From Vulcanimicrobiota bacterium (GTDB lineage Bacteria; Vulcanimicrobiota; Vulcanimicrobiia; Eremiobacterales; Eremiobacteraceae), in contig JAFAKE010000013.1 of assembly GCA_019235715.1 (NCBI GenBank), positions 1-60,699 on the forward strand: 60,699 nucleotides of DNA, given 5' to 3'. The stretch's first letter is position 1, and each line of letters starts with the position of its first letter. Shown piece after piece: positions 1 to 60,699 of the stretch. The notes under the pieces were generated by a model. That model had not been told where the DNA came from and searched no databases. It saw nothing but the letters and a program-made list of their open reading frames with translations. The position numbers and the translations under genes are program-made.

Positions 1-1
1 C

Positions 2-622
2 GAGCGCGGGCGCGCGTTGATCGAGGAGGGGACGGAACGTATCTATCGTCCGCGGCGCGGCGCGTGGAACCGTCGCTGGTGCGTGCTGACCTATGCGATT
101 CCCGAAGCGCAGCGCGCGCGCCGCGACCGTCTGCGCAAGCAACTCGCTTGGCTCGGTTTCGGACCCTTAGGCGGCGGTGCGTACATCAGTCCGAATCCAG
201 TGGCGGCGCAAGCCGCGCGCCTCGCCGCCGAGCACGGCGTCGCCGGCTACGCGCGCATCTTCGAGGCGCGTTTTGCAGGACCGGTGTCGGCGGACGATTT
301 GATCCGGCGCTGCTGGAACATCGAGCGCATCAGCGAGCAATACGATCTGTTCATCAAGCATTACCAGCCGTTATGCATGCGCGATGCCGCACTGCGGCGC
401 AAGGGCAAACTGTCGGACGCGGAAGCGTTCGTGCACCGCTTCGCGCTCACGCACGACTTCCGGCGCTTTCCATTCATCGATCCAGACCTGCCCGCAGAAT
501 TGCTGCCCCGTTCGTGGCCCGGTGCGCGCGCGCGCGAACTTTTCGAGGCGTATCACCGATCGCTGAGCGACGGTGCGCTCGCGTATTTCAAGTCAACGGC
601 AGCAGCTGCGCGTGCCGCCTGA
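2..622 (+). CDS. PaaX-family transcriptional regulator, 5' end cut by window
   Basis: The reading frame is open from the first bases and reads RGRALIEEGTERIY, which resembles the end of a PaaX N-terminal winged helix, so the true start lies outside the window. The visible 200 or so residues match the PaaX core and C-terminal region: a WNRRW segment, a segment with RDRLRKQLAWLGFGPL, and a helical C-terminus. In the family, PaaX represses phenylacetate catabolism genes and is released by phenylacetyl-CoA. The effector here is inferred only. The next gene starts inside or at the end of this one, suggesting co-transcription. A 3-hydroxyacyl-CoA dehydrogenase lies about 1.6 kb downstream on the other strand, which fits an acyl-CoA degradation neighbourhood. 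Confidence 0.8.
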   Translation, partial: ERGRALIEEGTERIYRPRRGAWNRRWCVLTYAIPEAQRARRDRLRKQLAWLGFGPLGGGAYISPNPVAAQAARLAAEHGVAGYARIFEARFAGPVSADDLIRRCWNIERISEQYDLFIKHYQPLCMRDAALRRKGKLSDAEAFVHRFALTHDFRRFPFIDPDLPAELLPRSWPGARARELFEAYHRSLSDGALAYFKSTAAAARAA

Positions 623-1580
623 GCAGCTCGCGCCCGATCTGTGGCGCATACGCGTACCGCTGCCCTTCCGGCTGCGCGAGGTCAATCTGTATCTCGTGCG
701 CGGGGACCACGGCTATACGCTGATCGATGCCGGCATTGACACCGCAGACGCTCGCAGCACATTTGACGGCGCTTTGGGCGAGCTAGGCCTAACCGAGAGC
801 GACATCGAGCGCGTGTACGTGACGCACATGCATCCGGACCACATCGGCATGGCGGGCCTGCGGGCGCGAGCCGGATCTCGCGTCTTCATCATGCGCGAGG
901 AAGAGCGGCGGGCCCGGTTCGTCTGGGGCACTGAGCCGTTTAGCGACTGGATCACGCACGCACGCGAACATGGAGCAGGTGGGGACGTCGCCGAGGGGAT
1001 CGTCGTGGCCGTCACCATGCTGCGCAAGGCGGTCACGCTGCCCGAGCGTTTCGAGTTCGTCGCCGACGGTGAGGTCGTCGAAGCGGGCGCGCGCAAGTTG
1101 CGTATCGTGTGGACCCCTGGCCACAGCGACTTCCATTACGTACTCGTTGACGACGAGGCGCGAGTGATCTTCTGCGGCGATCAGCTGTTGCCGACGATCA
1201 CGCCGAATATCGGGTTGTACCCCGAATGCCGTCCAAACCCGCTCGAAGATTTCTTATGGTCGCTTGGCCGCTTCGAACGCGAAGCGACCTACACTATCCT
1301 GCCTGCGCACGGCGAGAACTACGCCACGTTACCCGAGAGACTCGGGCAGTTCCGCACGCATCATGAGGAGCGTTTAGCGGGCATTCGTTCGCAAGTCGTG
1401 GCGAGCGATGGCGCGGGCGCGACAGCATTTGACATCGTACGCCATTTTTGGGGCGACAAGCTGTCGACGCATGAACTGCGCTTTGCGCTCGTCGAAGTCG
1501 TCGCACATTTGGAATACTTGCGTTTTGCAGGCGATGTCACGCGCGAAACTGTTTCAGGGATTCAGCGTTATCGATCCTAA
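612..1580 (+). CDS. MBL-fold metallo-hydrolase
   Basis: A metallo-beta-lactamase fold hydrolase of about 322 residues. The signature THMHPDHIG (H-x-H-x-D-H) binds two metal ions. It is followed by TPGHS and by CGDQLLP, which supply the further His and Asp ligands, and PAHGEN supplies the last His. The layout resembles glyoxalase II/LACTB2-type hydrolases acting on thioesters or similar esters; the substrate is unknown. I chose the GTG at 612, which overlaps the end of the PaaX-type gene by 11 bases; an in-frame GTG at 573 is the alternative, and neither has a convincing ribosome binding site. The last 100 residues are a helical C-terminal domain. The gene is probably translationally coupled to the regulator. 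Confidence 0.85.
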   Translation: MPPEQLAPDLWRIRVPLPFRLREVNLYLVRGDHGYTLIDAGIDTADARSTFDGALGELGLTESDIERVYVTHMHPDHIGMAGLRARAGSRVFIMREEERRARFVWGTEPFSDWITHAREHGAGGDVAEGIVVAVTMLRKAVTLPERFEFVADGEVVEAGARKLRIVWTPGHSDFHYVLVDDEARVIFCGDQLLPTITPNIGLYPECRPNPLEDFLWSLGRFEREATYTILPAHGENYATLPERLGQFRTHHEERLAGIRSQVVASDGAGATAFDIVRHFWGDKLSTHELRFALVEVVAHLEYLRFAGDVTRETVSGIQRYRS

Positions 1581-1607
1581 AACGAAACCAACCCCGTTAG
1601 GGGTTGG
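1580..1607 (-). terminator. Rho-independent terminator, minus strand
   Basis: An 8-bp GC-rich hairpin (CCAACCCC / GGGGTTGG, loop of four bases) is followed, read on the minus strand, by TTTCGTTTTAGG. It has no T-run on the plus side, so it ends transcripts coming from the right, that is the minus-strand operon 3431-1799 and the structured element behind it. Confidence 0.7.
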
Positions 1608-1773
1608 CCGCGGCTGTCCTGTCAAGTCTCTTCCATTCTACCGTCAGACGGCTACAAACGCAAGCCAATTCTTGAAGGCAACACCTGTCCAGCGGCCGCT
1701 GCCTTCTCCACCTTCGCGGAGTTGGACGCAGCGGAATCGAACCCGCGCGGCCGACGTGACAGGACAGCCGCGG
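1608..1773. repeat. Perfect 17-bp inverted repeat, arms 132 bp apart
   Basis: CCGCGGCTGTCCTGTCA at 1608-1624 is the exact reverse complement of 1757-1773. Outside the arms the similarity continues as GGTT next to each copy. One arm is the anticodon region of the tRNA-like element at 1721-1792; the other abuts the terminator hairpin. In a minus-strand transcript the arms could pair and enclose the T-arm-like hairpin. Confidence 0.85.
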
Positions 1774-1792
1774 TAACCAGCCTGCGCCCAAC
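1721..1792 (-). ncRNA. tRNA(Asp)-like structured element, degenerate
   Basis: Read on the minus strand, 1792-1782 (GTTGGGCGCAG) pairs over 11 positions, with one G-U, with 1731-1721 (CTGCGTCCAAC), like an acceptor stem. Inside lie a T-arm look-alike (GCGGG, loop TTCGATT, CCGCT) and an anticodon-loop look-alike CTGTCAC, as in bacterial tRNA-Asp with GTC anticodon. The D-arm is too short, the anticodon stem has a mismatch, and position 8 is A, so it is not a normal functional tRNA. It could be a decayed tRNA gene, a tRNA-mimicking 3' UTR or a structured small RNA. It lies between the stop of the 1799-2173 gene and a minus-strand terminator. Confidence 0.35.
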
Positions 1793-1798
1793 GCCGCT

Positions 1799-2173
1799 TT
1801 AATCACTCCCCGAGGCGCCAGCGTAAAGACTACTCGCCCGTAACCAACCAGTCAAAGCCGATGCCGCGCCGAGCGCAAGCGCGATGATCGCAAGCGTCGC
1901 AAGCCATTGGCTTGCTTGACCAGGCAATTGATAGATCGCGCCGAGCGCAAGCCCGAGCGCGAGGACGCCGAGGCCGACTTGCATCGATGCGCGTGCGCGC
2001 GTCGCGAAGAAGGCGCACAGGACGGCGAGCACGGCGAGCAGACTAAAGCCACCGGCATACAAACTCACAAGGCCGACGAATCCGCCCGCTAAACAGATGG
2101 CGCCAATCCCGCTCGTAACTTCTGCGACCCCGCCGTTGCCGGCGCGGCGTATCAACGGTACGCCGAGCAGCAA
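1799..2173 (-). CDS. Small membrane protein, function unknown
   Basis: A hydrophobic protein of about 124 residues with four probable membrane helices and short loops; no family recognised. The first standard start codon in frame is the TTG at 2173, but it has no ribosome binding site. A perfect GGAGGT sits further upstream, followed after six bases by an in-frame ATC at 2224, giving an N-terminal extension (IEYFNLIFWLNAGIGAALLLG) that completes the first helix. Translation may therefore start at ATC, or by coupling, since this start lies inside the end of the dehydrogenase gene (stop at 2206-2208). It is the last gene of the minus-strand operon. Confidence 0.6.
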   Translation of the reverse strand: MLLGVPLIRRAGNGGVAEVTSGIGAICLAGGFVGLVSLYAGGFSLLAVLAVLCAFFATRARASMQVGLGVLALGLALGAIYQLPGQASQWLATLAIIALALGAASALTGWLRASSLYAGASGSD

Positions 2174-2205
2174 CGCTGCGCCGATGCCGGCGTTCAGCCA
2201 GAAAA

Positions 2206-3081
2206 TCAGGTTGAAGTATTCGATGGCGCGACCTCCTTCGGGTATTCGTAGACGCCGCGGCCGACCTTACGCCCGAGGCGCCCGGCTTTGACGTACTTGA
2301 CGAGCAGTGGACAGGGCCGGAATTTCTCACCCAGAGACTCGTGCAGATACTCGAGCACTTTGAGTCGCGTATCCAAACCGACAAGATCGATCATCTCGAA
2401 CGGACCCATCGGGTGGTTCAGGCCGAGCTTCAGCGCTTTGTCGATGTCGCGCGCGGACGCGACTCCTTCTTGCAGCATGTAGAACGCTTCGTTACCGATC
2501 ATCGCATTGATGCGGCTTGTCGCGAAACCGGGCGCTTCGTTGATCAGGACCGTCTCCTTGCCCGAACGCGTCGCAACTTCAAGCGCGACGTCAACCGCGC
2601 GCTGCGACGTTTCAAGTCCGCGTACGATTTCCACGAGCCTCATGATGTGCGCTGGATTGAAGTAATGCATGCCGATGACTCGCTCGGGCGACTTGATGGC
2701 TGAGGCGATCTCCGTGATGGACAGTGCGGATGTGTTCGTCGCAAACACCGCATCGGGCTTGCAGACATTTTCGAGCTCTCCGAAGACGAGATGTTTGAGA
2801 CCCAGGTCCTCCGGAACCGCTTCGATGAGGAGTTGCGCATCGGCGGCTGAGGCGCTCTGTGTCGACGGCGTGATGCGCGCTCGCGCGGCTCGCGCCTCAT
2901 CGGCGCTGATCTTGCCGCGCTCGACGCCCGCTTGCAAGTTGGCCTCGATGGTGGCCATGCCGCGGCTCAATCCTTCGCCTGCGGCGTCCACCAACGTCAC
3001 CATAAAACCGGCCACAGCCAAACTGTGCGCGATGCCGTTGCCCATCGTGCCCGCGCCGATCACCGCGATGCGTTCGATCAC
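2206..3081 (-). CDS. 3-hydroxyacyl-CoA dehydrogenase (3-hydroxybutyryl-CoA dehydrogenase type)
   Basis: A 291-residue NAD-dependent dehydrogenase of the fadB/paaH/hbd family. It begins with the Rossmann motif IAVIGAGTMGNGIA (residues about 5-18). It carries the HYFNPAHIMRLVEIV segment with the catalytic His-Glu region, and ends with the C-terminal helical dimerisation domain containing NHPMGPFEMIDLVGLDT. It oxidises 3-hydroxyacyl-CoA to 3-oxoacyl-CoA with NAD+. Start GTG at 3081 is preferred because family homology begins there; longer in-frame readings give a low-quality Arg-rich leader. It overlaps the upstream 117-codon ORF by four bases (GTGA). Near a PaaX-type regulator it may act as PaaH on 3-hydroxyadipyl-CoA; this is inference. 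Confidence 0.88.
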   Translation of the reverse strand: MIERIAVIGAGTMGNGIAHSLAVAGFMVTLVDAAGEGLSRGMATIEANLQAGVERGKISADEARAARARITPSTQSASAADAQLLIEAVPEDLGLKHLVFGELENVCKPDAVFATNTSALSITEIASAIKSPERVIGMHYFNPAHIMRLVEIVRGLETSQRAVDVALEVATRSGKETVLINEAPGFATSRINAMIGNEAFYMLQEGVASARDIDKALKLGLNHPMGPFEMIDLVGLDTRLKVLEYLHESLGEKFRPCPLLVKYVKAGRLGRKVGRGVYEYPKEVAPSNTST

Positions 3082-3431
3082 GAACTGCGTCTGCGGCGGC
3101 GGCGCGTGCCCGACGCGTGCAACGTCTCGATGCCTGCCGCGTATTGGCGCACTGCGCCGAACGCGCCGGCCAGGCGCGACCAGGCGGAATGACGGCGGAC
3201 GACCGCGCCGGCGCCGACCCGGATATAGGTGTCCGCGGCGCGCAGCTGGCGAATCGCCGCGCGCCACGCGCGGTATGGGTCGACGCCACCCGCCACCGAG
3301 CCAAGACGGTCTATGATGGGTGGCGGGGCGATGCGCGGATGGGCCGACGTGATCTCAAGACGCGCGAGCGTGTACTCGGCGACCGCCTGATTGTAGCCGG
3401 CGACCATCACGCGGAGGCGCAAGCGAATCAT
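3078..3431 (-). CDS. Hypothetical protein, 117 aa
   Basis: No family recognised. The ATG at 3431 opens a 117-residue frame. It has a plausible composition, with amphipathic helices around DPYRAWRAAIRQLRAADTYIR and SRLAGAFGAVRQYAAGI, and a highly basic tail (GTRRRRRRSS). It ends in a GTGA overlap with the dehydrogenase start, the arrangement expected for a coupled operon. Its start is 18 bp from the divergent GNAT gene, leaving little room for separate promoters. The chance that this is a shadow frame is real, because the GC-rich sequence keeps long frames open. Confidence 0.45.
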   Translation of the reverse strand: MIRLRLRVMVAGYNQAVAEYTLARLEITSAHPRIAPPPIIDRLGSVAGGVDPYRAWRAAIRQLRAADTYIRVGAGAVVRRHSAWSRLAGAFGAVRQYAAGIETLHASGTRRRRRRSS

Positions 3432-3449
3432 TCTGTAAAGCCCCGTACT

Positions 3450-3899
3450 ATGCGGCTGCGGCGAGCGACCGAACACGACGCACACGCCATCCAAGAACTG
3501 CTCGTCCGTTGCGGCCCCGAGGGCGCGCTTGCTGCGGTTGAACCGATGCTGGGCGACATCGAAGTGTTTTTGCGCAGTGAGAGCGCGGGCGCCTTCATTA
3601 TCGCCGATCCCAATGGCAATGCCGGCGTGGCGATGTTCGACCGCCAGGGCGATGTCCTGTGGCTGTTCCGCGTCGCCGTTGTGCCGGCGGCGCGCAGTCG
3701 CGGTCTGGGAAAAGCGCTCGTCAACGCGGTCGAGGCCGCGGCGCGCGGGATGGGCCTGAGCGCGGTGTTCGTTCAAATGCCGGCACAGCTTGAGTCACGT
3801 CAGTTCTTCGAAGCCCTTGGATATCGGACGGATCTCGAAGAGCCGGATGTGGTCGGCGGCCAAGCGATCACGCTCGTCGACCTCGTCAAGCTTGTCTGA
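3450..3899 (+). CDS. GNAT-family N-acetyltransferase
   Basis: A 149-residue GNAT protein. It starts MRLRRATEHDAHAIQELL, a typical beta1-alpha1 opening. The central strand LWLFRVAVVPAARSRGLGKALV contains the acetyl-CoA binding motif R-x-x-G-L-G, and the FVQMPAQLESRQFFEALGYR segment is motif B with the common FYexLGF-like ending. The acceptor substrate is unknown. The ATG at 3450 is chosen because homology starts here; the frame stays open further upstream without family features. It faces the 117-aa gene divergently and converges on the acylase gene. Confidence 0.85.
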   Translation: MRLRRATEHDAHAIQELLVRCGPEGALAAVEPMLGDIEVFLRSESAGAFIIADPNGNAGVAMFDRQGDVLWLFRVAVVPAARSRGLGKALVNAVEAAARGMGLSAVFVQMPAQLESRQFFEALGYRTDLEEPDVVGGQAITLVDLVKLV

Positions 3900-3908
3900 G
3901 CCCGCGCG

Positions 3909-6263
3909 TCACTTCGGATTCAAGATCAGCGTGTGCTGCGTGGCCGCCGACACGGCGTTTTGGGTGAATGGCAGCGGCGCCCAATGCACATCGGTGTAGT
4001 CGGCGAGTTGATCGTCGTAATGCGGATCGCTGTAGACCCCCGATTCGCCGAGCGTCAGCAACATCGAAGAATTGTCCAGATCGGCGAGATCGACCACAAG
4101 GCGTTGCGACGGACCGTGATCGGGCTTGTTGGCGTAGACGGAAAATCCGCTGCCCGGCTCACGCACCGGTGGAATGCTCAGGAAGCCAAGAATCCACTCC
4201 GCCGACAATGGATGCCGATAGATCGCGGCATTCTTTTGGCCCCACACCTCAAGTGCGCCGATGCCGTCGGCACCCTTGCCATCTGTGACCTCGCCGGCAG
4301 CGGCCACGACCGCCGTCTGAACGCGCGCCTTGGTAAGGCCTGAACGGTTCAGACGCTGATCGCCATCGAGCACGCGCAGAAGCGGCACGATCTTCCAATA
4401 ATGTTTATCGTACTGCGCGTACAGTTCCATGCCGAAGCGCGGCAGCAGCAGGTCTTGCCCGAGCCGATTCTCTTCGAGCACGACAAATGTGGGGATGCGC
4501 GAATCGGCGGTCATCTTGCCGTCCCAGGCTTGCAATTGCGTCGCGAGCGCGCGCATTTGCGGATCCGCAGAACCCGCGAGGAGACGCGCCGTCTCGCGCG
4601 CGAGACGCCAGCGCGGATAATCGAAGATATCCGCTTGGATCGCGCCGATCGTCTGCGCCGATGCGTCGCGCAATCCACGCAGCTGGCCGGCGATGCGGTT
4701 CGCGCGGAACGGCGGCTCGAAATACGTCGATAAAAGCGGACGGAACGCAGGCGGAACGAGCGCTTGATTCGCGGTGACGACGAAGCCGTCGCGCGGGTTG
4801 AGCGCATGCGGCAGAGATCCGAACGGCACCGTGCCGCGCCACGCGAATCTGTCGTCCTGGCCTTCGACCGGCAGCGAACCATCGCCGGCGGCCCGCAGCG
4901 GCACGGCGCCCGCATCCTGGTATCCGATATTGCCGGCTGAATCCGCGTATCCGAAGTTGAGAACCGGTCCGACCTGATGCGCGAGCGCCGCGCGGAATTG
5001 CGCAAAATTCTGCGCCACGTCAACACCGAACAGCGCTTGCGCTTCTCCGCCGCCATGCAGAATCGTCCACGCAAGCGCAAGACCACGCGTGCCTTCTCGC
5101 TTGATGACCGGACCGTGGCGCGTGACTAGCACGTCGAGCGTCTCATCGCCTTTGCCCTTGACGCCGATGCGCTCGACGCGGTGTTCTGCTTTGCGCCACA
5201 TTCCGTTTGCGAAGTACTCGTCGGACGTCGGCGAGCGAAAGCGCTCGATGTACAGATCTTCGACCGCTTCTTCTGCACTCGTCACGCCGAACGCGATGCG
5301 CTCGTTGTGTCCGATGACGATGCCGGGGATTCCGGGCAGCGTGAACCCGGCGACGTGCATCTGGCCGCCATAGAGATCGGCCGTCCACCACGTGCTCGGC
5401 AGCGTGCGCCCGAGATGCGTGTCGTTTGAAAGAACCGGCTTGTGCGACGTGGTGCGCGCGCCGGACACGGCCCAATTATTAGAGCCCGTGCCGCGCTCGT
5501 GCCCGGTCGGGTCGGCGCCAAGCGTCAGGCGGAATTTCGCGAGCGAGACCGCGGCGGCCGGGTTTGCTTGTGCGCCCGTTCCATAGCCGGGAATGTAGCG
5601 CTCCAGCGCAGGCATCTGCATGTCGACGAGCGCGCCGGCAGCCTGCGGGCCAAGCTTATCTGTGAGCGATGCCTTGACTTGGATGTAATACCACTGATCG
5701 TCGAGCCGCTGACCCATCAGCTTGACGACCGCCAGCGTGTCGACCGGCCGCCACGGTTCCCAACCGTACCCGAGCAGTTTGAACTCGATTGGCAGCCGGT
5801 GCGAGGCGGCGGCGGCGTTCACGCCATCGGCATACGCCTGCAGCGCGGAGCGCGAACGCGCGTCGAGCGCATCGACGTTCGCCTGCGCAGCCTCAGCAAG
5901 CCCCAACGTGCGCATATAGCGGTCGATATCCAATGCCGCGGGCCCGGCGAATTCCGACAGACGCCCTTCGGCCTGACGACGCAGCGTATCCATCTGCCAA
6001 AGGCGGTCCTGCGCACACGCAAAACCCTCGCCGAAGAGCGCATCATTGACCGTTTGCGCCTCGATGTGCGGTATGCCGCGATCGTCGCGCCGAATTGTGA
6101 TCGGCGCGGTGGGACCGGAGACCACGAGCGTTCCATCAAGACGGGGGATCGGCGCGCGGATGAACCACACCACCCAGACGATTGCGGCCACAAGCGCGAT
6201 GAACAGCAAAGCCAAGAGCGTGCGCCACAGCGTGGCGCTCGCATCACGTGTCGTGATCGACAT
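3909..6263 (-). CDS. Penicillin acylase family protein (Ntn hydrolase), membrane anchored
   Basis: A 784-residue precursor of the penicillin G acylase / acyl-homoserine lactone acylase family. An N-terminal membrane helix (about residues 14-35) anchors it so that the enzyme faces the periplasm. The A chain follows, then the autocatalytic cleavage site GTG-SNNWAVSG with the nucleophile Ser about 261, which becomes the beta-chain N-terminus. Ligand segments such as NDTHLG and GVTSAEEAVEDLY follow. Family members hydrolyse amides of small acyl or aryl-acyl groups, including quorum signals; the substrate here is not determinable. The ATG at 6263 was chosen because it precedes the membrane helix, and it overlaps the flavoprotein gene by 20 bases. 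Confidence 0.9.
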   Translation of the reverse strand: MSITTRDASATLWRTLLALLFIALVAAIVWVVWFIRAPIPRLDGTLVVSGPTAPITIRRDDRGIPHIEAQTVNDALFGEGFACAQDRLWQMDTLRRQAEGRLSEFAGPAALDIDRYMRTLGLAEAAQANVDALDARSRSALQAYADGVNAAAASHRLPIEFKLLGYGWEPWRPVDTLAVVKLMGQRLDDQWYYIQVKASLTDKLGPQAAGALVDMQMPALERYIPGYGTGAQANPAAAVSLAKFRLTLGADPTGHERGTGSNNWAVSGARTTSHKPVLSNDTHLGRTLPSTWWTADLYGGQMHVAGFTLPGIPGIVIGHNERIAFGVTSAEEAVEDLYIERFRSPTSDEYFANGMWRKAEHRVERIGVKGKGDETLDVLVTRHGPVIKREGTRGLALAWTILHGGGEAQALFGVDVAQNFAQFRAALAHQVGPVLNFGYADSAGNIGYQDAGAVPLRAAGDGSLPVEGQDDRFAWRGTVPFGSLPHALNPRDGFVVTANQALVPPAFRPLLSTYFEPPFRANRIAGQLRGLRDASAQTIGAIQADIFDYPRWRLARETARLLAGSADPQMRALATQLQAWDGKMTADSRIPTFVVLEENRLGQDLLLPRFGMELYAQYDKHYWKIVPLLRVLDGDQRLNRSGLTKARVQTAVVAAAGEVTDGKGADGIGALEVWGQKNAAIYRHPLSAEWILGFLSIPPVREPGSGFSVYANKPDHGPSQRLVVDLADLDNSSMLLTLGESGVYSDPHYDDQLADYTDVHWAPLPFTQNAVSAATQHTLILNPK

Positions 6264-6828
6264 AGTAGCCGCCACGGATGCGCTCGATGATCGAGATCGC
6301 GACGCGCGCGCCGTCCCCGGCGGACACGATCGCTTGGCTGGGCAATCCGGTGATGCGACCAGCGGCGTACAGTCCGTCGACGCTCGTCTGGCCACGCTCG
6401 TCCACGCTGACAAAGCGCGCGCCGTGGCCGCCCAATTCGAGGCCGAATCCGCGCGCGATATCGGTACGTTTATTGGAGGCAAGCAATAGAAACGTCGCGT
6501 CGTCGGTGCCGCTGCTGGTCTGTATCTCGAATGCATCGCCGCGCTTGACGCTCAAAACATCGTCGTCGATCAGGACCGCGCCGAACCTCTGCGCGTGGCG
6601 CCGCCCAAGATCGATGAGCTCCGCGCCCCCGACACCGTCGGGAAATCCGAGATAGTTGTGGACGCGCGAAACGCGATAAAGACTCGATTCGTGCTGGTCG
6701 TACACCGCTGCCGAGACTTGTGCACGTGCGAGAAATAACGCCGCGGAAAGACCAGCCACACCGCCGCCGACGATGGCCACATGGTATCGACTCAAGGCTG
6801 CGCCGATTCGAGAAAGGGCCGGACTCAC
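6244..6828 (-). CDS. Short FAD-dependent thioredoxin-reductase-like oxidoreductase
   Basis: A 194-residue flavoprotein with the FAD dinucleotide motif VAIVGGGVAGLSAALFLARA near the N-terminus and the second FAD motif with GLYAAGRITGLPSQAIVSAGDGARVAI near the C-terminus. It is homologous to the FAD domain of thioredoxin reductase (NYLGFPDGVGGAEL resembles the NYPGFP region) but lacks the NADPH-binding insert and the CxxC redox pair. Electron donor and acceptor are unknown. The GTG at 6828 is the start in the widest frame; an internal GTG just before VAIVGGG is possible. It overlaps the downstream acylase gene and should be co-transcribed with it. Confidence 0.75.
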   Translation of the reverse strand: MSPALSRIGAALSRYHVAIVGGGVAGLSAALFLARAQVSAAVYDQHESSLYRVSRVHNYLGFPDGVGGAELIDLGRRHAQRFGAVLIDDDVLSVKRGDAFEIQTSSGTDDATFLLLASNKRTDIARGFGLELGGHGARFVSVDERGQTSVDGLYAAGRITGLPSQAIVSAGDGARVAISIIERIRGGYYVDHDT

Positions 6829-6854
6829 CCGCTCGCGTGTCTGCCATCAGCGAG

Positions 6855-6889
6855 TAAAACAGCGAAGCCGCCCTCGCGGAGCGGCTTCG
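6855..6889 (-). terminator. Rho-independent terminator for the minus-strand NHL lipoprotein
   Basis: A 9-bp stem CGAAGCCGC / GCGGCTTCG with a nine-base loop is followed on the minus strand by CTGTTTTAC. It lies just past the stop of the lipoprotein gene at 6910. Confidence 0.65.
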
Positions 6890-6909
6890 TCATACGAACG
6901 CGCTACGTG

Positions 6910-7893
6910 TTAGGGCCCGAATGCAAGGCCAAAGGGCCAGCTCAAACCACTGCTTGCGCCGGCTGCGAGGATTACCGTTGGCACACTGGACGACGTAAAC
7001 GGCGGTCCATATTCCACGACGCCAGCGTTAGCGCCGCCGAACTGACCGTACGGCACCCACAGATTGCCGCTCGGGTCAAACGTCGAGTGAAGTGGTTCGC
7101 CAGAAGGGCCGCCGTTGATCGTCGGCGGCGCAACCCAACCGGCCGCCGTGTTGCCCGTGGCGAACGGCGGGTTAAAAATGGCAAGCTGCCCGCTGGTGTT
7201 GAGGCCGATGATCAAATGGTCGTGAAGGTCGATGGCGCAGCCCGCGCCTTGGTCGGGATTGTGCACGCCGCCGACATTGTTGAGAAGCGCGATGGTCGCG
7301 GCCGGGACGTTAGGCCCGGGAAATGCGAACGGCGGGGTGAATGCGAGCAAGCTTTTTCCGTTGAATTCTGGTACCAGCATTTGGCCGCTGGAATTAAAGA
7401 CCACGTCGACCGGCCCGTTGAACGACGCACTCGTAAAATACAACGGTGTCACTGGACCGCCCGCGAAGGGCGGAGCTATTTCAAAGACCTCGGCGGAGCT
7501 TTCGGACGCACCCCAAAGGTTACCACTCTTGTCCATCGATAGCCCAGAAATATTGCCTATCGCGACGTTCATCGTGAATGCAGGAGTGCTGGCTGCGGTG
7601 ATCGGCTGGTGGTAGACGTCGATATTAGGTACGTTATAGTGCGCGACGTAAAGATTGCCGGCTGAATCGACCACGACCGCCGATGGATTCGCGGCGGAGC
7701 CGATGAGCGTGAACAGCGGCGTGCTCGTTGACATTACCGGCTGGCTGAACGCGACCACTCCATTATTGAAGTCGGCCACGTAAAGACGCGCGGCCGGTGG
7801 TGGTGGGATTGAGATCACCGGGTTTTTCGCGCACGAACACAGCGCGGCGGTCAACGCGATAAAGGACAGGCATCGGAAGGCGATATTGCGCAC
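6910..7893 (-). CDS. NHL-repeat beta-propeller lipoprotein, paralogue 1
   Basis: A 327-residue secreted lipoprotein. Its signal peptide ends in TAALCSC with the lipobox Cys, followed by AKNPVISIPPPPAAR, a Pro-rich stalk shared with the two neighbours. The rest is repeats of the type GNLYVA / GNLWG with TSTPLFT-like segments, typical of a six-bladed NHL/SMP-30-like propeller. It ends in FGLAFGP. Start GTG at 7893 has CAGGAG nine bases upstream; a longer frame to 8355 is not supported. It is expressed divergently from paralogue 2 across a 238-bp gap in which I see no gene. Function is unknown; such propellers usually bind ligands or partners at the cell surface. Confidence 0.85.
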   Translation of the reverse strand: MRNIAFRCLSFIALTAALCSCAKNPVISIPPPPAARLYVADFNNGVVAFSQPVMSTSTPLFTLIGSAANPSAVVVDSAGNLYVAHYNVPNIDVYHQPITAASTPAFTMNVAIGNISGLSMDKSGNLWGASESSAEVFEIAPPFAGGPVTPLYFTSASFNGPVDVVFNSSGQMLVPEFNGKSLLAFTPPFAFPGPNVPAATIALLNNVGGVHNPDQGAGCAIDLHDHLIIGLNTSGQLAIFNPPFATGNTAAGWVAPPTINGGPSGEPLHSTFDPSGNLWVPYGQFGGANAGVVEYGPPFTSSSVPTVILAAGASSGLSWPFGLAFGP

Positions 7894-8131
7894 GGCCAAC
7901 TCCTGAAAGGTACAAAAAAGGTCGCCGCGCCCGCCATGACGGCCGGCGCATCGGGCCGTGATTCCCCCGCGCGGCCCCGCCTTCCCGCAAAGCCACCCTG
8001 TCCCGCGACGCGTTTTAGCCTTAGAGGGAGCGAGGCAACGATTCTGGCTGTTCAGAAGAGGCCACGCGCTAGGTCCAGCCGCAACAAGGATGCTGGTCGG
8101 GGCGTACTTCTCTTCGCTTGTGGAGGGTCGC

Positions 8132-9067
8132 GTGAAACGTTTTCCGCTCGTACTGCTCATAGGGCTTCTTCTCGCCGCCGGCTGCGCGAAAAATCCGGTG
8201 ATCTCAATCCCCCCGCCGCCGCCCGCACGTCTGTTCGTAGCAGACCTGATCAGTGGGTTGGTTGTCTTCACGCAGCCGATCACCAGCACGTCAACGCCGT
8301 CCTTTACGATCCCCGGTGCCGGCGACGCAGGCGTCGTGTTCGACTCGCACGGCAACCTCTATGTATCGAACGAAAACACGGCGACGATCTCCGTGTACTC
8401 CTCGCCTGTCTCAGCGACGAGCACGCCGTTCATGACGATTGGTCCGGTCGCAGGTGCCTCGTTACTCGAAGGCATGGCGTTCGACAGTTCCGGTAACTTG
8501 TTCGTCGCTGACGAAGGTGCTGTCGCGGTCGACGAATTCACACCACCCTTTACCAGCGGTCCACAAGCGCCGGCAAAGACCATCACCGGCATGCCGTTTG
8601 GTCCGGTCAACGTCGTATTCGACCGCGCGGGCGACCTCATCACGCCGTCATTTGGCAGCTCGACGGTGACGGTTTTCCGTCCGCCGTTCGCAAACGGCGC
8701 CAACGTGCCGGCCGCGACGATGACGATGCCGTTGCCCGCGGGCGGGAGCGGTATCGATCTTAAGGACCACTTGATCGTCGGCCAGCAAAACGGCACGATC
8801 GCGATCGTCAACCCGCCGTTCGCGACGGGAGTAACACCCTCCGCGACGATTGCGACCACGATGATCAACGGTGCGACGGCGACCGAAGCGCTCAATTCGA
8901 CGTTCGATCCTTCGGGCAATCTGTGGCAGACGTTCGGCGGCGACGACGGCTTCCCAGGCCAGGCCGGCATCGCCGAATTCACACCGCCGCTCACCGGGAA
9001 CAGCGTTGCTACCAACACGCTCTTCAACGGGCTCGGATTCCCGTTCTCAGTGGCCTTCGGACCATAA
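8132..9067 (+). CDS. NHL-repeat beta-propeller lipoprotein, paralogue 2
   Basis: A 311-residue lipoprotein with signal peptide FPLVLLIGLLLAAGC (lipobox AAGC), then the family stalk AKNPVISIPPPPPAR and a propeller with repeats containing GNLYVSNENT, GNLFVADEG, GDLITPSF and GNLWQTFGG. The sequence ends in FSVAFGP. Start GTG at 8132 follows GGAGGG with a four-base gap; the reading frame extends further upstream without signal-peptide features. A strong hairpin terminator follows at 9091. Paralogue 3 follows after it with its own leader, so the two are probably separate transcripts. Confidence 0.87.
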   Translation: MKRFPLVLLIGLLLAAGCAKNPVISIPPPPPARLFVADLISGLVVFTQPITSTSTPSFTIPGAGDAGVVFDSHGNLYVSNENTATISVYSSPVSATSTPFMTIGPVAGASLLEGMAFDSSGNLFVADEGAVAVDEFTPPFTSGPQAPAKTITGMPFGPVNVVFDRAGDLITPSFGSSTVTVFRPPFANGANVPAATMTMPLPAGGSGIDLKDHLIVGQQNGTIAIVNPPFATGVTPSATIATTMINGATATEALNSTFDPSGNLWQTFGGDDGFPGQAGIAEFTPPLTGNSVATNTLFNGLGFPFSVAFGP

Positions 9068-9090
9068 GGAACGGCACCACCTGTAAGAAG

Positions 9091-9116
9091 CGGCCGGGTT
9101 CCCCGGCCGTTTTCTT
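9091..9116 (+). terminator. Rho-independent terminator after paralogue 2
   Basis: A stem CGGCCGGG / CCCCGGCCG with a minimal loop is followed by TTTTCTTG. It sits 23 bases past the stop codon of the gene at 8132-9067. Confidence 0.85.
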
Positions 9117-9233
9117 GCGTCGAGCGAGCGAGGCGAAGACCGCGCGATAGCGAATACCAAACGCACCTGATCACTCGCTGCAATTGCTCGAGCGATCATC
9201 GATGCATATGCGCCATTCGCTTTGGAGGATGTC

Positions 9234-10196
9234 GTGAAACGCCTATCCATTGCCGCACTCCTGGTTATTCTTGCGGCCGCCGGCTGCGCGAAGAATCCCG
9301 TGATCTCGATTCCACCGCCGCCACCCGCGCGGACATATGTGTCGAATCCGGCGTTCGTAAGCGGAACGGCCGGCGTACAAGTCTATCAGATGCCGCTCAC
9401 TGCTTCGTCGACACCTGCGTTCACGCTCGGACCGGCGAACGGGATTCCGCTTTCGCCTTCGGCGTTAGCCGTTGACAAGGCGCACAATCTGTACGTGCTT
9501 GACGACGGCGCCTCGTCGATCTTCATATTTAGCCAGCCGATTTCGGCGACGAGCACTCCTGCAGTCACGCTGGGACCGATCCCCGGCACTGCGAACGACA
9601 CGTTCATCACGCTCGACGCCGCCGGCGACATCTGGATGAGCAGCAGCGCGACGAGCACGATCTACGAGTTTTCACCCCCGTTTGCAACCGGTGTGCCTGC
9701 ACCGGCACTCGTTATCAACACAACGGTGCCCGCGCTCAACAATCAGACGGGCATCACTTTTGACACCACCGGCCGGATGTTCGTCGCCAATCAACTGGCA
9801 GGGCAAGTGCTTGTGTTCAATCCGCCGTTTGCGAACGGCATGGCCGCGATTGCGACGATCACATCGCCGGGATTCCCGGAAGGCGTCGCCTTCGACGTCA
9901 AGGACCAGATGTATGTCAGCGATTTCACAACAGGCAACGTCTATGCGTTCAAACCGCCGTTTGCGACCGGCATCACGCCCGCATTTCATATCGCTCCGCC
10001 AGTCGTAAGCGGTGGAACGTCCGGCGAAGCGACGTTCATCGCGACGGACAGCTCCTTCAACCTGTACGTGCCGTACGGCGTCGATGGCGCCCACGGCAAC
10101 TTGTCGGTATTCGCGCCACCGTTCAGCGGCGCAAGCACGCCGGTGTTGAGCTTGCCGGGCATCGGAAATCCGAGCAACATCGCGATCGGACCCTGA
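9234..10196 (+). CDS. NHL-repeat beta-propeller lipoprotein, paralogue 3
   Basis: A 320-residue lipoprotein with signal peptide ending VILAAAGC and the same stalk AKNPVISIPPPPPAR. The propeller repeats include HNLYVLDDG, GDIWMSSSA, GRMFVANQL, DQMYVSDF and FNLYVPYG, each followed by a VFxPPFA-type strand. It ends in SNIAIGP. Start GTG at 9234 follows GGAGG with a five-base gap; GTGAAACG at the start codon is shared with paralogue 2. All three copies carry a TSTPAFT-like element between blades. A bidirectional terminator follows. Confidence 0.87.
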   Translation: MKRLSIAALLVILAAAGCAKNPVISIPPPPPARTYVSNPAFVSGTAGVQVYQMPLTASSTPAFTLGPANGIPLSPSALAVDKAHNLYVLDDGASSIFIFSQPISATSTPAVTLGPIPGTANDTFITLDAAGDIWMSSSATSTIYEFSPPFATGVPAPALVINTTVPALNNQTGITFDTTGRMFVANQLAGQVLVFNPPFANGMAAIATITSPGFPEGVAFDVKDQMYVSDFTTGNVYAFKPPFATGITPAFHIAPPVVSGGTSGEATFIATDSSFNLYVPYGVDGAHGNLSVFAPPFSGASTPVLSLPGIGNPSNIAIGP

Positions 10197-10225
10197 CCTG
10201 TAGGCCAAGCCGTCTACGAGCGCAT

Positions 10226-10251
10226 AAGGCCGGCGTCACAACGCCGGCCTT
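10226..10251. terminator. Bidirectional terminator between convergent genes
   Basis: A perfect 10-bp stem AAGGCCGGCG / CGCCGGCCTT with a six-base loop has a U-rich 3' flank (ATCAATTTC) on the plus side and AT-rich arm ends on both sides. It separates the plus-strand lipoprotein gene from the minus-strand oxidoreductase genes. Confidence 0.75.
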
Positions 10252-10282
10252 ATCAATTTCTGACTTCGATTTCTGGTTTCGG

Positions 10283-11152
10283 CTACAGGTACGCTTCTTG
10301 AAGCTTTGCCAATTTCGGGTCGACTGACTCGATGTCGAGACCTGAGACGGCCGGAGTATCTTTGAGCATCAGCTCGTCGAGCGTCGGACGCACTTCGCGG
10401 TAGAACACGCCGAGGGGTATCTTGCCCGGCTGCATCAGCGTCTCGAACGCCTTCGCGCGGTTCGATGCATCGTAGCCTTCGACGTCGCTCAGGTGATAAA
10501 CGTTCTCTTTGAACCACTTGTAAGTGTTGATCTTATTGAACGTCACGCACGGCGACATCACCTCGACGATCGCGAAACCGGGATGGTTGACTGCCTCCTT
10601 GATCATCTCGACCATCGCCTTGGGTTCGGATGAGAACGCCCGCGCGAGAAACGTGCCGCCCGCCGCAAGCGCGACCGCAAGGCCGTTGAGCGGCGCATCG
10701 GGATTGCCCGCGGGGCTTGTGCCCGACAGATAGCCGAGCATGCTCGTCGGCGACGACTGCCCCTTGGTCAAACCATATGTCTGATTGTCCATGACGATGT
10801 ACGTCATGTTCGGATTGCGCCGCACCGCGTGCAAGAAGTGACCGGCGCCGATCGCGTAGCCGTCACCATCGCCGCCCGCGACGATCACCGTGAGATCCTT
10901 GTTGGCAAGCTTGACCGCAGTCGCCGTCGGCAGCGCGCGCCCGTGCACGCCGTGGAACGCATATGAATGCAAGTAGCCCGAGATCTTGCCCGAGCAGCCG
11001 ATGCCGGACACGAAGGCCACATCTTTGGGCTGCAGTGCAAGCTCCGCACACGCTTGTTTCAATGCCGCAAGCACGCCGAAGTCGCCGCAACCAGGACACC
11101 ACCACGACGGCGTCGCGGTCGCAAAATCTTTCGGAGTGAGTTGTGTTGCCAT
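10283..11152 (-). CDS. korB: 2-oxoacid:ferredoxin oxidoreductase, beta subunit
   Basis: A 289-residue thiamine-diphosphate-binding subunit. It oxidatively decarboxylates a 2-oxoacid with CoA and reduces ferredoxin. The [4Fe-4S] cluster ligands are visible as C19-x2-C22 (WWCPGCGDFG), C53 (GIGCSGK) and a late Cys in MSPCVTFN. The TPP-Mg motif is GGDGDGYAIGAGH with the matching MDNQTYGLTKGQ. The size and the adjoining fused gamma-alpha gene match the two-subunit KorAB type. 2-oxoglutarate is the likeliest substrate, but pyruvate is possible. It starts 3 bases after the stop of the alpha gene, so the two form one operon. Confidence 0.9.
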   Translation of the reverse strand: MATQLTPKDFATATPSWWCPGCGDFGVLAALKQACAELALQPKDVAFVSGIGCSGKISGYLHSYAFHGVHGRALPTATAVKLANKDLTVIVAGGDGDGYAIGAGHFLHAVRRNPNMTYIVMDNQTYGLTKGQSSPTSMLGYLSGTSPAGNPDAPLNGLAVALAAGGTFLARAFSSEPKAMVEMIKEAVNHPGFAIVEVMSPCVTFNKINTYKWFKENVYHLSDVEGYDASNRAKAFETLMQPGKIPLGVFYREVRPTLDELMLKDTPAVSGLDIESVDPKLAKLQEAYL

Positions 11153-11155
11153 TTC

Positions 11156-13027
11156 TTAATCCGCCGCCACGACGTCGTCTGCCGGCGCCTCTAATAGATG
11201 CGCGACAGCGTGTTCTGCCGGCGCCGATGAAGAGCGCGCGCCATTTCTGCCCACGACGATCGTGTGACCGTCTTTTGACGTGCGCGCGTTGAGCGTGTTT
11301 TCGACGGCTTCGATGATCTCGATCGGCCGGAACGGCCGGCCGCTGTACTTGAGCACGCGGTGCAGTCGCGGCAGCGGCCCGGTCACGTAGCGGATCAACC
11401 GGTCGATCTGCCCCGTCATGTTGTTCTCGACCACGAAGACGTGCTTCGCGTCCTTGATGAACTCGCGTACGGTCTCTTCGGGGAACGGCCACAGCGTGCG
11501 CAGCTGCAAAAAGCGCGATGGCACGCCTGCTGCTGCCAAGCGCTGCTGCGCCTCGTTGATCGGGCCGCGATTGCTGCCGTAGCCGATGAACGCGACTGTC
11601 GCTGTGGGATCGCCGTGCACGACCGCTTTGGGCAGATCCGGGCGCATCGACACAAGCTTTTGCATGCGCTTGTCCATGATGCGTACGCGATTGCGCGCGT
11701 CTTCGGTGATGACGCCCGCGTCGTTGTGCTCGGAGCCAGGCACCAGGTGCATGCCGCCTTCGGTACCGGGAATCGCGCGCGGCGAGACGCCGTCATCGGA
11801 GAACTCGAATCGCTTGTACTCGCCGAAAGTCAACGCGCCGTTATGGTGCAGCTTGCCGCGGTCCACTTTCACGGCGCCGACGTCCAAGCGCGGTGTGGTC
11901 TCCTTGCTCTGGCACATCGCCTGTTCGCTGAGGATGAACACCGGCAGCTGGTATTTCTCGGCGAGATTGAAGGCCGTCACGGTTATATAGAACGACTCCT
12001 CGACCGAGCCGGGCGCCAACACGACGCGCGGGATCTCGCCATGGCCGGAGAAGATCAAATGGTTGAGATTGCTTTGCTCGGTTTTCGTCGGCATGCCGGT
12101 CGAAGGACCGGCGCGCGCGCATTCGACGATCACGATCGGCGTCTCGGTCACGCCGGCTAAGCCGATGCCTTCGGTCATGAGCGCCTGGCCGGGCCCGGAT
12201 GTCGCGGTCATCGCGCGCGTGCCTGCCCACGCAGCGCCGATGACCATGTTGATGGCCGCTAATTCATCTTCGGCCTGCATCACGACGCCGCCGTATTTGG
12301 GCGCATGCTTGGCCATCCATTCGAGCACGTCGGTCGCGGGCGTGATCGGGTAGCCGGCCATGAAGCGGCAGCCGGCCGCGAGCGCGCCGTACCCGATCGC
12401 GTCGTTGCCCATCATGATGAGCCGATCGACGTCGGGTTTGGCACGTAGACGATATCCGCTCGGTTTGTCTACGAAATGCTCTTTGACATAATTCTCGCCG
12501 GCCTCGACGGCGCCGATATTTTGAGCGACGACTTTCTCGCCTTTACGCTCGTATTGGCGCGTGACAAGCGAGCGAACGATCGCGGGATCCATGCCCGTCA
12601 GCTGAGCGAGCACCCCAAGCGAAATCGTGTTGCGCACGAGCTCGAGACCGAGCACTTCCTTTGCGATCTTGGCGAGCGGCACTTCGTAGTACGTCACGTC
12701 GGTGCGGCGAACCGCGTCGGTCAGCTGTTCGGATGTGTTGTCGAAGATGACGAAGCCGCCGGGACGCATCTCATCGACGTGCTTCTCGACGCACTCGAGG
12801 TCGAACGCGACCATCGCGTCGACGTAGTCAGCCAATCCGTAGTGCGGATGTTCGCTCGCGCGGATGATGTAATTCGTATGGCCGCCGCGGATGCGCGACG
12901 GGAAATCCTTGAACGTGTACACGTCAAGGCCCATGCGCTTGAAGACGGTCGCGATGAGATCGCCGGTGGTCAGACTGCCGTCGCCGGCTTGTCCGCCGAA
13001 CAGGACTTCGATGTCGTTAAGGATCAC
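11156..13027 (-). CDS. korA: 2-oxoacid:ferredoxin oxidoreductase, fused gamma-alpha subunit
   Basis: A 623-residue subunit. The N-terminal gamma domain (about 1-190) contains FGGQAGDGSLTTGDL, and the alpha domain includes GNDAIGYGALAAGCRFMAGYPITPATDVLEW and SGPGQALMTEGIGLAGVTE, the pyrimidine- and CoA-binding regions of this enzyme class. The C-terminal domain II carries the FIGYGSNRGP segment. It works with the beta subunit to give reduced ferredoxin. The fused order gamma-alpha is known for KorA. Start is GTG at 13027, with a weak ribosome binding site. AT-rich tandem repeats lie 63-82 bases upstream. Confidence 0.9.
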   Translation of the reverse strand: MILNDIEVLFGGQAGDGSLTTGDLIATVFKRMGLDVYTFKDFPSRIRGGHTNYIIRASEHPHYGLADYVDAMVAFDLECVEKHVDEMRPGGFVIFDNTSEQLTDAVRRTDVTYYEVPLAKIAKEVLGLELVRNTISLGVLAQLTGMDPAIVRSLVTRQYERKGEKVVAQNIGAVEAGENYVKEHFVDKPSGYRLRAKPDVDRLIMMGNDAIGYGALAAGCRFMAGYPITPATDVLEWMAKHAPKYGGVVMQAEDELAAINMVIGAAWAGTRAMTATSGPGQALMTEGIGLAGVTETPIVIVECARAGPSTGMPTKTEQSNLNHLIFSGHGEIPRVVLAPGSVEESFYITVTAFNLAEKYQLPVFILSEQAMCQSKETTPRLDVGAVKVDRGKLHHNGALTFGEYKRFEFSDDGVSPRAIPGTEGGMHLVPGSEHNDAGVITEDARNRVRIMDKRMQKLVSMRPDLPKAVVHGDPTATVAFIGYGSNRGPINEAQQRLAAAGVPSRFLQLRTLWPFPEETVREFIKDAKHVFVVENNMTGQIDRLIRYVTGPLPRLHRVLKYSGRPFRPIEIIEAVENTLNARTSKDGHTIVVGRNGARSSSAPAEHAVAHLLEAPADDVVAAD

Positions 13028-13089
13028 GCTTACTGGGGCACGCCTTTCCCGAGGTATGGGCTTGGTTCCAGCAGATGGTCAGCCTTCCT

Positions 13090-13109
13090 CTATATACATC
13101 TATATACAT
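13090..13109 (-). promoter_or_regulatory. Tandem TATATACATC repeat upstream of korA
   Basis: The 10-mer TATATACATC occurs twice in direct tandem at 13091-13100 and 13101-13110 in otherwise GC-rich DNA. On the minus strand it reads GATGTATATAGATGTATATAG and offers overlapping TATATAG -10-like hexamers 63-82 bases before the korA start. It may be a promoter or binding site; no -35 is convincing. Confidence 0.4.
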
Positions 13110-13125
13110 CGGCGAAACGCACGCG

Positions 13126-13938
13126 CTAGAAGAGCGACGGCGTCGTGATGTCGGGCGGCGCGTTCTCACCAAGCCGGCCGAGCAGTTCGCGCACCGTCCC
13201 CGGCGCGTGCCCCGCATAATCGTCGCTCACATATCCGAAGATCTCGCTCACGTCGCTGCGCGCTTGCGCGATGATCGTCGTCCACTGTGCGAGCGCGGCG
13301 GAGCGATCGACCTGCACGCGGTCGTAATGCTCGAACGGTTCGGGACCCATCCAGCGCACGTAGAGAAAATCGACGTTGCCGAGCTGCCGTTTGACGACAT
13401 CGGCGGCCGACGCGACATCGAAGCGCTCGCTTTCGGCGGCGACGATCGCGAACCGGTGCTCGCGCGCGAGCGCGAACAGCGCGTCGTCGAACCACTGCGC
13501 GTCGCGCAGTTCGAGCGCGACGCGCACATCGTCGGGCAACTGCATCTCGAGAAATTCGAACAGCCTGCTGCGGTTACTGGCGTTCGGCTTGAAGTCGGGC
13601 GGGCACTGCAGCAGGATCGGGCCAAGTTTCACGCCGAGCGTGCGCACACGATCGACGAAGAGTTTGAACACCTCGCCGGCATCCTCGAAGCGGCGCCGGT
13701 GCGTGACCTCGCGCGGCACTTTGAGGGCAAATCGAAAGTCGTCCGGCACGGCGCCGGCCCACTCGTCGACGGTCGTCTGTCGCGGGCGGCCGTAGAACGA
13801 GGAGTCGACCTCCACCGTCGGCAGTGAACGCGCGTACTGCGCGAGCATGGCCTTGGGCGTCGTGTCGCGCGGATAGAACGGGCCGATCCAGTCTTTTTCC
13901 TGCCAGCCCATCGCTCCGAGCCGGATGCGCGCGCTCAT
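13126..13938 (-). CDS. DUF72 family protein
   Basis: A 270-residue protein of the YecE/DUF72 TIM-barrel family. Recognisable elements are the opening IRLGAMGWQEKDWIGPFYP, VEVDSSFYGRP, DDFRFALKVPREVTHRRRF, GPILLQCPPDF, and VALELRDAQWFDD, followed by LYVRWMGP and YGYVSDDYAGHAP-like C-terminal strands. Its biochemical role is unknown; the fold resembles sugar-isomerase-like barrels. The ATG at 13938 was chosen because the family motif starts within five residues. It is head-to-head with the PhzF gene, whose start lies 55 bases away, and upstream of korA on the same strand with a 98-bp gap. Confidence 0.85.
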   Translation of the reverse strand: MSARIRLGAMGWQEKDWIGPFYPRDTTPKAMLAQYARSLPTVEVDSSFYGRPRQTTVDEWAGAVPDDFRFALKVPREVTHRRRFEDAGEVFKLFVDRVRTLGVKLGPILLQCPPDFKPNASNRSRLFEFLEMQLPDDVRVALELRDAQWFDDALFALAREHRFAIVAAESERFDVASAADVVKRQLGNVDFLYVRWMGPEPFEHYDRVQVDRSAALAQWTTIIAQARSDVSEIFGYVSDDYAGHAPGTVRELLGRLGENAPPDITTPSLF

Positions 13939-13993
13939 CGTGTCACCGTTGTCGCCAAAGGTCGGCGCCGCCTGCGGACAAAAGCGGACGCGC

Positions 13994-14776
13994 ATGAGGA
14001 TTCCGCTCTACCAAATCGATGCCTTTACCAGCCGCGTGTTCGGCGGCAATCCCGCAGCGGTGTGTCCGCTGGATGCATGGCTGCCCGATGCGACCATGCA
14101 GTCCATCGGCAGAGAGAACAACCTTTCGGAAACCGCGTTCATCGTGCCGCGCGGTGACGACTACGAGATCCGCTGGTTCACGCCGGCGTGCGAAGTGGAT
14201 CTGTGCGGCCATGCAACGCTCGCGAGCGGCTACGCGGTCTTCCACATCCTCGATCCGTCGCGCACGGCGGTCAGCTTCTCGTCCAAGAGCGGCCCGCTCA
14301 ACGTCAAGCGCCAGGACGACACGATCGTTATGGATTTTCCGGCGCGCCCGGCGAGCCAGATCGATCCGCCGCGCGGCTTGCTCGACGCGCTGAACGTGAA
14401 ACCGGCGGCGGTGTTCAAAGCGGTCGATTACATGGCGGTGTTCGAGCGCGAGTCGGACGTGCGCGCGCTGCGTCCGGACATGGCGAAACTGGCAGAACTC
14501 AACAGCGTGCGCGCATTCATTTGCACCGCGCCGGGCGACGAGGTCGATTTCGTCTCACGCTTCTTCGCGCCGAAACAAGGCGTTCCCGAAGATCCGGTCA
14601 CCGGCTCGGCACACTGCACGCTCATCCCGTACTGGTCGAAACGCCTCGGGCGCAATCCGTTGCGGGCACTGCAGCTGTCTGCGCGCGGCGGGGAGATCTT
14701 CTGCGAGGACCTCGGCGATCGCGTCGGGATCGCCGGCAAAGCCGCGCTCTACCTCGAGGGCGCGATCCACGTGTGA
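13994..14776 (+). CDS. PhzF family isomerase-like protein
   Basis: A 260-residue PhzF/YHI9-family protein. It opens with IPLYQIDAFTSRVFGGNPAAVCPL and continues with NNLSETAFIVP, in which the conserved Glu is the catalytic acid of the family. It also has IRWFTPACEVDLCGHATLASGYAVF and, in the second half, EDPVTGSAHCTLIPYW. The two halves form the paired epimerase-like fold. PhzF isomerises a phenazine precursor, but most relatives have unknown substrates and no phenazine genes are visible here. The ATG at 13994 was chosen on homology. The MutY gene follows after 10 bases, so the genes may be co-transcribed. Confidence 0.87.
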   Translation: MRIPLYQIDAFTSRVFGGNPAAVCPLDAWLPDATMQSIGRENNLSETAFIVPRGDDYEIRWFTPACEVDLCGHATLASGYAVFHILDPSRTAVSFSSKSGPLNVKRQDDTIVMDFPARPASQIDPPRGLLDALNVKPAAVFKAVDYMAVFERESDVRALRPDMAKLAELNSVRAFICTAPGDEVDFVSRFFAPKQGVPEDPVTGSAHCTLIPYWSKRLGRNPLRALQLSARGGEIFCEDLGDRVGIAGKAALYLEGAIHV

Positions 14777-14786
14777 TCATCGTCGC

Positions 14787-15686
14787 GTGAATCACAAGAG
14801 AATACAGCGCTGCGCTCTTCGCTGGTACGCGAAGAACGGCCGCGACTTGCCGTGGCGCAACACAGGCGATCCGTTTGCCATTCTCGTCTCGGAAGTGATG
14901 CTGCAGCAGACGCAGGTCGCGCGCGTCATACCGAAATACGACGCGTTCTTGCGCCGCTTTCCCACTCCGCACGCGCTTGCGAAAGCGGACCTGCGCGACG
15001 TTCTTTCGGCCTGGTCTGGTCTTGGCTATAACCGGCGGGCAAAGCATTTGTGGCAGACCGCGCGCTCGATCGTCGCACGACAGAGCGGTCGCATGCCGAG
15101 CGATCCTGCCGCTTTGCGCGCATTGCCTGGAATCGGTCGTTACACTGCTGGTGCGCTCGCAAGTTTCGCCTTCGGCCGACAGGAGCCGGCGGTCGACACG
15201 AACGTGCGTCGCGTGATCGCGCGCGCGGTGTTGGGGCGCGCTGACGCTTCAGAGAAAGAGGTCTGGGCCGCCGCACGTGACGTTCTCCCGAAAGAGGCGG
15301 CGACGTGGAACCACGCGCTCATGGACATCGGCGCGCTGTATTGCCGAGCGACGCCGAATTGCCTGAAATGCCCGTTGCGGCCGGCGTGCGCATTTCGCGC
15401 GCGCAGCGCGGGCGCGAAGAACACGCTGCAGGAGCGCGCCTCCACAAAGCACAGGGTATCACGCGCGCAGGCCGGCGCATACGAGGGCTCGCGGCGTCAA
15501 CATCGCGGCCGCGCGATCCGCGCGCTGACGACAGCGCCGAGCCTCGGCTTGCTTCAGCTCGGCCCGCAGGTAAAGGAGGGCTTTGGCAAAAGCGACCTGC
15601 CGTGGCTGCTCGACCTGCTCAGCGATCTCGAACGCGACGGACTCGTCGCACTGAACCGCCGAAAAACGCGCGCCGCCCTACCTTAA
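14787..15686 (+). CDS. mutY: A/G-specific adenine DNA glycosylase, short form without NUDIX domain
   Basis: A 299-residue helix-hairpin-helix glycosylase that removes adenine mispaired with 8-oxoguanine. It has the catalytic Glu about 36 (VSEVMLQQTQV), the hairpin LPGIGRYTAGAL with Tyr instead of the Lys of Nth, and Asp about 137 (PAVDTNVRR). Cluster cysteines are C186, C192, C195 and C201. The first spacing is five residues where E. coli MutY has six. The C-terminal NUDIX-like 8-oxoG domain is absent. Instead there is RQHRGRAIRALTTAPS and a helical tail, resembling the short actinobacterial MutY type. Start is GTG at 14787. Confidence 0.88.
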   Translation: MNHKRIQRCALRWYAKNGRDLPWRNTGDPFAILVSEVMLQQTQVARVIPKYDAFLRRFPTPHALAKADLRDVLSAWSGLGYNRRAKHLWQTARSIVARQSGRMPSDPAALRALPGIGRYTAGALASFAFGRQEPAVDTNVRRVIARAVLGRADASEKEVWAAARDVLPKEAATWNHALMDIGALYCRATPNCLKCPLRPACAFRARSAGAKNTLQERASTKHRVSRAQAGAYEGSRRQHRGRAIRALTTAPSLGLLQLGPQVKEGFGKSDLPWLLDLLSDLERDGLVALNRRKTRAALP

Positions 15687-16336
15687 CGAAGTCGCAGCGC
15701 GACGCCGCGATCCTCGACAGGCTTCGCAAGGCCTATGCGGGCGCCGAGACGGCTCTCGAATTCGAGGACACGTTCCAGCTCCTCATCGCCGTGATTCTCT
15801 CAGCGCAGTGCACGGACGCGCGCGTCAATATGGTGACGCCGGCGCTCTTCGCTCGCTATCCGACCCCCGAAGCGCTGGCGGCTGCCGAGCCTGAAGAGGT
15901 TGAACCGTACATCAAGACGTGCGGCCTCTTCACGACAAAGGCGAAAAACATCGTCAATGCGAGCCGCAGAATCGTCCAGCAGCACGGCGGCACGGTGCCG
16001 AACACGATGGAGGAGCTGCTCGAGCTGCCCGGCGTCGGACGCAAAACGGCCAACGTCGTATTGTCGGTAGGTTTTCAACAAGCCGCGATCGCCGTCGACA
16101 CGCACGTCTTCCGCGTCGCTAACCGCACGGGCCTGACGCGAGCGAAAACGCCGGCGCAGTCGGAGCGCCAGCTCATGAGGGTCGTTCCGAAGAGATGGTG
16201 GTCGCGCGCGCACCATTGGCTGATCCATCATGGACGCGAGGTATGCCACGCACGCAGGCCGGCGTGTGCGACCTGCGTGCTCGTGGACCTGTGCCCGAGC
16301 GCGAAGCGCTTTCTTACTTTATCAGGCGGATCGTGA
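15602..16336 (+). CDS. nth: Endonuclease III (DNA glycosylase/AP lyase)
   Basis: The conserved part, from about position 15680, is a full-length Nth. It has LLIAVILSAQCTDARVN, the hairpin LPGVGRKTANVVL with the catalytic Lys, AVDTHVFRVANRTGL with the catalytic Asp, and the cluster C-x6-C-x2-C-x5-C in VCHARRPACATCVLVDLC. It removes oxidised pyrimidines. The start is unclear: between the MutY stop and the first conserved helix there is no in-frame ATG, GTG or TTG. The nearest is GTG at 15602, inside mutY, giving 244 residues with a 28-residue basic leader; a non-standard start is also possible. The 3' end overlaps the convergent DUF4870 gene by 23 bases. Confidence 0.85.
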   Translation: MAARPAQRSRTRRTRRTEPPKNARRPTLTKSQRDAAILDRLRKAYAGAETALEFEDTFQLLIAVILSAQCTDARVNMVTPALFARYPTPEALAAAEPEEVEPYIKTCGLFTTKAKNIVNASRRIVQQHGGTVPNTMEELLELPGVGRKTANVVLSVGFQQAAIAVDTHVFRVANRTGLTRAKTPAQSERQLMRVVPKRWWSRAHHWLIHHGREVCHARRPACATCVLVDLCPSAKRFLTLSGGS

Positions 16337-16796
16337 GCGGGTAGCGGTATGCGACGCCCTTATTGGCCTCGATCGATGCGAGGATGACCAGCACGATGTC
16401 CGCGACGATCAACGCGCCAAGCAAGATGAAGCCGATGAACACGAGCGTCAGCAGGCCTGCCACGATGCCGTAGATCGTCATCGAGATCTGGAAGTTCAGC
16501 GACTCCCTGCCTTGGTCGTCGACCAGCGGGTACTGGTCTTTCTTGATCAGCCAGACGACGAGCGGGCCGAGGATGTGGCCGAATGGGATGCCGATGAAGC
16601 CGCACAACGCGGTGAGATGCGAGAGCATCGCCCATAGGCGCGACTCGGACTGGATCTTGTCCGGCGTCGCGGTCGGCGCCGGCCCGGAAGAAGAATACAC
16701 AGAGGAGCTGTGCGTCGATGTGCCCGCCGGCGGAAGCGCCTGTTCGGGTTCTGCGGGAGGCAGCTGCGGATCGCCGGGCGTGTTCATATCGCTCAT
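16314..16796 (-). CDS. DUF4870 domain membrane protein
   Basis: A 160-residue protein. The first 45 residues are Pro/Ser-rich and disordered. From SRLWAMLSHLTALCGFIGIPFGHILGPLVVWL it matches DUF4870 (Tic20-like), with three membrane helices and the conserved loop around KKDQYPLVDDQGRESLNFQISMTIY. Function is unknown for the family. A good GAGGTG precedes the ATG by five bases. It lies 44 bp after the flavoprotein gene on the same strand and probably ends that operon. Confidence 0.85.
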   Translation of the reverse strand: MSDMNTPGDPQLPPAEPEQALPPAGTSTHSSSVYSSSGPAPTATPDKIQSESRLWAMLSHLTALCGFIGIPFGHILGPLVVWLIKKDQYPLVDDQGRESLNFQISMTIYGIVAGLLTLVFIGFILLGALIVADIVLVILASIEANKGVAYRYPLTIRLIK

Positions 16797-16840
16797 ATCG
16801 TCACCTCACAACAGCGTAATCAGACGTGATTCGAAAAGTT

Positions 16841-18124
16841 TCAACCGCCCTCGGCGTATCGGGCTTCGTCCCGCCTGCGCGGAACGAAGAACGACGGCTG
16901 GAATATCGCCTTCAACACGATGGAGCGCAACGCCCGCCTGCGGTCGAGAGTCCCGAGACCGTAGCCGATCGCTCTGCTCGCATAATACACGCTGCTCGCC
17001 GCCTTACGTACGATCAGGTCGAGCAGCGTGCCGCTCTTCGCCAAGTTCTTGAGCAGCCGCCCTGATGAGAGATAGCCGCCTGCCTCGGCGCGCCACTCCC
17101 GTTCGTGGGCACGCAGCGCAGAACGCGACGTGTCTCCGGCTTTCAATGCCTGCAACGCCGCGCGCGCGGCGCTGCGTCCGGAAACCAACGCTGTGTAGAT
17201 GCCTTCTCCCGATAGCGGATCGACCAGCGAGGCGGCATCGCCTACCAGCATCGCACCGTCGAACACCGTCGGGCGATTCGCGCTCGACACCGGCAGCGGC
17301 CAGCCGATCGCGCGCCCGATCATGCGCGCGCCCAGACAACGCGCAGCGACCGCCGGCGTGGTCGCCAAGAAGTCATCGAGCAATTCGCGCATCTTCTTCT
17401 TCGAGCGGCGCAGCTCGCCGACGTAGATGCCGATGCCGATATTCGCGAGTCCATCGCCCGTCGGGAAGATCCAGCCGTAGCCAGGCAGCGTACGCGTGTC
17501 GTAATAGTAGATCTCGAGCTTGTCGGTGAGCCCTTCGACGCCTTCGTAATACCCGCGCAGCGCGTAACCCAAGTGGCGCGGCGAGTTCTCATCCAGGCCG
17601 AGCGATTTTGCGACGGCAGAATGAGCGCCGTCGGCGCCGATGACGACCTTGCAATCGACGGTGCGCGCGCCGGACGCATCCGCATATGCCACGCGCCAGC
17701 CGCCATCGTGCGGCGACATAGCGGCGAACGACGACTCCTCAAGCAACGTCGCGCCAGCGGCCTGCGCGGCGCGAGCCAGACGTTCGTCAAAGACCAAGCG
17801 CGGCACGACCCAGCATTCGGCGCGCCTGCCGTTTTCGAGCGGCGGCGGATCGGCCGCGAACGTGCCGCCGTCAGGACTGCCGATGAGTCCGCCGAGCGTG
17901 CGCGCGCCCTTGCCTTGGAAGTCGTCGAAATGCACGCCCATGTCGTCGAGGATGTCGATCGAGTGCGCGGTGGCGCCATCGCCGCACGCCTTATCGCGCG
18001 GGAAGCGCGCGCGTTCGAGCATGACGACCTGTGCGCCGGCGCGTGCGAGCCAGTGTGCGGCCGCCGATCCGCCCGGGCCGGCGCCGACGACGACGACGTC
18101 AGCCGACGATCGTTTAGCGTCCAT
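16841..18124 (-). CDS. Geranylgeranyl reductase family FAD-dependent oxidoreductase
   Basis: A 427-residue flavoprotein of the ChlP / digeranylgeranylglycerophospholipid reductase superfamily. The FAD motif DVVVVGAGPGGSAAAHWLARA is at the N-terminus, followed by KACGDGATAHSIDIL. VVIGADGAHSAVAKSLGL and VGDAASLVDPLSGEGIYTAL provide the second FAD contact. Family members saturate isoprenoid side chains, for example of lipids, quinones or chlorophyll. No chlorophyll or archaeal-lipid genes are visible here, so the substrate is open. The start overlaps the upstream aminotransferase gene by 11 bases, indicating translational coupling. Confidence 0.85.
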   Translation of the reverse strand: MDAKRSSADVVVVGAGPGGSAAAHWLARAGAQVVMLERARFPRDKACGDGATAHSIDILDDMGVHFDDFQGKGARTLGGLIGSPDGGTFAADPPPLENGRRAECWVVPRLVFDERLARAAQAAGATLLEESSFAAMSPHDGGWRVAYADASGARTVDCKVVIGADGAHSAVAKSLGLDENSPRHLGYALRGYYEGVEGLTDKLEIYYYDTRTLPGYGWIFPTGDGLANIGIGIYVGELRRSKKKMRELLDDFLATTPAVAARCLGARMIGRAIGWPLPVSSANRPTVFDGAMLVGDAASLVDPLSGEGIYTALVSGRSAARAALQALKAGDTSRSALRAHEREWRAEAGGYLSSGRLLKNLAKSGTLLDLIVRKAASSVYYASRAIGYGLGTLDRRRALRSIVLKAIFQPSFFVPRRRDEARYAEGG

Positions 18125-19271
18125 CGCGGATCGAGGCCAACTCAGCGGCGACTGCTGCCACTTCGTCGCGTGTGTTATAGAAATGCGGCGCGACGCGGAT
18201 GCCGGCGTTCGGGCGGAAGTCCACCATGAACTTGCGGCGGATCAACTCGTCGCATGCGCGCCTCGCATCGGGCACGTCCAGCGTCACGTGACCGCCGCGC
18301 TGCTTCGCATCAAGCGGCGAACGCACGGTGATGCCGGCTTGCTGCGCGCGTTCTATCAGCAATTCGGTCAGCTCGACATTGCGCGCGCGGATGTGCGCGA
18401 CGCCGACCTCGTTGATGATCTCCAGGCCGCCGAGCGCTGCATAGATCGCCGGCATGTTCGACGTGCCGCCGCTGTAGCGCGACACATCGTCAGCCGGTTC
18501 GAACGCGCCCATGTCGAAATCGAAGGGCCGCTTGTGCCCAAACCAGCCGATCATCGCGGGCGACAACCGCTCGTACAGATCCGGACGCACCCATAAGAAC
18601 GCCGCTCCCGGACCGCCGCACAACCATTTGAGGCAGCCGCCGACCACCGCGTCGACGCCGAGCGCGGGCGCATCGATGGGAAACACGCCGACCGATTGGA
18701 AGACGTCCAAAAAGACGTAGGCGCCCACACGGTGCGCCTTTTCGACGATCGGCGCGACGTCGCAGACCGCGCTCGTGCGGAACAGCACGTGCGAGATGGG
18801 AACGGCGACCGTCCGCTCGTCAATGGCGTCGCACAGCGCCTCGACGTCGGCGCGCAAACCGTCGCGGCTCTTGACGACCTCCACGCGCGCACCGCGCCGC
18901 GCCTGCGCTTGCCAAAGATAATGGATGGTCGGGAACTCGAGATCGGAATAGACGATCTTGTCGCGGCCCTTGGCATAATCGAGGCACGAGGCGAGCACCC
19001 ACTCACAGCTCGAGACGTTCTGCAAGATCGTGACTTCGCCAGCGCCGGCCCCGATCAGCGCGCCGATCAGGTCGCCGGCGCGGCGCGCGGCCGCAAGCCA
19101 CTCATCCCACGCGAGCTGGCCCTGTTCGCGCCACGTGCGCGCGTATTGCGCCAGCCGTTCGGGCGTGCGCGCGGGCATCGCGCCGAGCGAATTGCTGATG
19201 AGATACGTGCAGGTTGAGAGAATCGGGAACTCGGCTCGCCGCGCGAGCGCAAGGTCGGCGTCGACGCGCAT
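18114..19271 (-). CDS. Class V aminotransferase-fold PLP enzyme, kynureninase-like
   Basis: A 385-residue fold-type I PLP enzyme. The PLP Lys lies in GGCLKWLCGGPGAAFLWVRPD, which resembles the kynureninase sequence around its Lys and GGPG loop. LDVFQSVGVFPIDAP provides the conserved Asp-Gln pair. It may be a kynureninase, an isopenicillin-N epimerase-like enzyme or a cysteine-desulfurase relative. No other tryptophan catabolism gene is visible. The ATG at 19271 is favoured over the adjacent GTG because AGAAGG then has a better spacing. It is the first gene of a minus-strand operon with the reductase. Confidence 0.8.
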   Translation of the reverse strand: MRVDADLALARRAEFPILSTCTYLISNSLGAMPARTPERLAQYARTWREQGQLAWDEWLAAARRAGDLIGALIGAGAGEVTILQNVSSCEWVLASCLDYAKGRDKIVYSDLEFPTIHYLWQAQARRGARVEVVKSRDGLRADVEALCDAIDERTVAVPISHVLFRTSAVCDVAPIVEKAHRVGAYVFLDVFQSVGVFPIDAPALGVDAVVGGCLKWLCGGPGAAFLWVRPDLYERLSPAMIGWFGHKRPFDFDMGAFEPADDVSRYSGGTSNMPAIYAALGGLEIINEVGVAHIRARNVELTELLIERAQQAGITVRSPLDAKQRGGHVTLDVPDARRACDELIRRKFMVDFRPNAGIRVAPHFYNTRDEVAAVAAELASIRDGR

Positions 19272-19349
19272 CACACCGCGCCTTCTGGTCTAACGTTACG
19301 GCTCCCCGCTAGGTGCGGATATCGCTCGAGCAGAAGGTGGCAGTCCCTC

Positions 19350-20189
19350 ATGAGACCGTCGTTGCCAGGTCAACGGTTCGCAAATCTCGTCGCGCGCTGC
19401 GACGAAGAGCACGTCGACCTGCCGCTCGACACATCGTGCCTGTTATGCGCCGCTGTGTTCGATGCGGGTGTTGAGCCCGATCGCTATATGCGCAAGCTCG
19501 ATGCGCTTGCCGCCCGTGCCGCGAAGGCGGCCGGCGGTTCGAACGATCCGTACGCACGCATGGGCGGCGTGCTCAAGACGCTGTTCGGCGAAGGCGGCTT
19601 CCGCGGCAATCACGGCGCATATTACGAGCCCGGGAACAGTTTATTGTCCAGCGTGCTCGATCGCCGCGTCGGCATTCCGATCACGCTCTCCGTCATCGTG
19701 CTCGAGACAGCACGCCGCGTCGGCCTGACGCTAGAAGGCGTCGGTGTTCCCGGCCACTTCGTCGTGCGCTTCCCGGATCCGAGCAGCCGGCTGTTCATCG
19801 ATCCGTACCAGGCAGGCGCGGTGCTCGACGTCACCGATTGCGTCGCGCTCGTCGACAAATTGTATCGCGGGCGCATCACCTGGCGCGATTCGTTCCTCGA
19901 TCCAGTGTCGCACCGCACCATCGTCAAACGCGTGCTCCTCAACCTCAAGAACAGCTTAAGCCAGGCGAAGAACTACGTCGCCGCGTTGGCGGCGATCGAA
20001 CTGCAGCTCGTGCTCGACCCCGACGATCCGACCGAGCTGCGCGACCGCGGCATCTTGTTCGCGCGGCTGCATCGCTACGACCGCGCGATCGAAGATCTCG
20101 AGACATATCTGCGCCGTTCGCCCGGAGCCGGTGACGGCGAAACGATCCGCCACACCGTCGAATATCTGCGTCAAGCGCGAGGACTCTAA
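19350..20189 (+). CDS. SirB1/transglutaminase-like protein with C-terminal TPR
   Basis: A 279-residue member of the SirB1 family. The transglutaminase-like core includes FRGNHGAYYEPGNSLLSSVLDRRVGIPITLSVI and VGVPGHFVVRFP, with the conserved His and Asn/Asp positions. A TPR-like tail follows (about 205-270), around LNLKNSLSQAKNYVAALAAIELQL and RYDRAIEDLETYLRR. The biochemical role of the family is unclear; the catalytic Cys of true transglutaminases is not obvious here. The aminopeptidase gene begins one base after its stop codon, forming an operon of three plus-strand genes. Confidence 0.85.
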   Translation: MRPSLPGQRFANLVARCDEEHVDLPLDTSCLLCAAVFDAGVEPDRYMRKLDALAARAAKAAGGSNDPYARMGGVLKTLFGEGGFRGNHGAYYEPGNSLLSSVLDRRVGIPITLSVIVLETARRVGLTLEGVGVPGHFVVRFPDPSSRLFIDPYQAGAVLDVTDCVALVDKLYRGRITWRDSFLDPVSHRTIVKRVLLNLKNSLSQAKNYVAALAAIELQLVLDPDDPTELRDRGILFARLHRYDRAIEDLETYLRRSPGAGDGETIRHTVEYLRQARGL

Positions 20190-21518
20190 GTGACCGAATT
20201 CAAGAAACGTCGCGACGCATTTATGGAGAAGATCGGCGACGCCGTCGCCGTCTTCCCAAGCGCGCCGCAAGTGATCCGTTCGAACGACGGCCATTATCCG
20301 TATCGCCAAGATTCCGACTTCTATTATCTGACGGGTTTTGCAGAACCCGAGAGCGTGCTCGTGCTCGCGCCGTCGCACCCGCAGACGAAGACGGTGATCT
20401 TCGTGCGCCCGCGCGACCGCGACCGCGAGATTTGGGAAGGCAAACGGCTCGGCGTCGAAGCCGCGGCTGCGGCGCTATCCGTTGACGCCGCGTATCCGCT
20501 CGCCGAACTTGACGAACGCCTGCCGGCGCTGCTCGACGGATCCGACAACCTCTATTACGGCATGAACGGCGGCCACGAGTTCATCCGCCGCATCATCCGT
20601 CACGTCAAACAGGCGCGCATCACGCGCCGTCGCGCCGACAATGCGGCGCTCAACATCCTCGATCCCAGTCCCATCCTGCACGAGATGCGCACGATCAAGT
20701 CCGCGGCGGACATCGCCGGCATGCGGCGCGCCGTGGAGATCAGTTGCGCTGGACATCTCGCCGCGATGCGCTACGCGCGGCCAGGCATGCACGAATATGA
20801 AGTGCAGGCGATCGTCGACTATGTCTTCGCCAGCCGCGGAGCGGAGTCGAATTCGTATCCGAGCATCGTCGCCGGCGGCAACAACACGACGTACCTGCAC
20901 TATACCGCCAACCGCGACCGCATTCCCGACGATGCGCTCGTGCTGATCGACGCGGGCGCCGAAGTCGATTTCTACAACGGCGACATCACGCGCACGTGGC
21001 CGATCTCAGGCAAATTCAGCGCCGAGCAGCGCGCCGTGTACGATATCGTGCTGGCGGCCAACCGTGCGGCGATCGAACTGTGCAAGCCGGGCGTCACGTT
21101 CAACACGACGATCAACGACGCGGCGCAGCGCATCATGGTCGAGGGTTTGATCGACCTCAAGCTGGTCAAGGGACCCGCTGACGCGGTCCTCGAGGGCGGC
21201 GCGCATCGCCCGTTCCTGCCGCATCGCGTCGGACATTTCTTAGGTTACGACACGCACGACGTCGGCTTCTATCGCCAGAAAGGCGATTGGCGCCCGCTCG
21301 CGGCCGGCATGGTCGTGACGATCGAGCCTGGCCTGTACGTCGGCTACGATCTTGACGTCGATCCGCGCTTCAAAGGCATCGGAGTGCGCATCGAAGACGA
21401 CGTGCTCGTCACCGAGCGCGGCCGCGAGAATCTCAGCGAAGAGCTGCCGAAAGACGCCGACGAGATCGAACGCACGATGGAAGCGGGGCGCCGCTCCAAA
21501 GAGCCGCTGCTCGCATGA
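20190..21518 (+). CDS. pepP: Aminopeptidase P family (Xaa-Pro aminopeptidase)
   Basis: A 442-residue M24B metallopeptidase removing N-terminal residues next to proline. The N-terminal creatinase domain includes YYLTGFAEPESVLVL. The pita-bread catalytic domain supplies two metal ions through DAGAEVDFYNGDITRTWP (two Asp), HRVGHFLGYDTHDVG (His), TIEPGLYV (Glu) and GVRIEDDVLVTERG (Glu). Start GTG at 20190 directly follows the previous stop. It overlaps the next gene through ATGA, so both are co-translated. Confidence 0.92.
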   Translation: MTEFKKRRDAFMEKIGDAVAVFPSAPQVIRSNDGHYPYRQDSDFYYLTGFAEPESVLVLAPSHPQTKTVIFVRPRDRDREIWEGKRLGVEAAAAALSVDAAYPLAELDERLPALLDGSDNLYYGMNGGHEFIRRIIRHVKQARITRRRADNAALNILDPSPILHEMRTIKSAADIAGMRRAVEISCAGHLAAMRYARPGMHEYEVQAIVDYVFASRGAESNSYPSIVAGGNNTTYLHYTANRDRIPDDALVLIDAGAEVDFYNGDITRTWPISGKFSAEQRAVYDIVLAANRAAIELCKPGVTFNTTINDAAQRIMVEGLIDLKLVKGPADAVLEGGAHRPFLPHRVGHFLGYDTHDVGFYRQKGDWRPLAAGMVVTIEPGLYVGYDLDVDPRFKGIGVRIEDDVLVTERGRENLSEELPKDADEIERTMEAGRRSKEPLLA

Positions 21519-22726
21519 CCGAAGCCGCGCTCGAGCGCGTCTTCGAAGAAGTCGTCCGCTGGCGACGCCGCATCCACGAACACCCCGAACTCGGTTTTGA
21601 GGAGCGGCGCACGAGCGCGCTCGTCGAGGAAACGTTGCACGCCGCCGGCATCGAGACAGCGCGCGTGGCGCAGACCGGCGTGGTCGGTGTGTTGCGTGGC
21701 GCGCGCCCGGGCAGCACGCTCGCGTTTCGCGCCGACATGGATGCGCTGCCGCTGCAAGAGCGCAGCGGCGAACCGTTTTCGTCGAAGATCCCGGATGTGA
21801 TGCATGCATGCGGCCACGATGCGCATACGGCGATGCTGCTGGGCGCGGCCGTTTCGCTGGCGCAAGAGCGCGAGCACCTGGCCGGCACGCTGAAGTTCTT
21901 CTTCCAGCCCGCAGAGGAAGGCCCAGGCGGAGCGCTGCCGATGATCGAGGCTGGTGTCATGCGCGCTCCGGTCGTTGACGGCGTCGCGATGCTGCACGTG
22001 TCACCGTTGCTGCCGTCCGGCGTTTTTGGCACGCGCCACGGCGCCATGTCCGCGTCGTGCGACGATTTCGCGATCCGCATCCATGGCCGCGGCGGACACG
22101 GAGCGTACCCGCATGGCGCCGTCGATACGATACCGACCGCCGCGGAGATCGTCGGCGCGATTCAACGCATCGCCAGCCGCGAGATCGATCCGTTGCGCTC
22201 GGTCGTGATCTCGGTCGGCGTCATCCGCGGCGGTTACCGGCGCAATATCGTCGCCGATGAGACCGTGCTCGAAGGTACGATCCGCTGTTTGGACGAGGGC
22301 GTGCGCAAGAGCATTCCAAGCCGGCTCGAGCGCATCGTCAAAGGCATCTGCGAAGCGCATCGTGCGACGTACGATATTGAATTTGAGTTCGGCTATCCAA
22401 GCGTCTTCAATGACCCACATTTCACGGACCGCGCGGTCGCGGCGCTGCGCGATGCCGACCAAGTGGTGGTCGACATACCAGAACCGTCGATGGGCGCCGA
22501 GGACTTCGCATACTTCGCACAGCATGCGCCCGGCTGCTATCTTCGGCTCGGCGTCGCGCTGCCCGGAATCGCTGATCCGCCGATGGCGCATTCTCCGGAA
22601 TTCCGCCTCGACGAGCGCGCGCTCGCGTCGGGGGTAAGGGCTTTCCGCGCGCTGGCTCACGCTTTGCCTGCATCGTGGGCGCCGCGTACAGAACCGGACG
22701 CGGCACCGGTCCCTCGAGTTTCGTAA
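21515..22726 (+). CDS. M20 family amidohydrolase / N-acyl-amino-acid hydrolase
   Basis: A 403-residue M20D-type enzyme like hippurate hydrolase or IAA-amino-acid hydrolase. Metal ligands appear in MHACGHDAHTAMLLG (Cys and His), FFFQPAEEGPGGAL (Glu pair), and SMGAEDFAYFAQHAPG near the end. The dimerisation domain has GRGGHGAYPHGAVDTIPTAAEIV. It probably releases amino acids or acyl groups from N-acylated substrates. It overlaps pepP by four bases; together with pepP it suggests use of peptides or acyl-amino acids. The last 30 residues are Pro/Ala-rich. Confidence 0.9.
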   Translation: MTEAALERVFEEVVRWRRRIHEHPELGFEERRTSALVEETLHAAGIETARVAQTGVVGVLRGARPGSTLAFRADMDALPLQERSGEPFSSKIPDVMHACGHDAHTAMLLGAAVSLAQEREHLAGTLKFFFQPAEEGPGGALPMIEAGVMRAPVVDGVAMLHVSPLLPSGVFGTRHGAMSASCDDFAIRIHGRGGHGAYPHGAVDTIPTAAEIVGAIQRIASREIDPLRSVVISVGVIRGGYRRNIVADETVLEGTIRCLDEGVRKSIPSRLERIVKGICEAHRATYDIEFEFGYPSVFNDPHFTDRAVAALRDADQVVVDIPEPSMGAEDFAYFAQHAPGCYLRLGVALPGIADPPMAHSPEFRLDERALASGVRAFRALAHALPASWAPRTEPDAAPVPRVS

Positions 22727-22804
22727 CATCCGCCGTCCCACCGGAGTCTTAAACTCGTAGGCAGTTCGGGACGATATTTCAAAGTGTAGGCGCGCGCTGT
22801 TCGT

Positions 22805-23662
22805 ATGGACCGCGCCGATTCTTGGAGGCAGCCCCGCTACGTGAGCTTCACCCCTGGCGCGCCGCTGCGCCGCAGCTTCAAAGAAGACCGCGATGAGCGC
22901 AAGCGCAAGAAGAGCGTGCGTCAACGCGTCCGCGTCTTCGCACTCATCGCCGTGCTGATCGTGGTCGGCGCAGGCGCGTGGATCGCATACGCGCGTCCGG
23001 ACTTCAGCGCGCTGTTGAGCAACTTGCAGCATCCGGTCCCTGCGCCGAAACCGACGGCGAAGTCGGCGATCCTGCCCACGCACCTGCTCGCCTACCACCC
23101 GGTCAAGCCGGGGCCGAAATTGATCGGAGCGACGCCCACACCGCTGCCGACCGAAACGCCCAAGCCGACGCCGACACCGCAACCGACGACCACGCCGACG
23201 CCGGGTCCCAAAAAAGCTCCCGCGACGAAACCGAAGCCGGCTGCGCGGCCGCTCACAGTCGCGGCGGCTGGAAATGCGTTCGCATTGCCGCCGACCCCCG
23301 CACCGCAGTTCACGGCCGCTCCGACGCTGGCACCCGCGACGCCTGCGCCGGCGACACCGACGCCGGCAGCTGCGGAGGTGTACGCGCCGCAGATCGTCGT
23401 CGACGCGCGCTTCGCCAACCGCATCCAGCCGGATTATCCGGAGATCGCGCGCGAGCAGAACGCGGGCGGCACCGCGATCGTGCTGGTGACCGTCGGACCA
23501 AAAGGCAATGTCATCTCGCAGCGCCTTGAAAAATCCGCGGGCCATCCGGCGCTGGATCAGGCAGCGCTGTCGGCGGCAGCGCGCAGCTCGTTCCTGCCAC
23601 CGAAGATCGACGGCAAGCCCGCGACCGAAACGTATCGCGTCGTCTACACGTTCGCGCCTTAG
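22805..23662 (+). CDS. TonB-like energy transducer protein
   Basis: A 285-residue inner-membrane protein with a basic N-terminus, one membrane helix (about 40-62), a long Pro/Thr/Lys-rich periplasmic spacer (about 85-195), and a C-terminal TonB domain. That domain contains IQPDYPEIAREQNAGGTAIVLVTVG and HPALDQAALSAAARSSFLPPKIDG. TonB couples proton-motive force to outer-membrane receptors. No exbB/exbD or receptor gene is next to it. The start is uncertain: ATG 22805 has no ribosome binding site, while GTG 22841 has GGAGG 12 bases upstream. Confidence 0.85.
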   Translation: MDRADSWRQPRYVSFTPGAPLRRSFKEDRDERKRKKSVRQRVRVFALIAVLIVVGAGAWIAYARPDFSALLSNLQHPVPAPKPTAKSAILPTHLLAYHPVKPGPKLIGATPTPLPTETPKPTPTPQPTTTPTPGPKKAPATKPKPAARPLTVAAAGNAFALPPTPAPQFTAAPTLAPATPAPATPTPAAAEVYAPQIVVDARFANRIQPDYPEIAREQNAGGTAIVLVTVGPKGNVISQRLEKSAGHPALDQAALSAAARSSFLPPKIDGKPATETYRVVYTFAP

Positions 23663-23694
23663 AGCAGCCCTAAACCGGTCGAACGTCCCAAGTA

Positions 23695-23720
23695 TTGACA
23701 GCGCCGCGCGCGGGTATAAT
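23695..23720 (+). promoter_or_regulatory. Candidate sigma-70-type promoter with consensus hexamers
   Basis: TTGACA at 23695-23700 and TATAAT at 23715-23720 are both perfect consensus hexamers, but only 14 bases apart, shorter than the usual 16-18. They point to the peptidase gene starting at 23779. In this GC-rich DNA two perfect hexamers are unlikely by chance, yet the spacing is poor; the -10 may act alone. Confidence 0.5.
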
Positions 23721-23778
23721 TCCGTCATCCCACAGCGGATTTGAGGCGAGGTCCCTGGCGTGAACGGGGTTATTCAGC

Positions 23779-24690
23779 ATGCCTTCTTGGGGCCTTGGTT
23801 TTGCTCGCATCGTCGGCCGCGTCTTGACGATGTGCGCGCTTGTCCTCGTGCTGGTCGCGATCGTCTTCGCGCTCGACGCGCATCAGAGCCAAAGCGCGGC
23901 GCGCGGCTCGAGCTTGCAGACGGCGGTCGATCTGCGCCCGCAGATCAAGCAGCGGGGGCTGGTGGTGCGCGACCAGGGCGACCGGCTGACGTGCACCGTT
24001 TTCGCGATCACGTTCTTGATCGAATACCAAGCGGCGGGCAGCACGGCGGAGCCTAAAGGCCTCGATCTTTCGGAAGAATATCTGAACTGGGCGGGCAACG
24101 AGTCAAACGGCCGGCCGTATCAAGACGGCGGCAAGTTCGCGCGCTTCATCAATGCGTTCGAGACCTGGGGCATCGCAACCGCGCAGCAAATGCCATACCG
24201 CAGCAGCTTCGACCCGGGCAGTCCGCCGATGCCGACCTCAGCGGTGATCGCGTCCGCGAAATCGATGTTCCCGTCGCGCTATCCGTTCGCCGAACTCAAA
24301 CGGTGGGATAACAGCACTGGACTGAGCGATTCGCAGCTGCGGGCAGTACTGGACGAGTTGCGTTCCGGCGAACCCGTTGCCATCGGAGTGTGGTGGCCGT
24401 ATCGCTACACGACCGATGACGTCGACGGCGTGCCGCTGGCCACTGACTATCCGCGCACGCAGGCGTCTCTCTTCATGGAATCGCCGCTGTTCGATGGGCA
24501 CTCGATCGATCTGGTCGGCTTTCGCGAGGACGCGAGTTTCCCGGGCGGCGGCTACTTCATCTTCCGCAACAGCTTCGGGCCCAGTTTCGGCGATCACGGT
24601 TATGGATTTGTCTCGTTCCGTTACGTCCGCACGTATTCGACAGATGCCGTGGCGATCGGAACGATGCCTCGATCGATCGCGGCGCGATGA
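23779..24690 (+). CDS. Papain-fold (C1-type) cysteine peptidase, membrane anchored
   Basis: A 303-residue protein. An N-terminal hydrophobic segment (about 9-33) is a signal anchor. The papain fold follows: VVRDQGDRLTCTVFAITFLIEY aligns with the Gln-Cys active-site region, GHSIDLVGF gives the catalytic His, and FIFRNSFGPSFGDHGYGFVSF the Asn. All three catalytic positions and the oxyanion Gln are present, although the usual CGSCW is replaced by LTCTV. Bacterial C1 peptidases of this kind are poorly characterised. No separate pro-domain is visible. It ends 12 bases from the convergent gene at 24703. Confidence 0.8.
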   Translation: MPSWGLGFARIVGRVLTMCALVLVLVAIVFALDAHQSQSAARGSSLQTAVDLRPQIKQRGLVVRDQGDRLTCTVFAITFLIEYQAAGSTAEPKGLDLSEEYLNWAGNESNGRPYQDGGKFARFINAFETWGIATAQQMPYRSSFDPGSPPMPTSAVIASAKSMFPSRYPFAELKRWDNSTGLSDSQLRAVLDELRSGEPVAIGVWWPYRYTTDDVDGVPLATDYPRTQASLFMESPLFDGHSIDLVGFREDASFPGGGYFIFRNSFGPSFGDHGYGFVSFRYVRTYSTDAVAIGTMPRSIAAR

Positions 24691-24702
24691 ACTTCTTGTT
24701 CT

Positions 24703-25377
24703 TTAGGCCGAGGGAACGGAAGGAACGGAAGGCGCCGATCTCTGTGCTGACGACGCTGGCGTTGATGGCGCTTGCGCTGGCATGGCCGTCGAGGGCGCGT
24801 CGGGCGCCGCGGAAGGCCGCAGCGGCATCCGCCGCACGCCCTTAGGATAGACACTGCCGTGGTCGCGGATCCAATCCTCCGATAGCACTGCGAGATATTC
24901 AAAGTTCTCCCACAACGCTTGCTGGCCGGTGGCGGCGCGCGAATCTGCGGTCACCAGTGCAAGACGTCCCCAGGCATTTGATATGGTCCAACTATAACGG
25001 TCGAGGAACAGATGGCGGTCGACGATGCCGTTCTTGACGAGAATGCCGAGCTCTTCATAGGCGTTGCCCACCAACGTCGCCGCGTTGCGCAGCTGTTCGT
25101 AGCTCTCGGGTACATCCGGAAGTGGATCGCCATGATCCCATGCGTCGCTGTATGCGCGGAACAACGGATCCTGCACGGCCGAGTCGAGTTGCGTGCGGAT
25201 GAGGTGAAGCGCTCGTGTGAACTCCGGATCGCGCAGCTCCTCGCCGATGTTGAGCATAGCGCTGATCTGATTACTCGCGCGCAGATGGCGCAGCTGAACG
25301 ATCGCCACGATCGCCGTCGCGGCGATGATGCATGCTGTCAGCAGCGAGCCGACGGTGTTGATGAGTTCGAGCGACAT
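24703..25377 (-). CDS. DUF4760-like membrane protein
   Basis: A 224-residue protein with one N-terminal membrane helix (about 8-30) followed by a helical cytoplasmic region: LRASNQISAMLNIGEELRDPEFTRALHLI, then YEQLRNAATLVGNAYEELGILVKNGIVDRHLFLDRY. This pattern is typical of DUF4760-type proteins of unknown role. The last 40 residues are Ala/Pro/Ser-rich and low complexity. It starts 7 bases after the stop of the TPR protein gene, so it is the third gene of that operon. Confidence 0.7.
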   Translation of the reverse strand: MSLELINTVGSLLTACIIAATAIVAIVQLRHLRASNQISAMLNIGEELRDPEFTRALHLIRTQLDSAVQDPLFRAYSDAWDHGDPLPDVPESYEQLRNAATLVGNAYEELGILVKNGIVDRHLFLDRYSWTISNAWGRLALVTADSRAATGQQALWENFEYLAVLSEDWIRDHGSVYPKGVRRMPLRPSAAPDAPSTAMPAQAPSTPASSAQRSAPSVPSVPSA

Positions 25378-25384
25378 GGCGGCG

Positions 25385-27016
25385 TCAGGAGACGCGTTCG
25401 ACTTGGCGGATCGTCGTCAGCAGCTGCGAGCGGCGCAGGATGAGCGCCGGGTCTGGCAGCTCTTTGACAAAGTCAGTCAGCGCATCGAGCGCCTTGGCAG
25501 GCTCGATCGCGCCTTGTGCATCAGCGTACCGCATGCACGCCGCCACAGCTTCATCCCTGAGGTCTTGCTTGAGATAGCAACGCGAGAGCAGCATAAGCAC
25601 TTCGGGGATTTCGCCGCGCTTCAGGATGCGATCGCATGCTTGTGCTGCTTCTGAGTAATGTCCGGCGTCGAACTGTTCTTGCGCTTTGCGCAACGCGAAG
25701 GCGTACAGCGCGCTTGACGGCGTCTTCGGCGCCGCCGACGCAGCCTCTGCGCTAACGGCCGCGGCCGCGGGCGCAGGCGATTGCGTCGCCGGTGCGACCG
25801 GTTCTTGCGCGCGTGTCGGTGCCGCGCCGGCAGCGGTTGCTGCGGCGGCCGGCTGAGCGGGTTGCGCAGGCGCGGATGCGCTCTCTGCGGGCTTCGCGCC
25901 CGGTGCCGGTGTGCTGGCCGAGGCGGGCGCTGGTGCGGCCGCCACCGGTTCATCCTCAGCGACAAGTTCGCCGGGCGATTTTTCCACGAGCTCCGGAGCG
26001 CCGGCGGCATCTTCGAGAGCTGGGGGCGGAGCGATCGGCGGCGCCATCGGCGTCGTGCTCGGCGGCGCTGCCGGCGTCGCGCGCGGCGGTGCGACGGTGG
26101 CCGTCGCCGCCGCCGAGCCAACAGAAACAGCGGCCGCAGATACCGCCGCTGTGGCCGCAGCCGGCTTCGGCGCCGTACGCAGCTTGTTTTCGACTTCAGT
26201 GAGATACTGCGGACCGAGCACGTTGATGCCGCGGCGCGCGGCCCCGTTGCGCGCGTCTGCTTCGAGCACGCGCGTGTAGAGTTCGACCAGCCGCTGTTCC
26301 GTGCGCGCGCGCCATGCCGGCTCGCGGCTCGGATCGCGGCGCACGAGCACGCCGAGATGATCGAGAGATGGCACGTGCTTCTTGAGGACCTCGCCTGGGA
26401 TGAGCTCCATCGAGTCGAACACGTCGTCAAGCTCGTCTGGATTCAGGTCGATGAAGCGCATCGCGCGGTCGGCGACTTGTTCGAACTGCCCGTTCGCGGC
26501 GTGCAGTGTGATGCCGGTGCGCAGCTGCTCGCGGGCGTCGTCCGCGCGTCCGAGCGCCGCATACAACTCGCTCAAACGCACGGGGATGTCGCCTTCATGC
26601 GGCTCGAGCTTCGCGCACGTGCGGTATTCATCGATGGCATCGGCGGCGTACCCTGCGTTGCGCAAGCCGTCGGCGTTCGCGCGCCGTACGACGGCGACGT
26701 CGGAGAACTCGATGGCGAGATCGGACAGCGTTTCGAGCGAGTCTTCGGTCGGAGACGTCAGATGTGCGAGCTCGGCGTATTTGGTGGCGACGCGCACGCG
26801 CTCGGGACCCAGCGGATTCTTGTCGACGCGTCCGAACAATCCGCGCCGCTTTTCTTTCGCGCGCAGCAGTTCGCCGAGAAGCTCAAGCCCTTGCGCGGGC
26901 CGATCTTCTTGCGCGAACGCCTCGGCCGCCGCGACGTAAAGCGGAACAGAAGCGCGCAAGCCTTCCTTCGCCGCGGTCTCGATCGCAAGCTGGCGCTTGC
27001 GGTTTGCGTTCGTCAC
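25385..27016 (-). CDS. TPR-repeat protein with Ala/Pro-rich linker
   Basis: A 543-residue protein. Residues 1-280 are TPR-like helical repeats (RANADGLRNAGYAADAIDEYRTCAKLEPHEGDIPVRLSELYAALGRADDAREQL). Residues about 285-455 are a low-complexity Ala/Pro linker, and the C-terminus has two more TPR motifs (LYAFALRKAQEQFDAGHYSEAAQACDRIL and LMLLSRCYLKQDLRDEAVAACM). No signal peptide. Start is GTG at 27016, three bases after the stop of the upstream TPR gene. It probably acts as a scaffold; partners are unknown. Confidence 0.8.
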   Translation of the reverse strand: MTNANRKRQLAIETAAKEGLRASVPLYVAAAEAFAQEDRPAQGLELLGELLRAKEKRRGLFGRVDKNPLGPERVRVATKYAELAHLTSPTEDSLETLSDLAIEFSDVAVVRRANADGLRNAGYAADAIDEYRTCAKLEPHEGDIPVRLSELYAALGRADDAREQLRTGITLHAANGQFEQVADRAMRFIDLNPDELDDVFDSMELIPGEVLKKHVPSLDHLGVLVRRDPSREPAWRARTEQRLVELYTRVLEADARNGAARRGINVLGPQYLTEVENKLRTAPKPAAATAAVSAAAVSVGSAAATATVAPPRATPAAPPSTTPMAPPIAPPPALEDAAGAPELVEKSPGELVAEDEPVAAAPAPASASTPAPGAKPAESASAPAQPAQPAAAATAAGAAPTRAQEPVAPATQSPAPAAAAVSAEAASAAPKTPSSALYAFALRKAQEQFDAGHYSEAAQACDRILKRGEIPEVLMLLSRCYLKQDLRDEAVAACMRYADAQGAIEPAKALDALTDFVKELPDPALILRRSQLLTTIRQVERVS

Positions 27017-27019
27017 GCC

Positions 27020-29398
27020 TTAGGCGGCCCCGCCGGCCGCTGCCTTTCCGGCTTTCGCCTTCAGCGAGTCAAGGCGCGCTGCGACGTCGCGATATTTGGG
27101 ATTCGCCGCTGCGATCTCTTCAAGCGCCCAGACCGCGAGTTCGCGTGACTCTGCATCTTCGCGGCCTTCGTGGGCGGCAGCCATGTAGTACAGCGCGTCG
27201 TGATACTGCTCTTCCGGGTGGCCTGAGACTTCAAGCGCCTTTGCGTACCGCGACAGCGCTTCGTCATATTGCCCCAGCTCGGCGTAGCAGCGCCCGATCG
27301 CCGTCTGCACGAGCACTGCGAATTCGGCGTTGTTCTGTAACGGCTCAAGAGTCTTGAGCCCTTCCTGCGGTTTGCCGTTCTCCAGCAGGGCGACGCCACG
27401 CGCGAAAATGCCGGCGGGCGTATTGTCGTCCGCTTTCGCGGCGACTGCTTTGTCCGCGGGCTTTGCAGCTTCTGGTTTGGCCGGCTCCGGCTTGGCCTGA
27501 CTCTTCGCGGCTTCGGCCTTGACCGGCTCGAGTTTGGGCGCCTCGCTCTTGGCCGCATCGGCTTTGGCGGGCTCTGCCTTCGCCGGCTCGACTTTCTGCT
27601 TGCTGACGCTCAGGTCGGGGGCTGCCGCTGCGCCGTTGGGCTTGACTGCGCCAGCCGCCGGCGCAGGAGGCGACGCGGCCGGGGCGGCCTGGGCCTTTTC
27701 GATGGCCGCAGCAAGGCCGGCTTCGAGCCTGCTGATCTCTGCGTCCGAGAGGCCGGCCGCCTGCGGCTCGCCCAGTCCTTGGATCTGCGCAAGCGTGGCC
27801 TCGGTCTGTTTGCGCCGCTCGGTAAGCGCCAGCGCGAGCGCGCGCAACTGCGCGACCGCATCTTCAATCCCTTTTTGCGCGCCCATCGTCGTGACGATCA
27901 GCGCCTCGACGTCGCCCACGCCCGACAGCGCAGTCGTCGCATCGCCCGCGACTGCGTGCGCGTGCGCGGCCGCCTCGATGATGCGCTTTTCAGCGCTTTG
28001 CAGCTGCGTGTTCGCGGCGCCAAACGCTTCGCGCGCCTTGGCGATCGTCGCCTCGACTGCGGTCGCATCGGCTTTCGCCTTTTCCGCTTGTGCCTTCACG
28101 GCGTCAAGCACCGCTTTTGCGCCTTCGGCCTCTTTCTTGAGCGCGCTAAACCCGCCCGCGGCTTCGAGCAATGCCTTTTCGACTGCGCTCGCATCGGTCT
28201 TGGTCTTATCCGCGCGCGCCCGTGTGGCCGTCAAGTCTGCGTTAAGGCCTTCGATAGACTTGACGATCGCCGAGCGCTGCTCGTCGGCTTTCTTGACGTT
28301 CTCGGCGAGCGTTTCGATCGAGACGAGGCCGGTGCGCGCTTGTTCGAGCTTGGCGGACAGCGCAGCGAGCGTCGCCTCTTCGGCGGCGCGCGCTTTCGCG
28401 ACATTGTCGAGTTGCGCTTTGATGCCGGCGAGTTCTTGATCCGCGCCCGCTTTTTCGCCCGCGACCGACTGCAGCGCCGCTTGCGCGGCCTTGATCTGCT
28501 CCTCAATCGCGAGGCGCTGTTTGTAGGCTTCGGCGATTGCAGCGGTGACCTGGGCGAGTTCGAGCGTCGCCTTCGATTGCTGCTCGATCGCGCGGTAGTC
28601 CGGCGGCATGACCGCGGCTGCGACCTGTTGGATCGGCGGTGGCGGCGGCGCCGGCTTGGGCTCTGGTTTGAGCGCGGCTTTCTTCTCGCGCGGCGCGGGT
28701 GCGATCTTCTCGAGCTCTGATTCAAGGCCGCGCGCACGCGCGTTGCCGGGATCGAATTCGAGGATGTCACGCGCGCATTGCAACGCGAGCGTGTAATCCA
28801 TCACCTTGCGCGCGGCTTCTGCGGCCGACAGCAGATAGGAAGTCGCCTCCGGCGCCATCTGCTTGATGCGGTACAGGCGTCCGAGATGCGCGAGCGCGTC
28901 CGCATGGTTCTTATCGCGCTCGATGATGCGCTTGAACGTCAGGATCGCTTGATCGATCTGATCGTCATCTTCGTAGACGCAGCCGGCCTCGAACAGCGCG
29001 GGCACGAACGTGTAGTGCGACTTGCGCAAAACCTCGGCGAAACGCCCGAGCGCACCGGCTTTGTTGCCGGCGGCGACTTCGACGCGTCCGAGCTCGAAGA
29101 TCGTCTCGTAATTCTTCTCGTCGACCGTGCGCGCGGCTTCGAATGCGGCGCGCGCGTCCTCGAGCTGGCCGTTGTCGAGCATCAAGCGGCCCGCGCGCAT
29201 GAACCAGCCGAACGATTCCTCCATGCCGAGGTCGGCTGCGACTTGCGCGGCGGCAGCGAGTTGAGCGGGCGTTGTGTCAGCGCGACCGACGGCCTGGCGC
29301 ACAAACGTAGCAGCCGCCGGGGTGTTGCCCTTGGCGATTTCCGCGCGGGCCTGTTCGAGGCTCTGTGCCGATGCCTGGCCCGGCTGCTGCTCACTCAT
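27020..29398 (-). CDS. Long TPR/coiled-coil protein, Ala-rich
   Basis: A 792-residue cytoplasmic protein. The first 220 residues are TPR repeats (GRLMLDNGQLEDARAAFEAARTV; HADALAHLGRLYRIKQMAPEATSYLLSAAE). Residues about 265-540 are a long Ala/Glu/Lys-rich coiled coil. About 570-660 is a Lys/Ala/Pro repeat stretch (AKAEPAKADAAK), and the last 130 residues are TPR again. Function is unknown; the architecture suggests a structural or scaffold role. It is the first gene of a three-gene minus-strand operon. Confidence 0.8.
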   Translation of the reverse strand: MSEQQPGQASAQSLEQARAEIAKGNTPAAATFVRQAVGRADTTPAQLAAAAQVAADLGMEESFGWFMRAGRLMLDNGQLEDARAAFEAARTVDEKNYETIFELGRVEVAAGNKAGALGRFAEVLRKSHYTFVPALFEAGCVYEDDDQIDQAILTFKRIIERDKNHADALAHLGRLYRIKQMAPEATSYLLSAAEAARKVMDYTLALQCARDILEFDPGNARARGLESELEKIAPAPREKKAALKPEPKPAPPPPPIQQVAAAVMPPDYRAIEQQSKATLELAQVTAAIAEAYKQRLAIEEQIKAAQAALQSVAGEKAGADQELAGIKAQLDNVAKARAAEEATLAALSAKLEQARTGLVSIETLAENVKKADEQRSAIVKSIEGLNADLTATRARADKTKTDASAVEKALLEAAGGFSALKKEAEGAKAVLDAVKAQAEKAKADATAVEATIAKAREAFGAANTQLQSAEKRIIEAAAHAHAVAGDATTALSGVGDVEALIVTTMGAQKGIEDAVAQLRALALALTERRKQTEATLAQIQGLGEPQAAGLSDAEISRLEAGLAAAIEKAQAAPAASPPAPAAGAVKPNGAAAAPDLSVSKQKVEPAKAEPAKADAAKSEAPKLEPVKAEAAKSQAKPEPAKPEAAKPADKAVAAKADDNTPAGIFARGVALLENGKPQEGLKTLEPLQNNAEFAVLVQTAIGRCYAELGQYDEALSRYAKALEVSGHPEEQYHDALYYMAAAHEGREDAESRELAVWALEEIAAANPKYRDVAARLDSLKAKAGKAAAGGAA

Positions 29399-29450
29399 GT
29401 GTTCGATTGTGCTCCATATCCGAGGAGAAAAACGGTCCCACTGTGCGGGC

Positions 29451-29470
29451 GCTTACATTAATATATATCG
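29451..29470 (-). promoter_or_regulatory. AT-rich promoter-like patch before the TPR operon
   Basis: The stretch reads CGATATATATTAATGTAAGC on the minus strand, 53-72 bases before the ATG at 29398, within GC-rich surroundings. TATATT can serve as a -10 box. No clear -35 is visible, so the call is tentative. Confidence 0.35.
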
Positions 29471-29499
29471 GCTGTACCGCGCTCTGGGCTTAAGGCAGC

Positions 29500-30453
29500 T
29501 CAGCCCGCGGCCGGTGCCGCGATATGGGCGTGGCTCTCGATGCTTTCGAGATATTTCTCCGCTTCCATCGCGGCGCGACACCCGAGGCCCGCGGCCGTCA
29601 CGGCCTGCCGGTAGCGCGTATCCTGGACGTCGCCTGCGACGAAAACGCCGGGCACGTTGGTGTGCACGCCATCCGTGGAGATTATATACCCACGCTGATC
29701 GAGTTGGAGTTGTCCCGCGAAGATTTCCGTGTTCGGCACGTGGCCGATCGCGACAAAGACAGCGTCGGTGGGGCGGGTAGCCGTGGCACCCGTCTGCACG
29801 TCGCGCAGCACCACGCCGGTCACGCCGCGCTCGCCGAGGATGTCGTCGACAACCGTGTTCCACACGAACGACATCTTCGGATGGGCGAACGCGCGCTGTT
29901 GCATGATTTTGGACGCGCGCAGCGAGTCGCGACGGTGCACGACCGTGACGCTGCGGCCGAAGCGCGTCAGAAACAGGCCGTCTTCGAGCGCCGTATCGCC
30001 ACCGCCGACGACGGTGATGTCTTTGTCGCGAAAAAATGCGCCGTCGCACGTCGCGCAGCTGGAAACCCCGCGTCCACGCAAGCGCGTCTCGTTCGGCAAC
30101 CCAAGCCACTGCGCTGACGCGCCGGTCGCGACCACGACCACTGATCCGCGATGTTCTTCATCATCGACCCACACGCGATACGGCGACGACGAGAAATCGA
30201 CGCGGGTCACGTCTTCGTTGTGGATCACGGCGCCGAAGCGCTCCGCTTGCGCGCGGAATTTCTCCATCAGCTCCGGGCCGAGAATGCCTTCTGGGAAGCC
30301 CGGGTAGTTCTCGACATCGCTGGTCAGCATGAGCTGCCCGCCGTACAAACCGCCGGCGAACACGAGCGGCGCCAGATTTGCGCGCGCGGCGTAGATCGCG
30401 GCGGTCAGACCTGCGGGGCCTGAGCCGATGATGATGACCTTGCGCGGATGCAT
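29500..30453 (-). CDS. trxB: Thioredoxin reductase
   Basis: A 317-residue NADPH-dependent thioredoxin reductase of full length. The FAD motif VIIIGSGPAGLTAAIYAARA begins at residue about 6. Then come NYPGFPEGILGPELM, the redox pair SSCATCDGAFF (about 133-140) and the NADPH motif ITVVGGGDTALEDGLFL, and finally VFVAGDVQDTRYRQAVTAAGLGCRAAM. It reduces thioredoxin. The gene is 101 bp upstream of the TPR operon on the same strand and divergent, by 47 bp, from the cysteine-synthase-like gene; both suit thiol metabolism. Confidence 0.95.
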   Translation of the reverse strand: MHPRKVIIIGSGPAGLTAAIYAARANLAPLVFAGGLYGGQLMLTSDVENYPGFPEGILGPELMEKFRAQAERFGAVIHNEDVTRVDFSSSPYRVWVDDEEHRGSVVVVATGASAQWLGLPNETRLRGRGVSSCATCDGAFFRDKDITVVGGGDTALEDGLFLTRFGRSVTVVHRRDSLRASKIMQQRAFAHPKMSFVWNTVVDDILGERGVTGVVLRDVQTGATATRPTDAVFVAIGHVPNTEIFAGQLQLDQRGYIISTDGVHTNVPGVFVAGDVQDTRYRQAVTAAGLGCRAAMEAEKYLESIESHAHIAAPAAG

Positions 30454-30500
30454 GTATCGCGCAGGTATTCCGTAGAGCCGCTAGGTAGCCTTTTGCCGAC

Positions 30501-31502
30501 ATGAGCGGCGGTGTCAGGCCCGACCTGTTCGCGGCGGTCGGCGATACGCCGTTGATCCGCATCCCGCACCTTTCCGCTGCGCTCGGCCGCAATATCTTGG
30601 GCAAAGCCGAGCATCTCAATCCGGGCGGCTCCGTCAAAGACCGCGCCGCGAAATACATCATCGAAGCGGCGGAACGTGCAGGCACGCTCGCCGCCGGCGG
30701 CACGATCGTCGAAGGCACGGCCGGCAACACCGGCATCGCGCTCGCGCTGCTCGGCAATGCGCGCGGATATCGCACGATCATCGTCATCCCTGACGATCAA
30801 TCCCCCGAAAAGTTCGACTTGTTGCGCGTGTTGGGCGCGGACGTGCGCGCCGTTCCCGCGGTGCCCTTCGCCGACGAGAACAACTACTATCACGTCGCGC
30901 GGCGCATCGCACAAGAAACGCCCAACGCGCTCTGGGCCGATCAGTTCAACAATCTCGCCAATCGCGACGCGCATTATGAGACGACGGGACCCGAGATCTG
31001 GCGCGACGGCGGGGCGACGCTCGATGCGTTCGTCGCCGCAGCGGGCACCGGAGGGACGTTCGCGGGCGTCTCACGTTTTTTAAAAGAGCAAAACGAGGCG
31101 ATCCGTTGCGTGCTCGCCGATCCGCTGGGGTCGGCGTTGTTCTGCTATGTGAAGACCGGCCGGCTCGAGTTCGAAGGCGACTCGTTCGTCGAAGGGATCG
31201 GCATCAAACGCGTGACCGACAACTTCAAAGATGCGCCGGTCGACGACGCGGTGCGGGTCAGCGATCGCGATGCCGTCGAGATGGCCCACTATCTGCTGCG
31301 CGAAGAGGGGCTTCTGCTGGGCGGGTCGGCCGCGCTCAACGTCGTCGCGGCCGCACGCGTCGCAAAGGGCTGTCCTGCCGGTGCGAGCGTCGTCACGATT
31401 TTGTGCGACGGCGGCGCGCGTGCGATGTCCCGGCTCTACAACGCGCGGTGGCTCGCGGAGAACGAGCTCACGCCGACGGCCCGCGGTCTCGAGTTCCTCT
31501 AG
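30501..31502 (+). CDS. Cysteine synthase-like PLP enzyme
   Basis: A 333-residue fold-type II PLP enzyme. The PLP Lys is in LNPGGSVKDRAAKYI. The substrate loop is EGTAGNTGIALALL, where O-acetylserine sulfhydrylases usually have TSSGNTG; the EGTAGNTG form is known from a divergent cysteine-synthase subgroup. AAAGTGGTFAGVSRF is the phosphate-binding loop and LLGGSAALNVVAA the Ser that contacts the pyridine N. It may make cysteine from O-acetylserine, or be a cystathionine beta-synthase relative. The nuo operon starts 87 bp downstream with its own leader. Confidence 0.85.
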   Translation: MSGGVRPDLFAAVGDTPLIRIPHLSAALGRNILGKAEHLNPGGSVKDRAAKYIIEAAERAGTLAAGGTIVEGTAGNTGIALALLGNARGYRTIIVIPDDQSPEKFDLLRVLGADVRAVPAVPFADENNYYHVARRIAQETPNALWADQFNNLANRDAHYETTGPEIWRDGGATLDAFVAAAGTGGTFAGVSRFLKEQNEAIRCVLADPLGSALFCYVKTGRLEFEGDSFVEGIGIKRVTDNFKDAPVDDAVRVSDRDAVEMAHYLLREEGLLLGGSAALNVVAAARVAKGCPAGASVVTILCDGGARAMSRLYNARWLAENELTPTARGLEFL

Positions 31503-31520
31503 CGTCGATACGCCCGGCGG

Positions 31521-31546
31521 GACTTTGGGAATTATTTCACAAAGTC
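31521..31546. promoter_or_regulatory. 26-bp near-palindromic dyad in the nuoA leader
   Basis: GACTTTG at 31521-31527 and CAAAGTC at 31540-31546 are perfect inverted arms. GAA and TTC just inside extend the symmetry, with one mismatched base between in each half. It lies 44-69 bases before the nuoA ATG. The shape suggests a dimeric regulator operator. As a hairpin it has no T-run, so it is not a good terminator for the upstream gene. Confidence 0.5.
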
Positions 31547-31589
31547 ACGGAACGTCTCATAACGCGCGGAAATCTCGAAATAAGGGAAC

Positions 31590-31949
31590 ATGCCCGACCC
31601 AGCCTGGACATACGTCCTCATCTTCTTCGTCGTCGCACTAGTGGTCGCGTCGCTGATCGCGATCGTGCCGGGTATTTTCACGAAGAAGCGGCCGACGCCT
31701 GAGAAACTCGAGCCGTACGAGTGCGGCGTGCCGCCTACGTCGGCGATGCTCGGGCGTTTCCCCGTGCGCTTCTATCTCGTCGCGATGCTGTTCGTCGTGT
31801 TCGACGTCGAGGCCGCGTCGTTCTATCCGTGGGCGGTCCGGCTGCGCGATCTCGGCGGCTTTGGGCTGCTCGAAATGGTCGCGTTCATCGTCGTGCTCGG
31901 CATCGGCTACGCGTATGTGTGGAAAAAAGGCGGCTTCTCGTGGAGATGA
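31590..31949 (+). CDS. nuoA: NADH-quinone oxidoreductase subunit A
   Basis: A 119-residue membrane subunit with three helices. The loop [44 protein letters not shown] holds the conserved YECG and FDVEA signatures of NuoA, part of the quinone-site/E-channel loop. AAGGGA precedes the ATG. First gene of the operon; it overlaps nuoB through ATGA. Confidence 0.95.
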
Positions 31950-32422
31950 GCCCGCAGCAGCCGTTCATCACGACGAAACTCGACGAATTCACGCGCTGGG
32001 CGCAAACGTCTGCGATCTGGCCGATGACGATGGGCCTCGCCTGCTGCGCGATCGAGATGATGAGCATCGTCTCTCCGCGCTACGACACCTCGCGCTTCGG
32101 CGCGGAGGTCTTCCGTTCGTCGCCGCGCCAGAGCGACCTCATGATCGTGTCCGGGCGCGTGGCCAACAAGATGGCGCCCATCCTGCGCCAGCTCTACGAT
32201 CAGATGCCCGATCCGAAGTGGGTCATCTCGATGGGCGCGTGCGCGTCATCCGGCGGCGTGTTCGACAACTACGCGGTCTTGCCAGGCGTCGATTCGATCT
32301 TGCCGGTCGACGTCTACGTCCCCGGTTGCCCACCGAGCCCCGATGCGCTGATCTACGCGCTCATGCAGTTGCGCCGCGAAATCGCTGCCGGCGGCAAAGC
32401 CAACGTGCTCGCGCGTGCCTGA
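31946..32422 (+). CDS. nuoB: NADH-quinone oxidoreductase subunit B
   Basis: A 158-residue peripheral subunit carrying cluster N2. The Cys pair in [10 protein letters not shown] plus Cys in [10 protein letters not shown] and [12 protein letters not shown] are the four [4Fe-4S] ligands. N2 is the last iron-sulfur centre before quinone. The ATG overlaps nuoA; the end overlaps nuoC by 8 bases. Confidence 0.96.
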
Positions 32423-33029
32423 GGCGGCAAGCGCACGCGCGCTGACTGCGGCGCTGCTCACGCGTTTGCCGCAGCTGCTTGGCTCTTCGTTCTTAGAAGC
32501 CGTCTCAGAAGACGACATGGACGAGGCGGCGATCCTCGGGAGCGGATTGCTGCCGGCCGTCGATGCAGTGCGCGATGCGGGATTCAATCATCTACTCGAC
32601 ATCGGCGGCACCGACCATCTCCCGCTAACCCCGCGCTTTGAGATCTCATATCATTTCCTCGCCTTCACCAGCGCCGACATTCAACAGCCCGGCACGACGC
32701 CGGCCGGCACCACCCCAGGACGCGACGGCTCGTTCGAACAGAAGAAATCCGTTGTGCCGGCGCGCTTCCGTTTGCGCGTCTTCCCCGACGATCTGAATCC
32801 GGTGCTGCCCTCGCTGTACAGCCGTTGGCCGAACGCCGACTGGCCCGAACGCGAGCTGTACGATCTCTTCGGTGTGCGCTTCGAGGGCCATCCGGATCTG
32901 CGCCGGATCTTGATGCCCGATGATTGGAAAGGCTATCCGCTGCGCAAGGATTACCCGCTGCGCGGGCTCGAGCGCCGCTTTGCGCCGGGCGGCTTGCGCG
33001 GCGAAGTGCCGCCGGTGATCAACAAGTGA
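32415..33029 (+). CDS. nuoC: NADH-quinone oxidoreductase subunit C
   Basis: A 204-residue 30-kDa-type subunit, not fused to NuoD. The signature is [45 protein letters not shown]. The N-terminal 100 residues form the variable alpha/beta domain, with an unusual Gly/Thr-rich loop around [13 protein letters not shown]. Start is GTG at 32415 inside nuoB; its stop overlaps the nuoD start (GTGA). Confidence 0.95.
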
Positions 33030-34258
33030 GCGCGCTCGACCTCTCGGGGTTCGCCGATCAAAAAGATCTGACGGCCGAGATCGACGACACACGCGACGCC
33101 CTCGTGCTTTCGATGGGACCGCAGCATCCGAGCACGCACGGCGTGTTGCGCGTCATGCTGCGCCTCGACGGAGAAACCGTCATCAGCGCCGATCCAGAGA
33201 TCGGCTTTTTGCACACCGGCATCGAGAAGCAAGCCGAGAACTTGTTCTGGCAACAGGCGGTGACCGTCGTCGATCGCGCCGACTATCTCGCGCCGCTATC
33301 CAACAGCTTGTGCTACGTGCTCGCCGCCGAGCGCCTGCTGGGGATCGACAACATCCCGCCGCGCGCACAGGTGCTGCGCGTGATGTTCACCGAGCTGACG
33401 CGCATCGCCAGCCATCTCGTGCAGCTGGGCACGCACGCGATGGACTTGGGCGCGCAGTCGATCTTCATGTACGCGTTTGAGATGCGCGAGCGCATCCTCG
33501 AGATCATGGAATTCGTCACCGGCGCGCGCATGCATCAATCGTGGTTCCGCATCGGCGGCCTGGCGATCGACGTCCCTAAAGGCTTCCTCGCCAAGATCGA
33601 CGACTTCATCGGCCGCTTCCCCGAGCGTCTTTCAGACATGCGCGCCATCCTCGAGAAGAACGTGATCATCATGGACCGCCTCGTCGGCGTCGGCAAGATG
33701 AGCGCTCAAGAAGCGATCGAGTGGGGCATGACCGGCCCGATCCTGCGCGCCAGCGGCGTACCGTACGACGTGCGCAAGGCGTATCCGTACAGCGGCTATG
33801 AGACCTACGATTTCGACATCTGCACGCACACGTTCGGCGACAGCTACGCGCGTTTCGTCGTGCGCCTCGATGAGATGTATCAGGCATGGCGCATCATCAA
33901 ACAGGCGCGCGAAAAATTCCCCAATGGTCCGGTGACGATCGACGACCGCAAAATCCTCGCGCCGCCGAAAACCGAGATCCAGCACTCGATGGAGGCGCTG
34001 ATCCACCACTTCAAGCTCGTCTCGTCCGGATTCAACGTGCCCGAAGGCCATGTCTATCAGGCCGTCGAGAGTCCGCGCGGCGAACTCGGCATGTACGTGA
34101 CCAGTGCCGGCGGCAACAAACCGTGGCGCGTACGCTGGCGTCCGCCGTCCTTCTACAATCTTCAGGCGCTCAAGAAGCTGGCGCCCGGAAATCTCGTCGC
34201 CGACGTCGTCGCGATCATCGGCAGCCTTGACCCGGTGTTCGGCGAGGTCGACCGATGA
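33026..34258 (+). CDS. nuoD: NADH-quinone oxidoreductase subunit D
   Basis: A 410-residue 49-kDa subunit that forms the quinone-binding pocket with NuoB. Key segments are [23 protein letters not shown] with the His that contacts quinone, [16 protein letters not shown], and the invariant ending DPVFGEVDR. Start is the GTG at 33026 (GTGA overlap with nuoC); the open frame upstream is nuoC shadow. Confidence 0.96.
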
Positions 34259-34749
34259 CGCCCGAGCGGCTCGCGCGCGGTCACGAGTTGGTCGCGCGCT
34301 ACCCGCGACCGCAGTCGGCGCTTGTCCCCTTTCTCCAGTACTGCCAGGAGCAGGACGGCTACGTCACGCTCCAGGCGATGCGCGATGCGGCCGAGCTGGT
34401 CGGCATCACGCCGGGCGAAGTCGAATCGATCGCTTCCTTTTATACGCTGCTTTTCAAGGCGCCGGCGGGCAAGCACATCGTCCAGGTGTGCCGCACGCTA
34501 TCGTGCATGCTGCGTGGCGCTGAGGACCTGCAGGCTTACATCAAGCGCAGGCTGGGAATCGGGCACCTCGAGACGTCGGCTGACGGCCAGTACTACTACG
34601 AAGAGGTCGAATGCCTCGCCGCGTGCGATCGCGCGCCCTGCTTGCAGCACAATCTCGAGTACCACTACGACGTCACGCCCGCGAGCTTCGACAAGCTGCT
34701 CGACTCGTGGCAGGCGAGTGCGCCCGCGCCCGCCATGCCGGCGGAATAA
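34255..34749 (+). CDS. nuoE: NADH-quinone oxidoreductase subunit E
   Basis: A 164-residue thioredoxin-fold subunit with [2Fe-2S] cluster N1a. Ligands are C-x4-C in VCRTLSCMLRG and C-x3-C in VECLAACDRAPC. The helical N-terminus contains LVPFLQYCQEQDGYVTLQAM. It docks on NuoF in the NADH dehydrogenase module. The ATG overlaps nuoD by four bases. Confidence 0.95.
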   Translation: MTPERLARGHELVARYPRPQSALVPFLQYCQEQDGYVTLQAMRDAAELVGITPGEVESIASFYTLLFKAPAGKHIVQVCRTLSCMLRGAEDLQAYIKRRLGIGHLETSADGQYYYEEVECLAACDRAPCLQHNLEYHYDVTPASFDKLLDSWQASAPAPAMPAE

Positions 34750-34753
34750 GCAG

Positions 34754-36043
34754 ATGGCGACATTCGAACCGGTCATCATGAAGGGCATTGGCGAGTCGGA
34801 CCTCGCCGACATCGACGTCTACGAGCGCGGCGGCGGCTTCAGCGTGCTGCGCAAGGTGATGAGCGACATGACGCCCGACGCGGTGGCGGCGGTCGTGACC
34901 GAATCGAATCTGCGCGGCCGTGGCGGCGCCGGCTTCCCGACCGGCCGCAAGTGGAGTTTCTTACCCAAAGACGGCCGGCCGCGTTACCTCGTGTGCAACT
35001 GCGACGAGGCCGAACCGGGCACGTTCAAAGACCGCATGCTGCTCGAGAAAACGCCGCTGCAGCTCATCGAAGGTCTGGTGATCTCGGCCTATGCGATGGG
35101 CGCGAAGCAAGCCTACATCTATATACGCGGCGAGTTCTTGGAAGGCTCGCGCATCTTCCGCCGTGCGCTTGCCGCCGCGCAGTCGCGCAACTATCTCGGC
35201 GATCGCATTCTCGGCTCGGATTTTTCGCTTGATCTCGTCGTGCATCGCGGCGCCGGCGCATATATCTGCGGGGAAGAAACGGCGCAGCTGGAGTCGATCG
35301 AGGGGCGGCGCGGCGAGCCGCGCCTCAAACCGCCGTTCCCCGCCGTCGCCGGCTTGTACGGCATGCCCACCGTCGTCAACAACGTCGAGACGCTGTGCTA
35401 CGTCAAGCACATCATCGAGCGCGGCGCGCAATGGTTTGCGAAGATCGGGCCGGAGAAATCGCCGGGGCCCAAGATCATGTCGGTCAGCGGTCACGTGCGC
35501 CAGCCCGGCAATTACGAGATCCCGCTCGGCATCCCCGCGCGCGAACTGATCGACGAGTACGCAGGCGGGCTGCTGCCCGGCCGAAAGCTCAAGGCATTCC
35601 AGCCGGGCGGCGCGTCATCGGCGGCGTTGTTCGAGGAAGATCTGGATGTAGGAATCGACTTCGATTCGCTCGCGGCTAAGCGCACGATGCTTGGGTCGGG
35701 CGGGTTCGTCGTCATGGATGACACCGCGTGCATGGTCAATTGCGCGCGCACGCTCACGCGCTTTTTCGAGCACGAGTCGTGCGGCCAGTGCACGCCGTGC
35801 CGCGAGGGCGGCCAGTGGGTCGCGCGCATGGTCGCGCGCCTCGAAGCGGGTGAAGGCAGTCAAGAAGACCTGCGCGTGCTCAACGTCATCAACAACACGA
35901 TCACCGGCACGAACCTATGCCCGCTCGGCGATTCGATCATGCCCTTCTTGTCGTCGGTGCTCAAGCGTTTTCCCGATGAGTTCGCGGCGCATGTCGCGCA
36001 CGGCGCCTGCCCGATCAAAGACGTGACGGCGGTCGTCGCATGA
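34754..36043 (+). CDS. nuoF: NADH-quinone oxidoreductase subunit F
   Basis: A 429-residue subunit that oxidises NADH. Glycine-rich NLRGRGGAGFPTGRKWSF binds NADH/FMN. CNCDEAEPGTFKDR, GAGAYICGEETAQLESIEG and the cluster N3 ligands CGQCTPCREG and TNLCPLGDS are all present. Start ATG 34754 follows the nuoE stop after four bases; the longer frame that runs through nuoE is a shadow. Confidence 0.96.
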   Translation: MATFEPVIMKGIGESDLADIDVYERGGGFSVLRKVMSDMTPDAVAAVVTESNLRGRGGAGFPTGRKWSFLPKDGRPRYLVCNCDEAEPGTFKDRMLLEKTPLQLIEGLVISAYAMGAKQAYIYIRGEFLEGSRIFRRALAAAQSRNYLGDRILGSDFSLDLVVHRGAGAYICGEETAQLESIEGRRGEPRLKPPFPAVAGLYGMPTVVNNVETLCYVKHIIERGAQWFAKIGPEKSPGPKIMSVSGHVRQPGNYEIPLGIPARELIDEYAGGLLPGRKLKAFQPGGASSAALFEEDLDVGIDFDSLAAKRTMLGSGGFVVMDDTACMVNCARTLTRFFEHESCGQCTPCREGGQWVARMVARLEAGEGSQEDLRVLNVINNTITGTNLCPLGDSIMPFLSSVLKRFPDEFAAHVAHGACPIKDVTAVVA

Positions 36044-36059
36044 GCGATCGGAGCAGCGC

Positions 36060-38441
36060 ATGAGCGAGACGAAGATGGTCAAGCTGCTCATCGACGGGCA
36101 AGAAGTGACCGTGCCCGACGGCACGCTCGTCGTCGAAGCGGCGAAACAGTTGGGCACGCAGATCCCCGTGTATTGCTATCATCCGAAGATGGACCCCGTC
36201 GGATTGTGCCGCATCTGCCTGGTCGAGATCGAAAAGGCGCCGAAGCTGCAGATCGCCTGCTCGACGCGCGTCACCGAAGGCATGGTCGTGCGCACGATGT
36301 CGCCTAAAGTCGCGGAAGCGCGCCGCGGCGTGCTGGAGTTCTTGCTGCTCAACCACCCGCTGGACTGCCCCATCTGCGACAAGGGCGGCGAGTGCGATCT
36401 GCAGGATTTCACGATGGAGTACGGACCTGGCGCGAGCCGGCTCACTGAACCGAAGCTGCACAAGCCTAAGCGCGTCGATCTCGGACCGACCATCGTGTTG
36501 GACGAAGAACGCTGCATCCTGTGCCGGCGCTGCACGCGTTTCGACAACGAGATCGCGCAAGAACGCAATCTGGTCGTCGTCGAGCGCGGCCACAACTCGT
36601 TGATCGGCACGATCGATGGCGGCGACTACGAATCGTATTTCTCCGGCAACACCACGGAGATATGTCCGGTCGGCGCATTGACGAGCAAGGCCTACCGCTT
36701 CCGCGCGCGGCCCTGGGATCTGTCGCATGCCGATTCGGTGTGCACGCAATGCTCGGTCGGCTGCAACTATCGCGTCGATGCGCGTTTCGGCAACATCATG
36801 CGCACGTTCACGCGTGAGAACTCCGACGTCGACGGCGGCTGGATCTGCGACCGCGGGCGCTATACGTTCAACTATCTGTACGAGCCGGCGCGCTTGCGCG
36901 AGCCGCTCGTGCGCCGCGACGGCGATCTCGAGCGCGCATCGTTCGCCGAAGCCGTCGCGCTGACCGCGGAGAAGTTGGGCGCCGCAGCGGCCGCAGGGCG
37001 CGCCGGCGTCATCGGCGGTGGGCGGCTTTCCGATGAGGAGGCCTTCGCGCTGCAGCTGTTCGCGCGCAAAGTGCTCGGCACCAATAACATCGATCATCGC
37101 GCCCGCCTGCAGCGCTACGCGTCGCCCGCGCGCTTTGGCGCGAGGCTGCGCGACCTCGACGACGCAGACCTGATCCTGATGTTCGGTGCCATCACGCCCG
37201 AGCAAGCGCCGATCCTAGACTTGCGCATTCGCCGCGCGGTCGCTCGCAACGCGGCGCACTTGGTATTCGTCGGGCCGTTCAAGCCCGATCTCGCGGTGCC
37301 GTTCCATTATGTCGAGTACGCCACCGGCGCGATCGGCGACCTGATGGAAGCGTTAGCCGACGCGCTCAAACGCGGCGCCCAACCGCAAGGCGCGTTCGCG
37401 ATCGACCTCGCGCGCAATTTGAACGAAGCGTCGAAGATCGTCGCGGTGCACAACGGACGCAATCCGGTCGCCGCATCCGCGCTCGAACAGCTCATCGAGA
37501 CGCTGCTGGCGGTCGGCAAACGCGGCGGCATTCTCGTCGTCGGCAGCCAGGGCAACGCGCGTGGCGCCGAAGCCGTGGGCTGCGTGCCCAACCTCGGACC
37601 GGGCTATGCGCCGCTTGCGAACGCAGGAATGACGACCGCCGAAATGCTGACCGCCGCCGCGAACGGCAAACTCGACGCGCTCTTCATCGCCGGCGCTAAT
37701 CCCGCGCTGACTTTCCCGGATGGCGCGCTCGCCCGCAAGGCGTTGGAGAGCGTGCCTTTCCTGGCGGTCGCGGAGCAAGTGATGACTGAAACCGCTGCCT
37801 ATGCAAACGTCGTCTTCGCGGCCGCGTCGCAATTCGAAAAGCGCGGACACGTGACGAATCTTGAGGGCCGCCGGCAAGCGTTTGCGCAGGCCGTCGAAGC
37901 GCCGATCTACGTGGCGACTGACGCGGCGATCGTTTCCGCGCTTGCAAGCGCGCTCAACAAGCCGGACGTGCTCGACGACGATCCCGATTGGCTGTTCTCT
38001 CGTTTGCAAGCCGTTGAACAAGCGGCCAAGCCTGCCGAACCGCTGGCGCGCCCCAAACTCGATCCGAGCGTAACGGCGCATGGCGACAATTTGGACGCGC
38101 AGCGCAAGACGTTCACCGTCGTACCCGTACCGAAACTCTACGCGGGCGGCGGCCCGTCGCTGCACGATCCGGGCTTGGCGCCGATGCGTCCGCAAGCGCG
38201 CGCGAGCTTCCACGAGGACGACGCATTGCTGCTCGGCATCGCCCAAGACCGTGTTGTCACGCTGACCGGACCCAACGGTTCGATCACCGTCGCCGCGAAC
38301 GTCGGCACCAGTGCCGCGGTGGGCACCGTGCTCGTCACCGCCGACATGCCCGAGGCTCCCGTCAACCGTCTGCTCGACGCATCGGGGCGCGGGCGTGTCA
38401 CCGTGACGCCGGCGCCGCTGCGCAAAGAGGCGCTCGCATGA
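36060..38441 (+). CDS. nuoG: NADH-quinone oxidoreductase subunit G
   Basis: A 793-residue subunit with several clusters. The N-terminal [2Fe-2S] domain has CYHPKMDPVGLCRICLVEIE. N5 is H-x3-C-x2-C-x5-C in NHPLDCPICDKGGEC, and N4 is CILCRRCTRFDNE with EICPVGAL. The extra N7 site, C-x2-C-x3-C-x27-C (CTQCSVGC ... WICDRGR), found in only part of the NuoG family, is complete. The remainder is a degenerate molybdopterin-oxidoreductase domain without cofactor ligands. Overlaps nuoH by four bases. Confidence 0.95.
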   Translation: MSETKMVKLLIDGQEVTVPDGTLVVEAAKQLGTQIPVYCYHPKMDPVGLCRICLVEIEKAPKLQIACSTRVTEGMVVRTMSPKVAEARRGVLEFLLLNHPLDCPICDKGGECDLQDFTMEYGPGASRLTEPKLHKPKRVDLGPTIVLDEERCILCRRCTRFDNEIAQERNLVVVERGHNSLIGTIDGGDYESYFSGNTTEICPVGALTSKAYRFRARPWDLSHADSVCTQCSVGCNYRVDARFGNIMRTFTRENSDVDGGWICDRGRYTFNYLYEPARLREPLVRRDGDLERASFAEAVALTAEKLGAAAAAGRAGVIGGGRLSDEEAFALQLFARKVLGTNNIDHRARLQRYASPARFGARLRDLDDADLILMFGAITPEQAPILDLRIRRAVARNAAHLVFVGPFKPDLAVPFHYVEYATGAIGDLMEALADALKRGAQPQGAFAIDLARNLNEASKIVAVHNGRNPVAASALEQLIETLLAVGKRGGILVVGSQGNARGAEAVGCVPNLGPGYAPLANAGMTTAEMLTAAANGKLDALFIAGANPALTFPDGALARKALESVPFLAVAEQVMTETAAYANVVFAAASQFEKRGHVTNLEGRRQAFAQAVEAPIYVATDAAIVSALASALNKPDVLDDDPDWLFSRLQAVEQAAKPAEPLARPKLDPSVTAHGDNLDAQRKTFTVVPVPKLYAGGGPSLHDPGLAPMRPQARASFHEDDALLLGIAQDRVVTLTGPNGSITVAANVGTSAAVGTVLVTADMPEAPVNRLLDASGRGRVTVTPAPLRKEALA

Positions 38442-39448
38442 ACCCGACGCTCGCGCTGCTCATCACCACCGCGATCAAGGCCGGCGTCTTGATCTTCATC
38501 GTCGTGACCTCGTTCGCGTACTTGATGCTGTTCGAGCGCAAGCTGCTCGCGTGGTTCCAGCTACGCGTCGGGCCGATCTGGTGCGGCCCGTGGGGATTGC
38601 TGCAGCCGGCCGCCGATGCGGTCAAGCTTGTCTTGAAAGAAGACCTGACACCGGCCACCGCCGATCCCTTCATCTATAAGATCGCGCCGGCGCTCGCCGT
38701 GCTGACCGCGCTCATGGCCTATGCGATCATCCCGTTCGGCACGTTTCCCGACGGCACGCCGATCTCGATCGCCAATCCGAACGTCGGTATCTTGTTCTTG
38801 CTCGCGATGAGCGCTGTCGGCGTCTACGGCATCGCGCTCGGCGGCTGGTCGTCGCAATCGAAATGGCCGCTGCTCGGCGCAGTTCGCTCGACGGCGCAGC
38901 TCATCTCTTACGAGTTGGCGATGGGCCTGTCGATCGTCGGCGTGCTGATCCTCGCGGGCACGACCGATCTGCACGGCATCGTCAGCGCGCAATCGGCGCA
39001 CCACGTCTGGTACGTCATCCCGCAAATCGTCGCGTTCGTGATCTACGGCATCACGGCGACCGCGGAGACCAACCGCGCGCCGTTCGACTTGCCGGAAGCC
39101 GAGACCGAACTGGTCGCAGGCTTCCACACCGAGTACTCGAGCCTGCGCTTCGGCACGTTCTTCGTCGCCGAGTACGTCAACATGATCACCGTGTCCGCGA
39201 TCGGCACGCTGCTCTTCTTGGGCGGCGGCGACGGACCGTTCGTGTCGGTCGTACCGTGGCTGTCCATCTTGTGGTTCTTGGTCAAGGTCGCGTTCTTGCT
39301 CTTCATCTTCATCTGGCTGCGTGCGACGCTGCCGCGCTTGCGCTACGACCGTCTCATGGCGTTCGGCTGGAAGGTGCTGCTGCCGGTCGCCGCGCTCAAC
39401 TTGCTCGTGACGGCAGCCTTCGTCGCGCTGCGAGGACACGGCACATGA
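38438..39448 (+). CDS. nuoH: NADH-quinone oxidoreductase subunit H
   Basis: A 336-residue membrane subunit with eight helices, next to the quinone channel. Signatures are ERKLLAWFQLRVGPIWCGPWG and the acidic loop TAETNRAPFDLPEAETELVAGFHTEYS. It ends the connection between the peripheral arm and the membrane arm. ATGA overlaps on both sides. Confidence 0.96.
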   Translation: MNPTLALLITTAIKAGVLIFIVVTSFAYLMLFERKLLAWFQLRVGPIWCGPWGLLQPAADAVKLVLKEDLTPATADPFIYKIAPALAVLTALMAYAIIPFGTFPDGTPISIANPNVGILFLLAMSAVGVYGIALGGWSSQSKWPLLGAVRSTAQLISYELAMGLSIVGVLILAGTTDLHGIVSAQSAHHVWYVIPQIVAFVIYGITATAETNRAPFDLPEAETELVAGFHTEYSSLRFGTFFVAEYVNMITVSAIGTLLFLGGGDGPFVSVVPWLSILWFLVKVAFLLFIFIWLRATLPRLRYDRLMAFGWKVLLPVAALNLLVTAAFVALRGHGT

Positions 39449-39951
39449 TCAATCCGATCAAAGCGGCTGTCGGCATCGTCGTCGGCTTGGCGACGACGTT
39501 GAAGTATTTGTTCCAAAAAAAGTCGACCATCGACTATCCGCGCGAGCCGTATCCGCACCCCGAGCGCTTTCGCGGCGTGCACGAGCTGCGCAAGTACGAT
39601 GACGGCATGGAGCGCTGCATCGGCTGCGAGCTGTGCGCGGTCGCGTGCCCGGCGAACGCCATCACCGTGATCGGCGCTGAGAACGACCCCGCGAAGCCGG
39701 TCTCGCCGGGCGAACGCTACGGCTATCGTTACGAGATCGACATGCTGCGCTGCATCTTCTGCGGCTGGTGCGAAGAGGCGTGCCCGACCGACGCGATCGT
39801 GCTGACGCCGCGCTTCGACATCGCGGACTTCACGCGCCAGCGGCTGGTGTTCGGCAAGGACAAGCTCGTCGTGCGCGATCCGTATACCCAGCATCTTGCC
39901 AACACGGAGTCGGCGGTCGAGACCGATCCCGGCGTGGCGAGCGGCCAATGA
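39445..39951 (+). CDS. nuoI: NADH-quinone oxidoreductase subunit I
   Basis: A 168-residue ferredoxin-like subunit with clusters N6a and N6b. Two C-x2-C-x2-C-x3-C-P motifs are CIGCELCAVACP and CIFCGWCEEACP. The N-terminal hydrophobic-basic segment anchors it to the membrane domain. It starts in the nuoH stop (ATGA) and ends in the nuoJ start (ATGA). Confidence 0.96.
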   Translation: MINPIKAAVGIVVGLATTLKYLFQKKSTIDYPREPYPHPERFRGVHELRKYDDGMERCIGCELCAVACPANAITVIGAENDPAKPVSPGERYGYRYEIDMLRCIFCGWCEEACPTDAIVLTPRFDIADFTRQRLVFGKDKLVVRDPYTQHLANTESAVETDPGVASGQ

Positions 39952-40454
39952 TCGCGCTGTTCTGGATCTGCGCCCTGGTCGCCATCGCATCCGGCATCTG
40001 GACGATCTCCAGCCGCCAGCCCGTGCATTCGGTCGTGGGACTCATCGTCAACTTCGCCGCGCTCGCGGTGCTCTTCTTGACGCTCAACGCCGACTTTTTG
40101 GCGATGATGCAGATCATCATCTACGCCGGCGCGATCCTCGTCTTGTTTCTCTTCGTCATCGCGCTGCTGACGATCGGCGCGCAGCCGATCGAGCAAGGTC
40201 CGGGCCGCCTCGCGTTTCAGGCCGCTCCCTCTGTCGTCGCGGGTCTGGCGGCGTTGCTCGTGATGTCTGCAGGGTTGCGCGTCGCCTGGTCGCAGTCGGC
40301 GTCCGCACCGGTGCTCGATTTAGGCAGCGTCGCGACCTTCGGCCAGCAGCTGCTGACGACACACGTGTTCGCATTCGAAGTCACCGCCTTCATCCTGCTC
40401 ATCGCGATCGTCGGCGTCATCTTGATGGCCGGCCGGAAGGAGCTGCGCTTCTAA
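39948..40454 (+). CDS. nuoJ: NADH-quinone oxidoreductase subunit J
   Basis: A 168-residue membrane protein with five helices. The conserved pi-bulge region is MMQIIIYAGAILVLFLFVIALL. It forms part of the proton path near NuoA and NuoK. Start chosen at ATG 39948 (ATGA with nuoI); nuoK follows after two bases. Confidence 0.94.
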   Translation: MIALFWICALVAIASGIWTISSRQPVHSVVGLIVNFAALAVLFLTLNADFLAMMQIIIYAGAILVLFLFVIALLTIGAQPIEQGPGRLAFQAAPSVVAGLAALLVMSAGLRVAWSQSASAPVLDLGSVATFGQQLLTTHVFAFEVTAFILLIAIVGVILMAGRKELRF

Positions 40455-40456
40455 TC

Positions 40457-40765
40457 ATGCCGCAGGTGCCGCTCAATCTGTATCTCGAGCTTTCCGCCGT
40501 GCTGTTCATCATCGGCGTCATCGGCTTCTTGTTGCGGCGCAATCCGATCACGATGCTCATGGCGATCGAGCTCATGTGGAACGCGGGGAATCTCGCATTC
40601 ATCGCCTTCGCCCGCAACTTCATCGACATGAGCGGCCAAGTGTTCGCGTTCTTGGTGATCACCGTCGCCGCCGCTGAGGCGGCGATCGCGCTGGCCATCG
40701 TCGTCATGGTGTTCCGCCGTCGCGAGAACGCAGATGTCGACGATATCTCGGTGATGAGAGGCTGA
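40457..40765 (+). CDS. nuoK: NADH-quinone oxidoreductase subunit K
   Basis: A 102-residue subunit with three helices, homologous to MrpC. It has the two conserved membrane Glu residues in AIELMWNAGNLAFI and VAAAEAAIALAI, which belong to the E-channel. Starts two bases after nuoJ and overlaps nuoL by one base (TGATG). Confidence 0.95.
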   Translation: MPQVPLNLYLELSAVLFIIGVIGFLLRRNPITMLMAIELMWNAGNLAFIAFARNFIDMSGQVFAFLVITVAAAEAAIALAIVVMVFRRRENADVDDISVMRG

Positions 40766-42696
40766 TGGCCGACTTCTTCTTGGGGGCGGTGCCCCTCATA
40801 TTGCTCTTCCCGCTGGTCGGCGCGGCGACGATCGCGCTGTTCGGCCCCTACGTGCAGCGCAGCGCGTCGGCTTTCATCGGCTGCTTGTCGATCGGGCTGT
40901 CGTTCCTGCTCACCGTCGGCACGTCGTTCGTCATCTTCCCGCTCTCGCCGGCGCAGCAGACGCTTTATACGCACAGCAAGTTCGTCGGTTACTGGGCGCA
41001 TCTGCCGCCCGACCTCATCATCGGCTTCCGGCTGCTCATCGATCCGCTCTCACTGCTGTGGATGCTGATCATCACGGGCGTCGGACTGCTCATCCACGTC
41101 TATTCGGTCAGCTACATGGCGTCGGACAAGAACTACCGCACGTTCTTCGCCTACATGAACCTGTTCGTGTTCACGATGCTGCTGTTGGTCATGGCCGACA
41201 ACTTCTTGTGGCTGCTCGTCGGCTGGGGCGGCGTCGGCCTCGCCTCGTACTTGCTCATCGGGTTCTACTACGACCGCCCAGTCGCCGTGCTGGCCGCGCG
41301 CAAGGCGCTGATCATGAACGTCATCGGCGATGTCGGCATCATGCTCGCGATGTTCCTGATGTACGCGCACGTCGGCAGCGTGTCGTATCAGAATGTGTTC
41401 GGGCACGTTGCGACCATCGGCACGTCTGCGCTGACGTGGATCGGCGTGTGGCTGCTGCTCGGCGCGGTCGCCAAATCAGCGCAGCTGCCGCTGCAGACGT
41501 GGCTGCCCGACGCGATGGAAGGTCCGACGCCCGTCAGCGCGCTCATCCACGCGGCGACGATGGTGACCGCAGGCGTGTATCTCATCGCGCGCGCACACCC
41601 GATCTACGACAACGCTCCGGCGGCTGCGGAGCTGGTCGCGGTCGTCGGTGGCGTCACTGCGCTTTTCGCGGCCACGATCGGCTGCGTGCAATACGATATC
41701 AAGCGCGTGCTCGCGTACTCGACGATGAGCCAGATCGGCTACATGATGCTCGCCGTCGGCGCCGGCGCTTTCGCCGCCGGCGCGTTCCACTTCATGACGC
41801 ACGCCTTCTTCAAGGCGCTGTTGTTCATGTCGGCCGGCATCGTCATCCACGCGCTCGGCGGCGAGCAGGACATCCGCAAGATGGGCGGGCTGGCCACGCG
41901 CCTGCCATTCGCGTACTGGACGTTCTTGGTCGGCGCGGTGGCGATCGCGGGCATCTTCCCGTTCGCCGGCTTCTTCTCCAAAGACGCGATCATCGACGCG
42001 GTGCTCAAGCTGCACCATCCGTATCTCTTCGTGTTCACCGTGGTCGCCGCGGGCCTCACCGCCTTCTATATGTTCCGCCTCGTATTCTTGACGTTCTTGA
42101 CCGGTGCGTATCGCGGCGATCACGAGGTGCACGCCGAGACGGAGCGCACGATGACGGTACCGGTCGCGATCCTCGCCGTGCTTTCGCTGATCGGCGGCTG
42201 GATCGTCTTGCCGCATCACGACGAGCTCTCGTTCTTGTTGCGTAGCACGTTCGCCGATGCGCCGTTCCCGCAGAGCATGGCCGACTTCAACGGCTGGCTG
42301 TCGTTCGGCGTGCTGCTCATCGCGCTCGCGGGCATCGCATTCGCCTGGGTGGCGTATCAGTGGCGGCCGCAGATCGCCGCGGCGCTGCACCGCTCGCTGG
42401 GCGGCGTGCACGCGTTGCTGACCAACGCGTACTATTTCGACACGATCTACCACTGGCTGTTCGAGTGGCCGGTGCTCGCGCTGGCGCAATGGCTGCGCGA
42501 CGCCTTCGAAGTGGACGCGGTCGATGCGCTGCCGGCACTCGCGCTGCGGGCCGGAGCCTATTTCGGTTCTCTCTCCAATAGATGGGAGACGGGATATCTA
42601 CGCCGCTACGGCCTGACGTTCGTCGTCGGCGCAGCGCTGTTGCTCTTCATCTATCTGTTCGTCGCGCACGGCGCGACGGCAGGAGCGGCGCCATGA
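40765..42696 (+). CDS. nuoL: NADH-quinone oxidoreductase subunit L
   Basis: A 643-residue antiporter-like subunit and the distal proton pump. The conserved DNFLWLLVGWGGVGLASYLLIGFYY includes the region next to the key Glu, and WLPDAMEGPTPVSALIHAATMVTAG contains the Lys/His network. The last 150 residues form the lateral helix HL and final membrane helix. Confidence 0.96.
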   Translation: MADFFLGAVPLILLFPLVGAATIALFGPYVQRSASAFIGCLSIGLSFLLTVGTSFVIFPLSPAQQTLYTHSKFVGYWAHLPPDLIIGFRLLIDPLSLLWMLIITGVGLLIHVYSVSYMASDKNYRTFFAYMNLFVFTMLLLVMADNFLWLLVGWGGVGLASYLLIGFYYDRPVAVLAARKALIMNVIGDVGIMLAMFLMYAHVGSVSYQNVFGHVATIGTSALTWIGVWLLLGAVAKSAQLPLQTWLPDAMEGPTPVSALIHAATMVTAGVYLIARAHPIYDNAPAAAELVAVVGGVTALFAATIGCVQYDIKRVLAYSTMSQIGYMMLAVGAGAFAAGAFHFMTHAFFKALLFMSAGIVIHALGGEQDIRKMGGLATRLPFAYWTFLVGAVAIAGIFPFAGFFSKDAIIDAVLKLHHPYLFVFTVVAAGLTAFYMFRLVFLTFLTGAYRGDHEVHAETERTMTVPVAILAVLSLIGGWIVLPHHDELSFLLRSTFADAPFPQSMADFNGWLSFGVLLIALAGIAFAWVAYQWRPQIAAALHRSLGGVHALLTNAYYFDTIYHWLFEWPVLALAQWLRDAFEVDAVDALPALALRAGAYFGSLSNRWETGYLRRYGLTFVVGAALLLFIYLFVAHGATAGAAP

Positions 42697-44153
42697 TCAG
42701 CGTCTTGGTGTTCTTGCCGGCGCTGTTCGCTCTGGCGTTGCTGTGCGTGCCGCGCGCGAACGCGAGCCTGCTGAAAGGCATCGCGCTTGCGGGCGCGCTC
42801 GGAACGTTTGCGCTTTCGTGCGTGCTGTTGCCGGTGGCGCCGGCCGGCGCCGCCCAGGAAGTTTCAGATTGGATCCACGGCGCGGTAGGCGCAGCCTACC
42901 ACGTGCGTGTCGACGGCATCAGCGTGTGGTTCGTGCTCCTCACGACGTTCCTCACCGTGCCGGCCGTCTGGGCCGCGTTCTCATACCGCGATCTCGCCCG
43001 GCTGCGCGGCTATCTCGTGCTGCTGCTGCTCTTCGAGTGGACGCTGCTCGGGCTGTTCACCGCGGGCGACCTGCTGCTGTTCTACATCTACTGGGATCTG
43101 ATGTTGATCCCGGTCTTTCTCGCGCTTGTCGCCTTTGCCGACACGCCGAGCGCGCGCCGCGCTGCGTGGGGTTACCTCATCTACAATCTGGCCGGCGGAC
43201 TCGTGCTGCTGGCCGGCGTGATCGCGCTGGTGCTGCACACGCACACGTTCGAAGTGCTCAACGGCTCGTTCCCGTTCACGCCGGTGCTGCAGCGCTGGCT
43301 GTTCGCCGCCTTTGCGCTGGCGTTCCTGATCAAAACGCCGGTCTTCCCCTTCCACGCGTGGATGCCGGCGGCATATACGCAGTCGCCATCGTCGCTCGTC
43401 GCGATCATCTCCGGCGTGCAGAGCAAGGCCGGCCTCTATGGCTTCATCGTCTTCGCGCTGCCGCTGTTCCCGGATGCAGCGCAGTATTTCGCGCCGGCGA
43501 TGCTCGTGCTGGCGGTATGCAGCATCCTGTACGGCGCGCTGCTCGCGATCGCAGAACGCAACGCCAAGACGCTGGTCGCATACTCATCGCTCTCGCATCT
43601 CGGCCTCGTGCTGCTGGCGCTCTTCGCGTTCAACTTCACGTCGCTGCCGGCGGGCGTGCTGATGATCGTCAGCCATGGGTTGATCGCAGCGGCGCTCTTC
43701 CTGCTGGTCGGCTTCATTGAAGAACGCACCGGCACGAACGAGCTTGCGGCGTTTGGCGGCCTTGCCGCGGTTGCACCGCGCTTATGGGTCTACATGCTGA
43801 TCGCGGGCATGGCGGTGCTCGGCTTGCCCGGCCTATCGGGTTTTGCCGGCGAATTTCTCATCCTGATCGGCGCGTGGCAGACGCAGCCCGTCTACACATC
43901 GTTCGCGCTATTCACGGTCGTGCTGGCCGCTGTCTACGCGCTGCGTCTCTTGCAAGGGACGATGCACGGGCCGCTGCGCGTGCCTGCCGACGTACCGCCG
44001 CCGCGCGATCTGCGTCCGCGCGAGCTGGGCCTCGTGGCGCCGTTGCTCGTCATGATCTTCTTCCTTGGGGTATGGCCGGCGTGGCTCAACGACCGCGTGC
44101 CGGCGCAAAACCCGGCCATCGGACACACGACCGCGCTGGTGCAACCGCGATGA
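42693..44153 (+). CDS. nuoM: NADH-quinone oxidoreductase subunit M
   Basis: A 486-residue antiporter-like subunit of about 14 helices. FEWTLLGLFTAGDLLLFYIYWDLMLIPVF carries the conserved membrane Glu. LIKTPVFPFHAWMPAAYTQSPSSLVAIISGVQSKAG carries the Lys/His pump residues. The ATG at 42693 overlaps nuoL (ATGA) and the stop overlaps nuoN (ATGA). Confidence 0.95.
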   Translation: MISVLVFLPALFALALLCVPRANASLLKGIALAGALGTFALSCVLLPVAPAGAAQEVSDWIHGAVGAAYHVRVDGISVWFVLLTTFLTVPAVWAAFSYRDLARLRGYLVLLLLFEWTLLGLFTAGDLLLFYIYWDLMLIPVFLALVAFADTPSARRAAWGYLIYNLAGGLVLLAGVIALVLHTHTFEVLNGSFPFTPVLQRWLFAAFALAFLIKTPVFPFHAWMPAAYTQSPSSLVAIISGVQSKAGLYGFIVFALPLFPDAAQYFAPAMLVLAVCSILYGALLAIAERNAKTLVAYSSLSHLGLVLLALFAFNFTSLPAGVLMIVSHGLIAAALFLLVGFIEERTGTNELAAFGGLAAVAPRLWVYMLIAGMAVLGLPGLSGFAGEFLILIGAWQTQPVYTSFALFTVVLAAVYALRLLQGTMHGPLRVPADVPPPRDLRPRELGLVAPLLVMIFFLGVWPAWLNDRVPAQNPAIGHTTALVQPR

Positions 44154-45583
44154 CGATTCAGGGCGTGAATTTCGATTTTGGCATCCTCGGGCCGATCTCG
44201 GTGCTCGTCATCACCGGTCTCGTCGTCTTGCTCGTCGACCTCGTCGGCCGCGCGGTGCCGCGCGTCGTGCTGTACGGCATCGGCGTCGCAGGCTGCGCCG
44301 GCGCGTTCATCGCGCTTGCACCCCTGTATGGCCGCAGCGCGACGACGGTCAACGGGGCGTTTGCAACCGATCGCTTCTCATGGGGCTTCTCAGCGGTCCT
44401 CATATTCACGCTCGCGGTGACGCTGTTGCTGTCATCGCTGCGCAACGCGGACGACGGCAATAGCCCAGCGTCTTATGCTGCGCTGCTGATCTTCTGCACG
44501 ATCGGCGGACTGATCATGGCCGGCGCGACCACGCTGATCGGTATTTTCCTGGGGATAGAAGAGCTGTCGCTCGCGCTCTACGTGCTTGCAGGCACCGGCT
44601 ACCCGCGGCCGGCTTCAGAAGAAGCCGCGCTCAAATACGTGCTCTTGGGATCGCTCGCATCCGGCTTTTTGATCTACGGCTCGGCGCTGCTGTACGGCAG
44701 TGCCGGAAGCGTCTCGTTGAGCGCGCTCAGCGCCGCGGCTTCATCGCTGCCGTTGCTCTTCGTGATCGGATTCGGACTGCTGCTGGTCGGGCTCGCCTTT
44801 AAGCTGGCGCTCTCACCATTTCATCTCTGGACGCCGGACGTCTACGAAGGCTCGCCCATCGCGATCACCGCCTACATGACCGTGGCCGTCAAAGCGGCGA
44901 CATTCGCGGTGCTGGCGCGTTTCGTGTACACCGTGTTCGGCCACGACAGCGTCGCGCTGGTTCCGCTCTGGCTGCTCGCGATCTTCTCGATGCTCGTCGG
45001 CAGCTTCGGCGCGCTGCGCCAGCGCAACCTCAAACGGCTGCTCGCGTACTCGAGCATCGCGCAGGCCGGCTTTATGGTCGTCGCGCTATCCGGCGTCGGC
45101 GAATACGGTCTGTCGTCGCTGCTCTTCTATCTCGTTGCGTACGCGCTCATGAATCTCGGCGCATTCGCCGTCATCGCGATGTTGGGCGATGGCGACGAGG
45201 CGTATGCCGACATCGACGCGTACCGCGCGCTCTTCTATCGCCGTCCATGGGTCGCGGTCGCCCTCACGCTGTTCTTGTTCTCGCTCGCCGGCATTCCGGG
45301 CACCGCGGGCTTCTACGGAAAAGTGCTGCTGCTCGAGCAAGGTTTTGCGGGCGGACCGTGGGGCATCGCGCTCGCCCTTGCGCTTATCGCGGGTTCGATC
45401 GTCTCGATCTACGTGTATTTCCAAGTCGTGTGGGCGATGTTCGTGCCGCAAGAGGGCGAGCAGCCGGTGACCGCGGGCAATTCGTGGCTGACATGGGTGC
45501 CCGTCGCCGTTGGCGTGGCGGGAGTCGTCGCGCTCGGCGTGATCCCGCAGGTATTCGTGTCGATCGTCTCCTCATCGATGTAG
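44150..45583 (+). CDS. nuoN: NADH-quinone oxidoreductase subunit N
   Basis: A 477-residue antiporter-like subunit. FLGIEELSLALYVLAG contains the conserved Glu, and LAFKLALSPFHLWTPDVYEGSP the Lys and pump loop. It closes the 14-gene operon in the canonical A-N order. The stop is 11 bases from that of the convergent M16 peptidase gene; no strong terminator hairpin is visible there. Confidence 0.95.
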   Translation: MTIQGVNFDFGILGPISVLVITGLVVLLVDLVGRAVPRVVLYGIGVAGCAGAFIALAPLYGRSATTVNGAFATDRFSWGFSAVLIFTLAVTLLLSSLRNADDGNSPASYAALLIFCTIGGLIMAGATTLIGIFLGIEELSLALYVLAGTGYPRPASEEAALKYVLLGSLASGFLIYGSALLYGSAGSVSLSALSAAASSLPLLFVIGFGLLLVGLAFKLALSPFHLWTPDVYEGSPIAITAYMTVAVKAATFAVLARFVYTVFGHDSVALVPLWLLAIFSMLVGSFGALRQRNLKRLLAYSSIAQAGFMVVALSGVGEYGLSSLLFYLVAYALMNLGAFAVIAMLGDGDEAYADIDAYRALFYRRPWVAVALTLFLFSLAGIPGTAGFYGKVLLLEQGFAGGPWGIALALALIAGSIVSIYVYFQVVWAMFVPQEGEQPVTAGNSWLTWVPVAVGVAGVVALGVIPQVFVSIVSSSM

Positions 45584-45594
45584 CGGACTATTTC

Positions 45595-48270
45595 TTAGGG
45601 CGGGCCCGCGGTTGAGATCGTGAGCCGGTCGGGCTCCAAGTATTTCTGCGCCGCAGCCTGGATCTGCGCAGGCGTGACCGCATCGAAGATACGGCGCAGC
45701 TGCTGCGAATGATCGACGCCAAGTCCCAACAGTTCTTGCTCCATCAAGTCGTCCGCCAGCCCGCCGTTTGAAAGCTCGCCGGTCAGCACGGCGTCAGCTG
45801 CAAGCCTGCGGTACTGCGCCAGCTCGTCCTCGCTCAGCTGCGCGCGCTGCAGCGAGCGCATTTGTTCCGCAGCTTCGGCCATCACGCGGTCGACGTCCGC
45901 TCGATCGGCCGCAAAGGTCATCGTCCAGGGGCCGCCGCCCGCGGTGCTTTCGGAAAAACGCGAGCCGATGTTGTACACGTATCCATCGACCTCGCGCGCC
46001 TGATGCAGCATCATCGAGCTGAGCGAGCCACCGCCGAGAATGAAGTTCATAAGTTGTGCGGCGTCGTAGTCGTCGGATCTCGCTGAGACGCCCGGCGCGC
46101 CGGCCCACACGTCGACTTGCGTGGTTCCCGGCACGACGGCATTCGCGCGGCGCGTTGCGGCCGGCAAGATTGGACCCGCAAGACCGCTGCCCGCGGCGAC
46201 ACGTACGCGCCGCCACGTGCCGAAGAGACGAACCACTTGCGCTTGGATCGCGCGCGGATCGACGTCACCCGTGACGACGATGATCGTGTCGTTCGGCGCG
46301 TAGTGCGCGCGGTAAAACGCGAGCGCGTCGGCGCGCCGCACTTTTTCGAGCCCTGCGACGGTTCCGTCGGCGGGCCATGCCCACGGACTCGAGCGCGGAT
46401 ATAGCATGCGGTACAAGGCCTCACGCGCGACGTTCGAAGCATCGCTTGCGCCGGCACGCACGTCGTCGATAAGCTGCGCCTTTGAAAGTCCGAACTCGTC
46501 AGCGTCGAATGCTGAATGTTGAAGCGCATCGGCAAGCAGCGCCATCGCCTTGGGCTCATCCGCCGACAGCGTTTGCGCGCTCATCCCCGCATCGGCGACA
46601 TGGATCCACGTGTCGACGTTGACGCCCAGCGCATCGAGCGCGTCTTGCCATTTTTCGCCGGGCGCCGCTGCAGTGCCGTGCAGCAGCATGTCCTGCGTCA
46701 ATGCGGCAAGCCCTGACGAGCCGGGCGTGTCGAACTCGCTGCCGGCGGCGCTGTCCACTTCGATGACCGCGCTTGCGCTTATGTGGTTCTCGCCGACGAC
46801 CAGCACCACGCCGTTCGGCAGCGTAAAGCGAGCCGGAAGATCCGATGCGCCGATGCCGCCGTTCTGCGCGCCCCAAGCTGTCGCAGCGGCGGCCCAGCGC
46901 CGGTACGCGGAGCGGCCTAAGACACGAGCGCCGCGCAGCGACAGCGCGTTCACTTTCCCGCTCGACGGGCGGGGGCTCGCGGTGAACGTGCCGACCGTCA
47001 AATTGTCGCGCGTCAAGTAGCGGCGCGCGGCTTGGCGCACTTGATCGGCCGTGACGGCTTCGATGCGCGCGGCGAAGCGCGCGTCGTTGTTCCAATCGCC
47101 GGTCCATGCCTGCCAGCGCGCCAGCTTCTCAGCGACCTGCTCGATGCCGTCGTGCTCGAAGGTGTCGGCCGCGATGACCTGTTTCTTCGCGGTGCGCAGT
47201 TCCGCGTCGCTCACTTTGCCCTGCGCCACCTTCGTGAGCTCGCGCTCGATGACGGCGCGCGCGTCGTCAGCCGATACGCCCTGCAGCAGCGTCACGGTGA
47301 CGGTATAGACGAAGGGATCTACTGCATCGTTCGGCGCCGTCGAGATGTCGCTCGCGTACTCTCCTTCGAGCGCCTGGAATAAGCGGGAAGATTGTCCGCC
47401 CGCGAGCAGGCCGTCAAGCACGCGCAACACATATGCGTCGTCGCTGTAACCGCCCGGTACGTGGTAGGCCATCTCGAGCTTGTCCGCCGGCGCCGGCCCG
47501 CTCAGCGTGACGCGGCGAACGCCGTGCTGCGCCGGTTCGACGACTGCCGGTGACGCCGCGATCGGCCGCTCGAGCACTGCGTCGAAATACTTGTGCACTT
47601 GCGCGAGCGCGGCGTCGCGATCGACGTCGCCCGTGATCACGAGCACTGCGTTCTGCGGCGCGTAATGACGCAGATAGAAATCATAGACGAGATCGCGATG
47701 AGTCGCGAACGTCGACACGACGTTCTTCCATCCGATGGTCGGCCAATGGTACTGGTGCGCCTGCATCGCCGCGGCGATGACTTGCTCGTCCAATCGCTGC
47801 GCCGGATCGTCGTCGGCGCGTTCCATCTCGGCGAGCACGACGACGTTCTCAGCCGCGAGCTGGTTGGCGTCAAAGGCCGCGTTGACCATGCGATCCGCCT
47901 CGACCGCGAGCGCGTCGCCGAGCTCGTCCGCGCGAAACGACTCGTAGTAGTACGTCGCGTCTTGATCGGTGCTCGCGTTGTTGTCGTAGAAGCGGCGGTC
48001 GATGTCGCCGGGCTTGAGCAAGTCGGTCGTTCCCTTGAACATCATGTGCTCGACCTGGTGGGCGACGCCGGTCGTCCACGGCGTTTCATCGCGCGAACCG
48101 CACTTGTACAAGATGCCGAGCGTCGCGACGCCGCGCGCGTGTGCCGGCGCGATCACAACCGTCAAGCCGTTGTGCAAGACGGAGACCGACGCCATCACGT
48201 CGGCGCGTGCCGATTCCGGCGCTGACGATAGCAGCGCGAAAATCCACAAAGCGAGCAAGCGTTGATTCAA
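45595..48270 (-). CDS. Secreted M16 zinc peptidase, tandem domain
   Basis: An 891-residue protein with a signal peptide (LLALWIFALLSSAPESARA). The first M16 half has the inverted zinc motif HQVEHMMFKG (H-x-x-E-H) and a downstream Glu in ENVVVLAEMER. The second half (from about residue 470) lacks the motif, having LTQDMLLHG instead, as expected for the inactive half that closes the chamber. It degrades peptides in the periplasm. Start TTG at 48270 fits the signal peptide; the frame is open further to 48357. It is divergent from the PKD protein, with 107 bp between. Confidence 0.87.
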   Translation of the reverse strand: MNQRLLALWIFALLSSAPESARADVMASVSVLHNGLTVVIAPAHARGVATLGILYKCGSRDETPWTTGVAHQVEHMMFKGTTDLLKPGDIDRRFYDNNASTDQDATYYYESFRADELGDALAVEADRMVNAAFDANQLAAENVVVLAEMERADDDPAQRLDEQVIAAAMQAHQYHWPTIGWKNVVSTFATHRDLVYDFYLRHYAPQNAVLVITGDVDRDAALAQVHKYFDAVLERPIAASPAVVEPAQHGVRRVTLSGPAPADKLEMAYHVPGGYSDDAYVLRVLDGLLAGGQSSRLFQALEGEYASDISTAPNDAVDPFVYTVTVTLLQGVSADDARAVIERELTKVAQGKVSDAELRTAKKQVIAADTFEHDGIEQVAEKLARWQAWTGDWNNDARFAARIEAVTADQVRQAARRYLTRDNLTVGTFTASPRPSSGKVNALSLRGARVLGRSAYRRWAAAATAWGAQNGGIGASDLPARFTLPNGVVLVVGENHISASAVIEVDSAAGSEFDTPGSSGLAALTQDMLLHGTAAAPGEKWQDALDALGVNVDTWIHVADAGMSAQTLSADEPKAMALLADALQHSAFDADEFGLSKAQLIDDVRAGASDASNVAREALYRMLYPRSSPWAWPADGTVAGLEKVRRADALAFYRAHYAPNDTIIVVTGDVDPRAIQAQVVRLFGTWRRVRVAAGSGLAGPILPAATRRANAVVPGTTQVDVWAGAPGVSARSDDYDAAQLMNFILGGGSLSSMMLHQAREVDGYVYNIGSRFSESTAGGGPWTMTFAADRADVDRVMAEAAEQMRSLQRAQLSEDELAQYRRLAADAVLTGELSNGGLADDLMEQELLGLGVDHSQQLRRIFDAVTPAQIQAAAQKYLEPDRLTISTAGPP

Positions 48271-48377
48271 CGTGCCTTGCTTCAAAGGAAAGGGCTTCGA
48301 TTCATGGGAACAGCGCGAGCGCCGGCCAACCGGCTTGCATCGCGCGCTTTCAGACACGGCGTTGGGTGGTCGTATCC

Positions 48378-51197
48378 ATGCAGCATACCGCGAGCGTTTT
48401 TGTCATTGCGCTGCGCCGTGCAGTCGTGGGAATCGCGTTCGCGCTCGTCATGTGCGCCGCTCCGCGGATCGCACAGGCCCAAACCGGATCGATCGTCGCC
48501 AGTCCGTCAGTCGCTTTGCCGGGCCAGACCGTCACGCTCACCGTCAATCTAACCCCGTCGGGACCGTCAGTGCTGCATTTCGGCGACGGCGCCTTTGTCG
48601 GCTTGGTCGGGCCGTATCCGCAGTCCGTCCCCCATCAATACGCCCTCCCGGGCAATTACACGCCGACGCTGACCATCATCGGCAATCCATCGCCCATCGC
48701 TTCGGGCAGCGTGACGGTGGCGAATCCAAATGCGTTCTCGCTGACCGCTGCACCCAATAACGTCCTCGCCGGCCAGCTCGTCAATTTCACGGCCCTGCTC
48801 GGCGTGCGCTTGCCGGGAGCGTATGTCGACTTCGGCGACGGCACGTCGGCGCCCGCGCTCGCGCCCTCGAACCAACTGTCGCATCGCTATCAGAACCCGG
48901 GTTTCTATCTCGCGCGCTTGCTGATCGTCGGGTCCAACGTGACGTATGGAGAAGCGGGCGTGAATGTCACGGCAAACACGGTGAACGTGCCCGCGGGGCA
49001 GATCTACTCGTCGTTCCTGGTCGGCTCGCCGGTGCTCGCGGGAACCGACACAGCCATCGCGCTGAGCTACCGCATCTTCACGCCGTTCGTGATCGGCCCG
49101 AGCGGCGTCAGTCCGCTGCAGGCGATCGTCGAGCTCACCGACATCCGCGGTAACGTCATCCAGCGCAGCGATCCATACGCGCTGCCGTTCACCCAGCAGA
49201 CGGTGAACGCACCGCAGACGGCGATGATCCCCTACACCGTGCCCGCCGACGCGGGCGGCGACTATCTCATCCGGGTGTACGTGCGCGTGACGCAAGGCGG
49301 CACCATCGCGGTCGGCCGCGCGCAGCCTCTGCAGATCATCGGCGGTGCCGATCCTGCGCCCATCGTCAGCAATACATTTCACGCCAGCGGGGCGGTCCTC
49401 ACGAGCTCGGGCACGAATCGCGGCGGCTACGAAGTGAACATGGGTTTGACCACCGCGCTGCAGTGGTCGAGCGAAGAGCTGCTGCTCACCGGCACTTTCG
49501 ATCCTGTTTCGAAAAAGATCGATCCGGTTCTGACGTACCAATCCGCGACGCCGGCGCCCGTGACGGCGCCGAACGCGACGTCGGCGCCCAATGCGTCGAC
49601 GTCGCAAGTCGATAGCGGCCAGGTCCCCGCGCCGCCCACAAGCGTCCAACAGCAGCCGCCGCCGAATGTACCAACGCCATCGCCGAACGCGTCGGCGCCG
49701 CCCGCGAACGTCACGCCGACGCCACCTTCGAACGTCACGCCCGCGCCCACGTCGTCGGGCCCGCCGAAGGCAATGAACGGCCTTAGCGCGGTGCAGCCGA
49801 GCAACGCCGACGCGGCGCCGAGCGATGCCAATGCGGCGCCCAGTCCATCGCCGCCGACCGGCCCGAGCACGCTCACAGGCTCCGCCGCCGAACAAGCAGG
49901 ACCGGCCGTGACGCCTGCGCCGGCGCCGGCTCCCGAACAAGGCCAAACGCCCGCGCCTTCGTTGAATTTCAAGGATGTGGTCGGCCGGACCGACGCCGCG
50001 ATGCCCGCCGTGATAGGCAGCAAAGAAACGGTGCGCGGTCTTGACGCGACGTACGCGCTTTCAGACGGCTGGACGCTGCATGGCGGCGCAGGCTACTTGC
50101 AGTTGGCGACCAACGCGACGACCGAACGCACAGGCGAGCTCTTGGATATCATCAAGGCGTGGGACGCCGGGGCTGACGCGTTTAGACTCGCCGTCTCTCG
50201 GAATGAGGACGATGTGAACAAATTCGTCCAAACCGGTCCGACGGGGCCGCTGGATGTCAGCGCAGGGGTCTTCGAATTCACCAACCAGCTCACTCCGCAC
50301 CTCAAAGCTTTCATCACCGGCGGCGGCTCAAACTCGATCCCGGAGACGGGCCCGATGCCCTCCTTCGGGGGATCCGTCAATCAGGAAGAGCTCGCGTACA
50401 ACGTCGGCGCGACGACCGTCGACGTTCAATATCACAATGCCGCCGCGCAGTTCGGCACCCTGAGCGGCGCCTCGGCGCTGTCCGATCGTGCCGGAGGCGC
50501 AGCGACCGTCAATCTAGCGCCCTCGCCGATCTCGTCGCTCGTGCTCAGTTACACGAACGACTCGCTGCATTCGATCTTCACGCGTACGACAGCAAGCAAT
50601 GCGACGTTCAACATCGCGCCGCCGAAATGGCCCGGCATCACCGTCGGTCTCGAGCGCGATACCGCGCTCGCGCCGGGCAGCGATGCCTTGACCAAGACCT
50701 TCAATATCGGCGTTTCCAAGAGCGGCATCTCGAGCCTCACGGTCAACGGCACGATCGCAGCGGTCAGCGATTCGCTCGCGCCGGAGGCATACTCGACCAC
50801 GCGAACGGGCGTGGTCACCTATCAATATGCCAACGGAGCGCACACGTTCGGCGCCGGCTTGAACGCGACCAATACCACAAGCACGGCCGCATCGGCCACC
50901 GTGACCGAGTCGGTAAATTACGGATTCACGTTTGGCGGCCACGCGCCGCCGAATCCGCAAGGCTTGCCGGCGACGCCGACGCGCAATTTCGAGACCAAAC
51001 TGACGCTGACCAACGTCAACACGCGCGCGCTGCTGACCGGCGGCCATACCGCGACCGCGACCGGCTTGCTCTCATGGCACGTGACCGGACAGCTCGCGCC
51101 GGGCATCGAGTTCAACTACCAGCGCCATTACGACAACGTTCCGAGTCTTGACACCGAGACGTCGTTCGCGCGCTTCCGTCTCGACGTCAATTTCTAG
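48378..51197 (+). CDS. PKD-domain protein with Pro-rich linker and C-terminal beta-barrel-like domain
   Basis: A 939-residue exported protein. The signal peptide ends at PRIAQA. Two Ig-like/PKD domains follow (HFGDGAFVG about residue 68, VDFGDGTSAP about 150, each with a later HQYALPGNYTPTL / HRYQNPGFYLARL strand). Then comes a further beta domain, then a Pro/Ala/Thr/Ser low-complexity linker (about 390-530). The last 400 residues are alternating hydrophobic/polar strands rich in Thr, Asn and Gly, ending in FRLDVNF with a terminal Phe, as in outer-membrane barrels. Possibly a surface adhesin or envelope-spanning protein. A lipoprotein gene follows after four bases. Confidence 0.75.
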   Translation: MQHTASVFVIALRRAVVGIAFALVMCAAPRIAQAQTGSIVASPSVALPGQTVTLTVNLTPSGPSVLHFGDGAFVGLVGPYPQSVPHQYALPGNYTPTLTIIGNPSPIASGSVTVANPNAFSLTAAPNNVLAGQLVNFTALLGVRLPGAYVDFGDGTSAPALAPSNQLSHRYQNPGFYLARLLIVGSNVTYGEAGVNVTANTVNVPAGQIYSSFLVGSPVLAGTDTAIALSYRIFTPFVIGPSGVSPLQAIVELTDIRGNVIQRSDPYALPFTQQTVNAPQTAMIPYTVPADAGGDYLIRVYVRVTQGGTIAVGRAQPLQIIGGADPAPIVSNTFHASGAVLTSSGTNRGGYEVNMGLTTALQWSSEELLLTGTFDPVSKKIDPVLTYQSATPAPVTAPNATSAPNASTSQVDSGQVPAPPTSVQQQPPPNVPTPSPNASAPPANVTPTPPSNVTPAPTSSGPPKAMNGLSAVQPSNADAAPSDANAAPSPSPPTGPSTLTGSAAEQAGPAVTPAPAPAPEQGQTPAPSLNFKDVVGRTDAAMPAVIGSKETVRGLDATYALSDGWTLHGGAGYLQLATNATTERTGELLDIIKAWDAGADAFRLAVSRNEDDVNKFVQTGPTGPLDVSAGVFEFTNQLTPHLKAFITGGGSNSIPETGPMPSFGGSVNQEELAYNVGATTVDVQYHNAAAQFGTLSGASALSDRAGGAATVNLAPSPISSLVLSYTNDSLHSIFTRTTASNATFNIAPPKWPGITVGLERDTALAPGSDALTKTFNIGVSKSGISSLTVNGTIAAVSDSLAPEAYSTTRTGVVTYQYANGAHTFGAGLNATNTTSTAASATVTESVNYGFTFGGHAPPNPQGLPATPTRNFETKLTLTNVNTRALLTGGHTATATGLLSWHVTGQLAPGIEFNYQRHYDNVPSLDTETSFARFRLDVNF

Positions 51198-51201
51198 GCG
51201 G

Positions 51202-51573
51202 GTGCCCGCAGCGCCGTTCATCGCGCTGCTCGCGGCGATCGTTGCGTGTACCGGCTGTTCGCGCGGTTCGGTGCGCGCGCTCTCCTCGCCGCCGCCGCTG
51301 ATCACCGGCGCGTATCCGCAGTACGGTCACGCATCCGATTTCAGCTGGGTCGCCGGACGACTGGCGCCGCGGCCCAACGGCTGCACGTATGTCGAATTCG
51401 ATCCGCGCCGCGGCGAGCCGTGGGATGGACGCATCGCGCTCAATGCGCCGCCCGAGATGCTTGCAGCGTTCCCGGGCGGCGATATGGTCGTGGCGTTCGG
51501 ACGCGTCAGCCGCGCGCCGAACGGCGAGTGCGGCGCTGCATCCCTGGACGTCTCACAGCTCGGCGAGCACTAA
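51202..51573 (+). CDS. Small lipoprotein, unknown function
   Basis: A 123-residue protein with a signal peptide and lipobox (FIALLAAIVACTGC). The mature part is short, with two later Cys (NGCTYVEF and NGECGAAS) that may form a disulfide. No family recognised. Start GTG 51202 lies four bases after the stop of the PKD/barrel gene, so they are probably co-transcribed and may work together in the envelope. Its 3' end overlaps the convergent gene by four bases. Confidence 0.7.
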   Translation: MPAAPFIALLAAIVACTGCSRGSVRALSSPPPLITGAYPQYGHASDFSWVAGRLAPRPNGCTYVEFDPRRGEPWDGRIALNAPPEMLAAFPGGDMVVAFGRVSRAPNGECGAASLDVSQLGEH

Positions 51574-52001
51574 TCGCCGCCGTGATGACGGCGATGACGA
51601 GGCGTCGCCGTCGCTTCGGGCGCGGCCGTCGCTTCCGTCGTGCTTGAGTTCATATGCGAGTGGCGTGCGCCGGCAGGATGGTCGCCTTGCGCGATCGCGT
51701 CGGCGCGGCACATGTACGCGCCGTTCTTCGTCTTCCCATAATATGGATCGCCAGGATCGTGGAATGCCTTGGTGTGCATGTTGACCCACACGATGTCTTG
51801 GCTCGAGCATTTCAAGCCCGCTGGGATTTTCGCGGCCACCGCAAGCGGCAGCGCGTTCTGTTCGGCGTGAATCACACTTGTGGGCGTAGGGCTCGCCGCG
51901 GTGGACGTATTCGAATTCGATGAACCTCCGCCGCCGCAGCCGGCAATCACCGTCGCGAGCGCAAAAAATGAGACCAGCGTCACCACTTTCAGGTGCTGCA
52001 T
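51570..52001 (-). CDS. Lipoprotein with short WVN-YYG-type domain
   Basis: A 143-residue lipoprotein: signal peptide VVTLVSFFALATVIAGC, then a Gly/Ser/Thr-rich linker. The core IVWVNMHTKAFHDPGDPYYGKTKNGAYMCRADAIAQG resembles a small secreted-protein motif (WVNxxxxxYHxPGxxYYGxTKxGxYM) seen in many bacteria. The His-rich tail (RHRRHHGGD, with HSHMNS) could bind metal. ATG 52001 is favoured by GAGGAG eight bases upstream. Function unknown. Confidence 0.75.
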   Translation of the reverse strand: MQHLKVVTLVSFFALATVIAGCGGGGSSNSNTSTAASPTPTSVIHAEQNALPLAVAAKIPAGLKCSSQDIVWVNMHTKAFHDPGDPYYGKTKNGAYMCRADAIAQGDHPAGARHSHMNSSTTEATAAPEATATPRHRRHHGGD

Positions 52002-52126
52002 TTCCACATCTCCTCATGTCCCGAAAAAGAAAACGGCGAGGGCGTGTCCTCGATATCGCCGAAGATACAGACAGTAAAGCATTTTCCCCTGCGGATAGCT
52101 GTATCAGCGGAGGCCCGCTCTTTATT

Positions 52127-53029
52127 TTGAAGCCATGTGTCGGCGCTCTCGCCGTTTGCATTCTACTCGCCGCCAATATCGCGCGTGCTGACACCACGCT
52201 CGTCAACGGCGACAACACCGCGGCCGCTCCCGCCACCGAAACGGGCGCCGTTCACCGCGTCGGCGATTCGTTCGATTACACCGTCAAAGGCAGCATGCTG
52301 CAGTCGATCCTCGCGAATGACGGCCTCGGCAAGAAGATCGATCAGCCCGGCCTACCGACCGCGCTCGACGGGCGCGAACACATCGCGGTGAAGCAGATCT
52401 CACTGCAAGGTCTCACGTTGCACCGCTCCGGCCTGATCGTCGCCATCGTCTCCAATAGATCGGAGAAAAGCTCGGGCAAAGGCTGGACGATCGTGCGCGA
52501 TGATGGTTCGATCGCGAAAGATTCGGGCAATCTCGGCGGCGTGTTCTTGCTGCCGCTGCCGTTCCTCGGCGACCGCTCCGTCAACGCTGGACTCGATCTT
52601 GCCGTCGGCACGTCGTGGAGCGAAAAACTCGGCACGAAGCTGTACGGCATGATGGCGCGGCCGTCGATGGACTTTCAAATCACCGGGCAGCGCCTGGTGC
52701 TCGGCGTGAACGTCTACGAGCTCGACGCCACAGGCTCAGCGCCGATGAAAGAACCGATCGTCTCGAACACCGGCGAAGCGCTCGGTTACGCGACCGGCAC
52801 CGCGCACATCTCGATGCACGGTGAGTACGATCCGCTCAATCATCGCATCATCTCAATGGACATCGAGGTCACCGACACGCTCCACATCGCGGGATCGGGC
52901 AAACGGACTGGCACGGTTGAAGACCATCAGCATTACGCGGTCGAGCTCGACCCCGCCTCACTGGAGGTCGGCTCCGGCCAGAACGAAGTGATCTCGCCGC
53001 CCGTCGACGCGCCGCTCATCCAACACTAG
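52127..53029 (+). CDS. Secreted protein, unknown function
   Basis: A 300-residue exported protein with signal peptide GALAVCILLAANIARA. The mature part is a beta-rich fold with GDSFDYTVKG, LPLPFLGDRSV, ATGTAHISMHGEYDPLNHRIISMDIEVTDTL; no family recognised with certainty. The TTG at 52127 begins the signal peptide directly, with GGAGG 13 bases before it. An in-frame ATG at 52016 would add 37 residues and leave only 14 bases to the divergent lipoprotein start. Confidence 0.65.
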   Translation: MKPCVGALAVCILLAANIARADTTLVNGDNTAAAPATETGAVHRVGDSFDYTVKGSMLQSILANDGLGKKIDQPGLPTALDGREHIAVKQISLQGLTLHRSGLIVAIVSNRSEKSSGKGWTIVRDDGSIAKDSGNLGGVFLLPLPFLGDRSVNAGLDLAVGTSWSEKLGTKLYGMMARPSMDFQITGQRLVLGVNVYELDATGSAPMKEPIVSNTGEALGYATGTAHISMHGEYDPLNHRIISMDIEVTDTLHIAGSGKRTGTVEDHQHYAVELDPASLEVGSGQNEVISPPVDAPLIQH

Positions 53030-53210
53030 GCCGAGGGCACGTGCGAGGGCTCGATCGCCGGACGTTTCCGCGGAGGCAATCATCCGCGCCGGCGCACCGA
53101 TCGCACCTTCGAGATGAACATCCCGTGGCATGTGACAAGCGACGAGTCGTGCAAGCCGACGTGCAGCTCGAGATGGCGATTTCCGAGCTCGTCTGGGAAG
53201 CGCCGCCCGA

Positions 53211-54623
53211 CTAGCTCTTGGCCGCCAGCGCTTGCTTGCGCGCTTCGGAATGCTGATAGCCGTACAGCGCGTAGACCAGCAATCCGAGCACCATCCATAC
53301 GGCGAAGCGCCACCATGTGACCGACCCGCCGAAAAAGACCAGCGTGACCGACATGATCACGCCGAGCGCGGGGAAGACCGGAACGAACGGCGACTTGAAC
53401 TTGCGCGGCCGGTCTGGCTGCGTATAGCGCAGGATGATCACTCCGATGCATACGCAGATGAACGCCGCCAGTGTGCCGATATTGACAAAATCGATCAGCG
53501 TGTTGAGGTCGAAGGTCGCTGCGAGGATGCCGACGACGACAGACATGATCAGCGTCGTGGTCGCCGGCGTTCGAAAGACCGGATGAATCTTGGCCACGCC
53601 CTTGGGCAGCAGACCATCGCGTGCCATGACGTAGAAGATGCGCGCCTGGCCCAAAAAGGCGGTCAAGATTATCGTGACGGCGCTGACCAGTGCGCCGAAC
53701 CACATGATGCCCGCGAATCTTCCCAAACCAACCGCCTGCCAGGCGCTTGCCAACGGCGTGTTCTCGCTGACGGTCGGCGCCGGGGCGATGCTGGCGAGCG
53801 CAAGCGCCACGGCGATGTAGAACACCGTCCCGATGCCCAACGAGCCGAGAATCGCGATCGGCACATCGCGTTGCGGATTGTTGGCCTCTTCTGCCGTCAC
53901 GCTGATCGCGTCGAATCCGATGAACGCGAAGAACACGATGAAGGCGGCGCCAAAGATGCCTTGCCAACCGTGCGGCGCGAACGGATGCAGGTTGGACGAA
54001 TGGAAGAACGGGATCGATCCAAGCACGAACAGCACGAGCACGCCCATCTTGATGACGACGAGCACCGAATTCGTGCCCGCTGATTCGCGGATGCCGATCG
54101 CCACCAGCACGCCGATCGCCACGCACGTCAAGAAGGCGATGACGTCGAAGTACGTGTGCTGCGCCGGTGAGTAGAATGCCGACGCCCAGAGCGGCACGTG
54201 GATATTGAAGCTCGCCAACAGTCCCTGCATGTTCGCCGAGAAAATGTTGGCGTCGGGCGCCGCGGACAACGCGTACTCCAAGATGAGATTCCAGCCCACG
54301 ATCCAGGCGATGAATTCACCGAGCGTCGCGTACGTGTAGGTATATGCGCTGCCTGCGACCGGAACCATTGACGCGATCTCAGCGTACGCGAAAGCAGCAA
54401 ACACGCAGGCGAGGCCTGCGAGCACGAACGAGATGACGACCGCTGGGCCGGCATACGTGTGGACGCCGAGACCGAGGGTCGCAAAGATGCCGCCGCCGAT
54501 CATGCTGCCGAGTCCGAATGCGATGAGCGCCCACGGACCCAGCGCGCGCCGCAGCCGCGGTCCTTCGACCTCTTCTGCCTCTTTGTTGAGAGCGTCGATC
54601 GAGCGCGTGACGAATAAACCCAT
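53211..54623 (-). CDS. APC-superfamily amino acid permease
   Basis: A 470-residue transporter with 12 or so helices, close to bacterial cationic amino acid transporters. The first helix has IAFGLGSMIGGGIFATLGLGVHTYAGPAVVISFVLAG, the substrate-backbone-binding GxG break. FAYAEIASMVPVAGSAYTYTYATLGE and FIGFDAISVTAEEANNPQRDVP are the family signatures. It overlaps the 73-aa gene upstream by TGATG. Confidence 0.92.
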   Translation of the reverse strand: MGLFVTRSIDALNKEAEEVEGPRLRRALGPWALIAFGLGSMIGGGIFATLGLGVHTYAGPAVVISFVLAGLACVFAAFAYAEIASMVPVAGSAYTYTYATLGEFIAWIVGWNLILEYALSAAPDANIFSANMQGLLASFNIHVPLWASAFYSPAQHTYFDVIAFLTCVAIGVLVAIGIRESAGTNSVLVVIKMGVLVLFVLGSIPFFHSSNLHPFAPHGWQGIFGAAFIVFFAFIGFDAISVTAEEANNPQRDVPIAILGSLGIGTVFYIAVALALASIAPAPTVSENTPLASAWQAVGLGRFAGIMWFGALVSAVTIILTAFLGQARIFYVMARDGLLPKGVAKIHPVFRTPATTTLIMSVVVGILAATFDLNTLIDFVNIGTLAAFICVCIGVIILRYTQPDRPRKFKSPFVPVFPALGVIMSVTLVFFGGSVTWWRFAVWMVLGLLVYALYGYQHSEARKQALAAKS

Positions 54624-54844
54624 CAGGTCTCCTTCGCTGCAGCGCCGCCGCGACCGTCGTCGTCCACGCCGAGCGATAGGCGCATCAGCGCTTTGGCGAT
54701 GCGCCGCAGATCGGATGCGGCGATGCGCCTAGGCGGCGCCTTGCCGGATTCGAGCGCGCTCACGCGCCGCTCCAAGTCCACGACGTGCTCGCCTAGCGCG
54801 GCGACAAGATCGGTCAACTCGATGCGCGCGTCAGGCATTGGCAT
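54623..54844 (-). CDS. Small coiled-coil protein, 73 aa
   Basis: A 73-residue protein with a heptad-like stretch (ELTDLVAALGEHVVDLERRVSALESG) and a basic second half. No family recognised. It overlaps the end of rmlC by 14 bases and the permease start by one base, so its translation is linked to both. A start at the second ATG (54838) would shorten it by two residues. Confidence 0.65.
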   Translation of the reverse strand: MPMPDARIELTDLVAALGEHVVDLERRVSALESGKAPPRRIAASDLRRIAKALMRLSLGVDDDGRGGAAAKET

Positions 54845-55337
54845 CTTTGGGCGATAGGATCGGCGCGCCGTCCAACGGCCAGCGGATGCCGACCGACGGA
54901 TCCTTCCAGCTCAGCACTCCTTCGTGCGTGGGATCGTATTGCTCGGTCATCTTGTAGTGCACGACGCAGTCGTCCAGCGCCAGAAAGCCGTGCGCGAAGC
55001 CGCGCGGCACGTAGAGCTGGCGGTGATTACCGGCGGTCAGCTCAAAGCCTTGCCAGCGATGGAAGGTCGAAGAACCAGGACGTACGTCGACGATCACGTC
55101 GAAGATCCGGCCGCTCAGGCACTGCACCAGTTTCGCCATGCGCATGTCGTAATGCATGCCGCGCACGACATTGCGTTTGGACGCGGAGACGCTGTCCTGC
55201 AACCACACCTCGTTGAGGCCGGCCGCTTCATACTTGTCGCGGGCGTAGGTCTCTTTGAAGTAGCCGCGCGCGTCGACAAAGACGTCGGGTATGAAGATCT
55301 GAGCCTCGGGAAAATCCGTCTCGATGACCTGTATCAT
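54831..55337 (-). CDS. rmlC: dTDP-4-dehydrorhamnose 3,5-epimerase
   Basis: A 168-residue cupin of the RmlC family. It has IPDVFVDARGYFKETY, NVVRGMHYDMRMAKLVQCLSGRIFDVIVDVR with the catalytic His, and LYVPRGFAHGFLALDDCVVHYKMTEQYDP with the Tyr acid. It epimerises a dTDP-keto-sugar for rhamnose in lipopolysaccharide or glycans. No rmlA, B or D is visible. ATG at 55337 (CAGGA before it) is chosen over longer frames. Confidence 0.9.
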   Translation of the reverse strand: MIQVIETDFPEAQIFIPDVFVDARGYFKETYARDKYEAAGLNEVWLQDSVSASKRNVVRGMHYDMRMAKLVQCLSGRIFDVIVDVRPGSSTFHRWQGFELTAGNHRQLYVPRGFAHGFLALDDCVVHYKMTEQYDPTHEGVLSWKDPSVGIRWPLDGAPILSPKDANA

Positions 55338-55488
55338 GCGTCCTGGCAAGCGAAAAGCGGGGACGAGTCGTTGCGCGACGCCGTCCCGTGTCTTGCACTG
55401 CGCCTTCCCTCGCCGTCCCATTGCATCCTCCGCAGGGTAGCGCGCGAGTCGAACCCAACTTGTCGCGCGCAGGGAGCGGGAGAACGCT

Positions 55489-55923
55489 ATGCCGATCGAT
55501 CGCATCAACTGGCTCGCCGTCATCGTCGGCGGCATTCTTTACTATGCGTGGGGCGCGCTGTGGTTCACGGTGTTCGGCCGTCAATGGCTCGCCTCGATCG
55601 GGCCGATGGCCGACCACGTCAATCCAAAGGATCCGGTGCCATATATCGTGTCGTTTGCGATGGCGTTTGTGCTGTCGTTCGGCGTCGCCGTCGCACTAAG
55701 CCACGACGACAACCGCACGATGCGCCACGGCATCGAGTTCGGCGTGTTCTTCGGGCTGTTCTTTTTCGCGAGCACGATGCTCACCGGAACGCTGTACGAA
55801 GGCCATCCGCTCAGCTTATGGCTGATCAATGCAGGCTATATCGTCATCGGGTTGATGATCTTGGGCGCACTGCACGGCGCGTGGAAGAAAGTGCCGAAGG
55901 CGACGGCGGCCGCGCCCGCGTAA
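55489..55923 (+). CDS. DUF1761 membrane protein
   Basis: A 144-residue protein with four membrane helices. The N-terminus INWLAVIVGGILYYAWGALWFTVFGRQWLA is the DUF1761 signature. The last helix is INAGYIVIGLMILGALHGAW. Function unknown. Preceded by GGGAGCGGGAG and 151 bp from the divergent rmlC start; this gap shows no gene. Confidence 0.88.
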   Translation: MPIDRINWLAVIVGGILYYAWGALWFTVFGRQWLASIGPMADHVNPKDPVPYIVSFAMAFVLSFGVAVALSHDDNRTMRHGIEFGVFFGLFFFASTMLTGTLYEGHPLSLWLINAGYIVIGLMILGALHGAWKKVPKATAAAPA

Positions 55924-55954
55924 GCGCGCGGTCGAAAGGTCGCCAGCCGGCCGG

Positions 55955-56212
55955 CTACTTACGCTGCGATTGGCGCTGGGCGAGGCGCTCGTTGCGCTCG
56001 GAGATCGCGCCCATGTGGGCCTTCTCCAAGTCGGTGAGCGGCATGCTGACGATGAGTGCGCCCTGGACGCGCTTCGAGCGCTCCTGCGAAATGCGATACC
56101 ACGTGGAGAAGAGGAGATAGACGACGATCACGCCCGCCGCCGCCAGCCAGTTGTTTCCGAGAAAACGGTAGGCCAGGTACGCAGCGACGAGCACGAGGAC
56201 CCACTGCAACAC
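55955..56212 (-). CDS. Small membrane protein, 85 aa
   Basis: An 85-residue protein with two N-terminal membrane segments (VLVLVAAYLAYRFL and AGVIVVYLLFSTWY) and a charged helical tail (DLEKAHMGAISERNERLAQRQSQRK). No family recognised. Start GTG at 56212 has a perfect AGGAGGT eight bases before it, which supports the call. It is divergent from the YncE-like gene. Confidence 0.7.
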   Translation of the reverse strand: MLQWVLVLVAAYLAYRFLGNNWLAAAGVIVVYLLFSTWYRISQERSKRVQGALIVSMPLTDLEKAHMGAISERNERLAQRQSQRK

Positions 56213-56345
56213 TCGTTGGCACCTCCTCTAAGGCGTCTGCCACGGCTACAATGCCCGTCGAGCCGGCGTCTTAGTCAGGCTTACAGGCGCAGCGTTCTGC
56301 GTGTGACCACTTATCACATTTTGCTCTAAGGAGAGGAAGCAAGCC

Positions 56346-57251
56346 ATGTTCATCGCGCCGGTCGCCCCTCCCGCACCTGTCCCTGTGTACAGCGGCTACG
56401 ACTACGTCACGGTCGACGCTCAGCGCCGCCGCGTCTACGCCGCGCATACCGGCAGCCGAGCGCTGCTGATCGTCAACGCCGACAACGGCGACGTGCTCGG
56501 CCAAGTGCGCGTCGGACCCATGCACGGCGTCGCAGTCGACCCGGCGACGGGCCACGTGTTCACGGGCGACGGTGAGGCGCGTTCCGTTTCGGAAGTCGAT
56601 CCGGTCGCGATGAAGGTGATCGCCTCCGCTGATGTTGACGGGACGGTCGATGCGATCGCATACGACCCGGTCCTGCATCGCGTATACGCCGACGAAGATG
56701 ACGGCACGCATATGTACGTGGTCGACACCACGACGATGAAACAAACCGCCAGCGTTCCTTTGCCCGGGCACAAACCGGAGTACCTGGCGATCGAGCCCAA
56801 ATCGCACAAGATCTATCAGAACATCGACAATCTCAACCAGTTCGTGATCGTCGATCCAAAATCGCTGAGCGTTGTGCAGACAGTGCCGACGCCGGGCATC
56901 GAACACAACCACCCGCTGCAGCTTGACGCGGCGCTCGGGCATGTCTATGTCGCCGGCACGACTGGACTGATGGCGGTGTACGATCTCAGCGGCAAGCAGC
57001 TCTACACGACCAAGTTCGACGGCGCCTTCGATCAGTGCGATCTCGATCCGGTCCGCCACGATTTGGCATGCGCCGGCAACGGCGGCGTCACCATGTTCCA
57101 CGACAGCGGCTCGGCTCTTCAGCAGACAGGCGTGCAGGCGATCGCGAAAGGCGTGCACACCGTCGGCGTTGATTCCAAGAGCGGAAATTTCTGGGCCGTG
57201 TGGGCCACGCCGTCCGGCGACTTCGTCCAGGGCTTCCATCCCGGGCCGTAG
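56346..57251 (+). CDS. YncE-like beta-propeller protein
   Basis: A 301-residue seven-bladed propeller: repeated YDxxxxRVYxA, VDxxTxKxxxxVPLPG and LDxxxGHVYVAGTTGLMAVYDLSG segments. It resembles YncE/surface-layer propellers but has no visible signal peptide, unlike the three NHL lipoproteins elsewhere in the window. GGAGAGG lies 14 bases before the ATG. Ligand unknown. The META-domain gene follows after 50 bp. Confidence 0.85.
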   Translation: MFIAPVAPPAPVPVYSGYDYVTVDAQRRRVYAAHTGSRALLIVNADNGDVLGQVRVGPMHGVAVDPATGHVFTGDGEARSVSEVDPVAMKVIASADVDGTVDAIAYDPVLHRVYADEDDGTHMYVVDTTTMKQTASVPLPGHKPEYLAIEPKSHKIYQNIDNLNQFVIVDPKSLSVVQTVPTPGIEHNHPLQLDAALGHVYVAGTTGLMAVYDLSGKQLYTTKFDGAFDQCDLDPVRHDLACAGNGGVTMFHDSGSALQQTGVQAIAKGVHTVGVDSKSGNFWAVWATPSGDFVQGFHPGP

Positions 57252-57301
57252 TAGCCCGCGATGTAGCGCTGACCTCTCGAGGCCGGCGGATGGAGGCTCA
57301 G

Positions 57302-58021
57302 ATGCGAATCGCGATTGCGTCGGCGTTTTTTCTGAGCGGATGGGTCGCGGTCGCATCGGGGGCGCCCGCGCCGCCGTTCCCGGTTCCCGCAACGTTCAGC
57401 GGCATCCAACCGTGCGCGGATTGCCCCGGCATTCGCAGCACCGTGCAGTTGAACAAGGACGGCAGCGCGTCGCTCGTCCTGCATTACCTCGAGCGGAGCG
57501 TGCCCAATGTCGTGTACACGGGCACGTGGTCGTACGACAAGGCGAAGTCCCAGATCGCGCTGCACTCGAAAATGGGCGCGCCGCAGCTCTTCACCGTTGT
57601 GAATGCGACGACGCTGCGCGCGCTGGACCGCAGCGGCAGCCAGCCTGCTGCGCGCGCGCCGCACGATTTGAAACTACTTGCGCTCGATTCGAACGAGTGG
57701 ACGCTGGTCGCGCTTCACGGGACTGCCGTCATCAGAGGGGTGACCTCTCAGCCGCCCTCATTGTCGTTCGACGCCGCGGCTCGTCGAGTCAGCGGTTTCA
57801 CGGGCTGCAATCGGTTCAACGGGACCTATAAACAGGGCGGCGCTGACTTGAGGTTGTCGCCCCTGGTCGTCACGCGTATGGCGTGCGCGAGCGGAGCCGA
57901 CATTGAAGCGTCGCTGCTCAAGGCTCTCGCGCAAACGCAGAAATACGACTTCAATAACGGCTTGCTGAACCTCTACGGCTTGGGCCAGCCGCTCGCCAGT
58001 TTCGCGCCGGCCGGCCAGTAG
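57302..58021 (+). CDS. NlpE-like and META domain fusion protein
   Basis: A 239-residue exported protein with an N-terminal signal peptide (IAIASAFFLSGWVAVASGAPA) without a lipobox. The NlpE-type domain follows (TFSGIQPCADCPGIRSTVQLNKDG with the CxxC, and YTGTWSYDKAKSQIAL). A META domain (HslJ-like) fills the C-terminus: EWTLVALHG, RVSGFTGCNRFNGTYKQGGADLRLSPLVVTRMAC. NlpE lipoproteins signal envelope stress in enterobacteria; here the membrane anchor is missing. ATG 57302 is chosen on the signal peptide. Confidence 0.82.
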   Translation: MRIAIASAFFLSGWVAVASGAPAPPFPVPATFSGIQPCADCPGIRSTVQLNKDGSASLVLHYLERSVPNVVYTGTWSYDKAKSQIALHSKMGAPQLFTVVNATTLRALDRSGSQPAARAPHDLKLLALDSNEWTLVALHGTAVIRGVTSQPPSLSFDAAARRVSGFTGCNRFNGTYKQGGADLRLSPLVVTRMACASGADIEASLLKALAQTQKYDFNNGLLNLYGLGQPLASFAPAGQ

Positions 58022-58026
58022 AGACG

Positions 58027-59529
58027 CTAGCGGATCGGCGGTCCGGCGCGTGGTCCGTGATCGGATCTCACGCCGGGGATCGGCCGTTCGCCCGCGGAGC
58101 TGTGGCGCGTCGTGGCGCGTGCCGATATGACGCCGGGTTTGGGCACGTACATCCCTTCATCGAAGACTGCTGTCTTCGTATTGGCGATCGCAAACACGCT
58201 GACCGGCTGCGATGCCGAAAACGCCGTGGCGATATAATCTCCCACCATCGCGCCCTGTGACGTCTGTGCGAGCCATCCCAGACTCATCGGCCCCGCAAGG
58301 GTGACCGGCGCCGTCCAGGTCGTGCCGCCGTCCGTCGAACCAACGAAACCGGCGAACAGCTGGCATCCTGACGGGCATGCGGTGTTCGGATAATAATAGT
58401 ACATCAAGCCGAGGTGCGCGCCCGAACCCATGGTCGCGGGATCGATGCCCAGGCCCGGGATGAAGTGGTCGACGCCGCTGGTCGTCGCGTCGATCGGCAC
58501 GCGCGCCGGAGCGCTCCAGCTTACGCCATTGCTCGTCGTGCTGATGACGATGTCGTTCGCGCTGCAGCCCGTACGGAAGCGGCAATCCTGCCAGGCGAGA
58601 TAGACGTTGCCCGCAGCGTCTATCGCGCCGGACGGCAGTGGGCTGGTGCGCATGCCGCCGGCGACGAGGTGATCGCTGATCGCCGCGAACGGCATCGCAG
58701 CCGACCAGGTGGCGCCGCCATCGAGCGAGCGAAACGACAGCATATTTGACTGCGTGTTGTCGTTGATCGGCACGATGACCGTGCCGTTCGGCTGCACGAG
58801 CGGCTGGCCGCCGATGCCGTCTGCGTTATTCGCCGTATTGGCCGGTGCGCTCCACGTCTGGCCGCCGTCGGCCGACGTGCTCATATGGATGAGCCCGGAA
58901 TTGAGCGGATCATCCCACTCGACGTAGCAGTGGCCATAGAACGTACTGCTCGGTGTGTCATCGCACGTGACCCAGTCCTTGTCGTTAGAGGGCTGCGCGG
59001 GCGCGACCGGAACCGGCAGGTTCCAGTTGATGCCGTCGAGCGACCGGCTGATGAGGGCGGCCGGCGTGGAGGCATTGCTAAAAAAGATCGGCAGCGATGC
59101 GATGAGCCAAACGGCGTGTTTGGCATCGTAGGCGACGCTCGGGTCGCTCACGCTGTCGTACGGTCCGGCGCTCGGCGACCACGGCGTGGTGCCGGGGATC
59201 GACCCCGCGGTCCAGGTCATCCCGCCGTCGCTCGAGGTCGCAAATCCGATGTCAGACGAGCCGGCATTGAAGTTACGGCCTTGCTGGAACGCGGCGACCA
59301 GCGTCAAACCGGACGATACTATTTGAGGCTCGACTTCGGTCGCGTGCTGATTGCCCGCATTGCTGAACGGATCGCTGCTGACGCGAACGGCATTCACGGG
59401 ACCAGGCGTGAAGGTCCGGCCAGGAGTCGGACCGGGCATTGCGGAGTTAGAGTTGCCGCCGCAACCTGCGCTGGTGACGAGCGAAAGCGCGAGCAGCGCA
59501 AACCTGGCGTGTGCTTTCAACGACCGCAA
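58027..59529 (-). CDS. Asp-box (BNR repeat) sialidase-like lipoprotein
   Basis: A 500-residue lipoprotein: signal peptide ALLALSLVTSAGC with lipobox, then a Pro/Thr linker. The beta-propeller has Asp boxes SSDGGMTWT, SADGGQTWS, SLDGGATWS, STDGGTTWT. Sialidase-type catalytic residues (Arg triad, Glu-Tyr) are not evident, so it may be a non-catalytic surface propeller. Start is a TTG (59529) without a good ribosome binding site. Separate NHL and YncE propellers elsewhere in the window show that this fold is used heavily. Confidence 0.8.
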   Translation of the reverse strand: MRSLKAHARFALLALSLVTSAGCGGNSNSAMPGPTPGRTFTPGPVNAVRVSSDPFSNAGNQHATEVEPQIVSSGLTLVAAFQQGRNFNAGSSDIGFATSSDGGMTWTAGSIPGTTPWSPSAGPYDSVSDPSVAYDAKHAVWLIASLPIFFSNASTPAALISRSLDGINWNLPVPVAPAQPSNDKDWVTCDDTPSSTFYGHCYVEWDDPLNSGLIHMSTSADGGQTWSAPANTANNADGIGGQPLVQPNGTVIVPINDNTQSNMLSFRSLDGGATWSAAMPFAAISDHLVAGGMRTSPLPSGAIDAAGNVYLAWQDCRFRTGCSANDIVISTTSNGVSWSAPARVPIDATTSGVDHFIPGLGIDPATMGSGAHLGLMYYYYPNTACPSGCQLFAGFVGSTDGGTTWTAPVTLAGPMSLGWLAQTSQGAMVGDYIATAFSASQPVSVFAIANTKTAVFDEGMYVPKPGVISARATTRHSSAGERPIPGVRSDHGPRAGPPIR

Positions 59530-59596
59530 GTTATGCGCACGCGCTGCGCCGACCTACCGGACCGCGATTAGCTGTGACGGAGCGCGTGAAAGCGCG

Positions 59597-60699
59597 TCAG
59601 TGATTCCCGTGTCCGCCGCTTGCAGGGGCCGGTGCAGGCGGGGGCGGCAAAGCCGGCGCGGCGGGCAAGGCCGGCGCAGGTGCAAGCAGGGAGGGCATGC
59701 CCACGCCATGTGGATTCCAGGCATTCAGCGATGTCCCCGAATGCGATGTCGGCCACATCCCAGGCATCGGTAACGGATGCGTGATGCCGGGCATCGTCGA
59801 CAGGTATGTCGGTGAATGCGCGCCCGACGTCCGATCGCCGGTGATAAACCGCGACCAGGGGTCGACGTCTTTCGTCGGGTTTGTGTCGAGCTGTCCATGC
59901 GGCTGGCTCGCAGGCTGCGGTTTGTCCTGGAAATGCGTGCCCTCGAAAAGCGTCCACGGATTTTGCGGTGCAGTCGCCTGGTGCGAACTCGTGGACTGAG
60001 GTTGCTTTCCGCTCGCTTGTTGGGCCGTGCTGCTCGGCTGGTGGATTGCCTGATGGATAGCGGCGTTGACTTGCGATGCCGCCAGCTCGCGCTGCTGCGC
60101 GAAAGTGAACACCGGCTTTGGCGCCGGCATCTGCGCGAAACGCGGCGACAGCGCGACGTCGCGCGTCCCTGTATTTTGTGTGTACCGCAGCGCCGCATTC
60201 GTCGGGGCGATCGGCAGCGCGCCGCGTGCAGCCACGACGTCGTGCAAATCGTTCGCGCCTACGTGGACGTAGTGGTAGTCGCCATTCATAAGACTATTGC
60301 CGGTAATGGCCGTGATGCCGCCCGGTGCGCGCGCGTTGCTCCACATCTTAAGCGGATTGTTGACCTGCACGACGTTGACCGAGTTGAAGGGGTACAGCGG
60401 ATAGTATGGTTCGTACGGCGCGAGCGGCACCCAGCCGAGATTGCCGACGGCGAAATTGAATCCGCCGCCCAGTCCGAAGCCGAAGAACGCCACCAAGCAC
60501 GGCTGCCAGAAATACCGTCCGTAGAGTGGACCGGGGTACCATGCCCAACCGTATGCCGGGGCGTAGAACCAACGTCCGTAGTGATACGGCGCCCAGCCCC
60601 ACGGCTCGTATCCCACCCACGTCCAGCCGATCGGCTGCGCCCATGCCCAGCGTCCGTTGGCATACGGCGACCAGTTCGACTGGTTGTATGGCGACCACA
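59597..60699 (-). CDS. DUF6600-type Trp/Tyr-rich protein, 5' end cut by window
   Basis: The frame stays open to the window edge, so the start is missing. The visible N-terminal part is repeated WSPYxxGRWxWxxPxGWTWVGYEPWGWAPYHYGRW-like units, typical of the DUF6600 (FecR-associated) secreted family. A Gly/Phe-rich stretch follows, and the last 230 residues are Ala/Pro/Gln-rich low complexity ending in PASGGHGNH. Function unknown; probably extracytoplasmic. Confidence 0.75.
   Translation of the reverse strand, partial: WSPYNQSNWSPYANGRWAWAQPIGWTWVGYEPWGWAPYHYGRWFYAPAYGWAWYPGPLYGRYFWQPCLVAFFGFGLGGGFNFAVGNLGWVPLAPYEPYYPLYPFNSVNVVQVNNPLKMWSNARAPGGITAITGNSLMNGDYHYVHVGANDLHDVVAARGALPIAPTNAALRYTQNTGTRDVALSPRFAQMPAPKPVFTFAQQRELAASQVNAAIHQAIHQPSSTAQQASGKQPQSTSSHQATAPQNPWTLFEGTHFQDKPQPASQPHGQLDTNPTKDVDPWSRFITGDRTSGAHSPTYLSTMPGITHPLPMPGMWPTSHSGTSLNAWNPHGVGMPSLLAPAPALPAAPALPPPPAPAPASGGHGNH

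Follow-up and report, generated by a model that had tools for sequence, protein, structure and literature searches.

A predicted very large outer-membrane beta-barrel with probable periplasmic PKD/Ig domains in Candidatus Eremiobacterota

Introduction

Barrels of at least 24 strands are few, and the clients of the known ones include pilus subunits and LPS. Autotransporters have a 12-strand barrel, linked to the passenger by a helix threading the pore. A haem wire is also named as a large-barrel client in PMC7198977, where a figure legend compares the barrel sizes of MtrB, LptD and FimD. Candidatus Eremiobacterota is a little-studied phylum described as diderm with LPS in passages of PMC6664022 and PMC9758169; cultivation of a first member was reported in 2022 (PMC9758169).

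Here we analyse a gene found in 60,699 nucleotides of contig JAFAKE010000013.1 (the window). In the original prediction, its product joined an extracellular, PKD-containing adhesin to a C-terminal barrel through a long spacer, in an autotransporter-like order, and the adjoining lipoprotein gene was a possible assembly partner. A search of titles and abstract openings for PKD with outer membrane barrel, porin, periplasm or autotransporter, or for WPS-2 with PKD, returned no such protein.

Results

Gene and domain layout

The barrel gene (48378-51197, plus strand) is a single frame of 939 residues, from ATG at 48378 to TAG at 51195-51197. Its features and those of the two neighbouring genes are listed below.

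45595..48234 (start may be further upstream), minus strand: M16 metallopeptidase with HxxEH (PF00675, PF05193), divergent neighbour
48378..48482, plus strand: signal peptide, residues 1-35, from the sequence, cleavage after AQA placed by eye; model helix 9-20
48483..48722, plus strand: PKD domain 1, residues ~36-115; Pfam PKD/PKD_4, FGDG and H.Y motifs, pLDDT 82-91 from residue 41
48735..48971, plus strand: PKD domain 2, residues ~120-198; best PF00801 stretch 120-181, E 1.8e-8; PKD_4 in 11 of 12 aligned homologues
48972..49340, plus strand: third domain, Ig-like beta, residues ~199-321; model strands and profile match of the G126 homologue
49341..49544, plus strand: predicted barrel strands 1-4, residues 322-389, N-terminal of the Pro-rich insert; short-insert homologue model, MtrB alignment from residue 335
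49545..49967, plus strand: Pro/Ala-rich insert, residues 390-530, between predicted barrel strands 4 and 5; pLDDT <35, predicted disordered, periplasmic by parity
49968..51194, plus strand: predicted barrel strands 5-26, residues 531-939, C-terminus ARFRLDVNF; 22 antiparallel strands, fold matches to MtrB and other barrels
51202..51573, plus strand: small lipoprotein, 123 aa, GTG start; lipobox Cys conserved in genus relatives L024 and L025

Whole-protein Pfam analysis detected PKD in two stretches above the cut-off (PF00801, 34.7 versus 23.5 bits, E 1.8e-8; PF18911, 34.1 versus 27 bits). The PKD domains originally read from the sequence are thus borne out; the third, Ig-like domain (~199-321) had been overlooked.

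Full-length homologues of the barrel protein were found in 13 of 149 genomes of Candidatus Eremiobacterota. A scan of genome contigs extending to other phyla returned one locus, that of a genus relative. A distant homologue without PKD motif (P0009, genome G126) matched profile positions 125-327 (E 1.4e-8), corresponding to window residues 199-401. Its Ig part fits the profile up to the insert, and its barrel scored weakly against the barrel profile (10.7 bits, with 1.0 for the best of 50 shuffles).

Prediction of the barrel

AlphaFold models were obtained for the window protein and for a short-insert homologue (506 aa, pLDDT 76.4), from shallow alignments of 12 and 13 rows. Neither a soluble sandwich nor an unclosed barrel appeared, and for the C-terminal part the models predict a very large outer-membrane beta-barrel of about 26 strands in all. 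In the window protein model, 22 antiparallel strands follow the insert, with pLDDT mostly 70-90; these predicted strands end in Phe, in line with the roughly 400-residue C-terminal barrel first proposed. The homologue model contains 26 strands, the short neighbours 106-108 and 110-112 being merged as one, and its strands 1-4 span residues 8-23, 33-49, 52-58 and 70-75. Confidence is low for these four strands, with pLDDT 26-53 for the window protein and 55-66 for the homologue, and two span only 6-7 residues, so that the count may instead be 22 or 24.

Structural comparison of the window model with MtrB (6r2q_B) gave Z 14.6 and rmsd 4.1 over 409 aligned residues, starting from residue 335, a score tied with that of 8agd_A (Z 15.0, 303 aligned). 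For the homologue model, MtrB aligned over 429 residues between 9 and 506 (Z 17.0, rmsd 6.7), on a par in Z with 14 further barrel rows (Z 16.1-16.8, 241-343 residues aligned). Known barrels aligned to this model from its first through its last strands and, judging by title, all 50 VIA matches listed for the homologue barrel were outer-membrane barrel proteins or complexes containing one. MtrB was ranked first by Foldseek with the barrel alone (E 4.4e-8); with the whole window model, Ig-type proteins led and MtrB came only at rank 33 (E 5.4e-4). With Trp and Tyr classed as hydrophobic, hydrophobicity alternation in the strands reached 1.55 versus 1.06 in within-strand shuffles, a value equalled in 3 of 2000 shuffles. 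Judged by eye, the last strand shows an alternating hydrophobic pattern. The C-terminal residue is aromatic or aliphatic in seven of the 13 homologues and Gln in six.

At the sequence level, the Pfam/NCBIfam scan of the window protein gave no match to any barrel family. At E up to 0.1, Pfam revealed no barrel family in 12 of the 13 C-terminal parts, the sole match being TraF_2 (E 0.0025). Searching PDB sequences with the barrel profile yielded nothing below E 0.18, and the whole profile retrieved PKD-bearing chains only, mostly collagenases. Altogether, the model, the VIA matches, the diderm character of the phylum with its LPS and the presence of an Omp85 gene in the window's genome support the C-terminal outer-membrane barrel of the original prediction.

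Comparison with described large barrels

The MtrB/PioB sheath (6r2q chain B) is the first match of the barrel alone; the two share the overall barrel form and, by prediction, a count of 26 strands. Such a likeness could point to an electron conduit, with the barrel sheathing a multihaem cytochrome. This reading is extremely improbable and gained no support from two scans: the decahaem family TIGR03508 was detected in none of the 13 barrel-gene genomes (no control genome passed the cut-off either), and no frame with at least three CxxCH motifs occurs in the window or in 12 homologue loci. Moreover, the protein described here differs by its probable periplasmic PKD/Ig domains and its Pro-rich insert, and the MtrB/PioB sequence family gave no Pfam match at E up to 0.1 in the 13 C-terminal parts and no NCBIfam match to the window protein.

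Chaperone-usher pores (FimD, PapC; Foldseek ranks 2-7) also combine a large barrel with an N-terminal periplasmic part and an inter-strand insertion, the usher plug. Here, in contrast, the insert is predicted to be disordered and lies at strands 4/5, and the chain stops at the last strand; the window protein has no Pfam usher match and no C-terminal periplasmic domains past the barrel. LptD, which appears from Foldseek rank 13, is of similar size class and has an N-terminal periplasmic beta domain, but no LptD Pfam match was obtained here and the adjoining lipoprotein is not conserved with the barrel. Finally, Deinococcus SlpA/SDBC share a large barrel (Z 13.8-15.0) but align with high rmsd (7.4-10.2), and the window protein has neither SLH in Pfam nor a long helix in the model.

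Insert and topology

The long Pro-rich stretch of the original prediction does exist, as 141 low-confidence residues (390-530) including 36 Pro and 27 Ala. However, it does not connect passenger and barrel: barrel strands are predicted ahead of it, so that the stretch interrupts the barrel itself, separating strands 4 and 5. Its length varies from 24 to 156 residues across the 13 homologues. An adhesin with a wall-crossing spacer was rejected, since the spacer lies inside the barrel and measures only 24-31 residues in six homologues.

Loops following odd strands are longer than those following even strands, both in the homologue (medians 7 versus 4, p 0.004, insert excluded) and in the window protein (7 versus 3.5, p 0.037), and the insert belongs to the even, periplasmic set. 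No helix is seen ahead of strand 1 in residues 321-358 of the window model. A periplasmic position of the PKD/Ig module, rather than a passenger role, is thus favoured by the even strand number, the loop lengths and the missing pore-threading helix. Against this reading, one loop that is periplasmic by parity is 17 residues long, and the cell surface is the commoner place for PKD and Ig domains.

These results bear on an autotransporter-like display, in which the barrel would pass the PKD/Ig half outward and the N-terminal domains would act as a surface adhesin. Like type V autotransporters, the protein has a signal peptide, N-terminal domains and a C-terminal barrel in a single chain, and barrels of the 24-26 strand class have a lumen with room for folded Ig domains in ushers. 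Yet surface display of this kind is distinctly unlikely. The predicted barrel has 22-26 strands rather than the 12 of autotransporters, the pore-threading helix is not predicted, the long linker lies within the barrel, and the type Va family gave no Pfam match to the window protein at E up to 1. Two-partner secretion (TpsB/FhaC) fares no better, as no Pfam match for POTRA or an Omp85-type barrel was obtained in the window protein. The passenger-first reading is therefore not supported, and neither is that of an extracellular adhesin, strand parity putting the PKD/Ig half in the periplasm.

Neighbouring genes

As first noted, a lipobox-bearing frame begins four bases past the barrel stop (GTG 51202). 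A two-part complex of barrel and lipoprotein, like LptD/LptE, would agree with this short gap and with the adjacency of the two genes on the same strand in all three genomes of the genus. It is nevertheless very unlikely. Six of 14 family genomes carry the lipoprotein without the barrel gene, the two genes sit on separate contigs in G004 and G010, and G006 has the barrel gene with no lipoprotein match. In addition, in each of the six loci examined from other genera, the lipoprotein gene adjoins nuoN. The lipoprotein is thus probably no partner of the barrel; the proposed coupling holds within the window's genus and receives no support from synteny elsewhere, and phyletic pattern and synteny together speak against the role of assembly partner.

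The M16 peptidase was likewise rejected as a partner, since it adjoins the barrel gene in the window's genus only. G050 encodes a shorter relative of M16 type (420 aa, 23-30% identity) about 4.4 kb downstream of its barrel homologue.

In five relatives, a giant PKD protein (1327-1671 aa, five complete genes) is encoded directly downstream of the barrel gene. The giant gene was found in six of the 13 barrel-gene genomes and in none of the remaining 136, a co-occurrence inflated by kinship (two changes on the tree). It is missing from the window's genus, and was not found in seven of the 13 barrel-gene genomes, the window's included. The giant protein is a better partner candidate than the lipoprotein. 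The insert is 24-31 residues long in the six homologues with the giant gene versus 44-156 in the seven without; this relation is no evidence, being post hoc and resting on one independent pair on the starred branches of the family tree, two in all.

The patchy distribution of the giant gene would suit a simple passive porin: a broad diffusion pore that has no client and whose periplasmic Ig domains serve just to brace the barrel or to contact peptidoglycan. Porins (OccK, LamB, OmpT) are also among the VIA matches listed. We regard a porin as unlikely: the giant gene occurs solely alongside the barrel gene, and the predicted barrel is comparable in size class to MtrB, LptD and FimD, barrels that accommodate a client protein or lipid.

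Discussion

We consider it fairly probable that the window protein is a large outer-membrane barrel with periplasmic PKD/Ig modules that dock a client. The gene, its PKD domains, its conservation and its synteny are observed directly, and fold and strand number come from prediction; membrane location, topology and function are deduced. The protein would be exported by Sec and inserted, presumably by BamA, its barrel of about 26 strands comprising residues 322-389 and 531-939. With both termini periplasmic, the PKD pair and the Ig-like domain would lie directly beneath the membrane, fused to strand 1 with hardly any spacer. The Pro/Ala-rich insert would be a flexible periplasmic loop that could reach the lumen or extend towards peptidoglycan. 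The barrel may provide a wide channel, with the periplasmic Ig/PKD modules docking and holding a client; in several relatives, the giant PKD protein of the next gene downstream would be the likely client.

A more specific scheme is put forward only tentatively, as a rather doubtful extension of this model. It would be an as yet undescribed system of Eremiobacterota, encoded by two genes and serving export or anchoring, where the 26-strand barrel with its periplasmic PKD/Ig docking domains handles the giant, probably Sec-exported, beta-rich protein, which starts with the same kind of PKD domain. In lineages without the giant protein, such as the window's, the barrel gene would have moved beside nuoN and the periplasmic Pro/Ala-rich loop would have grown.

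The original prediction had suggested a new secretion or adhesion design. Most likely, the protein is a new design of a known protein kind, not a new secretion machine, and the analysis corrects the label of adhesin or autotransporter that such genes receive by eye. This predicted family belongs to the large-barrel class, matches no Pfam or NCBIfam barrel family and combines probable periplasmic PKD/Ig domains with a variable disordered loop, which raises the question of its client. Relatives in which the gene forms an operon with that of the giant PKD protein offer a way to test it.

Domain organization and predicted fold of the barrel protein

The source genome of the window, a member of the phylum Candidatus Eremiobacterota (WPS-2), comprises 2.5 Mb in 107 contigs. 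The barrel gene and the features around it are listed below.

Features around the barrel gene in the window (coordinates, strand, description)
45595-48234, minus: M16 metallopeptidase (HxxEH), divergent from the barrel gene and adjoining it in the window's genus only
48378 (ATG) to 51197 (TAG), plus: barrel gene, 939 aa frame
51202-51573, plus: small lipoprotein, GTG start, 123 aa, beginning four bases past the barrel-gene stop
51570-52007, minus: short frame with a lipobox-like start, no Pfam match
51920-53029, plus: secreted-looking protein, no Pfam match

In Pfam, the barrel protein matched PKD above the curated cut-off, and its sole other match was a weak DUF1737 (E 0.23). Neither NCBIfam nor the PDB (phmmer) gave a match. 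An AlphaFold model built on a 12-row alignment had a mean pLDDT of 66.7. Both PKD domains (residues 41-200, pLDDT 82-91) are followed by a third beta domain up to about residue 321. Residues 390-530 scored below 35, and residues 531 to 937 formed 22 antiparallel strands, mostly with pLDDT 70-90.

A second model covered the barrel region of L027, a homologue whose insert is 30 residues long (506 aa, 13-row barrel alignment). Its pLDDT was 76.4, and it displayed 26 strands when two short neighbouring elements were merged into one; four of these strands precede the insert. The MtrB barrel has 26 strands, according to PMC7198977. Compared with the PDB, the L027 barrel gave MtrB (6r2q_B) as first match in both Foldseek (E 4.4e-8) and VIA (Z 17.0, rmsd 6.7, 429 aligned residues, model 9..506); porins and TonB receptors reached a tied Z over fewer aligned residues. 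The full window model aligned to MtrB with Z 14.6 (rmsd 4.1, 409 residues, the alignment running from residue 335 to 939) and to 8agd_A with Z 15.0 (303 residues, rmsd 7.4); in Foldseek, Ig-type proteins came on top and MtrB ranked 33. The likeness to MtrB is one of size and shape, and no support was found for an MtrB-like electron conduit. Taken as a prediction from these models, the fold class of a large outer-membrane barrel is well supported.

Predicted topology

The modelled strand count is even whether or not the first four strands are included, so that the N- and C-termini lie on the same side. In known outer-membrane barrels this side is the periplasm. Loops were longer after odd strands than after even ones, both in the L027 homologue (median 7 versus 4, p 0.004, insert excluded) and in the window protein (median 7 versus 3.5, p 0.037). 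The Pro-rich insert falls among the even-strand loops, i.e. the periplasmic set. Moreover, the alternation of hydrophobicity along the strands exceeded that of within-strand shuffles, 3 of 2000 being as high. Since about 14 residues separate the end of the Ig domain from the first MtrB-aligned residue, with no helix between Ig domain and barrel start in the window protein model, nothing there resembles a pore-threading linker. On these models, PKD1, PKD2 and the Ig domain would be placed in the periplasm. The original prediction of an extracellular PKD adhesin named the right parts, but most likely misread the direction of the protein.

Conservation of the barrel gene and of the Pro-rich stretch

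A protein search of 61 genomes (its own and 60 relatives, E up to 0.01) found matches in 13. The match was a single piece spanning nearly the whole query in G000, G001, G002 and G006, consisted of separate N- and C-terminal pieces in eight genomes, and was weak and confined to the linker region in G025. The profile of the full alignment of the first 12 matched homologues (without G025) had hits in 15 of the 117 genomes of the class and in 24 of the 149 of the phylum. The latter comprise 13 full-length homologues (G109 newly added), one match in G126, and ten short matches that are confined to the PKD part of the profile. PKD_4 was present in 11 of the 12 alignment rows; counting by motif gave two PKD copies for five rows and a single copy for the other seven, and the G126 protein has none.

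The G126 match covers profile positions 125-327, inside a 652 aa frame. This genome, from another class of the phylum, encodes an Ig-plus-barrel-like protein (L080:5154-7058) without PKD or insert. Relatives of this protein occur in the same genome (C339:12328-14112 and C284:4191-5902), one in a 1593-aa frame, and G024, which has no barrel gene, gave a weak match to it (C11:87078-88211).

The Pro-rich stretch of the window protein measures 141 residues in the model (36 Pro, 27 Ala) and 143 in the alignment. It is 135-156 residues long in two genus relatives and G006, and just 24-47 in the other nine rows. As most homologues lack a long stretch, a general role as wall-crossing spacer, previously proposed, is excluded.

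A giant PKD protein encoded next to the barrel gene in relatives

In five relatives (G004, G010, G033, G057, G058) the next gene directly downstream of the barrel gene encodes a giant protein, B; it begins at +25, -4, -4, -4 and +1 bases respectively, measured at the first start codon of the frame. Four of these genes are complete (1327-1671 aa); that of G058 is truncated by the contig end. In G031, a full-length copy (1421 aa) lies on a contig other than that of the barrel gene.

Loci with B and the third gene of the cluster
L027: B 9202-14040; third gene from about 13914
L030: B 5581-8121
L032: B 9775-13764; third gene 13755-15560
L033: B 1371-6386; third gene 3-1349
L034: B 2369-6352; third gene 574-2364
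L081: B 6000-10265; third gene 10267-12159

B starts with a signal peptide, identified by eye, then a PKD-like domain that scored over the Pfam cut-off in one of three proteins scanned and below it in two. The barrel-gene profile matched this part with E 9e-15 to 9e-12 in the five operon genomes and 5.5e-8 in G031. Most invariant columns fall in about the first 265 residues of the B alignment, the remainder being divergent. Of the five operons, four carry the third gene after B (G004, G010, G033, G057); in G031 it precedes B. In Pfam, fn3 was over cut-off in three of these five genes, marginally for G057 (25.1 versus 25 bits); those of G033 and G031 had no match.

The profile of giant proteins matched 10 of 149 genomes; in G000, G001, G002 and G006 it hit nothing but the PKD region of the barrel gene. 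Of the 13 genomes that carry the barrel gene, 6 have B, against 0 of 136 without it (Fisher 1.3e-7). This co-occurrence is inflated by kinship, since on the barrel-gene tree the presence of B requires only two changes; gene absences are not certain, as some assemblies are incomplete (G001, 72%).

The lipoprotein and the nuoN neighbourhood

The lipoprotein frame downstream of the barrel gene, proposed as a possible assembly partner, was confirmed as a reading frame: its lipobox Cys is retained in both genus relatives, and the cores PWDGRIAL and GDMVVA occur in three genus members. Of the 117 class genomes, 12 have a member of the lipoprotein family: 11 are among the 14 genomes of the window's own family, and the twelfth, from outside it, is a weak match. 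No barrel-gene match was found in six of those 11, and in G004 and G010 lipoprotein and barrel gene are on different contigs. B is a better partner candidate.

Of the flanking genes, Pfam identified two as Proton_antipo_M subunits, named nuoM and nuoN by gene order, one as an amino acid permease and another as a dTDP-4-dehydrorhamnose 3,5-epimerase. In between lie two small genes for which Pfam gave no match. The 51570-52007 and 51920-53029 frames recur between lipoprotein and permease in several family loci. In all six other-genus loci read (L096-L101, leaving out G003 and G013), no more than about 600 bases separate the lipoprotein from nuoN; its orientation is opposite in two of them. Between lipoprotein and nuoN, the window's genus has the M16 peptidase and barrel genes. 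G006, where no lipoprotein was found, likewise has the barrel gene beside nuoN. The simplest history is that the barrel gene was inserted beside nuoN.

Proposed function

PMC6664022 describes a diderm phylum that possesses LPS and BamA, and PMC9758169 attributes to its isolate a Gram-negative wall and an LPS-covered outer membrane. One Omp85 match was found in the window's genome. The barrel protein would form a wide outer-membrane channel with periplasmic PKD/Ig docking domains. We consider this best explanation probable, with confidence slightly reduced because the MtrB match is tied in Z and the strand count depends on a merged element. Its most likely role would be docking a client protein, for which B is a candidate wherever it exists. 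Altogether, the barrel protein is a variation on an already known kind of protein; it is of interest for its size class, for having no named barrel family, for its internal Pro-rich loop and for its pairing with B in relatives.
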